Shown here one piece after another: positions 1-37,495 of a stretch of 37,495 nucleotides of DNA. Position numbers and translations under genes: made by a program. The stretch lies in contig DYJA01000065.1 in the NCBI GenBank assembly GCA_020723345.1, forward strand, positions 1-37,495, given 5' to 3'. Within the stretch, counting starts at the first letter, position 1. Each line of letters opens with the position of its first letter. Under the pieces are notes generated by a model that was not told the origin of the DNA, ran no database searches, and saw only the letters and a program-made list of their open reading frames with translations. Origin of the DNA: Candidatus Aquidulcis sp. (lineage in GTDB: Bacteria; Chloroflexota; Anaerolineae; UBA4142).

Positions 1-17
1 GATTCACGTTTTTTCAA
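1..17 (-). CDS. Possible start of a gene running off the left edge
   Basis: On the minus strand a strong ribosome-binding site (GGAGGAG, 28-34) lies 10 bases before a TTG at 17-15, and the open frame then reads Met-Lys-Lys-Arg-Glu to the window edge. It lies about 45 bases after the stop of the beta-helix protein gene, in the same direction, as expected for the next gene of the polysaccharide operon. Too little is visible to name a product. A missing glycosyltransferase would fit the context, but that is only a guess. The call rests on the ribosome-binding site and operon position alone. Confidence 0.3.
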
Positions 18-60
18 GTTGTTAATACTCCTCCACGATTAAGTGGGGTGCTACCAAAAC

Positions 61-2661
61 TTACCTGAAGCAAGGGAACTCGAAAGCCCCAATGTCTGGA
101 GCCGCGCCTTGACAACGCATCGTACCAGCAAAATCAGAAGTCAATCCAGCAACATAGGTTCCGGCATCAATCAAAGGCGAAGAGGAAGACAAATGGAAAT
201 CTCCAGAACCGGAATTTACAAAAACTGGGTCAGCACCTGACCAAGTTGTACTTCCGACATCAATATATGCTCCTGTTCCGCCTTTTCCCGAATCCTTAAA
301 CCAGTTGTTACGCCCAAAAAGGGACGCACCGGCAACAATAAAAACGTCGTTAGCAGCGGAATTGTAAATGACGTTGTTTTTTAGCGTGGCGCTACCGGTG
401 ACATATATGCCGTACCTTCCAGAGCCGAAAATAGTGTTGTAATAGAAATTCAGGTTGGTGCTTCCATGGACGATAATAGCATCTGTTGCTAGACTGTTGA
501 AAATGGAATTATGCAAATCAACGTCTGTGGTATTGCTAGATACGATAACCCCATTCGTTCCTTGAATTCTAAAGCCGCCAATATCTAGATGACTATGATC
601 ATTGGTATCAATTGCGCCGTGAGCATCCAATGGCGACTTGGCAAGTTTCAAGTCATCGATGTAATAGGTAATTGGATTCTGAGAGTTATAGAAGTAAATG
701 TCATTCATTTTTCCGCCGGTAGTAACCGTCTTTATTCCATTGGCGTTGATCCAGAGAGCGTTATCCACATACAGTTTGATGCTCCCTCTGGTTGAATGAA
801 GATAGTCCTCGATATAAATCTTGTGCCAAGTTCCACTAGCTAAACTGCGTCTAGCCGGAATATTCCAGGAACTCCAAGCAGGAACGTTTAAGACAATTTC
901 GTTGAGCAGGTTGCTAGTACTTTGAGGGTAGAGCATCATTTTTACTTCGTAATTCGAGTTGTCTAATAAGCGAAGCATGGTTGGATCACTGCGTGATGTT
1001 TGGTCTGTCGGATAATATACCCAATAACTGAGGTACATCGTGTCGCCTTCGTTAATATCGATTCCGGCTACGTTCTTCAGGCGTAGATAAACTGTCCCTG
1101 ATCCTTCTCGAGCAACTTTCGCAGATTGAGTGCCGTTATGAACGATTGACGTATCGGCAGTGACTGCTCCTCCGGTTTCGCCGATGGTGAAATTCCACAA
1201 ACCTTTTGCAGACTCGAATGTCTCTATGAGCGCGGGAGCATTCGCAGCATTTCCTCCGACGAATGTAGACGTAGTATTGCCGCGAAGTGAGATTTTGCTT
1301 GTGGCATTTCCGCTCCATCCAACAAGCAGGGGCTCCGTGTAGGTGCTACTACCAAGAAACTGCACAGCATCTCCGGGTTGAATGTCCAGCATTTCGAGAT
1401 AATTAAGTGTTTTTATCGGCTTTGATCGAGAGATGCCAAAATTGGTCCAATCAACACCATTTGTTCCATCTACATAGAATGTTGCGTTTGTAGGCATAAC
1501 TCTGCCGATTGTGGCTCTTAGGTCCGACCTACCCCAGCCACTGCCACCACCATATAACCCGCTCCAATTCGAGGCATAGTGTGATGCTAGACCCGTATGA
1601 GCCATACCTTTTGATGTGGAACTGCTCCCGAAATCCTTGACCATTGTCCAAGTTGTTCCGTGGTCGCTTGACGCCACTATCCGATTCACAAAGTTGTTTG
1701 CGCAGGACCATTCGTTTATGCCAATTGAACTGAAGATGATATTCCCAGCATCGTCCACATCAGCCCATTGCCAGACTGTACATCCCTCCAGGGGGTAGAC
1801 AACTTCTATGGTTTGAGTTGTATTATTGTCAGTTATTCTGGCAATGGCTCGGGTCTTTGTTCCGCGTGGTGAGTGCATATCCATGCCCACATAAAGATAG
1901 CGAGCATCCGAGGTCATCGCCGTAACTTCTACAGGAGTTCCATCCGAAAAGGTTGGAAGGATGAAGACAAAGTCGCTGGCGGAAATTCCGTCGGCGTTTA
2001 TTTTGTCAGACGGGAGTTTTAGTATTCCGCGATCTTGATCTCCAATCGCTACGTACAACGCGTCGCGGTATGGATCGTAATAGACATTGTGAATATGATC
2101 TTCTGGCGGTGCCCAATTTGCTACATTTGTCCAAGTCCCGTTTGGTCTTCTTCGCCATAGATGAGCGCCTGTCGTGTTACTATGCGATGTATACTCGCCC
2201 GCCCAAACATTGCCGTACTTGTCTTCCGTGAAATTCCATATCTTGCCGCCTCCTGTTACATCCACAAATTGCTGGACTGGAGTAAAGTTCAGACCATCCG
2301 TGCTTTCAAAAATAAACGAATAAGGAGTGTTTGACCTGTTATAATCAGCCCGTACTCCACCAACATAAACAATGCCTCTACTGTCGAGGAACATATTCCC
2401 CATGTAATCAGATCTGGGAAATTTTGTCGGGTCGGTAGTCGAATGCCACCTGGTTCCATCGAACATCAAAGTGCCATAGATCTGGCTAATACTTGAAATC
2501 CTATCTTTCTGTATCATCATCGCGCCAGCGCGGTAGGCGTATGAGGCAACCCCCTTATCGACCTGAGCCCACCTTAGTCCGGCAGTACTATCAATGGAAC
2601 CCTGGGGGATCAAGAATAGGGGCGCAAAGATAAAAAAAGAGAAAAGGATACGCACTGGCAT
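61..2661 (-). CDS. Secreted multidomain beta-propeller / LamG-like / beta-helix protein
   Basis: A protein of about 866 residues with an N-terminal signal peptide (PVR then a hydrophobic FSFFIFAPLFLI stretch). Residues about 30-400 carry propeller-type repeats, with an Asp-box-like SSDHGTTW near 345. A segment starting at FYVDGTNG (about 395) looks like the opening of a parallel beta-helix (DUF1565-like). It is interrupted by a LamG/concanavalin-like domain (about 480-690). The rest is a beta-helix ending in DIGAFEF, typical of choice-of-anchor-Q secreted proteins. The ATG at 2661 overlaps the capG stop (TAATG), so it is probably translationally coupled; an upstream in-frame GTG at 2676 would add five residues. 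The location suggests an extracellular protein that binds, trims or cleaves the exopolysaccharide. No catalytic residues could be assigned, so the enzyme role is inference. Confidence 0.75.
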   Translation of the reverse strand: MPVRILFSFFIFAPLFLIPQGSIDSTAGLRWAQVDKGVASYAYRAGAMMIQKDRISSISQIYGTLMFDGTRWHSTTDPTKFPRSDYMGNMFLDSRGIVYVGGVRADYNRSNTPYSFIFESTDGLNFTPVQQFVDVTGGGKIWNFTEDKYGNVWAGEYTSHSNTTGAHLWRRRPNGTWTNVANWAPPEDHIHNVYYDPYRDALYVAIGDQDRGILKLPSDKINADGISASDFVFILPTFSDGTPVEVTAMTSDARYLYVGMDMHSPRGTKTRAIARITDNNTTQTIEVVYPLEGCTVWQWADVDDAGNIIFSSIGINEWSCANNFVNRIVASSDHGTTWTMVKDFGSSSTSKGMAHTGLASHYASNWSGLYGGGSGWGRSDLRATIGRVMPTNATFYVDGTNGVDWTNFGISRSKPIKTLNYLEMLDIQPGDAVQFLGSSTYTEPLLVGWSGNATSKISLRGNTTSTFVGGNAANAPALIETFESAKGLWNFTIGETGGAVTADTSIVHNGTQSAKVAREGSGTVYLRLKNVAGIDINEGDTMYLSYWVYYPTDQTSRSDPTMLRLLDNSNYEVKMMLYPQSTSNLLNEIVLNVPAWSSWNIPARRSLASGTWHKIYIEDYLHSTRGSIKLYVDNALWINANGIKTVTTGGKMNDIYFYNSQNPITYYIDDLKLAKSPLDAHGAIDTNDHSHLDIGGFRIQGTNGVIVSSNTTDVDLHNSIFNSLATDAIIVHGSTNLNFYYNTIFGSGRYGIYVTGSATLKNNVIYNSAANDVFIVAGASLFGRNNWFKDSGKGGTGAYIDVGSTTWSGADPVFVNSGSGDFHLSSSSPLIDAGTYVAGLTSDFAGTMRCQGAAPDIGAFEFPCFR

Positions 2662-3782
2662 TAGCTCTTTCGCCACACAAACCGGTTGACGTAGTCGGTA
2701 TAACTCAAAATCACCCGCACCACTTTTTCTGAAACATTGGGCGCGGTATAGTCAGCCACCATCCGCAATGTGCGATCTTCGCCGCGTCCCTGCGTCTGCA
2801 ATATCTTGAGTCCATCCAGCACTCGCTCGAGTTCCAGCCCTGTCAACATGACGGCGCCTTCTTCCATCCCCTCCGGGCGCTCATGTGCATTCCGGATATT
2901 CAACGCCGGGAAATTTAGGATGGAGGATTCTTCCGTGATCGTGCCACTGTCCGAGAGCGTGGCGATGGCGTGCAGCTCTAGACTCACATAGTCGCAAAAG
3001 CCCAACGGCTTGAGCAGTTCCACTTGGGCGCGCAACTTGACGCCCAGCTCATCCATTTTTTTGCGTGTTCGCGGATGAGTGGACACAATGATGCGCTTTT
3101 CGTAACGCTCTGCGATGCCGTTTAATACGTCAATCAGCTTCTCGAACTGTTCCGGAAAATCAATATTCTCTTCCCGGTGTGAACTGACCACAAAATAATT
3201 CTGGTCTTGCAGACCAAGCCGCGCCAGCACATTCGAGGCGTTGATTTTGGGCAGATAGTAATGCAAGACCTCGTACATCGGGCTGCCGGTTTTGATCACC
3301 CGGTCCGGCAGCAAACCCTCGCGCAGCAGGTACTCGCGCGAGATGGTGCTGTAAGGCAAGTTAATATCGCTAATGTGATCAACGATCCGGCGGTTGATCT
3401 CCTCCGGCACCCGCTGATCAAAGCAGCGATTGCCGGCTTCCATGTGAAATACGGGGATCTTGCGGCGCTTGGCTGAAATTGCTGCCAGGCAGCTATTGGT
3501 ATCGCCCAGGATCAGCACCGCGTCAGGTTTTAGCTCAGCCAAAACATCATCCGCCCGGCTAATCACCAAGCCAATCGTCTCCGCCGCGTTTTTGCCCGCG
3601 GCATTGAGAAAGTGGTCTGGTTTGCGGATTTCCAAATCATCGAAAAAGATCTGGTTCAGCTCATAGTCATAGTTTTGACCGGTATGGATAATGGCATGGT
3701 CAACGTAGCGATCGAGCGCCGCCATGACGCGCGAAAGCCGGATGATTTCTGGTCGAGTGCCGACGATGGTTGCAACTTTCAT
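2661..3782 (-). CDS. capG: UDP-N-acetylglucosamine 2-epimerase family, CapG/FnlC type
   Basis: A non-hydrolysing UDP-HexNAc 2-epimerase of 373 residues. It opens with [17 protein letters not shown], the family signature, followed by [18 protein letters not shown], and carries SSHREENID and [13 protein letters not shown] further on (UDP-binding and catalytic segments). The [11 protein letters not shown] form is typical of the CapG/FnlC/WbjD branch, which epimerises C2 in the last step of UDP-N-acetyl-L-fucosamine synthesis. It sits directly after CapE and CapF homologues, which supports that assignment over the WecB reaction (UDP-GlcNAc to UDP-ManNAc). ATG at 3782 is chosen; a TTG two codons upstream (3788) is also open. 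The ribosome-binding site is weak. It is cytoplasmic. Confidence 0.9.
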
Positions 3783-3824
3783 AGCCAAATGTTCTGCTCG
3801 GAAGCGAATTCTGCCAAGCCGCGG

Positions 3825-4934
3825 TCACACATTTTCAGAGTAGGTATCGGGCTGGTTGGGATCAAACACTTGGTCCGCCCAAAAAAGCGTCACGACTTCC
3901 GCGTCGCCTACGTTTTGGATGGAATGGGTATAGCCCGGGGGAATATCTACTACGCGGTAATCCTCGCCGCGCACGCGATATTCAACTACTTGAGTTTCGA
4001 GAATGTGTCGCAGGCGGATGACGGCTTCGCCCTGCAACACCAAGAACTTTTCCGCCTTGGTATGATGGTAGTGATTGCCACGCGTGATGCCGGGATGGGT
4101 GCGCGATACGAAGATTTGCCCGATCCCCGGGGCTTTGATAAATTCTGCCAGGTTGCCGCGCTGGTCCGCCTTAGCCACCAACTGATAGCCAAAATCTGCT
4201 TGGTCAAGATAACTAGTATAGGTGGCGTAAAGTGCGCGGATGAAGGGCTGAGAAAAATCGGGCACCTGGAGATTAGAGCGCATTTGTCGAAACGACCGGA
4301 TGGTCTCCGCCAGTTTACCCAGCGTGATCTGATAAGATACGAGTGGCTTGGCGTAACGAAAGCCCGGAACGTTCGGGACAAGCTCTGTCAGAAAAGCGCT
4401 CACCACATCGTCAACATAGGTCAGTTCCATTTCGCGGGCTGGATCGGAAATGGCAATGGGCAGATCATGGGCAAGGTTGTAGCAAAAGGTCGCCGTCACC
4501 GCGTTGTAGTTGGGCTTGCACCACTTGCCAAACAAATTCTTGAGCCGGTACACCGCCACTTCTGCTCCCGCGACTGTTGCATAGTCCCGCAAAGCATCCT
4601 CGGCTTCGCGTTTACTAATCCCATAGGGATTATCCAACTCGGCTTGGATCGAAGAAGTAAAAACGATCTTTGGCGCGCGTTTTAGTCCGCGGAGGATCGA
4701 ACAAAGCTCAGCGGTGAACCCCACATTTCCGGTTTGGTACTCTGTTATCTCTTTGGGTCGATTCACGCCCGCCAAGTGAAAAACAATTTCGGCTGTGGTC
4801 AGCGCCTGCCGCAGTTCCTCAGGCGAATTACCCAGATCATATTCGTACAGAACCACCTGTTCCTGTCGGCGCAGCGCCGCGCCCAAATTCTTGCCGACAA
4901 ACCCTTTAGCCCCGGTTACCAAAACGGTTGGCAC
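3825..4934 (-). CDS. capF: CapF-type bifunctional UDP-sugar epimerase/reductase
   Basis: A 369-residue protein close to the usual CapF length. The N-terminal Rossmann domain starts PTVLVTGAKGFVGKNLG and carries YGISKREAED, the SDR Tyr-x3-Lys motif. A C-terminal cupin domain contains GNHYHHTKAEKF, whose histidines bind the metal. In the known pathway the cupin domain epimerises the CapE product and the SDR domain reduces it with NADPH to UDP-2-acetamido-2,6-dideoxy-L-talose. The frame is open from a GTG at 4952 that overlaps the capE stop (GTGA). The GTG at 4934, however, has AGGGGG nine bases upstream and gives the family N-terminus, so it is preferred. The gene is coupled with capE and capG. 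Confidence 0.93.
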   Translation of the reverse strand: MPTVLVTGAKGFVGKNLGAALRRQEQVVLYEYDLGNSPEELRQALTTAEIVFHLAGVNRPKEITEYQTGNVGFTAELCSILRGLKRAPKIVFTSSIQAELDNPYGISKREAEDALRDYATVAGAEVAVYRLKNLFGKWCKPNYNAVTATFCYNLAHDLPIAISDPAREMELTYVDDVVSAFLTELVPNVPGFRYAKPLVSYQITLGKLAETIRSFRQMRSNLQVPDFSQPFIRALYATYTSYLDQADFGYQLVAKADQRGNLAEFIKAPGIGQIFVSRTHPGITRGNHYHHTKAEKFLVLQGEAVIRLRHILETQVVEYRVRGEDYRVVDIPPGYTHSIQNVGDAEVVTLFWADQVFDPNQPDTYSENV

Positions 4935-4943
4935 GATCTGTTT

Positions 4944-4949
4944 CCCCCT
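4944..4949 (-). promoter_or_regulatory. Ribosome-binding site deciding the capF start
   Basis: AGGGGG on the minus strand, nine bases before the GTG at 4934. It overlaps the last codons of capE. It favours the 4934 start over the upstream GTG at 4952, which overlaps the capE stop but has no comparable site. Confidence 0.5.
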
Positions 4950-5974
4950 CACACTTCGATTCGCTCACCCCGCATGGCTCGCTGTACACAGTCCAACTTT
5001 AACAAGAGTTTCATCACGCCCTCTCCGTCCAATTGACAAGTGTTGTGCGAATTGTAGTCGTGTTGGAAAGAGACTTGTGTTTCTCCTTCGGTGAAATAGC
5101 TAGCATAATTCAAGTCGCGCCCATCTGTAGGCACGCGGTAGTAATCGCCCAGGTCATCCGCCCGTGCCATTTCCTCACGCGTCAGTAGCGTCTCGTAGAG
5201 TTTCTCACCATGCCGCGTGCCAATCACCGCGACTGGGTTATCTGCTTTCAAGAGTTTTTTCAGCGTCAATGCCAAAGTTTCGATGGTCACCGCTGCTGCT
5301 TTTTGGACGAAAATGTCGCCGGGTTTGCCGTTCTGAAATGCGTAGAGTACCAGATCAACCGCGTCATCAATCGTCATCATAAAGCGGGTCATGTTCGGAT
5401 CGGTAATAGTGAGCGGCTTGCCGGCTTGGATTTGCTGGATGAAAAGAGGAATCACCGATCCTCGCGAGCCCATCACATTCCCATAGCGTGTGCCGCAGAA
5501 AATGGTTTGCGTGTCGCCATACAGGCGGGCTTTGGCGACCATGATCTTTTCCATCAGCGCCTTGGACATTCCCATCGCATTGATTGGGTACACTGCCTTG
5601 TCGGTGCTGAGCAGGATCATGTTCCGGACACCGCACGCCAGAGCAGCATTCATAGCATTCTCGGCGCCCAGCGTATTGGTCTGTACGGCTTCCAGCGGGA
5701 AGAATTCACAGGACGGCACTTGTTTGAGCGCAGCCGCATGAAAAACATAGTCCACGCCTTGCATCGCGGGGAGCAGACTATTGTAGTTACGCACATCGCC
5801 GATAAAGAACTTGACTTTCGGGTTCTTTAGCGCGAGTCGCATATCTTCCTGTTTTTTCTCATCGCGACTAAAGACCCGGATTTCTTTGATGTCCGTGTGC
5901 AAGAACCGGCGCAGGACTGCATTCCCAAAAGTACCCGTGCCGCCTGAAATAAACAAGGTTTTTGAGTCAAACAT
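4949..5974 (-). CDS. capE: CapE-type UDP-GlcNAc 4,6-dehydratase / 5-epimerase
   Basis: A 341-residue extended SDR enzyme. The dinucleotide-binding motif is ISGGTGTFGNAV (residues 9-20), followed by FSRDEKKQ, which is characteristic of the FlaA1/CapE/FnlA group. The usual Tyr-x3-Lys is replaced by Met134-x3-Lys138 in NAMGMSK. This swap is known in the CapE branch and separates it from FlaA1/PseB dehydratases. It converts UDP-GlcNAc to UDP-2-acetamido-2,6-dideoxy-beta-L-arabino-4-hexulose, the first step of UDP-L-FucNAc synthesis. The ATG at 5974 has AAGGGGAG seven bases upstream. The C-terminal NSHNTCQLD segment is also family-typical. It is followed immediately by capF and capG in pathway order. 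Confidence 0.93.
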   Translation of the reverse strand: MFDSKTLFISGGTGTFGNAVLRRFLHTDIKEIRVFSRDEKKQEDMRLALKNPKVKFFIGDVRNYNSLLPAMQGVDYVFHAAALKQVPSCEFFPLEAVQTNTLGAENAMNAALACGVRNMILLSTDKAVYPINAMGMSKALMEKIMVAKARLYGDTQTIFCGTRYGNVMGSRGSVIPLFIQQIQAGKPLTITDPNMTRFMMTIDDAVDLVLYAFQNGKPGDIFVQKAAAVTIETLALTLKKLLKADNPVAVIGTRHGEKLYETLLTREEMARADDLGDYYRVPTDGRDLNYASYFTEGETQVSFQHDYNSHNTCQLDGEGVMKLLLKLDCVQRAMRGERIEV

Positions 5975-6035
5975 CTGGGCACTCCCCTTCCAACGCCGGT
6001 TGCTAGTGCATGTTTGACATCCCGGTTGTGAATCC

Positions 6036-6069
6036 AGACCTATCAGGTTTCCGAAAACCTGACAGGTCT
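6036..6069 (-). repeat. Intergenic hairpin between wzx and capE
   Basis: A 15-base inverted repeat with one mismatch (AGACCT.TCAGGTTT on the plus strand) surrounds a four-base loop. As minus-strand RNA the loop region reads UUUCGGAAA, a stable UUCG-like cap. It lies between the wzx stop (6102) and the capE ATG (5974). No T-tract follows it, so it is not a standard intrinsic terminator. It may be an mRNA processing or stability element that sets capEFG apart, or a dispersed palindrome. A small palindrome (AACCAA-C-TTGGTT, 6075-6087) lies just upstream. Confidence 0.6.
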
Positions 6070-6101
6070 ATGCAAACCAACTTGGTTAAAGATGCGCTAG
6101 G

Positions 6102-7412
6102 TCAGTTGGCAGATCGTAAAGCAGTTGAACCGGCTGTCGGCACAAGCAACTTGGTGTATTTTCTATAATTCCAGTACATGACTCCCGGGTATACAAAGCC
6201 AACTGCCATATTAGTCGCAATTGCGCCCCAAGCACCCCACAAAGGTACCAAAATGAAAAAACCCAACACGTTCACGATCCCAACTATTACTGCGGTATTG
6301 CGGAGGGCGGCACCTTTACCGTGTGCCCCCATAAAGCGATTGTAGAAATCGCCAAAGCCGTATAACACTGCACCCAAAGCAACTACGCGCGCCATCGGAC
6401 TGACGGCGGCAAAAGCTTTCGTGTAAAGCCACGCCAACGGCTCGCCCAAGAAGACAAAGATGGCAACAAAAGCCAGGAGTGCAGCGCCCGCGGTGGCTAG
6501 AGTCACCTTACTTGAAATTCGGCGCTGGTTCGCGAATTCCTTGAATGACGAAGCGGCTACAGCATTCGGGATCATTTTTAGCGGGTCGGTCAGGGTCAGC
6601 GCGAGAGAGTAAAACCCTACCGCCGTATTGTCCACCCAATATGCGATTGCCAAGCGATTGAGTTGCCCGGTCGCCACCCCGGCTAACGTCCCTACATAAA
6701 TCTGCCAGCCATAATTTCTATGTTGTTTCTGGATCTCACCTCCCCATCGCCGTATTGAAGCAAAGCGCGGTCTCGCCGCCCAAATCAAGCCGAACACAAC
6801 CACCAGTATGGTAATCTGTTGTAAGAACAGAATAGTGGCGGCGGAAATCCGGTCTTTGGGGAAAACCAGCACGATCAATAAATATAAACTGGCGGGCAAT
6901 GTGTTCAAGAGCGCCAGCCGATATACTTGGTTTGTGCTTTGATAGATCCACAGCAAAGCGCTCTGGAGTGGGAAAACTATAGCGAATGGTGACATGCTGA
7001 TCATCACCAGAGCCAGATTCGTTCGAAAGAGCCAATCGATAGGATACGCTGCCAGAACGCAAGTGAGTCCGATGACACTCCCAATTCCTACTCCCCCAAG
7101 AATCATCGTCCCGATAATCTCGCGTTGACTCTGGCGATCCCTGTGTTGGAGCAACACTAAACTGCCGGTATTGTGGTATCCAACCATTAGCAGCGTGGTC
7201 AGCAGTGCCCAAAGGGTCTGGACAAACTTTACGTCTCCATAAAGGGCAGGCCCCAACACGCGTGTTGTGATCAGGTTGGAGAGAAAACTTATTCCCATCG
7301 CCCCCAACATAGACGCGAAAAGCGTTCCAGACTGAACTGCGCGAGTATTGGAAACTAACTTGACATGCTCATTGATTTGAAACACTTTATCGGCTTTGCT
7401 TTGTAGTTCCAC
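6102..7412 (-). CDS. wzx: Wzx-type lipid-linked oligosaccharide flippase
   Basis: A 436-residue polytopic membrane protein of the polysaccharide transport (MVF/MATE-like) family. After a polar N-terminus of about 25 residues it has the characteristic SGTLFASMLGAMGISFLSNLIT segment followed by TRVLGPALYGDVKF, and roughly a dozen hydrophobic spans to the end. It would flip undecaprenyl-linked repeat units across the cytoplasmic membrane for Wzy polymerisation. It starts with GTG at 7412, preceded by GGGGGT. It is 24 bases after wzy and in the same operon, which matches a Wzx/Wzy-dependent pathway. Confidence 0.85.
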   Translation of the reverse strand: MELQSKADKVFQINEHVKLVSNTRAVQSGTLFASMLGAMGISFLSNLITTRVLGPALYGDVKFVQTLWALLTTLLMVGYHNTGSLVLLQHRDRQSQREIIGTMILGGVGIGSVIGLTCVLAAYPIDWLFRTNLALVMISMSPFAIVFPLQSALLWIYQSTNQVYRLALLNTLPASLYLLIVLVFPKDRISAATILFLQQITILVVVFGLIWAARPRFASIRRWGGEIQKQHRNYGWQIYVGTLAGVATGQLNRLAIAYWVDNTAVGFYSLALTLTDPLKMIPNAVAASSFKEFANQRRISSKVTLATAGAALLAFVAIFVFLGEPLAWLYTKAFAAVSPMARVVALGAVLYGFGDFYNRFMGAHGKGAALRNTAVIVGIVNVLGFFILVPLWGAWGAIATNMAVGFVYPGVMYWNYRKYTKLLVPTAGSTALRSAN

Positions 7413-7436
7413 GAAGTAACCCCCAACATTCTCATA

Positions 7437-8783
7437 CTATGCGCCCTGACGGCGTTCTTGATACAGGGTATGCCCAACAAAACACCCCATCAGCCAACCT
7501 CCCAGGAGAATAATTTGCCCGGTTGTAGCCGCGAAATCTTCGGTCAGGTTGTAAAGAATCAAGACCGCAGCTAGAAGAGGTAGTATAAAAGTCTCCAGGT
7601 TCGAAGTTACAGCGCGGCGAGCAGAGACTACTAAAAAGCTGAACAGCATGCCGCCGAAAGCCAACCCTCCTGCAATACCAAATCGTACCGCTGCAGACAG
7701 AAATCCATTGTGGATCGTATATCCAATCCCGCCTGACCTGAGGTCTAAACCATAATTGTAGAATTCTTGATTATAGATAGGGGAACCAATGGTCTCCCCC
7801 AATCCTAGAGGGTATTTGGGCATGAGCCAGACAGCGAACTCATTGAATGCGATGCGGTCACTCAGCGTATCAGCCATTAGTCTGCCCGTCACAAACTTTT
7901 GGGGTAAATAATAAGAAACTATTTCTGACCAAGGCATCCAAATCACGAGCGCAAGACCAAGACCCGTCATCACAATTCCCACATTCCGCCATACCGAGTC
8001 TTCCCATTTTCGAATGATGAGTACGCCTACGATGGCTAGGAGAAATCCTGCCCAGGGCATCCGTTGAAATGTCACGACAACCGATATTCCAAATAAGGTC
8101 GCCAAACCAATCCAATGCCACAATGGACGTCCATTCTGCCACAAACCAACAGCAATCGTCGCAAAAGTGAGGTACATCGCGTGTTCATATTCTTCGCCAA
8201 ATGCTCCTGTACTTCTGCCAACATTGGCAAACGCACTGCGAAAAGAGCCTCCCACTCTGAAGAAATATGGATCATAATCAAACTGAATGATTGCCACCAA
8301 AGCCGAAAAGATTCCTAGCACTATGATCCCACGCTCAATCACACGATAATCATCTCGAGACAAGTAATCACGCGCCGAAAAATAGAATACTCCAAATGCT
8401 AATTGCTTTTCTACCCCGCTAACTACCTGTTTTATGCCCAGACTTTCGTAATTGATTGCTATGGCAAAAATCGATGCCGCGACATAGGCGACCAGGAATT
8501 TTTCAAAGGAGGAAAGCGGGGCGAAAGAACGTTTCCGAAGCGCTTCTGGCACCAGCCGATTTAATACCAATGCTGGCAGTACGACTAGCAACATCATGCG
8601 CGTCGGCTGCAAATCAAAATAACCCCCAACGTGCGGCATAATTTCTTCCTGCACCAAAACGGGATAAGCCATCAGCCACAAGAGAAAAATCGCGACCAGT
8701 GGTCGATTATCGGCTTTGGTGGTAAGTGCTAACACCAGTGGAATTATGATGATCAGATAGATGCCAATAATTAGGAGTGACAT
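7437..8783 (-). CDS. wzy: Wzy-like polysaccharide polymerase / O-antigen ligase family membrane protein
   Basis: A 448-residue integral membrane protein with about ten or more hydrophobic segments, beginning LLIIGIYLIIIIPLVLAL. A large hydrophilic loop near residues 290-370 contains IAFNEFAVWLMPKYPLGLGE and GGIGYTIHNGFLSAAVRFG. A loop with an HN motif placed before the last membrane helices is typical of the Wzy/WaaL (O-antigen ligase) superfamily. Next to wzx it is most likely the repeat-unit polymerase, though ligase activity cannot be excluded from sequence. The ATG at 8783 follows a weak GAG-type site and lies nine bases after the upstream epimerase gene. Confidence 0.8.
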   Translation of the reverse strand: MSLLIIGIYLIIIIPLVLALTTKADNRPLVAIFLLWLMAYPVLVQEEIMPHVGGYFDLQPTRMMLLVVLPALVLNRLVPEALRKRSFAPLSSFEKFLVAYVAASIFAIAINYESLGIKQVVSGVEKQLAFGVFYFSARDYLSRDDYRVIERGIIVLGIFSALVAIIQFDYDPYFFRVGGSFRSAFANVGRSTGAFGEEYEHAMYLTFATIAVGLWQNGRPLWHWIGLATLFGISVVVTFQRMPWAGFLLAIVGVLIIRKWEDSVWRNVGIVMTGLGLALVIWMPWSEIVSYYLPQKFVTGRLMADTLSDRIAFNEFAVWLMPKYPLGLGETIGSPIYNQEFYNYGLDLRSGGIGYTIHNGFLSAAVRFGIAGGLAFGGMLFSFLVVSARRAVTSNLETFILPLLAAVLILYNLTEDFAATTGQIILLGGWLMGCFVGHTLYQERRQGA

Positions 8784-8792
8784 GACAATTCT

Positions 8793-9734
8793 CTACTCGA
8801 TGTACCACTCCACGGTGCGCCGCAACCCTTCCTCAAAACTAACCACCTGAACAAATCCTGTTAGCTCATGCAATTTTGAACCATCGGCTTGGGAGTGTTT
8901 GACATCGCCGGCCCGAACTGCGTCAAACTCCGGCTTGATATCGGTCCCAAGTATCTTGTTTAGCATGGCGACGAGTTCTAATAATGTAACACGACCACCT
9001 AACGCGGCATTGCACACTTGCCCACCCACTGCCTCAGATTGGCACGCGCGCAAGTTGGCTTCAACAACGTTCGCTACGTAGGTAAAGTCCCGCGACTGTA
9101 GTCCATCGCCATGAATCACGGGGGACTTGCCTTGCAGCATCCCCTTGACAAACTTGGGAATGACAGCAGCATATTGCGAAGTCGGATCCTGACGCGGACC
9201 AAATACATTGAAATACCGCAGTGCCACTGTGGGCAATCCATAAACTTGATAAAAGGCTCGGCAGTAGTTCTCTCCGGCGAGCTTTGACACGGCGTATGGA
9301 GACAGTGGGTTCGTTGGCATTTCCTCATGTTTGGGCAGGACTGGATTATTCCCATACACAGACGAGGATGAAGCATAAACCACCCGCTTTGCATTTGCCT
9401 CACGTGCGGCGAGTAATATATTGAGTGTTCCGGTGCTATTCACTTCGTGCGAGGTTAGTGGATCGGCGACTGAACGCGGCACAGAAGGCAATGCAGCTTG
9501 ATGCAGCACATAGTCAACACCTTGCATCGCCTTCCTGATCATCGCCGAGTCGCGGAGGTCACCTTCGAAGACATGAAGCGCGGAAGGGAAATTCTCTTGG
9601 GCAGTCTTGAGGTTGTCTCGTTTGCCTGTGCTAAAGTTGTCGAGAACATGGACACATTCTCCACGTCGCAAAAGCTCGTCAACCAGATTGGATCCGATAA
9701 AACCTGCGCCGCCTGTGACAAGATACGTCGACAT
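8793..9734 (-). CDS. UDP-sugar C4-epimerase of the WbpP/GalE type (SDR)
   Basis: A 313-residue extended SDR enzyme with VTGGAGFIGSNL (residues 6-17), the LDNFSTGKRDNL segment, SSSSVYG and the catalytic Tyr147-x3-Lys151 in SPYAVSKLAGE. RYFNVFGPRQDP is typical of WbpP-like UDP-GlcNAc/UDP-GlcNAcA 4-epimerases. The open frame extends 31 codons upstream inside wbpA. The ATG at 9734 overlaps the wbpA stop (TAATG) and gives the family N-terminus, so it is used. It probably interconverts gluco and galacto forms of an N-acetylated UDP-sugar. The exact substrate is not fixed by sequence, and UDP-glucose or UDP-glucuronate remain possible. Confidence 0.85.
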   Translation of the reverse strand: MSTYLVTGGAGFIGSNLVDELLRRGECVHVLDNFSTGKRDNLKTAQENFPSALHVFEGDLRDSAMIRKAMQGVDYVLHQAALPSVPRSVADPLTSHEVNSTGTLNILLAAREANAKRVVYASSSSVYGNNPVLPKHEEMPTNPLSPYAVSKLAGENYCRAFYQVYGLPTVALRYFNVFGPRQDPTSQYAAVIPKFVKGMLQGKSPVIHGDGLQSRDFTYVANVVEANLRACQSEAVGGQVCNAALGGRVTLLELVAMLNKILGTDIKPEFDAVRAGDVKHSQADGSKLHELTGFVQVVSFEEGLRRTVEWYIE

Positions 9735-11056
9735 TACAGCCCAACGACCTTCCCGTCCAACCCGGCGCGAACAAGAACATGTCGTGTGTCCACAATCAAT
9801 TGAGATCGTTCCAGCACTTGGCGCCAATCATAGATTCGGTGGTCGGTCACAATCACGACGCAGTCACTTGCAGACAATGCTGCCGGCAAATTCGTCACCG
9901 ATTTGAGCGTTAACCCATCATACGATAATTCCGACACATAAGGATCATGGAACTGGACTTGCGCTCCCCTTTCTTGCAGCAAAGCGATAATATCAAAAGC
10001 TGGTGATTCGCGGACGTCGCCGATGTCGCGTTTGTATGCAATGCCTAGAATCAATATCAAAGCCCCCTTGACCGGCTTGCGCTGATTGTTGAGAGCGTTT
10101 ACCACTTTATTCACGACGTAGGACGGCATTCCAAAGTTGATGTCCTCAGCAACCTCAATGAACCGGGCTCGGTAATTTAGTGTGTTTAGTTTCCATGCCA
10201 AATAGCGCGGGTCAATTGGCAAGCAATGCCCGCCTAACCCAGGTCCCGGCTGAAACGACATGAATCCAAATGGTTTGGTGGCTGCGGCTTCAATCACTTC
10301 ATAGACATCCATGCCCAAACGATCACACATGATAGCCAATTCATTCACTAGACCAATATTGACGGCTCGAAATGTATTCTCCAACAATTTTGCCATCTCT
10401 GCTGCCTTGGGAGACGAGACACAGACCACCCGACCGACAATCAAGCCATAAAGCGCATTAGCCACTTGAAGACATTGAGGTGTTACACCTCCCACAATCT
10501 TGGGCGTGTTGGCAATCGTAAAATCGGTACGACCGGGATCGATGCGCTCGGGCGAGAAAGCCAAGAAGAAATCTTTACCCACTTCAAGTCCGGTTTGTCG
10601 CAATCGGGGCAGAACGATCTCTTCCGTTGTTCCTGGATAGGTGGTGCTTTCCAAAACGATTAACTGATACTTGTGTAGTCTTTGAGCAATATCCTCGACG
10701 GCGTTGACAATGTAGGACACATCCGGATCTTTTGTCTTTCCAAGCGGCGTCGGAACACAAATAATGATCGCATCCGCAGCGTGCAAGGAGTCCCAATCCT
10801 GTGTTGCCGTAAGCAGGTTCTTCTCAACAAGGAGACTAATGTGACTGGAAGGCACATCTAGGACATAGCTCTGCCCCGCCTGAATTGCGGATACTTTTTC
10901 CGGATCTACATCGATCCCGGTGACCCTAAAACCAGCTTCGGCAAAAGCCACCGCAAGTGGCAATCCCACATATCCAATTCCTATCACACATACGTGCGCC
11001 TCGCGTGATCGAATTCGCTCAAGCAATACGCCGGCCGTTTGCGTTTTAGATTCCAT
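9734..11056 (-). CDS. wbpA: UDP-N-acetylglucosamine 6-dehydrogenase (WbpA family)
   Basis: A 440-residue nucleotide-sugar dehydrogenase. It has the NAD-binding VIGIGYVGLPLAVAFAEAG (24-42), CVPTPLGKTKDPD, and the catalytic cysteine Cys278 in GPGLGGHCLPIDP. A C-terminal UDP-binding domain contains YKRDIGDVRESPA. The DPD-containing loop and STTYPGTTEE segment place it with WbpA/WecC-type UDP-HexNAc dehydrogenases, not UDP-glucose dehydrogenase. It would oxidise UDP-GlcNAc to UDP-GlcNAcA, the first step before WbpB, WbpE and WbpD, all encoded just upstream. It starts with ATG at 11056 after GAGGA. The 109 bases between it and wbpE show no convincing promoter. Confidence 0.88.
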   Translation of the reverse strand: MESKTQTAGVLLERIRSREAHVCVIGIGYVGLPLAVAFAEAGFRVTGIDVDPEKVSAIQAGQSYVLDVPSSHISLLVEKNLLTATQDWDSLHAADAIIICVPTPLGKTKDPDVSYIVNAVEDIAQRLHKYQLIVLESTTYPGTTEEIVLPRLRQTGLEVGKDFFLAFSPERIDPGRTDFTIANTPKIVGGVTPQCLQVANALYGLIVGRVVCVSSPKAAEMAKLLENTFRAVNIGLVNELAIMCDRLGMDVYEVIEAAATKPFGFMSFQPGPGLGGHCLPIDPRYLAWKLNTLNYRARFIEVAEDINFGMPSYVVNKVVNALNNQRKPVKGALILILGIAYKRDIGDVRESPAFDIIALLQERGAQVQFHDPYVSELSYDGLTLKSVTNLPAALSASDCVVIVTDHRIYDWRQVLERSQLIVDTRHVLVRAGLDGKVVGL

Positions 11057-11165
11057 TGTTTTCGATTCCTCGGTTAGAAACCAGAATGAGTGAACCCATC
11101 TTTTAGCACGGTCACATTGAATCCGGTCTCAACCCCAGTGAGCGATTCTTTCTGCCATATCTGGG

Positions 11166-12275
11166 TTATGGCTTTTGATCAAAGAAAGTCTTGATCGCAT
11201 TCGTGACATGTTCGATTTGATCGGTTTCCAATTCAGCGTACATCGGCAAAGATAAAATCTCGCCGACAACTCGCTCGCTCACCGGCAAATCGCCTGCTTG
11301 ATAGCCCGAGGACTGGAAAGCGTTTTGTAAATGGATGGGAACCGGATAATGAATTCCGGTGAATATCCCCTGGCTCTTCAGCCACGCTTGCAATTCGTCG
11401 CGTTTTGGCGCCCGAATGACAAACAAATGGTAAACGTGCTTGTTGCCCGGACATTCGACCGGCGTCACGGCAGGCGTCCCCTTGAGCAACTCCGCATAAA
11501 GAATGGCATGTTGACGACGTTTCTCATTCCACTCTTCGAGATGGGGAAGTTTGGCTCGCAAGACCACGGCTTGGATTTCGTCCAATCGCCCATTCCAGCC
11601 GATCAGATCGTGCAGGTACCGGCGCTCAGAACCGTGATCGCGGATCATGCGAATTCGGCGAGCCAGGTCACCGTCGTTCGTCGCGATAAAGCCGCCTTCG
11701 CCATACGCGCCCAGATTCTTGGAATAATAAAAACTAAACGCTGCCGCATCTCCCAAACTGCCCGCGCGACGCCCTTTGTACTCCGCGCCATGGGCTTGAC
11801 AGGCATCTTCAATGACTTGTACCCCGTGCCGCGACGCAATTTCGCGCAGTGGCTCCATGTCGACGGTTTGCCCGTAGAGATGGACCGGCAGAATCGCTTT
11901 GGTGCGCGCGTTGATCTTGGATTCGACTTGCGCGACATCCATCAGATATGTCTGCGGATCGATATCTACAAAGACAGGTTTTGCGCCGGCGAGGACAATC
12001 GCTTCGGCAGTCGCGATGAAGGTGTGGGATACCGTAATGACTTCATCGCCTGCCCCAATTCCCATCGCCCGCAAAATGATTTGTAGCGCCGCGGTGCCGT
12101 CGCTTACTCCGATCCCGTACTGTGCGCCGCAGAATTGCGCAAACTCTTTTTCGAGGGCTTGAACATTTTCACCTAGAAATAACTGCATTCCATCGAACAC
12201 GCGTCCGATGCCAGCAAGAATCTCATCTTTCAAGGGTGCATATTGCTTTCGCAGATCAACCAAGGGAACATTCAT
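11166..12275 (-). CDS. wbpE: PLP-dependent sugar aminotransferase (WbpE/DegT family)
   Basis: A 369-residue DegT/DnrJ/EryC1 aminotransferase. It shows VPLVDLRKQYAPLKDEI at the start, VSDGTAALQ (PLP phosphate pocket), IEDACQAHGA, and the Schiff-base lysine Lys186 in SFYYSKNLGAYGEGG. The VHLYGQ motif is typical of family members acting on nucleotide sugars. In the WbpB/WbpE couple it places an amino group on C3 of the 3-keto UDP-GlcNAcA. The ATG overlaps the wbpD stop by four bases (ATGA), which indicates translational coupling. It is cytoplasmic. Confidence 0.92.
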   Translation of the reverse strand: MNVPLVDLRKQYAPLKDEILAGIGRVFDGMQLFLGENVQALEKEFAQFCGAQYGIGVSDGTAALQIILRAMGIGAGDEVITVSHTFIATAEAIVLAGAKPVFVDIDPQTYLMDVAQVESKINARTKAILPVHLYGQTVDMEPLREIASRHGVQVIEDACQAHGAEYKGRRAGSLGDAAAFSFYYSKNLGAYGEGGFIATNDGDLARRIRMIRDHGSERRYLHDLIGWNGRLDEIQAVVLRAKLPHLEEWNEKRRQHAILYAELLKGTPAVTPVECPGNKHVYHLFVIRAPKRDELQAWLKSQGIFTGIHYPVPIHLQNAFQSSGYQAGDLPVSERVVGEILSLPMYAELETDQIEHVTNAIKTFFDQKP

Positions 12276-12775
12276 ATTCCAATCTCCATTTGAGGTTCAG
12301 TTTTGCGGAGTGCGCGCGCTGGATTGCCGGCGACGATCGTACGCGCGGCGACGTCGTGCGTGACCACGCTGCCTGCGCCAACGACTGCGTTTTCTCCAAT
12401 TGTCACGCCGCAGAGAATCGTTGCGTTACTGCCGATTGATGCGCCACGCTTGACCCATGTGGGCACACACGTCCAATCTGTTTCCGTTTGTAGATTACCA
12501 CGCGCGTTTGTCGCGCGCGGGTACTTGTCGTTAATGAACATTACTCCGTGCCCGATGAAAACTTCGTCTTCAACTGTGACCCCTTCGCAGATGAACGTGT
12601 GGCTAGAGATCTTGACCCGGCAACCAATCTTCGCCCCTTTTTGGATCTCGACAAACGTGCCGATCTTGCTTTCGTCGCCGATCTCACAGCCATACAGGTT
12701 CACGAAGGCATAGATCTTTACATTGCGCCCCAACTTCACGTCGGGAGCGATACGCGCAAAATCCTCTGCTTTCAC
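12272..12775 (-). CDS. wbpD: UDP-sugar 3-N-acetyltransferase, left-handed beta-helix (WbpD type)
   Basis: A hexapeptide-repeat acyltransferase of about 167 residues. Repeated [LIV]-G-x4 turns (VKLGRNVKIYAFVNLYGCEIGDESKIGTF in outline) form a left-handed beta-helix. GHGVMFINDKYP and the C-terminal NPARALRK are typical of the WbpD/WlbB family. It acetylates the 3-amino group to give UDP-GlcNAc(3NAc)A. The frame is open from 12850, inside wbpB. The GTG at 12775 has AAGGAG seven bases upstream and leaves a normal N-terminus (KAEDFARIAPDVKLG), so it is preferred; an ATG at 12799 is the alternative. Even so it overlaps the wbpB frame by 92 bases. Confidence 0.88.
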   Translation of the reverse strand: MKAEDFARIAPDVKLGRNVKIYAFVNLYGCEIGDESKIGTFVEIQKGAKIGCRVKISSHTFICEGVTVEDEVFIGHGVMFINDKYPRATNARGNLQTETDWTCVPTWVKRGASIGSNATILCGVTIGENAVVGAGSVVTHDVAARTIVAGNPARALRKTEPQMEIGI

Positions 12776-13784
12776 CGACAATCTCCTTGCTTCCCCCATT
12801 GAGAAGCGAATGTTGAGCCGATTCCAGAATTCGAATGACTTGAAGACCAACCCTGCCGCTGCTCCGTGGCTCTGTTCCTTCCTTGATGCAATCTAGAAAA
12901 TGCTGACATTGCACTCTCAGCGGTTCTGCCCAGGATATTGGGTAGGGCACGCCATCTCCGGTCCGATACGAAAGATGGAATTGTTCTTCAGTATCCGAGT
13001 ACGGCGGTATCTCCACCCCCTTGTCATAGATCATGATCTTATTCTCGGGTTCCACATCATCGTAAACGAGCATCTTCATACTGCCGACGACGGTATACCT
13101 TCGGATCTTGCAAGGATCCAGCCAACTCACCCGGATGTCCGCCATTATACCATTGGGGAAGATAAGACTGAGATAAGCCACGTCATGTAGCCCTTTTTTG
13201 CGCTGGACGAATACTCCTCCGCGCGCACTCGCTGCCACGGGTTCCATGTTCAACACAAAAAGGAGAATCGAAATATCGTGCGGCGCAAGATCCCACGCGA
13301 CGTTGATGTCAGGTTGGAACAGCCCCAAGTTGACGCGCGTACCGTTGATATAGTAAATCTCACCGAGTTGACCGCTCGCAATGATTTCCCTCATCGCCGC
13401 AACGGCGGGGTTGTAAACAAAGGTGTGCCCAACCATGACGACGCGAGATTGACGGTTACCCTCGGCAATGATCTCACCGGCTTGATCCACACAAGCGGCA
13501 AGCGGTTTCTCGACCAGGACGTGCTTACCCGCGCGCAGCGCAGCCAACGCAAGGCGATAGTGAGAATGCACAGGGGTCGCAATATATACCGCTTCTACGT
13601 CTGAAGCAAGCAACTCTCGATAGTCCCTTGTCGCGCGGACTCCTGGATAGAGACTTGTAATGTGGTCCAATCGATTCTGATCAAGATCGCAAACCCAGGC
13701 GAGGTCAGCCTCCGGCAGATCGTTAAAATTGCGCGCGAGTTTCGGTCCCCAATAACCAAGCCCGATTATACCTACTTTGATCAT
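12684..13784 (-). CDS. wbpB: Gfo/Idh/MocA-family UDP-sugar 3-dehydrogenase (WbpB type)
   Basis: A 366-residue NAD-dependent oxidoreductase. The N-terminus IKVGIIGLGYWGPKLARNF is the Rossmann motif. HVLVEKPLA (89-97) holds the catalytic EKP triplet, and GHTFVYNPAV follows. It oxidises C3 of UDP-GlcNAcA so that WbpE can aminate it. The ATG at 13784 has AAAGGAG nine bases upstream; the open frame extends 31 codons further without family similarity. The conserved part seems to end near LNGGSKEIV, and the last 30 or so residues look like an added tail read through the start of wbpD. Confidence 0.9.
   Translation of the reverse strand: MIKVGIIGLGYWGPKLARNFNDLPEADLAWVCDLDQNRLDHITSLYPGVRATRDYRELLASDVEAVYIATPVHSHYRLALAALRAGKHVLVEKPLAACVDQAGEIIAEGNRQSRVVMVGHTFVYNPAVAAMREIIASGQLGEIYYINGTRVNLGLFQPDINVAWDLAPHDISILLFVLNMEPVAASARGGVFVQRKKGLHDVAYLSLIFPNGIMADIRVSWLDPCKIRRYTVVGSMKMLVYDDVEPENKIMIYDKGVEIPPYSDTEEQFHLSYRTGDGVPYPISWAEPLRVQCQHFLDCIKEGTEPRSSGRVGLQVIRILESAQHSLLNGGSKEIVGESRGFCAYRSRREVGAQCKDLCLREPVWL
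12783..12788 (-). promoter_or_regulatory. Ribosome-binding site deciding the wbpD start
   Basis: AAGGAG on the minus strand, seven bases before the GTG at 12775 and inside the wbpB reading frame. It is the best site near the several possible wbpD start codons. Confidence 0.55.
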
Positions 13785-13843
13785 GGTGGCAACTCCTTTG
13801 CTGCGAGAGTGATCGGTCACTGGTACGATACGGCGTAGTGCCC

Positions 13844-14641
13844 TCACGCGGCGCCATTGCCCGAAATTACCGCCCAAGGCGTGAGAAGCATGATTTTGAG
13901 GTCAGAGATGAGTGACATTTCCTCGATATAGCGTAGGTCCAGACGAACCATTTCGTCGAATGGGACGCGGCTTCGTCCATGCACTTGCCACAAACCCGTA
14001 ATCCCAGGGACGACACGCAGTCGCTCGCGATGCCATCCTTGATAATGCTCTACCTCGTAGGAAATGGGCGGTCGTGGTCCAACAAAGCTCATTTCGCCTT
14101 TGAGGACATTGAACAATTGAGGTAACTCGTCCAAACTAGTTTGTCTTAGGATGTGACCAACGCGCGTGACGCGGGGATCTTTGTTGATCTTGTACTTTAG
14201 CGCGTCGATGCTCTTTGCGTCAGACTGATCCGGCGTTTGATTCTTGATGTAACGTTGGACGAATTGGCGATGAATTTCCGAATCATTGTCTACATACATG
14301 GTGCGGAATTTGTAGAAAGTGAATGGTTTTCCGTACAGATCGCTCTGACGCCGATCGTTGTGCGAGCGCCGATCAGTCGAGTTTGACAACCTGGGTTGCC
14401 TCTGCCGCCGCCGCTCTTTGCGCCGACTGTTTTTCCCTGTTCTCGTCTGCCTAAACAATGCCGGTCCGGGGGAATCAAGCTTTACACAAATGCCAATGAG
14501 AACAAGCAGTGGAGAGAACACAACGATCAGCACAAGTGATCCAACGACATCGATCAGCCGCTTGACCCATAAGTAAAATCGCTTATCGTGCCCAATAACT
14601 AGGATGGGTCTACGGTCTATGCTCATTTCTTGATGTGACAT
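13844..14641 (-). CDS. Priming sugar-phosphate transferase (polyprenyl-phosphate, PglC/WcaJ catalytic type)
   Basis: A 265-residue bacterial sugar transferase. One hydrophobic segment (about 30-52, LIDVVGSLVLIVVFSPLLVL) resembles the re-entrant helix of monotopic PglC-type enzymes. FYKFRTM (109-115), SLDELPQLFNVLKGEMS (with the catalytic Asp-Glu pair at 171-172), FVGPRPP and VPGITGLWQV are the family signatures. It would move a sugar-1-phosphate onto undecaprenyl phosphate to start the repeat unit. The start is ATG 14641 with GGAGGT four bases upstream; a GTG at 14653 is less likely. It has an unusual basic insertion at about 72-102, rich in RR/DRR, between RTGKN and GKPF. Confidence 0.92.
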   Translation of the reverse strand: MSHQEMSIDRRPILVIGHDKRFYLWVKRLIDVVGSLVLIVVFSPLLVLIGICVKLDSPGPALFRQTRTGKNSRRKERRRQRQPRLSNSTDRRSHNDRRQSDLYGKPFTFYKFRTMYVDNDSEIHRQFVQRYIKNQTPDQSDAKSIDALKYKINKDPRVTRVGHILRQTSLDELPQLFNVLKGEMSFVGPRPPISYEVEHYQGWHRERLRVVPGITGLWQVHGRSRVPFDEMVRLDLRYIEEMSLISDLKIMLLTPWAVISGNGAA

Positions 14642-14778
14642 GTTTACCTCCACTTTCTGCCAATTTCAATGCTTCGACAAACCGCAAGTCGGCCTTTGTC
14701 GTTCGCTTGCCGGAATTTGTCCCAAGCAAAAGGTTGTCTCGCGCATGTCGTGCTGGCATCTGGCTGATAATGTTTTGA

Positions 14779-17454
14779 TTACTTCCCTGGTCTCCTGATC
14801 GCAACCAGGACCAATCCAGCCAAGACCGCTAGACTAACAAGTAACAGAGGAACGAGCCAGACCGGGCGGAACGGGCCGATGGGTTCAGTTTGCGAATATT
14901 CCGTGGAGGGAATCAGCGTCTTGATTTCCATGGCGATCGGTTGCGGTGTTGGTGTTTTGACGCCATTACGGGTAGGCGTCTCTTTGACGGTTGGCGTCGC
15001 AGTCTGCGTAACCGATCCGTTGATAGTCGGGACTACAGTTCCGGTGAAGACTTGACCCACACTCACGGGGCGAGTGTCGACACTGTAAACCTGGTCGCCC
15101 CGTACGATTGCCAAATCGCCTTTCAGTCCAGAATTGGAACGCGACAATGCGTTCACCGCCCACGACACTCCCTTGTCGGTTGTGCCTGTCACGGCGAGCA
15201 GTGCCTGGCTTCCCCCTTTGCTCCACGGAGAAACCACTTGCTGGATGATCCCCAAGTCAGTACCGGGCAGGATGCCATAGATCGGTCGATCAACCTTTTG
15301 GAAAATATCATTGGTGCCCGGCACAAAGGGCTGGGGGAGCAGGACATTGGCGTCACGAATAAATGGATTCGCCCTGGGAAGCCCAATCGCAATAACATTG
15401 GATCCGGATACCAAAGGCGCCGTGGCATCCTGACCAAAGATTACGCGGGGCATCAGATCTTTGCTCTGCGAATTGCTTCCCAGCACCAAACCGATATGAA
15501 GCAGTTGATCCACTTCAGTCAAACTGGGGGCGGCGGATAGTGCCAAGACTAAGTTACTCATATCGCCGGGCGCAATGTATGGATAGGGAAAGTTCTTCAG
15601 GTCAAGCTTGGTCTCGGCTTGTCCTGGTTCAAGATGGAGATACGAATCCTCATAGACCACCGTCCATCGCGGATTACCAACCCTTGTCTCGCATCGCTCA
15701 ACGCGACCGGGAAGCGCCTGTACTCTGATCCAATTCCGACCGGGGCGAATGACGGATTTGTTCAAGGGTGTTCGAAGCCAGCCATCGGTGAGATTGCTGT
15801 CGTCGAGCGCAGTGCTCCCAATCGGTGTATCATTCAGTGAAACCTTGATACTCCCTCCCGTCTTGGACAAGATTGCCGAGTGTCCAAAGTGAAGGGAGAA
15901 ATGGGAATTCTCGCGTAGCATTGTCGCCGACGGGAGATCAAAAGAATAGTATGCTGATTCTGAACCGAACGCATTCAGCTCTCTATTCTCGTACCCTAGC
16001 GAAGCCAAGGTCAAATCGCGTTGTTGTGCGGCGGCGCTGACTGGCGTAGGACGAATATCCTCCACAATGGCTAATGGTCCGGTTGTCCCCGGAAGACGGT
16101 ACTGTGGATTCAATCCATAAGCCGCCTTGAGGACAGCGTTATCGTCCAAGCCGGTGACGATGATGATCGCGCCGCGCGCATTCCACGGAGAAACGACTTC
16201 TTGAAGGATCCCAGCATCTTCTGCGATGGCATCCGAACCGTGAACAAAGAACCGGGTAGATTTTCTCGATGGGGATTGGCGCAGACGGTTGTCGGGCGGA
16301 TCGCCGATCTGGGCTGCCAGGGTGTCCACATTCAGGATGTCGCCTCGCGAGTCCATCAGCGTGGCAGTATGCTTGATCGACAAACTGGGTGTAATCACGG
16401 GAGTCACCTGCAACGCGACGGTCGTCGAAACTCGTTGTCCCGCAGCCAGCGCACCGATGGACCAACGCAACTTGCTCGGCGCGGTTTGAATGCACAAACC
16501 TTTGCACATCAGGAATTTGCCCTCGGGTGAGATACGATCTTCAACCACTAGGTCTTGCGGACTCGAAGATGTGTTCTCAACTACAAGGGTGTAACTCATC
16601 ACCGAACCTACGGAGACCGTCGTAGGCATCTGGCTGCTGAGTGCCAAACGCCGCTCTTTTACGGAAATCGACTGGGTGAGTTGTCCGATCAAGGGATCTT
16701 TGTTTAGTTTGCCCACCACAATCAGATGCTCACCCGGCGGCGGGTTGGCGGTTAGCTGTGATTCGAGTGTTGCCGTGACTGGTAGTTGCCCATAGGATAA
16801 TTGACCCAGGCGCGCCGCAATTACGGTCGCCGCCCGCGCATCGGATTCGTCAAACGCGTTAGGCACCACGATGCGTGCCTGGCTTTGCTCAAACTTTGAC
16901 CTGGAATATATGGGTTTTGGAAAGAGCGCCAAATTTAGAGGCAACGGACGCTCTTTATAAACCATGTGGAAAATGGACGTCTTCTTGAGGACGAGCCGAC
17001 CTTGCACATCGACATCACAACCTGGCTCGAAGGAATACCCTACCCGAATCCAATTGTTGCGCGAATCTTCAGGTGGTCGAAAGTATTCCCGAGGAAGATT
17101 CACACGAATCTGTCGAGAAGTTGCGGGCGCAAGCGCCTCAGTGTGGATGTTCTGATCGTTGAATCGCACATCCAAGAAACCCAATCCGTATGCTGACGTG
17201 TCTCGACCCGAGACAAAGTGGTCAAATGTCAAGCTAACATAACTACCCTCGCCCATCTCCCACCCCGTCGGTAGGTAGAAATCGTACCACAGCGTATCGT
17301 ATGGGCTGAAGGCAGTTTCATCCCCATATCCTAATGCCTCGAGCGAAAGATCAATGCTCTTGTCGGAAGGCGCAGCCAAAGTTCCTGCAGGAATGAACAG
17401 CAGAGCAGTGACCAGAATGAAGCATGCCCAACAAGCGGGGTGTTTCCTGATCAT
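14779..17454 (-). CDS. BcsB-like membrane-anchored protein with inserted DUF11 domain
   Basis: An 891-residue protein: signal peptide (to about residue 28), a large extracytoplasmic part, a Thr-Pro-rich linker (about 817-850) and one C-terminal membrane helix (about 865-887) followed by RRPGK. Two homologous modules are visible. SLEALGYGDE and TLASLGYENR open modules 1 and 2, and QEVVSPWNARG and QQVVSPWSKGG recur near the end of each. This matches the doubled carbohydrate-binding plus flavodoxin-like layout of BcsB, the cellulose synthase co-subunit. Between them, at about 265-385, sits a DUF11-type beta-sandwich (SYTLVVENTSSSPQDLVVED). ATG 17454 follows GAAGGAAGG and is preferred to the GTG at 17484. 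No bcsA is seen; a role in guiding or anchoring the polymer is inference. Confidence 0.8.
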   Translation of the reverse strand: MIRKHPACWACFILVTALLFIPAGTLAAPSDKSIDLSLEALGYGDETAFSPYDTLWYDFYLPTGWEMGEGSYVSLTFDHFVSGRDTSAYGLGFLDVRFNDQNIHTEALAPATSRQIRVNLPREYFRPPEDSRNNWIRVGYSFEPGCDVDVQGRLVLKKTSIFHMVYKERPLPLNLALFPKPIYSRSKFEQSQARIVVPNAFDESDARAATVIAARLGQLSYGQLPVTATLESQLTANPPPGEHLIVVGKLNKDPLIGQLTQSISVKERRLALSSQMPTTVSVGSVMSYTLVVENTSSSPQDLVVEDRISPEGKFLMCKGLCIQTAPSKLRWSIGALAAGQRVSTTVALQVTPVITPSLSIKHTATLMDSRGDILNVDTLAAQIGDPPDNRLRQSPSRKSTRFFVHGSDAIAEDAGILQEVVSPWNARGAIIIVTGLDDNAVLKAAYGLNPQYRLPGTTGPLAIVEDIRPTPVSAAAQQRDLTLASLGYENRELNAFGSESAYYSFDLPSATMLRENSHFSLHFGHSAILSKTGGSIKVSLNDTPIGSTALDDSNLTDGWLRTPLNKSVIRPGRNWIRVQALPGRVERCETRVGNPRWTVVYEDSYLHLEPGQAETKLDLKNFPYPYIAPGDMSNLVLALSAAPSLTEVDQLLHIGLVLGSNSQSKDLMPRVIFGQDATAPLVSGSNVIAIGLPRANPFIRDANVLLPQPFVPGTNDIFQKVDRPIYGILPGTDLGIIQQVVSPWSKGGSQALLAVTGTTDKGVSWAVNALSRSNSGLKGDLAIVRGDQVYSVDTRPVSVGQVFTGTVVPTINGSVTQTATPTVKETPTRNGVKTPTPQPIAMEIKTLIPSTEYSQTEPIGPFRPVWLVPLLLVSLAVLAGLVLVAIRRPGK

Positions 17455-17504
17455 GAATTTCCTTCCTTCAACCGAACCTGCCACATTCAGCCAGATCCCA
17501 CTCT

Positions 17505-18998
17505 TCAGAGTTGATCCAGTTCGGTGTTATTCACGACAACGCCAATTGATCGGGCTTTGGCATTGACCAAGAGTTCGCAGGCAGCCCGGACCGACGATTG
17601 TCGCGCGCGTGCACTCTCAACGACCAATAGTACGCCGTCAACCGTCGAAGCGAGTGCGGCGGCATGCTTGACGGCAAGTAAGGCAGGGGTGTCTAGCACA
17701 ACCATATCGAATTGTTCTGCGGCTTGTTTGATCAAAGCCGTCATCTGACTCGAATTGATCAACTCGGACGGATTGGATGGGGCGGCTCCGCTGGAGAGTA
17801 TGGAAAGTCCGGAAATCCTTTTGCTATCTTGGACGACTTGAGCCAAAGAAGCGTTATGTTGGAGGATGTCGCTCAATCCATAGTCATTGGGCAAATCAAA
17901 GACCTTGTGCAGAGTGGCAAGTCGCAAGTCGCAATCCACAAGTAGTACTCTTTGCTTGGCTTGCGCCATGGCATATGCTAGGTTGATCGCAATCGTCGTT
18001 TTGCCTTCACTCGGTTCTGCGCTCGTAACCAAAAGCGTGCGTAGAGGAGCATTGTGATCGAGGGTGGAAAGATTTATGCGCAAGCGACGAAAGCCCTCCG
18101 CTTGAGGCGAAGTGCTGTCAAAGACGAGTCCGTGTTGCTTCCTTTTGCTTTGTGGAATGCCGCCGAGAACAACTCGCTCAGTCGCCTTTTCGATTTGATT
18201 CGTGGTATAGAGCGTTGTGTCCAGGTTCTCCAGCAAAAAGCCCAAGCCCAAGCCACCAAATAGACCAACCAGTAATCCGAGCGCGAGATTCTGTTCCGCC
18301 CGTGGTTGAGAAGGGTTCGCGGGGACGCTGGCCGGCTCGATGACGGAGAGCACTGGATCGCGCAACCCTTGTGTCATCCGAGCACGCTCGTATAACCCAA
18401 GTAGTGCCGAATAGGTATCTTCTTTCACCTTAAGTAAACGATTAGCACTCTCGATGCCCACCAAATCATTCGGCGTCGTGGTGACCAAACTGGAATATTG
18501 AGCGCGTGCCTGTTTCACTTCATCTTCTGCCTGAGCGATTTGATCGCTCAACATCTCTTGCGCGGACTTGCCACTTGCTGTACCTGTGGTTTTCACGAAG
18601 GCGATAAGCAGATTCGCTAACAGGTTCGCCGCATTTGCCGCAAGAACCGGATTGTGATTTTCGACCGTGATCTGCAATAGTTCAGAGTCCGCTGTGACAT
18701 TAACCTTGATGCTCGGCAGTTTTGCGAGCCCGAGTCGTCTCTGGAGTTCTCCAAGTATTGGCGCAGCCGTAGCCATCTTGGCATACGTGTTTCTCAGCCG
18801 ATCATTGTAGACAACATCGTAACTCTGGTATTCAAGCGATCCATGCGGCAGTGTAGCAACTCGCACCGTTGTTGTGGCTTGGTATACTGGTGTCGTCAAA
18901 AGTGTGCCGACAATCGCTACAACCACCGTCACGACCGTTGTAATGGCGATGATCCATTTTCGCCTAAGAATGATGGCGATATATGTTCTAAGTTCCAT
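17505..18998 (-). CDS. Wzc/CpsCD-like chain-length regulator fused to BY-kinase-type ATPase
   Basis: A 497-residue protein. The N-terminal Wzz domain has membrane helix 1 at about 14-36, a coiled-coil-prone extracytoplasmic part, and the proline-rich PANPSQP before helix 2 (about 238-258). The cytoplasmic ATPase has Walker A SEGKTTIAINLAYAMAQ (from 330), Walker A' VLLVDCDLR (351-359) and Walker B VVLDTPALL (433-441). Such proteins control polymer length and export in Wzx/Wzy systems. The C-terminus stops at GVVVNNTELDQL, with no tyrosine-rich tail, so cyclic autophosphorylation of the usual kind is doubtful. ATG 18998 has GAGGA six bases upstream and opens MELRTYIAIILRR. It is the first gene of the polysaccharide operon in this window. 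Confidence 0.88.
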   Translation of the reverse strand: MELRTYIAIILRRKWIIAITTVVTVVVAIVGTLLTTPVYQATTTVRVATLPHGSLEYQSYDVVYNDRLRNTYAKMATAAPILGELQRRLGLAKLPSIKVNVTADSELLQITVENHNPVLAANAANLLANLLIAFVKTTGTASGKSAQEMLSDQIAQAEDEVKQARAQYSSLVTTTPNDLVGIESANRLLKVKEDTYSALLGLYERARMTQGLRDPVLSVIEPASVPANPSQPRAEQNLALGLLVGLFGGLGLGFLLENLDTTLYTTNQIEKATERVVLGGIPQSKRKQHGLVFDSTSPQAEGFRRLRINLSTLDHNAPLRTLLVTSAEPSEGKTTIAINLAYAMAQAKQRVLLVDCDLRLATLHKVFDLPNDYGLSDILQHNASLAQVVQDSKRISGLSILSSGAAPSNPSELINSSQMTALIKQAAEQFDMVVLDTPALLAVKHAAALASTVDGVLLVVESARARQSSVRAACELLVNAKARSIGVVVNNTELDQL

Positions 18999-19260
18999 AT
19001 TTCTTCCTCTGACCCCAAGAGCTCCTCTCAAAATAAGAGCGGAAATCCACTAGGGAAAATACTTATATCGGGTTGGGATTTCTTAACCTCATTATGTCTA
19101 TATGGCGGTTGTCTCTCGCAGGATTGGAATTTCCTCAAAATGATCAACGGAATGGAGCATCTCCAACAAAGCAAAAACTGTGCGACAGGATACGAACCTG
19201 TCGCACAGGTTTCATCGTGGGAGGAGTTTATTACCGTGTCAAGAACTGAATCGTGTACGC
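18999..19260 (-). other. Intergenic region upstream of the polysaccharide operon
   Basis: A 262-base gap between the NarL-type regulator gene and the Wzc-like gene. Its right part holds an intrinsic terminator (19173-19209). The rest should contain the promoter of the polysaccharide operon. A TATAAG hexamer (minus strand, near 19063-19068) and a CATAAT hexamer (near 19091-19096) are possible -10 boxes, but neither has a convincing -35 partner. No riboswitch pattern was recognised. Confidence 0.5.
19173..19209 (-). terminator. Intrinsic terminator of the sensor kinase / NarL regulator operon
   Basis: A perfect 12-base inverted repeat (CTGTGCGACAGG, 19178-19189, and its complement 19197-19208) with a seven-base loop. 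Read on the minus strand it is followed by TTTTT. It lies about 50 bases after the stop of the NarL-type regulator and before the polysaccharide operon, so it separates the two transcription units. Confidence 0.85.
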
Positions 19261-19944
19261 TTATTTTCGATGAATCTGCTTTTCCAACGGAGCATTGCCC
19301 GGAATCAAAAAACCCATCTCGCTCACCACGCGTACGAGTTCCGCGCGGTTATGCGCGTTCAGCAACTCCATGAGTTGCGCGCGATACGTGTCGAACGTTT
19401 TAACGCTAATATTCAATTTTTGACTGATTTCTTTGCGCGAATACCCCTCGACGATCAGCGAGAGAATTTCCCGCTGCCGCGACGTCAGTTGCCCAAAGAG
19501 TTTGGTCCCGGCCGAAGGTCCGCGCGTATACGCGTTGAGAAAATGATTGGAAATCGTCGGCGTGAGGTACGTTTCGCCGCGCGCCACGGAGCGGATCGCC
19601 AATTCGAGCTCGCTCGCCATCGAGTCTTTGAGCAAATATCCTTTCGCGCCGACGGCAATCGCGCGCTGCGCGTACTCGGGATTGGCGTGCATCGAAACGA
19701 TAATGACGCGCGTCTTGAATTTTTCCTTGTTGACGCGCGCCGTCGTCTCCAAACCATTCAACCGCGGCATTGCAATATCCATCAGCACGATGTCAGGACG
19801 ATGTTTGGCAATCATCTGCAGCGCCTCGTGCCCGTTGCTCGCCTCGCCAATAATTTCCAGCCCCGGAAAATTCTGCAACAAGGAACGAAAGCCCGCGCGC
19901 ACGAGAACGTGATCGTCTGCCAGCAAGATGCGAATCGGATTCAC
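19261..19944 (-). CDS. NarL/FixJ-family response regulator
   Basis: A 227-residue regulator. The receiver domain (about 1-120) has the acidic pair in LLADDH, phospho-acceptor Asp56 in DIVLMDIAMPRL, and Lys in GYLLKDS. The C-terminal LuxR-type helix-turn-helix has LTSRQREILSLIVEGYSRKEI and LNISVKTFDTYRAQLMELL, which is the DNA-binding region. The GTG start overlaps the stop of the sensor kinase gene by four bases (GTGA), so they form a coupled pair. Position between the chemosensory and polysaccharide loci makes the polysaccharide operon a plausible target, but no binding site could be identified. Confidence 0.93.
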   Translation of the reverse strand: MNPIRILLADDHVLVRAGFRSLLQNFPGLEIIGEASNGHEALQMIAKHRPDIVLMDIAMPRLNGLETTARVNKEKFKTRVIIVSMHANPEYAQRAIAVGAKGYLLKDSMASELELAIRSVARGETYLTPTISNHFLNAYTRGPSAGTKLFGQLTSRQREILSLIVEGYSRKEISQKLNISVKTFDTYRAQLMELLNAHNRAELVRVVSEMGFLIPGNAPLEKQIHRK

Positions 19945-22361
19945 GCGACCCTCCCACGAGCGCGGCGCTCCGCTTTGGGTTTGACGATCGGAAAGCGCGC
20001 GCTGATTTGGGCGCCCTGGCGCGGACGCGAATGGATTTCGATTTGTCCACCGGCGAGGCGCACGCGTTCTTGCATGCCCGCGATGCCTAGCGTGTTGCCC
20101 CGCTTCGCGCCTTCGAGAACCGCTTTGGGATCAAAGCCCACTCCATCGTCGACGATAGTGAGCACGAGTTCCGCTTTCTTGCCTTGCGCGTCGACGCGCT
20201 GATGCTGGAGCCGCAAATCCACCTGTACGTGTTTGGCTTGCGCGTGGCGCTCGATGTTGGTGAGCGCGGCTTGCGCGACGCGAAAACAATTGATCGCCAA
20301 GGTCTGCGGCAATTTCATCGTGCGCGGAGTCGCCGTAAATTCGATGGCAAAATTCGACCGGCTTGCTTGGCGATGGAGGTACCACTCGAGCGCGGGGACG
20401 AGACCGAAATCGTCGAGCAGCGCCGGGCGCAAGTTCAGCGACAGATCGCGCACCTGCCGCAGCGCTTGATCGACAATGCCAATACTCTCCTCAAGAAAAT
20501 TCGCGCTCATCTGGGGATCCGTCAGCATCCGCGAGGTTTGAAGATTGGATTTGACGGCAGTGAGCACTTGACCGATTTCATCGTGCAATTCGCGCGCCAC
20601 ATTGCGCCGTTCCGCTTCCTGCGCTTCGAACAAACGCCGCGACAAGGTGCTCAAGGTCTCTTCCATTTCCTTGCGTTCGGTAATATCGACAAACGAGAGC
20701 AAGACGCGTTCGAGCGTGTGTTCAAAGCCGGGGACAACCGACAAACGCAAAAGACTGTAGCGAATTTTGCCGGTCGAATCGAGAAAAGGGAGTTCGCCCT
20801 CAAAGCGCGTCTTGCCTTCCAACAACGCCACAATTTCGTTCTGAAAGACCTGCCAAGATGCGTCCACAAAATAGTCGGTGATCTGATGTTGCATAATCTC
20901 ATCTTCGTGATTGACTCGGAAAACGCGCGCGCTTTCGTGGTTGACCGAGATGATCTCGACGAGACGGGCGCACTGCGCCAATTCCTCCGGGTGCGCGTCG
21001 AAAAAAGCGCGCGCGTCTGCAACATTCAAACTCGCTAGATAATTTTTGATCTTTGAGAAATCTTCTTCCCAAATCGGCACGGCGGCATTTTCGAACAACG
21101 CGCGATACCATAATTCGCTCGTTCGCAGCGCTTCGGCAGCCCGCTGGCGCTCCGTCACATCGAGCGCGATCGCCAGCGCACACGATTCTCCCGCCAGTTC
21201 GACGCGCGCGACCGAAGTGAGCAAATCCACCACCTCACCCGATTTGCGCCGAATTTGATTTTCAACATCGCGAACTTGGTGATGGGCTTGCGAATACGCG
21301 ATGAACCGGTCTTCTTCATCTGGCGAGACCCACAGATTCAAATCGCGCCGCGTCCGACCGATGCCTTCCACGCGCGTCCAGCCGGTGAGATTTTCCCATG
21401 CCGCGTTGACATCGATCAATCGTTGATCTGACAAACGCGACAGGGCAATGCTGAGCGGACTCGCGTGAAAAATCGTCGCAAAGCGCGCTTCACTTTCGAG
21501 GAGTTGCTGCTCGGCGCGCTTGAGCGAAGAAACATCGGTAACCATCACGAGCACTTGGGCACCCTCGCCGGTGTCCACCTTGGAGGTCGAGATCAGAAAA
21601 TCGAGCGGAGTCACCTGGTCATTTTTTTCGATCCGCAAGCGCGCCGTTTCATTGAAAAAGGATTGTCCCGTCGCCAAGGTCAGATTGATGCGCGCGCGCA
21701 CCGGACAGTCGCCGCACTCGAGCGTCTTGCCGCACCCTTCACCCTGGAGCGCATTGACACATCGGAGAACCTCGCCCGCCAGCAGGTCGACCGCTTCTCC
21801 GAGGGGACGATTAGCAAAATTAGTGCCGGCGTGGTTGATCTTGGACACACATGCCTGTTCATTCACGAGCATCAAGATACTGGGCGAACTGTCAAAAATA
21901 GTCGCCAGCAAATCTCGCTGTTCTCGCAGCGCCTTTTCCGCCGTTTGTTTTTCCCGGCGAATGTGATTCTGTTTCAGCGCCTCACGTACGGCGAACGGCA
22001 AACGCGCGCGGCGATCTTTGAGAACGTAATCGGTCGCGCCGGCCTTGATGCAAGCCACTGCCGTCTCTTCGTTCCGCGACGCCGTGAACACGATAAACGG
22101 CAAATGCGGGTCGTGCGCCAAGGCGAGTTGCAGCGCGCGCATCCCGTCGAACACCGGCATCGCGTAATCGGAAATGACAATGTCGGGATGGAATTCTGTT
22201 AGCGCGGTCTCAAAAGCATTCGGCGTATCGACTGACATCGACTCGAATGTCAAACCCTCGCGGGCAAGCGCGCTTTGCGCGAGTTCCACGTCCGCCGGCT
22301 CATCCTCGACAAATAAAATGCGGAGAGGGCGCTGGTCTACGATCTGGGAATTCAAGATCAT
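19941..22361 (-). CDS. Receiver-PAS-PAS-PAS histidine kinase, HisKA_3 (NarX/DesK-like) type
   Basis: A cytoplasmic sensor kinase of about 806 residues with no membrane helix. An N-terminal receiver (about 12-130) has VEDEP and Asp65 in DIVISDYAMP. Three PAS-like regions follow (about 150-275, 285-410, 415-565). The first carries a CX8CX5CX2C cysteine cluster (about 201-219). The HisKA_3 dimerisation domain has RELHDEIGQVLTAVKSNL, with the phospho-histidine near 593, and a HATPase domain follows with NIERHAQA, VDDGVGFD and LGIAGMQERV. It is coupled to the NarL-type regulator, its likely partner. A GTG at 22364 is directly next to the ATG at 22361. The promoter position suggests a leaderless message, so either codon may be used. 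Confidence 0.92.
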   Translation of the reverse strand: MILNSQIVDQRPLRILFVEDEPADVELAQSALAREGLTFESMSVDTPNAFETALTEFHPDIVISDYAMPVFDGMRALQLALAHDPHLPFIVFTASRNEETAVACIKAGATDYVLKDRRARLPFAVREALKQNHIRREKQTAEKALREQRDLLATIFDSSPSILMLVNEQACVSKINHAGTNFANRPLGEAVDLLAGEVLRCVNALQGEGCGKTLECGDCPVRARINLTLATGQSFFNETARLRIEKNDQVTPLDFLISTSKVDTGEGAQVLVMVTDVSSLKRAEQQLLESEARFATIFHASPLSIALSRLSDQRLIDVNAAWENLTGWTRVEGIGRTRRDLNLWVSPDEEDRFIAYSQAHHQVRDVENQIRRKSGEVVDLLTSVARVELAGESCALAIALDVTERQRAAEALRTSELWYRALFENAAVPIWEEDFSKIKNYLASLNVADARAFFDAHPEELAQCARLVEIISVNHESARVFRVNHEDEIMQHQITDYFVDASWQVFQNEIVALLEGKTRFEGELPFLDSTGKIRYSLLRLSVVPGFEHTLERVLLSFVDITERKEMEETLSTLSRRLFEAQEAERRNVARELHDEIGQVLTAVKSNLQTSRMLTDPQMSANFLEESIGIVDQALRQVRDLSLNLRPALLDDFGLVPALEWYLHRQASRSNFAIEFTATPRTMKLPQTLAINCFRVAQAALTNIERHAQAKHVQVDLRLQHQRVDAQGKKAELVLTIVDDGVGFDPKAVLEGAKRGNTLGIAGMQERVRLAGGQIEIHSRPRQGAQISARFPIVKPKAERRARGRVA

Positions 22362-22369
22362 CACATTCC

Positions 22370-22397
22370 ATTATATCGCCTACGCTGGATTTTGCAA
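22370..22397 (-). promoter_or_regulatory. Putative sigma70 promoter, leaderless, for the sensor kinase operon
   Basis: A perfect -10 TATAAT (22370-22375) and a -35 TTGCAA (22392-22397) are separated by 16 bases on the minus strand, within and just after the 3' end of the double-CheW gene. The expected start of transcription falls about six to nine bases after the -10, on the GTG (22364) or ATG (22361) of the kinase gene. That would leave no 5' leader. Confidence 0.5.
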
Positions 22398-23420
22398 TTC
22401 TTCGAAACGCAGAACCTGCGCAAGGTCGGGAATCACCACGGTCTCTTTTTCCAGATCGACTATTCCGCTGACCCAACGCTTTTCGATCACCGGGCTGGCG
22501 TGGCAAGATTCGTATGCCACCGGCAAACGGAGCGCCCGGATCGTTGGACGAATGACCAAGCCCGCAAATACATCCGCTTGCGCTTCGGCGGCGGCGCGCA
22601 CGATCAATAGCCGCGACCGCTCATTCTGAACCGCGCCAGTCGAGGGCAATCCCAATCGCGCATTCAGATCGATGACCGGCACAAGCCGATTACGCCAATC
22701 GATCAGACCCAGCACGAACGGCGGCGCGCCGGGCACGCGCGTCGGTCGTGCCGTCGTCAAGATTTCGGGAACCTGGGTGATGCTGAGCGCGAACGAGAGC
22801 ACGCGTTCACCCGGCGCGGGATCGCTGGTTGAGAACAGTAGAATCTGTTTGTCCTGTCGCGCTTGTTTCTGCGCGTCCGACATGATCGGTGACACGGACG
22901 GAGCATGATTTTTGAACTCCGCCGTTGAACGCGGAATCGCGTTAGCCGCTTGGCGCGCGCGCGGCGACGCGTCTGGATGCGCCTGCTCCGGCGCAAGCAG
23001 CAGAACCAGTTCTTCACCCAAGCGAATCGCGCCGCGAAAATAATTCGCCGGGGAGCAAGTGACGAGCGCGGGCAGTTGAACGAGTTGCGCGCTCGCAATT
23101 TCGACGACCTGGGAAACGCGATCCACCAACAATGCCCACGGACGATTCGATAGCGTGGTTACCGGATTCAAGACAACGACGCGTCCGTACCGCGCCGGAG
23201 TCGCCGTCGTGCGATCCAAGCGGCTGGCAAGATTGTAGACCGGGATATCGCCATTCTGGGCGGGCAGCCAACCGACTAGATCGCGCGATTCCGCAGCAGT
23301 TTTCATTTGATCGGCGCGTTGAATACTGCGCACCCAGCGCATATCCAATCCGTACGCTTCGTCGCCGATGTTACAGCGAATGAAGCGTACTCTTCCCATC
23401 GCGGCAGTTTCATTCATCAT
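22380..23420 (-). CDS. Double CheW-domain adaptor (ChpC position)
   Basis: A 346-residue protein with two CheW-like domains. The first (about 8-145, FIRCNIGDEAYGLDMRWVRSI) is divergent. The second (about 185-340) has the core GLIDWRNRLVPVIDLNARLGL and a C-terminal VSGIVDLEKETVVIPDL. A polar linker joins them. CheW domains bridge receptors and CheA. It lies immediately after cheB, where ChpC stands in the pseudomonad cluster. ATG 23420 overlaps the cheB stop (ATGATGA), which decides the start over the open frame at 23447. It may link a second receptor set or stabilise arrays; this is inference. Confidence 0.85.
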   Translation of the reverse strand: MMNETAAMGRVRFIRCNIGDEAYGLDMRWVRSIQRADQMKTAAESRDLVGWLPAQNGDIPVYNLASRLDRTTATPARYGRVVVLNPVTTLSNRPWALLVDRVSQVVEIASAQLVQLPALVTCSPANYFRGAIRLGEELVLLLAPEQAHPDASPRARQAANAIPRSTAEFKNHAPSVSPIMSDAQKQARQDKQILLFSTSDPAPGERVLSFALSITQVPEILTTARPTRVPGAPPFVLGLIDWRNRLVPVIDLNARLGLPSTGAVQNERSRLLIVRAAAEAQADVFAGLVIRPTIRALRLPVAYESCHASPVIEKRWVSGIVDLEKETVVIPDLAQVLRFEELQNPA

Positions 23421-24508
23421 GTTGCTCTCTCTCGCTTGCGCGCGCACTCGATTCTTAGCAAATGCGCGATTTGAGATGGCGACGCGACTTGGTCAACCAC
23501 GCCCCTTTCAATCGCGCGCTGCGGCATTCCATTCACCACACAACTCGCGGCGTCCTGCGCGAAGGTTTGACCACCTTTCGCATGAATCGCGACCAAGCCC
23601 AGCGTGCCATCGCTGCCCATGCCCGTCAGCACGATGCCCTTCGCGCGCGCGTGGTACAACTGCGCCACCGATTGCATCGTCACGTCAATCGAAGGACGAT
23701 GCCCACCGATTTCGGGACCTGGGTTCAATTCGACGCGCGCGTCCGTGCGCACGAGCAAATGAAATCCGCCGGGCGCGATCAGCACACTGCCCGGCTGCAA
23801 GCGGTCGCCGGTTTGCGCTTCCTTGACGCGCAGATGGCTGTGCCGATTCAACTGCGCGGCGAGCACACTGGTAAAACTCGCCGGAATATGTTGGACGATG
23901 ATGATCGCCGCCGAAAAATCCGCAGGCAGCGCGCCGATTAACTCGCGCAACGCCACGGGACCACCCGTCGATGCGCCGATCACGATCACCACGCCGGGCG
24001 AAAATGGCGTCGCGTCGAAATGCGCCGGCGCTTCGGATGGAATTTCGCGTGGCGGCGCGAATTCCAGATCGGCAACCGCGCGCCGTCGCACCGAACGGAT
24101 GACGTGAATCCGCGCCGCCGCGCGCACTTTGGCGATAATTTCGTGCCGCAACGCATCCGGATCAGTATCGACACCCGGCGTATATTTGAGAATGAAATCG
24201 ACTGCGCCCATTTCGAGCGCGCGGAGCGTGACCTGCGCGGCTTGCCGGCTGACGCCGCTGACCAACACGACCGGCGTGGGGCAATCGTACATGATCGCTT
24301 GCAGCGTTTGCTCGCCGTTCATCTCCGGCATTTCCAGATCGAGCGTCACCACCTCCGGGCGCAACTCTTTGATCAGCGACAACGCGTGCAATCCATTCAG
24401 CGCGGTTCCGACGACCTTGATGTCCGGTACGGTTTGGAGATGAGCCGTCATCAAGCGGCAGACGAACGGCGAATCGTCCACCACCACCACGCGAACTGGG
24501 TCGGTCAT
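23417..24508 (-). CDS. cheB: Chemoreceptor methylesterase CheB (ChpB position)
   Basis: A 363-residue CheB. The receiver domain has VVDDSP and Asp57 in VVTLDLEMPEMNG, with Lys in FILKYTPG. The esterase domain holds the catalytic triad Ser180 (IGASTGGP), His207 (VQHIP) and Asp300 (TGMGSDG). It demethylates or deamidates receptor glutamyl residues and provides adaptation, opposing CheR. ATG 24508 overlaps the cheA stop by four bases, and its own stop overlaps the start of the double-CheW gene. It is cytoplasmic. Confidence 0.95.
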   Translation of the reverse strand: MTDPVRVVVVDDSPFVCRLMTAHLQTVPDIKVVGTALNGLHALSLIKELRPEVVTLDLEMPEMNGEQTLQAIMYDCPTPVVLVSGVSRQAAQVTLRALEMGAVDFILKYTPGVDTDPDALRHEIIAKVRAAARIHVIRSVRRRAVADLEFAPPREIPSEAPAHFDATPFSPGVVIVIGASTGGPVALRELIGALPADFSAAIIIVQHIPASFTSVLAAQLNRHSHLRVKEAQTGDRLQPGSVLIAPGGFHLLVRTDARVELNPGPEIGGHRPSIDVTMQSVAQLYHARAKGIVLTGMGSDGTLGLVAIHAKGGQTFAQDAASCVVNGMPQRAIERGVVDQVASPSQIAHLLRIECARKRERAT

Positions 24509-27411
24509 GCCGAACTGACTTTCCTCGATCCAAGAATCAGATTGCGAACGGTGTTGACCAACGCATCGTCTTGGTACGGTTTGACGATGTACTCCGCCGC
24601 GCCCAACTCCAATGCTTTGCGGCGATGCTTTTCCCCCGCGCGCGACGTGAGCATCGCAATCGGAATGTTGCGATATTCGGCTTGCCCTTTGAGAATCGCC
24701 ATGAGTTCGAATCCACCCATGCGCGGCATTTCAATGTCGAGCAGGATCAGATCGGGCAACTCGCTCGAACGTTGAATCAATTCCAGCGCTTCCAATCCAT
24801 CTTTCGCGGCAATCGGTCGCCAACCGGTGCGCTGGATCAAATTCGCGACCACGCGGCGCACGCTCACGGAATCGTCGACGATCATCACCGACCACGCTTT
24901 GTGCGCGCCGGTCAACGTACGCGTTGGAAGGGAGATCGAAGGCAACGTTGGTTCTTCAACGTGCGGCGTCAACAGATCGATGGGATTGACGATGAGAACG
25001 ACCGCGCCGTCGCCCATGAGCGTTGCGCCCGCGACGCCTGGCACGCGGCGCAAGTGATTGCCCAGCGTCTTGATGACGATTTCACGACCGGTGAGCAACT
25101 GTTCGACGACGAGCGCGACTTGTTCTGCCCCGGTATTGACGATCAAAACCGGCACGCGTTCCAGATTGGCGTCGGCAGGTTGCTTGAGATTCATCAACTC
25201 GCCCAAACGATGCACCGGATAAACGCGACCGCCCACGCGCAGCACCGGCTCTTCGCCCACGGTTTCGATCTCTTTGCGTTCGACGCGCAGAATTTGCGCG
25301 ACGGAACTTTGGGGAATCGCGAACGTTTCGCCGTTCGTTTTCACGAGCAGCGCGCGCATCACGGCGAGCGTCATCGGCAAACGAATAACGAACGCGATGC
25401 CTTTGCCCGGTTCCGACTTGACGCTGAGCGTGCCTTTGAGTTTATGCACGTTCGTCTTGACGATGTCGAGACCGACGCCGCGTCCGGACACCTGGCTCAC
25501 TTCGCGCGCCGTGCTGAAACCAGGGAGAAAGATCAGCGCGTTCAATTCGTCGTTGGAAATTTTCGCCGCGTTCGTTTCAGAAATAAAACCGCCGCGGATT
25601 GCCGCCGCGCGGAGGAGTTGCAGTTCCAGTCCCGCGCCATCGTCGCTGATCTGAATCACGACTTGGCTGCCTTCGTACGATGCTTTCAAAATGATCCTGC
25701 CGGTTTCCGGCTTGCCCAGCACTTGGCGCAATTCCGGCGGCTCGATGCCGTGATCGACGGCGTTGCGTAAAAGATGCAGCAGCGGATCCGCCATTTCTTC
25801 CAGCACGGTCTTGTCGAGTTCGATGTGTTCGCCTTGCAAAATCAATTCGACGAGTTTGCCTTGATCGTGCGCGATGGTACGCACCGCGCGATGCAAGCGC
25901 GTCGCCAGCGTTGCGAGGGGGACCATGCGGACGCGCATCAACTTGTCTTGCAACTCGCTCGACAGACGACCTTGCCGCGCCAGCACGCTATCCAAATCGC
26001 CGACGAGCGCGGCAAATTCTGCGGCGACGGTGCGAATATCCGTCGTAGTTTCGGTCAACTCGCGGCGCAAGCGATGAAACTCGGTATAGCGATCCATTTC
26101 GAGCGCGTCGAATTCCGAAAACGTTGGCGCAATCCGCGGCGCGGTTCCGGCAATGACCGACGCCATCGCGCCGCCGCCCAGCGTGCTCGCTTCGAATTGC
26201 GTTTCGATGTTGGTGGAGACGCGGCGCAAGCGTTCGCCGCTGGCGCGCAAATCTTCGACCATGCGCGCGAAATCTGTCATGCGTTGTTCCAACGTCGTAC
26301 GCGAGATTGCCACTTCGCTGACGAGTCGCGCCAATTCGTCGAGCCGTTCAATCGGCGCGCGCACGACTTGCCCGGAGAGACGCGGCGCAGTTGGCGCGGC
26401 GCGTTCCGTCGCTGCGGGTTCGCTCGGCGGCTCCAGTCCGGCGAGATCAAGCGCAGGTTCATCGGGCAGCGGCTCGCTGTGAGGCAACTGGGGTTCGGGC
26501 GACGGCGCTTGATCAAGCCAGGTCGAGTACCGCGCGTACAAATCCCGCAAGTGATTTTGCATCGTCGCATCGTCGAAGCCGCCCGCGATCAAATCTTCCA
26601 GCGCATCGGACGACGCAAACAAAAGTTGCATCGTGTCCGGCGTGATCGTCATCGCGCCTTCGTACAATCGGTCGAGCAAGTCTTCCATGCGATGCGCCAA
26701 CTGCGCGACGACGCGCAAGCCCACCGCGCCCGCCGCGCCTTTGAGCGTATGCACGCGGCGGCGAATGTTCTGCACCCGGTTCTTGTCGTCGGGATGTCGT
26801 TCCAAATCCGCGAGATTCGTTGCGATCTCGCGCAAATGGTCTTCGGCTTCCAGCGCGAATGCTTCGACGAGTTCGGGCGGCAAATCGTCGGCGTGCAATG
26901 ATTCGATGACCGGCGCGGATGCCGGCGGCGACGATTCTGGTTCTGCGGTTGGAATCGGCGCGGTCTCTTTGGCGACTTGAACGAGAACTTGCTGAACCGT
27001 CGCCGCATCGTCTACTTCCGGCAAACCGCGCAGACGACGAAATCCCAACGTGACCTGGGTCAGCAACGCTTTTTCGTCCAAGGTCCCAGCCCAAGTCGAG
27101 TCCAGATAATTTTTAATGTGCGCGACGGTCTCGCGCATGAGCGCGGCGGCTTGTGCGCTCATCGGCAATTGTCCCGCCGCGATTTCTTCGAGCGCCTCTT
27201 CGAAATCAAACGCGATGTGGCTCAAGCCCGCCAAGCCGACCATCGCCGCCGCGCCTTTGATCGTGTGAACGAGGCGATGCGTTTCCGCCAACACTTTGGG
27301 TTGATTCGGATTGGCGCAGAGCACATCCACAAATTTCAAGATGGTCGGCAAATAACTTTCGGCTTCTTCGATAAATCCTTGCAGAACTTCGCGGTTGACC
27401 GTTCTCATCAT
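24505..27411 (-). CDS. cheA: Hybrid CheA kinase: two Hpt domains, kinase core, CheW domain, receiver (ChpA-like)
   Basis: A protein of about 968 residues. Hpt domain 1 has its phospho-histidine at about 49 (HTIKGAAAMVGL) and Hpt domain 2 at about 221 (HTLKGAAGAVGL). An acidic Pro-rich linker follows, then dimerisation helices and the ATPase with HLLRNAVDHGIE (N box), DDGAGL (G1) and SGRGVGLDIVKTNV (G2). Next come a CheW-like P5 domain and a C-terminal receiver with VDDSVSVRR and Asp near 892 in LILLDIEMPRMGG. Several Hpt domains plus a receiver are typical of ChpA/PixL-type kinases linked to type IV pili. The ATG at 27411 (GGAG eight bases upstream) is preferred to the longer frame from 27444. 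Confidence 0.95.
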   Translation of the reverse strand: MMRTVNREVLQGFIEEAESYLPTILKFVDVLCANPNQPKVLAETHRLVHTIKGAAAMVGLAGLSHIAFDFEEALEEIAAGQLPMSAQAAALMRETVAHIKNYLDSTWAGTLDEKALLTQVTLGFRRLRGLPEVDDAATVQQVLVQVAKETAPIPTAEPESSPPASAPVIESLHADDLPPELVEAFALEAEDHLREIATNLADLERHPDDKNRVQNIRRRVHTLKGAAGAVGLRVVAQLAHRMEDLLDRLYEGAMTITPDTMQLLFASSDALEDLIAGGFDDATMQNHLRDLYARYSTWLDQAPSPEPQLPHSEPLPDEPALDLAGLEPPSEPAATERAAPTAPRLSGQVVRAPIERLDELARLVSEVAISRTTLEQRMTDFARMVEDLRASGERLRRVSTNIETQFEASTLGGGAMASVIAGTAPRIAPTFSEFDALEMDRYTEFHRLRRELTETTTDIRTVAAEFAALVGDLDSVLARQGRLSSELQDKLMRVRMVPLATLATRLHRAVRTIAHDQGKLVELILQGEHIELDKTVLEEMADPLLHLLRNAVDHGIEPPELRQVLGKPETGRIILKASYEGSQVVIQISDDGAGLELQLLRAAAIRGGFISETNAAKISNDELNALIFLPGFSTAREVSQVSGRGVGLDIVKTNVHKLKGTLSVKSEPGKGIAFVIRLPMTLAVMRALLVKTNGETFAIPQSSVAQILRVERKEIETVGEEPVLRVGGRVYPVHRLGELMNLKQPADANLERVPVLIVNTGAEQVALVVEQLLTGREIVIKTLGNHLRRVPGVAGATLMGDGAVVLIVNPIDLLTPHVEEPTLPSISLPTRTLTGAHKAWSVMIVDDSVSVRRVVANLIQRTGWRPIAAKDGLEALELIQRSSELPDLILLDIEMPRMGGFELMAILKGQAEYRNIPIAMLTSRAGEKHRRKALELGAAEYIVKPYQDDALVNTVRNLILGSRKVSSA

Positions 27412-27454
27412 GCGATTATCTCCGGGAGAGAAATTGCGTCGCAACGTCTCTACG

Positions 27455-28375
27455 CTAGAATAGCGCGATGCGTTGATAAATCAATGAATCCGGTTGACGA
27501 ACCAGTTGAATGCCGGGCAATTTCAGTCCGACCACTTCGGCGGGCGCGAGAAAGAGAAATCCACCTGGATTCAAGCACTGACACAGCCGCTGCACGACGG
27601 CGAGGCGGCGCTCCAACTCAAAATAAAGCAAAACGTTCTGACAAAAAATAATATCTTGCCCGGAGACCCAGTACGCCGGGTCAATCAGATTGAGCGTCCC
27701 GAATTGCGTGACCGCGCGCACCGCGTCCACGACTTGATATTTGCTCGGCGCGCCTTTCTCTTCCGCCACGACGCGCAGATAGCGATGGCACTGGGCTTGC
27801 GGCATGTAACGCACTTCGCTGGGTTTGTACTGCGCGCGTCGCGCTTTCTCCAGCGCCGGTAGATCGATGTCGGTGCCGGTGATCTTGAGTTGCCAACCCG
27901 CGCGCTGCATTCCTCTTTCGTCGGCAGTCGCGAGAAAATCGAGAAACGCCATCGCGAGCGAGTACGCTTCTTGTCCCGTCGCGCAGCCCGCGCTCCACAG
28001 CGTAATCGAGTTGACGCCGTGCCGATTTTTTTCTTTCAGCAACTCTGGCAGCACGCGCCCCACCAGCGCCTCGAACGAGGGCGCGTGTCGAAAAAAACTC
28101 GTTTCGTTGTTGAGCAACAGCGTCAGAATATTCGCCCATTCGTCTTCGCCGCGCGCGTTATAGACGACGTAATGATAGTATTCGCTGTAACTCTTGATTC
28201 CGCGCAGCCGCATCCGTTCCCAGAGACGTTGCCGCAAATAGCGTTGACGATTTTGGGTAAAGTACAGTCCGCAGCGTTCTTGGATGAACTTGTGCCACAC
28301 CGCGTACTCGACGGCGGACATGACGGGCGGGATGGAGTCTGCTGGAAGATTCCATTTTTCTTCCTCATGCTCCAT
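27455..28375 (-). CDS. cheR: Chemoreceptor methyltransferase CheR (PilK position)
   Basis: A 306-residue CheR. An all-helical N-terminal domain (about 20-95, with RYLRQRLWERMRLRGI) ends in NNETSFFRH. The SAM-binding motif SAGCATGQEAYSLAM lies at about 128-142. ITGTDID and IIFCQNVLLYFELERR follow, the latter a variant of the usual CRNVLIYF. It methylates glutamates on the adjacent receptor. ATG 28375 has AGGAG nine bases upstream. It is 17 bases after the receptor gene and 43 bases before cheA. Confidence 0.94.
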   Translation of the reverse strand: MEHEEEKWNLPADSIPPVMSAVEYAVWHKFIQERCGLYFTQNRQRYLRQRLWERMRLRGIKSYSEYYHYVVYNARGEDEWANILTLLLNNETSFFRHAPSFEALVGRVLPELLKEKNRHGVNSITLWSAGCATGQEAYSLAMAFLDFLATADERGMQRAGWQLKITGTDIDLPALEKARRAQYKPSEVRYMPQAQCHRYLRVVAEEKGAPSKYQVVDAVRAVTQFGTLNLIDPAYWVSGQDIIFCQNVLLYFELERRLAVVQRLCQCLNPGGFLFLAPAEVVGLKLPGIQLVRQPDSLIYQRIALF

Positions 28376-28392
28376 CCCGCACTACTCCTGTT

Positions 28393-31300
28393 CTAGTTCT
28401 GCGAAACACTCGGCAACTTGAACGTGCTCACCGAAGCGCGAAGTTCTTCCGCCAACACGGCGAGGTTGTTGATCGATACGGCGGCTTGCTTGGTGCCTGC
28501 GGCAGTTTGCTGGGTCACCTGCGAAATGTCGGTCATCGATTGCGACAAATTTTCCGCGCCGCGCGCCTGTTGCTTGGACGCGAGCGAGATCGATTGGATC
28601 AACTCCGCCAAGCGCGACGACACACCTTCGATTTCACCAAGCGCTTGACCGGCTTGGGTCGCCAGTTTCGATCCTTCGACTACTTCGCGCGTGCTGTCTT
28701 CCATCGCCGCGACGGTCTCGTTCGTTTCACCCTGGATCGTCTTGACCAGCGTTTCGATTTGGCGCGTCGCGCTGGTGGAACGTTCTGCCAGCCGCTCGAC
28801 TTCTTCCGCGACGATGGCGAAACCGCGTCCGGCTTCACCTGCCATTGCCGCTTGAATCGACGCGTTGAGCGCGAGGATACTTGTGCGGTCGGCAATGTCG
28901 TCGATGATGCGGACGATTTCGGAAATTTCCTGGGACGATTCGCCGAGGCGCTTGATGCGTTTTGAAGTTTCTTGCACTTGATCGCGGATCCGATTCATCG
29001 CGCTCATGGTTTCTTGCACCGCTTGCGTACCGCGCTTGGCGTTGTTCAGCGCTTGCTCAGCCACCGTGTTCGACAAGACCGCGTTATCGGACACTTGTTG
29101 AATGGAGACCGCCATTTCTTCCAGCGCGGCGGACGTATCGACGATTTGCTGTGCTTGCGTTTCGGATCCTTGCGCCAGATGTTCTGCCGTCGTTTGAATC
29201 TCGCCTGCCGCCGAACTTACTTGCAAGGTCGTGTCTTGCACGCGGCTGATGATCTGGCGCAGTTGCGCGATCATATAGTTGAACGCGTCGGCGATAGCGC
29301 CGGTCATTTCGGCGGTGACAGTCGCTTCTTTCGACAAATCGCCTGCCGCGACGCCGGACACTTCGTCCAGCAGGGTCATGATGGCGCTTTGCATTGATTC
29401 GCGTTGTTCGCGGGATTGGATCAGCGTGAGGGTATTGTCCAACATCGCGTTTAGCGAAGTCGCCATCGTGCCCAATTCGTCGGTGGAGAGGACGGGCGTG
29501 CGCGCGCTAAATTCGCCGATACCGATTTGGCTGAACAATCGCATGATCGCGTTGATCTGGGTCACCAACGCGCGCGAGAGAACAAACGCGACGGTGATGA
29601 CGAGAATGATCGTCACGATGACGACGAACGCCGTAGTCGCCGCCAGAGTTCGCACCGGCGTAAAGACTTCGGCTTCGTCGATTTCGGCGAGGAGCGCCCA
29701 GCGGACGCCTTGCGGATTATTCGCGCTCGGCGCTTCAACATCGACGAGCGACCACACACCCAAGACCGGAATACCGCGGTAATCGGGATAGACCGCGTTG
29801 CCCGGTTTGCCTGCCAAAGCATTCTGCGAACCGACGGTATCCACTTTGAATTGCGGGTTCAACACCGTCGTCGTCGTGTTGAGGTCTTTGAGAAAGCGCG
29901 AGTCGCTGCGCCACAGTTTGTCTTGCCCGACGAGATACGCTTCACCCGAACTGCCGAGACCGGTGCGCTCCTGCATCGTGTCGTTGATTTCTTTCAGGGG
30001 CAACTGCACTGCCAAGACCAGATCGACATTGCCGCTCGCGTCGAGGAGCGGCGCTGCGGCGAAGGCGGCGGGCGCGTTGTTGGACGGCGCGTACGGCGCA
30101 AAATCGGAGAAGGCGAGCGTCTTGGTTTTGAACACTTGGGCAATGAGTTTACCCAGGTTCGTGTCTTTATACGGACCGGTGAGAATGTTGGTTTGATAGT
30201 CGGGTTCGTGTTGAACGGTGTAAAAGATATAGCCGTCCTCACCGATCAAGAAAACGTCGTAATACCCGTAGCGATCAGCCAGCAGCGTGTAATGATCTTT
30301 CTGCTGACCCGAGGCGATTGGCGAAAGACCTTCGGCGAGCGATTGACTGGTCACCAGCGCCCACTTGAGATTGAGGAATTGATAAGGTACGCCAACACTC
30401 ACTTCATACGCGCTAGTGGAACCGACTTTCACCTCGGTGGCTATTTTGCCGGCAAGCGCACTTTCAATTTCTTTGCTGGCGGCGTGCTCACCGCCGATCT
30501 TGCCTTGCTTGACCACGCGGTCGGAGCGATAGAGGAGTTTGTTGCCGACCGGCGCAATCGCATAAGTTTCGGCGGTGCTACTCATCCCCGCGCGGTCTTG
30601 GATGATCGCGTTGATGCTCGCCGAGGATACGCGATAAGCCAGAATACCCACCTGGCGATTTCCATCGTACACCGGCGCGCCGATAAACATCACCCAATCC
30701 TTGCCGTACAAAGCCAGGTCGGCGATGTACGCTTTGCCGGACGGCGCGGCTTTGAGTTGTTGATACAGCGTCGCCAAGCCGCTGTCTTTGTAAGCGCCGG
30801 TCGTGACATTCGTTCCAAAGGCATCGTCTTTCAGCGCGCTGTAGACGACGTTGCCGGACGAATCGAGGAGGAACGCGTCCAGATAACCGTGAATCTTGGT
30901 ATAGCCGGAGAAAAAAGAGTGTTGGGCGTTGTGAACTTTGCTGTACTCGCCGCCGTCCGCGGCGTCTTCCAGCGCGGCTTTGCCGAGATACAGACCGCGC
31001 ACGCGGGTCGCGCCTTGGTTGCGAAACGCGGCAGTGAATGCCGGCGTCGCGTTCACAATATCCGGATCGCTTGCCACGTCGACCACATCTGCTTCCCACG
31101 TTCGCATCACGTCGAGCAAAGCGCGCGCTTTGAGTTGCGTGATGGCTTGGTTTTTGTTGTACGTTTCATTGCGCGTTTTGCTGGCAGTGTCGCCCAGGTC
31201 TTGAATATCGCGGCGAAGGCGGGTGAACACTTTGTTCAGAGTCACCACACGAGATGCTTCGACGGAGCGCAGCGCGTTGATCGCTTGCTCCGACAATGCG

Positions 31301-31458
31301 CTGGACGCCACGCCGTAACCGATGATACCCAGGATGATCAGCGCGGGAACGGATAGCGCCAAGAACGCGAGCAGCAATTTGTTGCGAATACTGCTCGCAA
31401 AGAATCGAACCACGCGGAAATCGGCAAGGCGACTCCACAATCCTTGTTTCTCTTCCAT
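28393..31458 (-). CDS. PilJ-like methyl-accepting chemotaxis receptor with duplicated sensor domain
   Basis: A 1021-residue receptor. Membrane helix 1 lies at about 28-50, a very large extracytoplasmic region at 50-625, and helix 2 at about 628-650, then one or two HAMP-like segments. The signalling hairpin tip (from 865) reads [20 protein letters not shown], the PilJ form of the usual NAAIEAARAGE. The sensor holds two related copies (Cache-like). [15 protein letters not shown]...[12 protein letters not shown] (about 192-240) and [15 protein letters not shown]...[12 protein letters not shown] (about 398-445) align clearly. There is no C-terminal CheR-tethering pentapeptide. ATG 31458 follows AAAGGAG. 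It is the only receptor in the operon, so it is presumably its main input. Confidence 0.95.
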
Positions 31459-31508
31459 ACCTCACATCTCCTTTGAGCCGTTGCTCAAGTATCATTCAAA
31501 AATAAATC

Positions 31509-32384
31509 TTATGCGATTTCAAACCGGCGTATCTCCGGCGAGAGCAATAACTTGTTGAAATCCAACACGACGATCATGCGCCCAGTGTGTTCGTAGATCC
31601 CTTGCAAATACGGCGCGAGGCGATCTTCAATCGACGCGGTCGGCGGCTTGATCTCGTCGAGCGGCACGGAACGCACGCCGACGACTTGATCGACGTACAT
31701 GCCGATCGTCACTTCGGCTGATCGCGATTGCATCATCAAAACGCGCGCGGTGGGCAGATAACCCGCTTGCCCGATCCCCAGAAAAGCGCGGAGGTCCACC
31801 AGCGAAACAATATCGCCGCGCAAGTTGGTGACGCCCATGACCCAGTCTGGCATATTCGGCACGCTAGTTACGGCGGGTGGGCGTTCGATTTCGATCACGT
31901 TGCTCAACGCCGTGGCGTAATCGGTTCCGCGCATCGAAAAAATAATGAGTTGCTCGATTGCGCCGGTGGCGCGCGCCGGGATCGGCGATTCCGCTGGAGT
32001 GAGCGTGGCGAGATTCGGCGTCGCTTCAAAAGTTGCGTCGATGTTTTCGATCAGCGTCTCGAGCACCGTGTTGGCGTCAATCGCTAAATCGCGCTCCGCT
32101 GTTTTTTTGCGAGGACGCGGCGTTTTCGGAATTTTGGATTTCGTTGGGGCGGAAGGTTTGGCTGACTTGGCAATCGTGGCGGCGAGCCACTCTGGAACTA
32201 CCGCTTGCGCTTGATCCAAAGACACGGGCTGAGTGGCGCTGGGTTCTTCGTTCACGACAACCGGTTTCGGTTGATCGGCTTGCGCTTGCGCGTCGAACTG
32301 GGTTGACGCGGAATCGTCGTCCTTCACTTCCGCGAAGGGGTCGCGCGAAAAACTATGCAGCGTCTTTTGTTTATCTTTACCCAT
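31509..32384 (-). CDS. CheW-domain protein with long disordered N-terminus (PilI position; ParP-like candidate)
   Basis: A 291-residue protein. Residues 1 to about 140 are low-complexity and charged, rich in Lys, Pro, Ala and Gln (KPSAPTKSKIPKTPRPRKK). A single CheW domain follows (about 145-288), with FSMRGTDYATALSNVIEIE, VMGVTNLRGDIVSLVDLRAFLG and GMYVDQVVGV. Its position between PilH and the PilJ-like receptor equals PilI. Ordinary PilI lacks such an extension, whereas ParP of Vibrio has a Pro-rich N-terminus before a CheW-like domain and partners a ParA-type ATPase. Here a ParA-like gene directly precedes it and overlaps by eight bases (ATGGGTAA). ATG 32384 is preferred to the TTG at 32393. 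Confidence 0.88.
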   Translation of the reverse strand: MGKDKQKTLHSFSRDPFAEVKDDDSASTQFDAQAQADQPKPVVVNEEPSATQPVSLDQAQAVVPEWLAATIAKSAKPSAPTKSKIPKTPRPRKKTAERDLAIDANTVLETLIENIDATFEATPNLATLTPAESPIPARATGAIEQLIIFSMRGTDYATALSNVIEIERPPAVTSVPNMPDWVMGVTNLRGDIVSLVDLRAFLGIGQAGYLPTARVLMMQSRSAEVTIGMYVDQVVGVRSVPLDEIKPPTASIEDRLAPYLQGIYEHTGRMIVVLDFNKLLLSPEIRRFEIA

Positions 32385-33132
32385 TGTTCGCAACCCTTTC
32401 GACTAAGCGCGCATAGTCCAGCGCGCCCGCGCTCGTGGGCGCGTATTCGTAAATGCTTTTCTGATGTCCTGGGGCTTCGGCAAGTTTGACGTTCATTCGA
32501 ATGGGCTCGGCGATTTGTCCCGCGAAATGCCGTTGCAGAGTTTCCAGCGTTTCGGTGTCTTTACGCAAGCGATGGTCGTAAAAGGTGGGAACGATGAGCG
32601 ACAAACGCAAGCGATGTTCTTGCATTCGACCGATGGATTTCAGCGTTTGAACGACCTGGCGCGTGCCGACGAGCGCGAGATAATTCATCGCGACGGGGAC
32701 GATGACTTCTTCGGTGTATCGCAGCGCGCTTTCGCCGAGGAGATTGGCGGACGGCGAATAATCAAGGATCACGAAATCGTAGCCGTCTTGCAGCGATTGG
32801 AGTCGCTCGACGAACATCTGATACGCGGTCGCGCGATTGCCCATCTTCCAGAATTCGCCCTCGGCTTCGAGCAAACTCGCATCGCTCGGAACGAGGTCGA
32901 GCCGCTCGCGCGCGTTGACGATACATTGGCGCGGCTCGACCATCTTGAGCAGCAGGTGTTTCGTCGAATATGGCGCGCAGACACCCAGGTAGGTGGCGAG
33001 ACTGCCTTGCGCGTCCATGTCCACACACAGCACGCGCGCGCCGCGCAGAGCCAAGCCCGCTCCGAGATTGACGACGGTGGTGGTTTTCGCGGTTCCACCT
33101 TTATAATTCAGCACTCCGATAATGCGGCACAT
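32377..33132 (-). CDS. ParA/Soj-type ATPase within a chemosensory operon
   Basis: A 251-residue deviant-Walker ATPase. Walker A' is NYKGGTAKTTTVVNLGAGLA (9-28), then LCVDMDAQGSLATYLG, the Walker B FVILDYSPSANLL, and a C-terminal YEYAPTSAGALDYARL, all Soj-like. There is no N-terminal DNA-binding extension. No parB or parS is seen, and the gene lies between pilH and a CheW gene. A role in positioning chemosensory arrays (as ParC and PpfA do) therefore fits better than plasmid or chromosome partition; this is inference. ATG 33132. Confidence 0.9.
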   Translation of the reverse strand: MCRIIGVLNYKGGTAKTTTVVNLGAGLALRGARVLCVDMDAQGSLATYLGVCAPYSTKHLLLKMVEPRQCIVNARERLDLVPSDASLLEAEGEFWKMGNRATAYQMFVERLQSLQDGYDFVILDYSPSANLLGESALRYTEEVIVPVAMNYLALVGTRQVVQTLKSIGRMQEHRLRLSLIVPTFYDHRLRKDTETLETLQRHFAGQIAEPIRMNVKLAEAPGHQKSIYEYAPTSAGALDYARLVERVANNG

Positions 33133-33162
33133 GGATTTTCACCGATGACATCTGGGCGATCA

Positions 33163-33528
33163 CTACAAAAGTTTCGCGACGTTGGAGAGCAAGTCCGCAT
33201 CGGCGAAGGGCTTGGTCATGTACTCATCCGCGCCCTGCTTGAGTCCCCAAAAACGATCGGCGTCCTGGGTCTTGCTGGTCAAGAGCAAAATCTTGATGTC
33301 CTTGGTGTCGGGCGCGGTCTTGAGTTGACGACAAACTTGAAAGCCATTCATTTTGGGCAAGATGACATCCAGCACGATCACTTGAGGATGTTCGTGCATC
33401 GCTTTTTGCAGCGCGTCTTCGCCGTCCACGGCGGTGACCACGCGATAGCCCTTGTCTTTCAAAGGCGTCGCGATCAACTTTAAATCCGTCGGGCTGTCGT
33501 CGACTACGAGAATCGTTTCGGTTGGCAT
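33163..33528 (-). CDS. pilH: Single-domain response regulator, PilH-like
   Basis: A 121-residue CheY-like receiver. ILVVDDSPTDLKLI carries the acidic pair, VIVLDVILPKMNGFQVC the phospho-acceptor Asp, and LLLTSKTQDADRFWGLKQGADEYMTKPF the Thr/Ser and Lys. The WGLKQGA segment matches PilH-type regulators. ATG 33528 has AGGGAG seven bases upstream; the open frame starts eight codons earlier. In twitching systems PilH acts on retraction or as a phosphate sink. It is followed by the ParA-like gene after 30 bases. Confidence 0.9.
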   Translation of the reverse strand: MPTETILVVDDSPTDLKLIATPLKDKGYRVVTAVDGEDALQKAMHEHPQVIVLDVILPKMNGFQVCRQLKTAPDTKDIKILLLTSKTQDADRFWGLKQGADEYMTKPFADADLLSNVAKLL

Positions 33529-33618
33529 TGTGTTTCTCCCTGTGGTTTTCAAATCTGTGTTAATCCGCGTTTATCTGTGTCCTATATTGGAATCTATTTC
33601 TTACCGCCAAGACGCAAA
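33529..33618 (-). repeat. Intergenic segment with three 10-base direct repeats
   Basis: Ninety bases between the unknown helical-protein gene and pilH. On the plus strand 33552-33581 reads as three related decamers (AATCTGTGTT, AATCCGCGTT, TATCTGTGTC). Next to the upstream stop codon lies GCGTCTTGGCGGT (minus strand). The words look like pieces of an intergenic repeat I recall from several bacterial genomes, but copy number cannot be judged here. The repeats could equally be a regulator site phased at one helical turn. Confidence 0.5.
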
Positions 33619-34200
33619 TCAGAAAGACAATCGCTCGACCATGTTGGTCAGGTCGGTCATAAAAATGTTGACCGCGTCTTCACACTCGACGCGCGCGGTT
33701 GGCGTTTGAAGGGACGCAAGAAATCGTCTCAAGTACTGTTCCAGGATCCGTAGCAGCGCGCGGGTTACTTGGCGCAAATTTTCGCGTCGCCGGTCGGGTT
33801 CCCCTTCTGCGTTGGAATCCAATTTTGCGATGGCAGCAAGCGACAAGCGGTGATTTCGAACTTCGAGCAAACGGGCGAGCGGGTATGCGCTTTCGGTCTC
33901 GGCGCGGATCAATTCCAAGGTGGTTTTGCCTTCGCCCGCGAGCCGGATTTCTGTCGCCCAGAATTCCGTTTCATAAAATTGCGCCGCGCGGTTCGCCAGA
34001 TCAGCCAGGAGTTGTACGGCAAGCAGCGGATCCTTTTGGGCTGGGCGACTGCCCAGCTTGACCCGCATTTGTTCGAGACTGGCAAGCAAGAGAATCAATT
34101 TATTTTCTAACGCGCCATCTTTGGCGCGATCTTCAGGCGTCCAGACCGGCAGCATCTCGTTCGCGCGTCCTGAATCTTTCAAAACATCTTCCGTTGCCAC
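33619..34200 (-). CDS. Unknown all-helical protein in the chemosensory operon
   Basis: A 193-residue protein not recognised from any family. It is soluble, without signal peptide or membrane helix. Its pattern suggests several amphipathic helices, for example ALENKLILLLASLEQMRVKL (about 30-49), LLAVQLLADLANRAAQFYETEFWATEIRL, RLLEVRNHRLSLAAIAKL and a long RRRENLRQVTRALLRILEQYLRRFL helix. It has few Gly and no obvious catalytic motif. The GTG start has GAGGG six bases upstream. It lies between pilG and pilH and is co-directional with short gaps, so a scaffold, phosphatase or Hpt-like role in this pathway is possible; no HxxKG-type Hpt motif is present. Coding status is supported by context and ribosome-binding site. 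Confidence 0.75.
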   Translation of the reverse strand: MATEDVLKDSGRANEMLPVWTPEDRAKDGALENKLILLLASLEQMRVKLGSRPAQKDPLLAVQLLADLANRAAQFYETEFWATEIRLAGEGKTTLELIRAETESAYPLARLLEVRNHRLSLAAIAKLDSNAEGEPDRRRENLRQVTRALLRILEQYLRRFLASLQTPTARVECEDAVNIFMTDLTNMVERLSF

Positions 34201-34238
34201 GTTGCACCCTCAATGGTATGTTCCAAGCGGATGCGCTC

Positions 34239-34814
34239 TCAGATGATCGAGCGCGCGCGCTTGACTGGCTCTTGGGTTGGATCATTTTCCGATTGGGTTT
34301 TGTTTGCGTTTTCAGCGTCGATATATTTCTGAACGGTCTGCAATAGCGTAGTGGCTTCGAACGGTTTTGTAATATGGCTTGCCGCGCCCGCCGCGCGTCC
34401 ACGCACTTTGTCGAAAAAACCGTCTTTGCCGGAAAGCATGATCACGGGAATATGTTGGGTGGCGGGATTGCTCTTGACGATGCGACACAGTTGATAGCCA
34501 TCCATGCGCGGCATCGTAATATCGAGCAGAATCAAATTGGGGTGTGTATCGTTCACTTTGGCGAGTCCCTCCAAACCATCCGGTGCGGAGACGACGTGAT
34601 AGCCATGTTTCTCCAAGGTGATGGCGACCAACTTGCAAATCGTCGGGCTATCGTCGACGACCAGAATCTTTTTGGGGGACGCCGCGTTGCGCGTTGCTGG
34701 ATGCTGATTGGTCGCTTGCGCCGCCGCTTGGCGCTGCACGAGCCAATCCACTTGGCGTTTCAATTCGATGTCTGCGGAATGAATTTGCTGCGCGCGTTGC
34801 AGGTGGTGTGGCAT
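34239..34814 (-). CDS. pilG: Response regulator, PilG-like, with terminal extensions
   Basis: A 191-residue receiver protein. Residues 1-47 are a polar N-terminal extension. The receiver (48-168) has ILVVDDSPTICKLV, phospho-acceptor Asp98 in LILLDITMPRMDGYQLC, and VIMLSGKDGFFDKVRGRAAGAASHITKPF. The SGKDGFFDK segment is strikingly PilG-like. A charged C-terminal tail follows. In twitching systems PilG promotes pilus extension and cAMP signalling downstream of ChpA. It is the first signalling gene of the operon. ATG 34814; the ribosome-binding site is weak. Confidence 0.9.
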   Translation of the reverse strand: MPHHLQRAQQIHSADIELKRQVDWLVQRQAAAQATNQHPATRNAASPKKILVVDDSPTICKLVAITLEKHGYHVVSAPDGLEGLAKVNDTHPNLILLDITMPRMDGYQLCRIVKSNPATQHIPVIMLSGKDGFFDKVRGRAAGAASHITKPFEATTLLQTVQKYIDAENANKTQSENDPTQEPVKRARSII

Positions 34815-34892
34815 GATTTCTCAGTTCCCTTGAGGTGATTCGACCAGGAGGCGTTCCTTGCTATTTGCAATAGTTCGTTCGTGCCGGACAAA

Positions 34893-34935
34893 TATCGCAA
34901 CGGACAGGCAAAAGACAAACCCATCCGTTGCGATA
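34893..34935 (-). terminator. Hairpin after the second 54-residue protein gene, possible terminator
   Basis: A perfect 12-base inverted repeat (TATCGCAACGGA, 34893-34904, complement 34924-34935) with a 19-base loop, nine bases past the stop codon of the gene at 34944. On the minus strand only a short ATATTTGT follows, so termination is probably partial or the element works in RNA processing before pilG. Confidence 0.5.
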
Positions 34936-34943
34936 ACCGGCAA

Positions 34944-35108
34944 CTACTTGCCCTTTTCTTTGACGAACTGATCGATGCCCTCTTCTTTCCACACCTTCAA
35001 CGTCGCCTGATCCTTCGGATCGATTTTCACGCCGATGGCATTGACGGGGTAATCGTACCTCTTTTGAACTTCAATCCAATTCTTTTTGACGGCTGGATCC
35101 AACGGCAT
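34944..35108 (-). CDS. 54-residue protein of unknown function, second tandem copy
   Basis: A 54-codon gene with GGAGG nine bases before ATG 35108 and a TAG stop. The protein begins MPLDPAVKKNWIEV, has the central PVNAIGVKIDPKDQ and ends KEEGIDQFVKEKGK. It matches the neighbouring copy at 46 of 54 residues. About twenty codons differ silently, which indicates selection on the protein. It is soluble and highly charged, with likely helices at about 5-18 and 32-50. No family is recognised. It lies between two hairpins, upstream of the chemosensory operon. Confidence 0.8.
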   Translation of the reverse strand: MPLDPAVKKNWIEVQKRYDYPVNAIGVKIDPKDQATLKVWKEEGIDQFVKEKGK

Positions 35109-35132
35109 AAGGCGTTACCTCCCTTTTTCCCG

Positions 35133-35191
35133 AACCTTGCGAAGATTGAACTTGTTTCCGACTTTTCGTACCATCCAATCTTCGCAAGGTT
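35133..35191 (-). repeat. Long perfect hairpin between the tandem 54-residue protein genes
   Basis: A perfect 16-base inverted repeat (AACCTTGCGAAGATTG, 35133-35148, complement 35176-35191) with a 27-base loop. It begins 20 bases past the stop of the upstream small gene and ends just before the ribosome-binding site of the next. No T-tract follows on either strand, so an RNA processing, attenuation or dispersed palindromic element is more likely than a standard terminator. Confidence 0.65.
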
Positions 35192-35211
35192 TAGTCATCT
35201 CTGCCTAGCCC

Positions 35212-35376
35212 TTACTTTTTGCTTTCCTTTTGGAATTGGTCGATGCCTTCCTCCTTCCACACTTTTAATGTGGCTTGATCTTTCGGATCGATCTTGACGC
35301 CGATCGCGTTGACGGGAAAGTCGTACTTTTTCTGGATCTCAATCCAATTCTTTTTGATGGCTGGATCAACTGGCAT
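35212..35376 (-). CDS. 54-residue protein of unknown function, first tandem copy
   Basis: A 54-codon gene with AGGAGG eight bases before ATG 35376 and a TAA stop. The protein begins MPVDPAIKKNWIEI, shares PVNAIGVKIDPKDQATLKVW with the second copy, and ends QFQKESKK. Substitutions between copies are conservative over the first 47 residues (Val/Leu, Ile/Val, Lys/Arg, Phe/Tyr) and looser at the C-terminus. It has a strong ribosome-binding site, no signal peptide and no membrane segment. Function is unknown; an abundant small adaptor or stress-type protein is possible. A weak promoter candidate lies about 70 bases upstream. Confidence 0.82.
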   Translation of the reverse strand: MPVDPAIKKNWIEIQKKYDFPVNAIGVKIDPKDQATLKVWKEEGIDQFQKESKK

Positions 35377-35445
35377 GGTGGGTTCCTCCTGGAGTGAATG
35401 CGCCGAGGATAGGAAAACTCGGCAATCGGCTTTACCTCTACCGCT

Positions 35446-35474
35446 AATCTACAACGAAAAAAGGGCGGTACCAA
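35446..35474 (-). promoter_or_regulatory. Weak sigma70-type promoter candidate for the small tandem genes
   Basis: On the minus strand TTGGTA (35469-35474) and TAGATT (35446-35451) are 17 bases apart, each matching four of six consensus bases. The predicted leader of about 60 bases contains a small 6-base-stem hairpin (35402-35423). It is the best match seen in the 256-base gap between the peptidase gene and the small genes. Confidence 0.3.
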
Positions 35475-35572
35475 TCGGCATTCGCACCGAAAGATGAGGA
35501 AAAAAGTTCCGATGCGCGCTAGTACTTTGGGGGGATCGGACAAAGGGGGTATTGCGCGCTGGGATATAAATA

Positions 35573-35601
35573 CGATCGCGGCTCTGGATGAGCCGCGATC
35601 G
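35573..35601 (-). terminator. Intrinsic terminator of the M16 peptidase gene
   Basis: A perfect, GC-rich 12-base inverted repeat (CGATCGCGGCTC, 35573-35584, complement 35590-35601) with a five-base loop, about 30 bases past the peptidase stop. On the minus strand it is followed by TATTTATAT. It ends the single-gene peptidase transcript before the small tandem genes. Confidence 0.7.
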
Positions 35602-35632
35602 GTTGGCTTTACGAATTTGGAGGTCTTGACAG

Positions 35633-36937
35633 TTACTCGAAATCTTTCAATAACTTGGTCAACGAATCCTGATTAAAGTGATCGGGCGATTCCGGACTGG
35701 TCACGGCAATCGCGACCTGCCGCAGCGCGTCGATCAGAACTTGATTGGCGAGGTCTTGCGCCATCGCGTTATCGACCGCTTGAATTTGTTCCAGCACCTC
35801 GTCTGTAGAAATCGCTCGACCAAAGTACAATTCCTGGGTCGCCAAGCGACTCATGCGCGTGTGCGAACCTTCACCTGAAATGAGATGCTGTCCGCGAATT
35901 TGCATCTTGGCTTTGACCAGCTCTTCATCGTCGATTGGTTCTGCGCCGGTCAACACTTGCCACAGTTCGACGAGCGTCAATCCGAGTACGGAGGTGAGAT
36001 ATTCTGGCGCAGTACTTCCCGCGACCACCAACATTCCATCTTCGCGATAGGCGAGATATTCGGAACTGATCGAATAAACCAGTCCGCGGTTTTCGCGCAA
36101 TCGTCGGTACAGTCGCGAACTGATCCCGCCGCCCAAAACGTTGTTGAGTACGTGCAACACATAGCGACTGGGGTGAGCATACGGCAAAGCGCGCAAGCCC
36201 AGAGAAAAGTATGCCTGCGAGACCGGGCGATAATCCATTGCCACGCCGCCGGTGAAGGACGGGAGCGTCATCGGGCGTGGCTGGCTTTGCCCCAGCATTC
36301 GCCAGAACGCATCGCGAACCTGCGCGACGAAATCGGCGTGATTCACATTGCCTGCCGCCGCGATGATCAAGCGCTCCGGCAGGTAATTCGTTTGCGCAAA
36401 GTAGATCACATCTTCGCGCGTAAATCGCCGCACCGTTTCGGCTGAACCCGTAATGGGACGACCGAGGGGATGATCGCGCCAGCAAAAAGATTTGAGCAAA
36501 TCGTCGGCGCGTTGTTCGGGATCGTCGTTGCGTCCGGCGATCTCGCGCAAGATGGCATTCTTTTCGCGTTCCAAGCCCTCTTCAGGAAAGATGGAGTTGA
36601 GCAACAGATCGCCAAGTAGATCAATCGCATACGGCGCGTACTCGTCGAGCACCGTCGCGTAATAGCACATGTAATCCTTTGCGGTAAATGCGCCGATGCT
36701 TCCGCCCGCGCCATCCATCATCCGCGCAATTTGCATCGCATCGCGCCCGTGCGTGCCCAGAAACATGCCGTGCTCGATGAGATGCGACAAACCATATTGC
36801 GCTGGCGCTTCATCATACGGACCGGTATCGATCAAGCACGCCATGGCGATGGAGCGAATTCCTGGCATCGTTTCGGTAACTACTCGAACGCCATTCTCCA
36901 AAGTCGTCTTGCGAACTGCATTTTCGCGCTCAAGCAT
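35633..36937 (-). CDS. M16-family zinc metallopeptidase (insulinase-like, processing-peptidase type)
   Basis: A 434-residue peptidase. The inverted zinc motif HLIEH is at 52-56 (His52, Glu55, His56), with the third ligand Glu132 in NAILREIAG. FTAKDYMCYYATVL and the C-terminal half with RLYRRLRENRGLVYSISSEY are family-typical. It is a cytoplasmic-looking single-chain M16B member without signal peptide; the substrate is unknown. The open frame reaches 36997, but the promoter lies at 36980-37008. The ATG at 36937 has AGGAG just upstream, which fixes the start. No second M16 gene is adjacent in the window. Confidence 0.92.
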   Translation of the reverse strand: MLERENAVRKTTLENGVRVVTETMPGIRSIAMACLIDTGPYDEAPAQYGLSHLIEHGMFLGTHGRDAMQIARMMDGAGGSIGAFTAKDYMCYYATVLDEYAPYAIDLLGDLLLNSIFPEEGLEREKNAILREIAGRNDDPEQRADDLLKSFCWRDHPLGRPITGSAETVRRFTREDVIYFAQTNYLPERLIIAAAGNVNHADFVAQVRDAFWRMLGQSQPRPMTLPSFTGGVAMDYRPVSQAYFSLGLRALPYAHPSRYVLHVLNNVLGGGISSRLYRRLRENRGLVYSISSEYLAYREDGMLVVAGSTAPEYLTSVLGLTLVELWQVLTGAEPIDDEELVKAKMQIRGQHLISGEGSHTRMSRLATQELYFGRAISTDEVLEQIQAVDNAMAQDLANQVLIDALRQVAIAVTSPESPDHFNQDSLTKLLKDFE

Positions 36938-36979
36938 GAGTCTCCTCGTTTGTGTCGCTTGAAACATGTTGGTGGCGCA

Positions 36980-37008
36980 AGAATACTCGTTAATCAACCC
37001 GGAGTCAA
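36980..37008 (-). promoter_or_regulatory. Sigma70-type promoter of the M16 peptidase gene
   Basis: A -35 TTGACT (37003-37008) and a -10 TATTCT (36980-36985) with a 17-base spacer on the minus strand, predicting a start near 36973 and a leader of about 36 bases. The spacer contains the near-palindrome GTTGATTAAC. The upstream gene ends at a strong terminator, so a promoter is needed here. Confidence 0.6.
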
Positions 37009-37124
37009 ATCAATCGGCGCTGGACACGAATGGCACAAGATGGAGACATGCTCATGCTTGTCACAGTTACCTCGTGTGCGGTCGTCGGTCTCGACGGCGC
37101 GCACGTCGAGGTCCAAGTCGATTG

Positions 37125-37160
37125 AAAAAACCACCCGGCAATTTCAAATTGCTGGGTGGT
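37125..37160 (-). terminator. Intrinsic terminator of panB
   Basis: A 15-base stem with one mismatch (ACCACCC-x-GCAATTT against AAATTGC-x-GGGTGGT) and a very short loop, followed on the minus strand by TTTTTTC. It lies about 65 bases after the panB stop. The remaining bases of the 289-base gap up to the peptidase gene hold only the promoter described separately. Confidence 0.88.
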
Positions 37161-37226
37161 ATTCGAAGGCGACAGGGGAACGCTTCCGAGACAGAAAAGC
37201 AAACTCCTACGTACCTCGGATAGATC

Positions 37227-37495
37227 TCATTGCCCCATTAATCTCACTAACTCCGCGTACTCGTCGTCTTTCATCCCGAACCAGTTCTCCGGTTGTGGGA
37301 ATTGTTTTGACGCGACCTCGGCGACGTACTGCTTCAACCCATCGCCGATGACCTGCCCCGCGTTGCCGAATACTTTTGCCATCTTCGGTTTGAACTTGGG
37401 GTACAGCCCGAACATGTCGTGGAAGATCAAGAGTTGCCCATGCGCGTTCGGTCCCGAACCGAGCGAAATGATCGGGATGCTCGCGTGTTTCGTGA
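37227..37495 (-). CDS. panB: 3-methyl-2-oxobutanoate hydroxymethyltransferase, C-terminal part
   Basis: The last 89 codons of a gene that begins beyond the right edge. The visible protein reads KHASIPIISLGSGPNAHGQL, then LIFHDMFGLYPKFKPKMAKV, and ends in a tail containing QFPQPENWFGM. This matches the PanB C-terminus (GxGxGPxxxGQ...HDxxGL). PanB transfers a hydroxymethyl group from methylenetetrahydrofolate to 2-oxoisovalerate, the first committed step of pantothenate synthesis. The stop is TGA at 37229-37227, followed by an intrinsic terminator. It is unrelated to the neighbouring signalling genes. Confidence 0.92.
   Translation of the reverse strand, partial: TKHASIPIISLGSGPNAHGQLLIFHDMFGLYPKFKPKMAKVFGNAGQVIGDGLKQYVAEVASKQFPQPENWFGMKDDEYAELVRLMGQ

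Follow-up and report, generated by a model that had tools for sequence, protein, structure and literature searches.

Two short open reading frames of 54 codons lie in tandem beside a chemosensory operon of Candidatus Aquidulcis sp. (Chloroflexota; contig DYJA01000065.1), within a window of 37,495 nucleotides, by which we mean the whole stretch of DNA analysed. Are they genes, and what might such small proteins contribute to a sensing system? An earlier note on this DNA had described two frames of equal length, identical at 46 of 54 residues and each preceded by a ribosome-binding site, and from about 20 silent codons against eight replaced ones had concluded that they are real genes selected for their protein sequence. 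Each of these statements has held up. Both frames lie on the minus strand (Table 1) behind a Shine-Dalgarno-like GGAGG or GGAGGT, the codon comparison gives 21 silent and 8 amino-acid-changing differences at 77% nucleotide identity, and homologues open in the same frame are found in four phyla, with overwhelmingly synonymous change between them. The two frames are tandem paralogues of a new family of small proteins of about 51 residues, and they are the only copies revealed by a search of the whole 6.3-Mb genome.

Table 1. Features of the window discussed in the text
Feature	Coordinates	Strand	Remarks
M16 zinc peptidase, subfamily adjacent to small gene	35633..36997	-	HLIEH active-site motif; signal peptide not evident
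Small protein copy A	35212..35376	-	54 aa, ATG start; sequence MPVDPAIKKNWIEIQKKYDFPVNAIGVKIDPKDQATLKVWKEEGIDQFQKESKK; AlphaFold2 pLDDT 89.8
Perfect inverted repeat between small genes, 16 bp	35133-35148/35176-35191	-	z -5.0
Small protein copy B	34944..35108	-	54 aa, ATG start; 85% identical to A; orthologue of L006 second copy
Perfect inverted repeat after copy B, 12 bp	34893-34904/34924-34935	-	inside longer stem; z -3.9
Receiver-domain protein directly downstream of small genes	34239..34814	-	matches C-terminal half of L006 TPR-receiver protein
193-aa protein	33619..34200	-	counterpart of L006 DUF4388 (PATAN) protein, PATAN domain missing
CheY-like single receiver domain	33163..33552	-	
ParA-like ATPase	32377..33132	-	same position in L006 and L011
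CheW-like protein	31509..32393	-	
Chemoreceptor (MCP)	28393..31458	-	
CheR methyltransferase	27455..28375	-	
CheA kinase with C-terminal receiver domain	24505..27444	-	
CheB methylesterase	23417..24508	-	over curated cut-off of NF001965
Second CheW-type protein	22380..23447	-	assigned by its sequence and weak BLAST matches to other CheW proteins

A conserved family of small proteins

A single scan with one genome per species yielded 57 relatives, each with its locus, in Chloroflexota, Desulfobacterota, Planctomycetota and Acidobacteriota; this set was seeded by exact peptides and is biased to close relatives, and the profile and M16-first searches agree with it in the picture they give. Nearly all of the homologues are open across the same 51 residues and most have a ribosome-binding site. 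The small protein is stand-alone in every true match, with no fusion to a larger protein among the relatives, and each of the ten genomes that were searched completely has one or two genes. In 27 diverse members 11 positions are invariant (W11, Q15, P21, V22, A24, G26, I29, D33, T36, W40 and I45), and conservation spans the whole length of the protein, with no division into leader and core. It is slightly basic and lysine-rich, and a signal peptide is not evident in its sequence.

The dN/dS ratio asked for in the earlier note was 0.02–0.08, and near 0.03, for those pairs with an estimable dS, which was saturated in some other pairs. In 62 sequences the entropies at codon positions 1, 2 and 3 were 0.63, 0.43 and 1.43 bits. 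The conserved frame and the excess of synonymous change are those of a protein-coding family under purifying selection. Short length and tandem arrangement might have suggested chance frames or a repeated DNA element instead of genes. A frame kept in four phyla, the dN/dS and the codon-position pattern already refute this idea, as does the presence of only two copies genome-wide, and its probability is negligible.

Two tandem copies are also present at loci L006, L007 and L011; at L011 the B-like copy comes first. The copies in the window pair one-to-one with those of L006, A at 96% identity over the full length and B at 94% over 51 columns, compared with 85% between A and B, so the duplication is older than the split from L006 and both duplicates have been retained. 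The paralogue tree rests on 51 columns, too few to resolve the deeper history of the copies.

More divergent members, with 49–65% identity, were found in a genome reached only through its M16 peptidase (G1251). At its locus, L076, they are encoded at 1223-1375 (minus strand) and 4090-4227 (plus strand), about 2.7 kb apart. One stands behind the M16 gene and the other at the contig-side end, behind a response-regulator gene with what by eye is a DNA-binding-type tail. PVDA(M/L)GRPI replaces PVNAIGVKI at this locus.

The small protein is rare and patchy across genomes. Convincing matches were obtained in 3 of 99 near relatives, 2 of 400 Chloroflexota, 5 of 297 Desulfobacterota, 1 of 294 Planctomycetota and 2 of 247 Acidobacteriota, each draw including its centre genome, and matches were either very strong or absent. 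Since most genomes do without it, it is not a general part of chemosensory arrays. An origin from phages or plasmids was rejected, as no relative was found among viral contigs or in PLSDB.

Database matches and predicted fold

The earlier note had not recognised the family, and indeed Pfam, NCBIfam and PHROGs gave nothing convincing, whether searched with the single sequence, by a scan of members or with the profile. Comparison with PDB sequences gave no meaningful match. Thus, despite its conservation, the small protein is included in no curated protein-family library searched. A few weaker similarities were examined and set aside. The PDB search gave weak matches, among them WD40 proteins, which appeared through a short DxxTLxxW stretch summed over their repeats. 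A profile match in genome G432 (E 3.4e-4) falls in a stretch that reads by eye as alanyl-tRNA synthetase; it was treated as chance because no such synthetase occurs among the PDB profile matches up to E 10. A match in G090 (E 0.009), also put down to chance, lies within a 521-aa frame resembling tRNA nucleotidyltransferase by eye.

AlphaFold2, given an alignment of 56 rows, predicts that the protein folds compactly (mean pLDDT 89.8, pTM 0.67), with a helix at residues 5-15, two short strands near 22 and 27, and helices at 34-42 and 45-48. Foldseek found no match to this model in the PDB, so the structure offers no clue to mechanism.

The chemosensory neighborhood

Genes for CheW, MCP or CheA occur within about 4 kb of the small gene in 49 of the 57 loci, and in 53 if receiver genes are counted. 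The earlier note had raised the question of whether the neighbors are always chemosensory; they nearly always are. Several of the remaining loci are short contigs or have short flanks. L035 and L039 are real exceptions, where no chemosensory gene lies closer than about 4 kb; at L039 the neighboring genes encode, among others, a Tll0287-like protein and a methyltransferase. By this conserved linkage with CheA, CheW and MCP the small protein is placed among chemosensory components.

At 43 loci the next recognised downstream gene codes for a receiver protein, at 7 for an MCP; the upstream neighbor is an M16 peptidase at 43 and CheW at 5. In Chloroflexota, Planctomycetota and Acidobacteriota the order is M16, small gene, TPR-receiver and/or PATAN protein, CheY and CheW, and in many Desulfobacterota it is CheA, CheW, CheW, M16, small gene, CheY and MCP. 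In others the small gene is followed by PATAN-receiver, CheY and CheW genes, behind a sigma-54 regulator. Linkage that persists across such differing orders points to a functional connection with the signalling system, and not with any one neighbor in particular.

Compared with the sister operon at L006, the window operon displays two domain losses in adjacent genes. The receiver protein next to the small genes is without the N-terminal TPR part of about 170 aa, and the following protein is without the PATAN (DUF4388) domain but has kept its first 14 residues.

Of the proteins encoded in the operon, the small one is also the most highly conserved. Its median identity to the window copy is 73%, a figure somewhat inflated by the way the loci were found, against 49% for M16, 45% for the response regulator, 53% for CheY, 46% for MCP, 38% for CheA and, for the pair of CheW proteins, 32% and 26%; the values are those of the best match per locus, which for receiver proteins is not always the orthologue. 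It is more conserved than M16 in every locus that has both. Such conservation suggests that the protein probably makes several contacts at once.

A different role, that of a DNA- or RNA-binding regulator of the operon, or of a metabolic protein that accompanies the che cluster and makes no contact with signalling proteins, would suit its basic, lysine-rich character and the stable hairpins beside both window genes. The long hairpin noted earlier after each gene does exist in the window, and L006 has a similar one after its copy B. Across the family, however, hairpins with z<-3 occur at 19% of 58 homologous gene ends compared with 25% after neighboring genes (p=0.78), and they were therefore rejected as a family feature. 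In addition, the family searches turned up no DNA- or RNA-binding family, and the linkage to che genes holds in very different orders. A regulatory or metabolic role is accordingly quite improbable.

A dedicated M16 peptidase

The earlier note made no mention of a peptidase; the link to M16 was added by the present analysis. In 43 of the 57 loci the gene immediately upstream of the small gene encodes an M16 peptidase, an assignment supported by PF00675 and PF05193 domains together with HxxEH and a downstream glutamate. Both HxxEH and the conserved later glutamate are intact in 42 of 42 aligned neighbors, and no signal peptide was evident in those inspected.

When the search began with M16, 298 genomes of the class gave three close relatives and no more (G000, G066 and G1251), 297 Desulfobacterota genomes likewise gave just three (G490, G578 and G771), and all adjoin a small gene (6 of 6). 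The M16 genes next in rank, with identities of about 36%, belong to the generic kind, and none of the 17 that were examined has the small gene or che genes nearby. Conversely, the small gene has no M16 of this subfamily nearby in 14 of the 57 loci, and also in G504 and G607. This M16 subfamily therefore depends one-way on the small gene, in that the enzyme seems to require the small protein and the small protein does not seem to require the enzyme. This favors a direct relationship between the two and yields a prediction open to direct test. The open literature, with most subscription journals outside it, yielded no relevant paper joining chemosensory genes with M16 or insulinase.

Some M16 peptidases, those of the PqqF family, process short peptides. 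One might then suppose that the small protein is chiefly a substrate, a precursor cut by M16 into a peptide signal that is read by the linked receptor system. The position of M16 directly upstream, the finding of this subfamily only beside the small gene in the searches made and its intact active-site residues speak for such a scheme. A mere peptide precursor, on the other hand, would hardly be expected to be conserved over its full length, to have a compact predicted fold and to persist where M16 is not nearby, and the small protein has no evident signal peptide. We regard this scheme as unlikely.

A proposed role

We infer that the small protein is an accessory chemosensory component, most likely a cytoplasmic adaptor in physical contact with the array, and that M16, where present, most likely acts on the adaptor or its complex, bringing it under proteolytic control; we would give this reading a probability of roughly 60%. 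The small protein would dock on the signalling complex, either CheA/CheW/receptor or a receiver-domain output protein, and tune it, and the dedicated M16, where present, would act on the small protein or on a complex marked by it. The two loci without che genes and the absence of the protein from most genomes count against a chemosensory component. A more specific version can be put forward only tentatively, with the odds against it: the adaptor might set the array's state, and a dedicated cytoplasmic M16 might destroy or trim this adaptor, giving a slow, irreversible adaptation beside the methylation controlled by CheR and CheB. With these findings, the inventory of a well-studied kind of bacterial sensing system gains an overlooked small protein, and with it a dedicated peptidase, in at least four phyla.

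Relation to known systems

In the cyanobacterial Pix/Tax operons the order is PATAN receiver protein, CheY, CheW, MCP and CheA. Several of the homologous loci are similar, in that their small gene is followed by one for a PATAN(DUF4388)-receiver protein and then by those for CheY and CheW. The window's own proteins differ in having lost their PATAN and TPR parts. PATAN response regulators have been linked to type IV pili in cyanobacteria, and the sections of that article considered here describe neither a 51-residue gene nor an M16 peptidase in the cyanobacterial operons (PMC7690835).

The Pil-Chp system of Pseudomonas resembles the window operon in its receptor, CheW, CheA with a receiver domain and two receiver proteins, but the window genome has no PilT match. 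A 2025 review of Pil-Chp makes no mention of a peptidase, protease, insulinase or small protein (PMC12632253). In six Chloroflexota hosts, all drafts (G000, G012, G066, G372, G489 and G1251), PilT had no match at E<=1e-40, a further difference from Pix/Tax; each of the other nine genomes searched has one. The Chloroflexota hosts do carry ATPases of the T2SSE type. FliG was found in only 4 of 15 host genomes, the window genome (G000) not among them. Membership in the type IV pilus (Tfp/Pil-Chp) class, judged by PilT in draft genomes, or in the flagellar chemotaxis class, judged by FliG, was thus not indicated. The earlier note had placed the small genes ahead of pilG. The gene that follows them (34239-34814) indeed codes for a receiver domain. 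The name is unsupported, since the product is a generic receiver protein without a curated PilG match and searches of the genome gave neither PilT nor FliG.

The window M16 shares PF00675, PF05193 and HxxEH with YfmF/YfmH and PqqF, but falls far short of the NCBIfam cut-offs, with 85 bits where YfmF requires 285. It belongs to a separate subfamily linked with che loci.

Sda-like connectors of two-component systems are tiny folded proteins encoded apart from the kinase, and offer a lead. The 51-residue protein is likewise tiny, is predicted to be folded, and is encoded apart from the kinase on which it may act; it differs from Sda in length and sequence, and matches no solved structure meaningfully.

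Possible outputs and further hairpins

Surface structures or polysaccharide are plausible outputs of the sensing system. An exopolysaccharide cluster (2661-19031, minus strand) follows immediately after the che operon and a LuxR-type response regulator in the window, encoding UDP-GlcNAc 2-epimerase, a flippase, a Wzy-type ligase, a sugar transferase, a BcsB-like protein and Wzz/ATPase; it is possibly one such output.

Just past the stop codon of M16 there is a perfect 12-bp hairpin with a 5-base loop (35573-35601), possibly a terminator or attenuator between the M16 and small genes. In the 100 bases after the small gene, L020 and L021 have extremely stable hairpins, whose energies are -70 and -77 kcal/mol (z -11) and whose arms are long and near-perfect. 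These arms stay paired between the two loci, and the hairpins may represent a repeat element in Planctomycetota.
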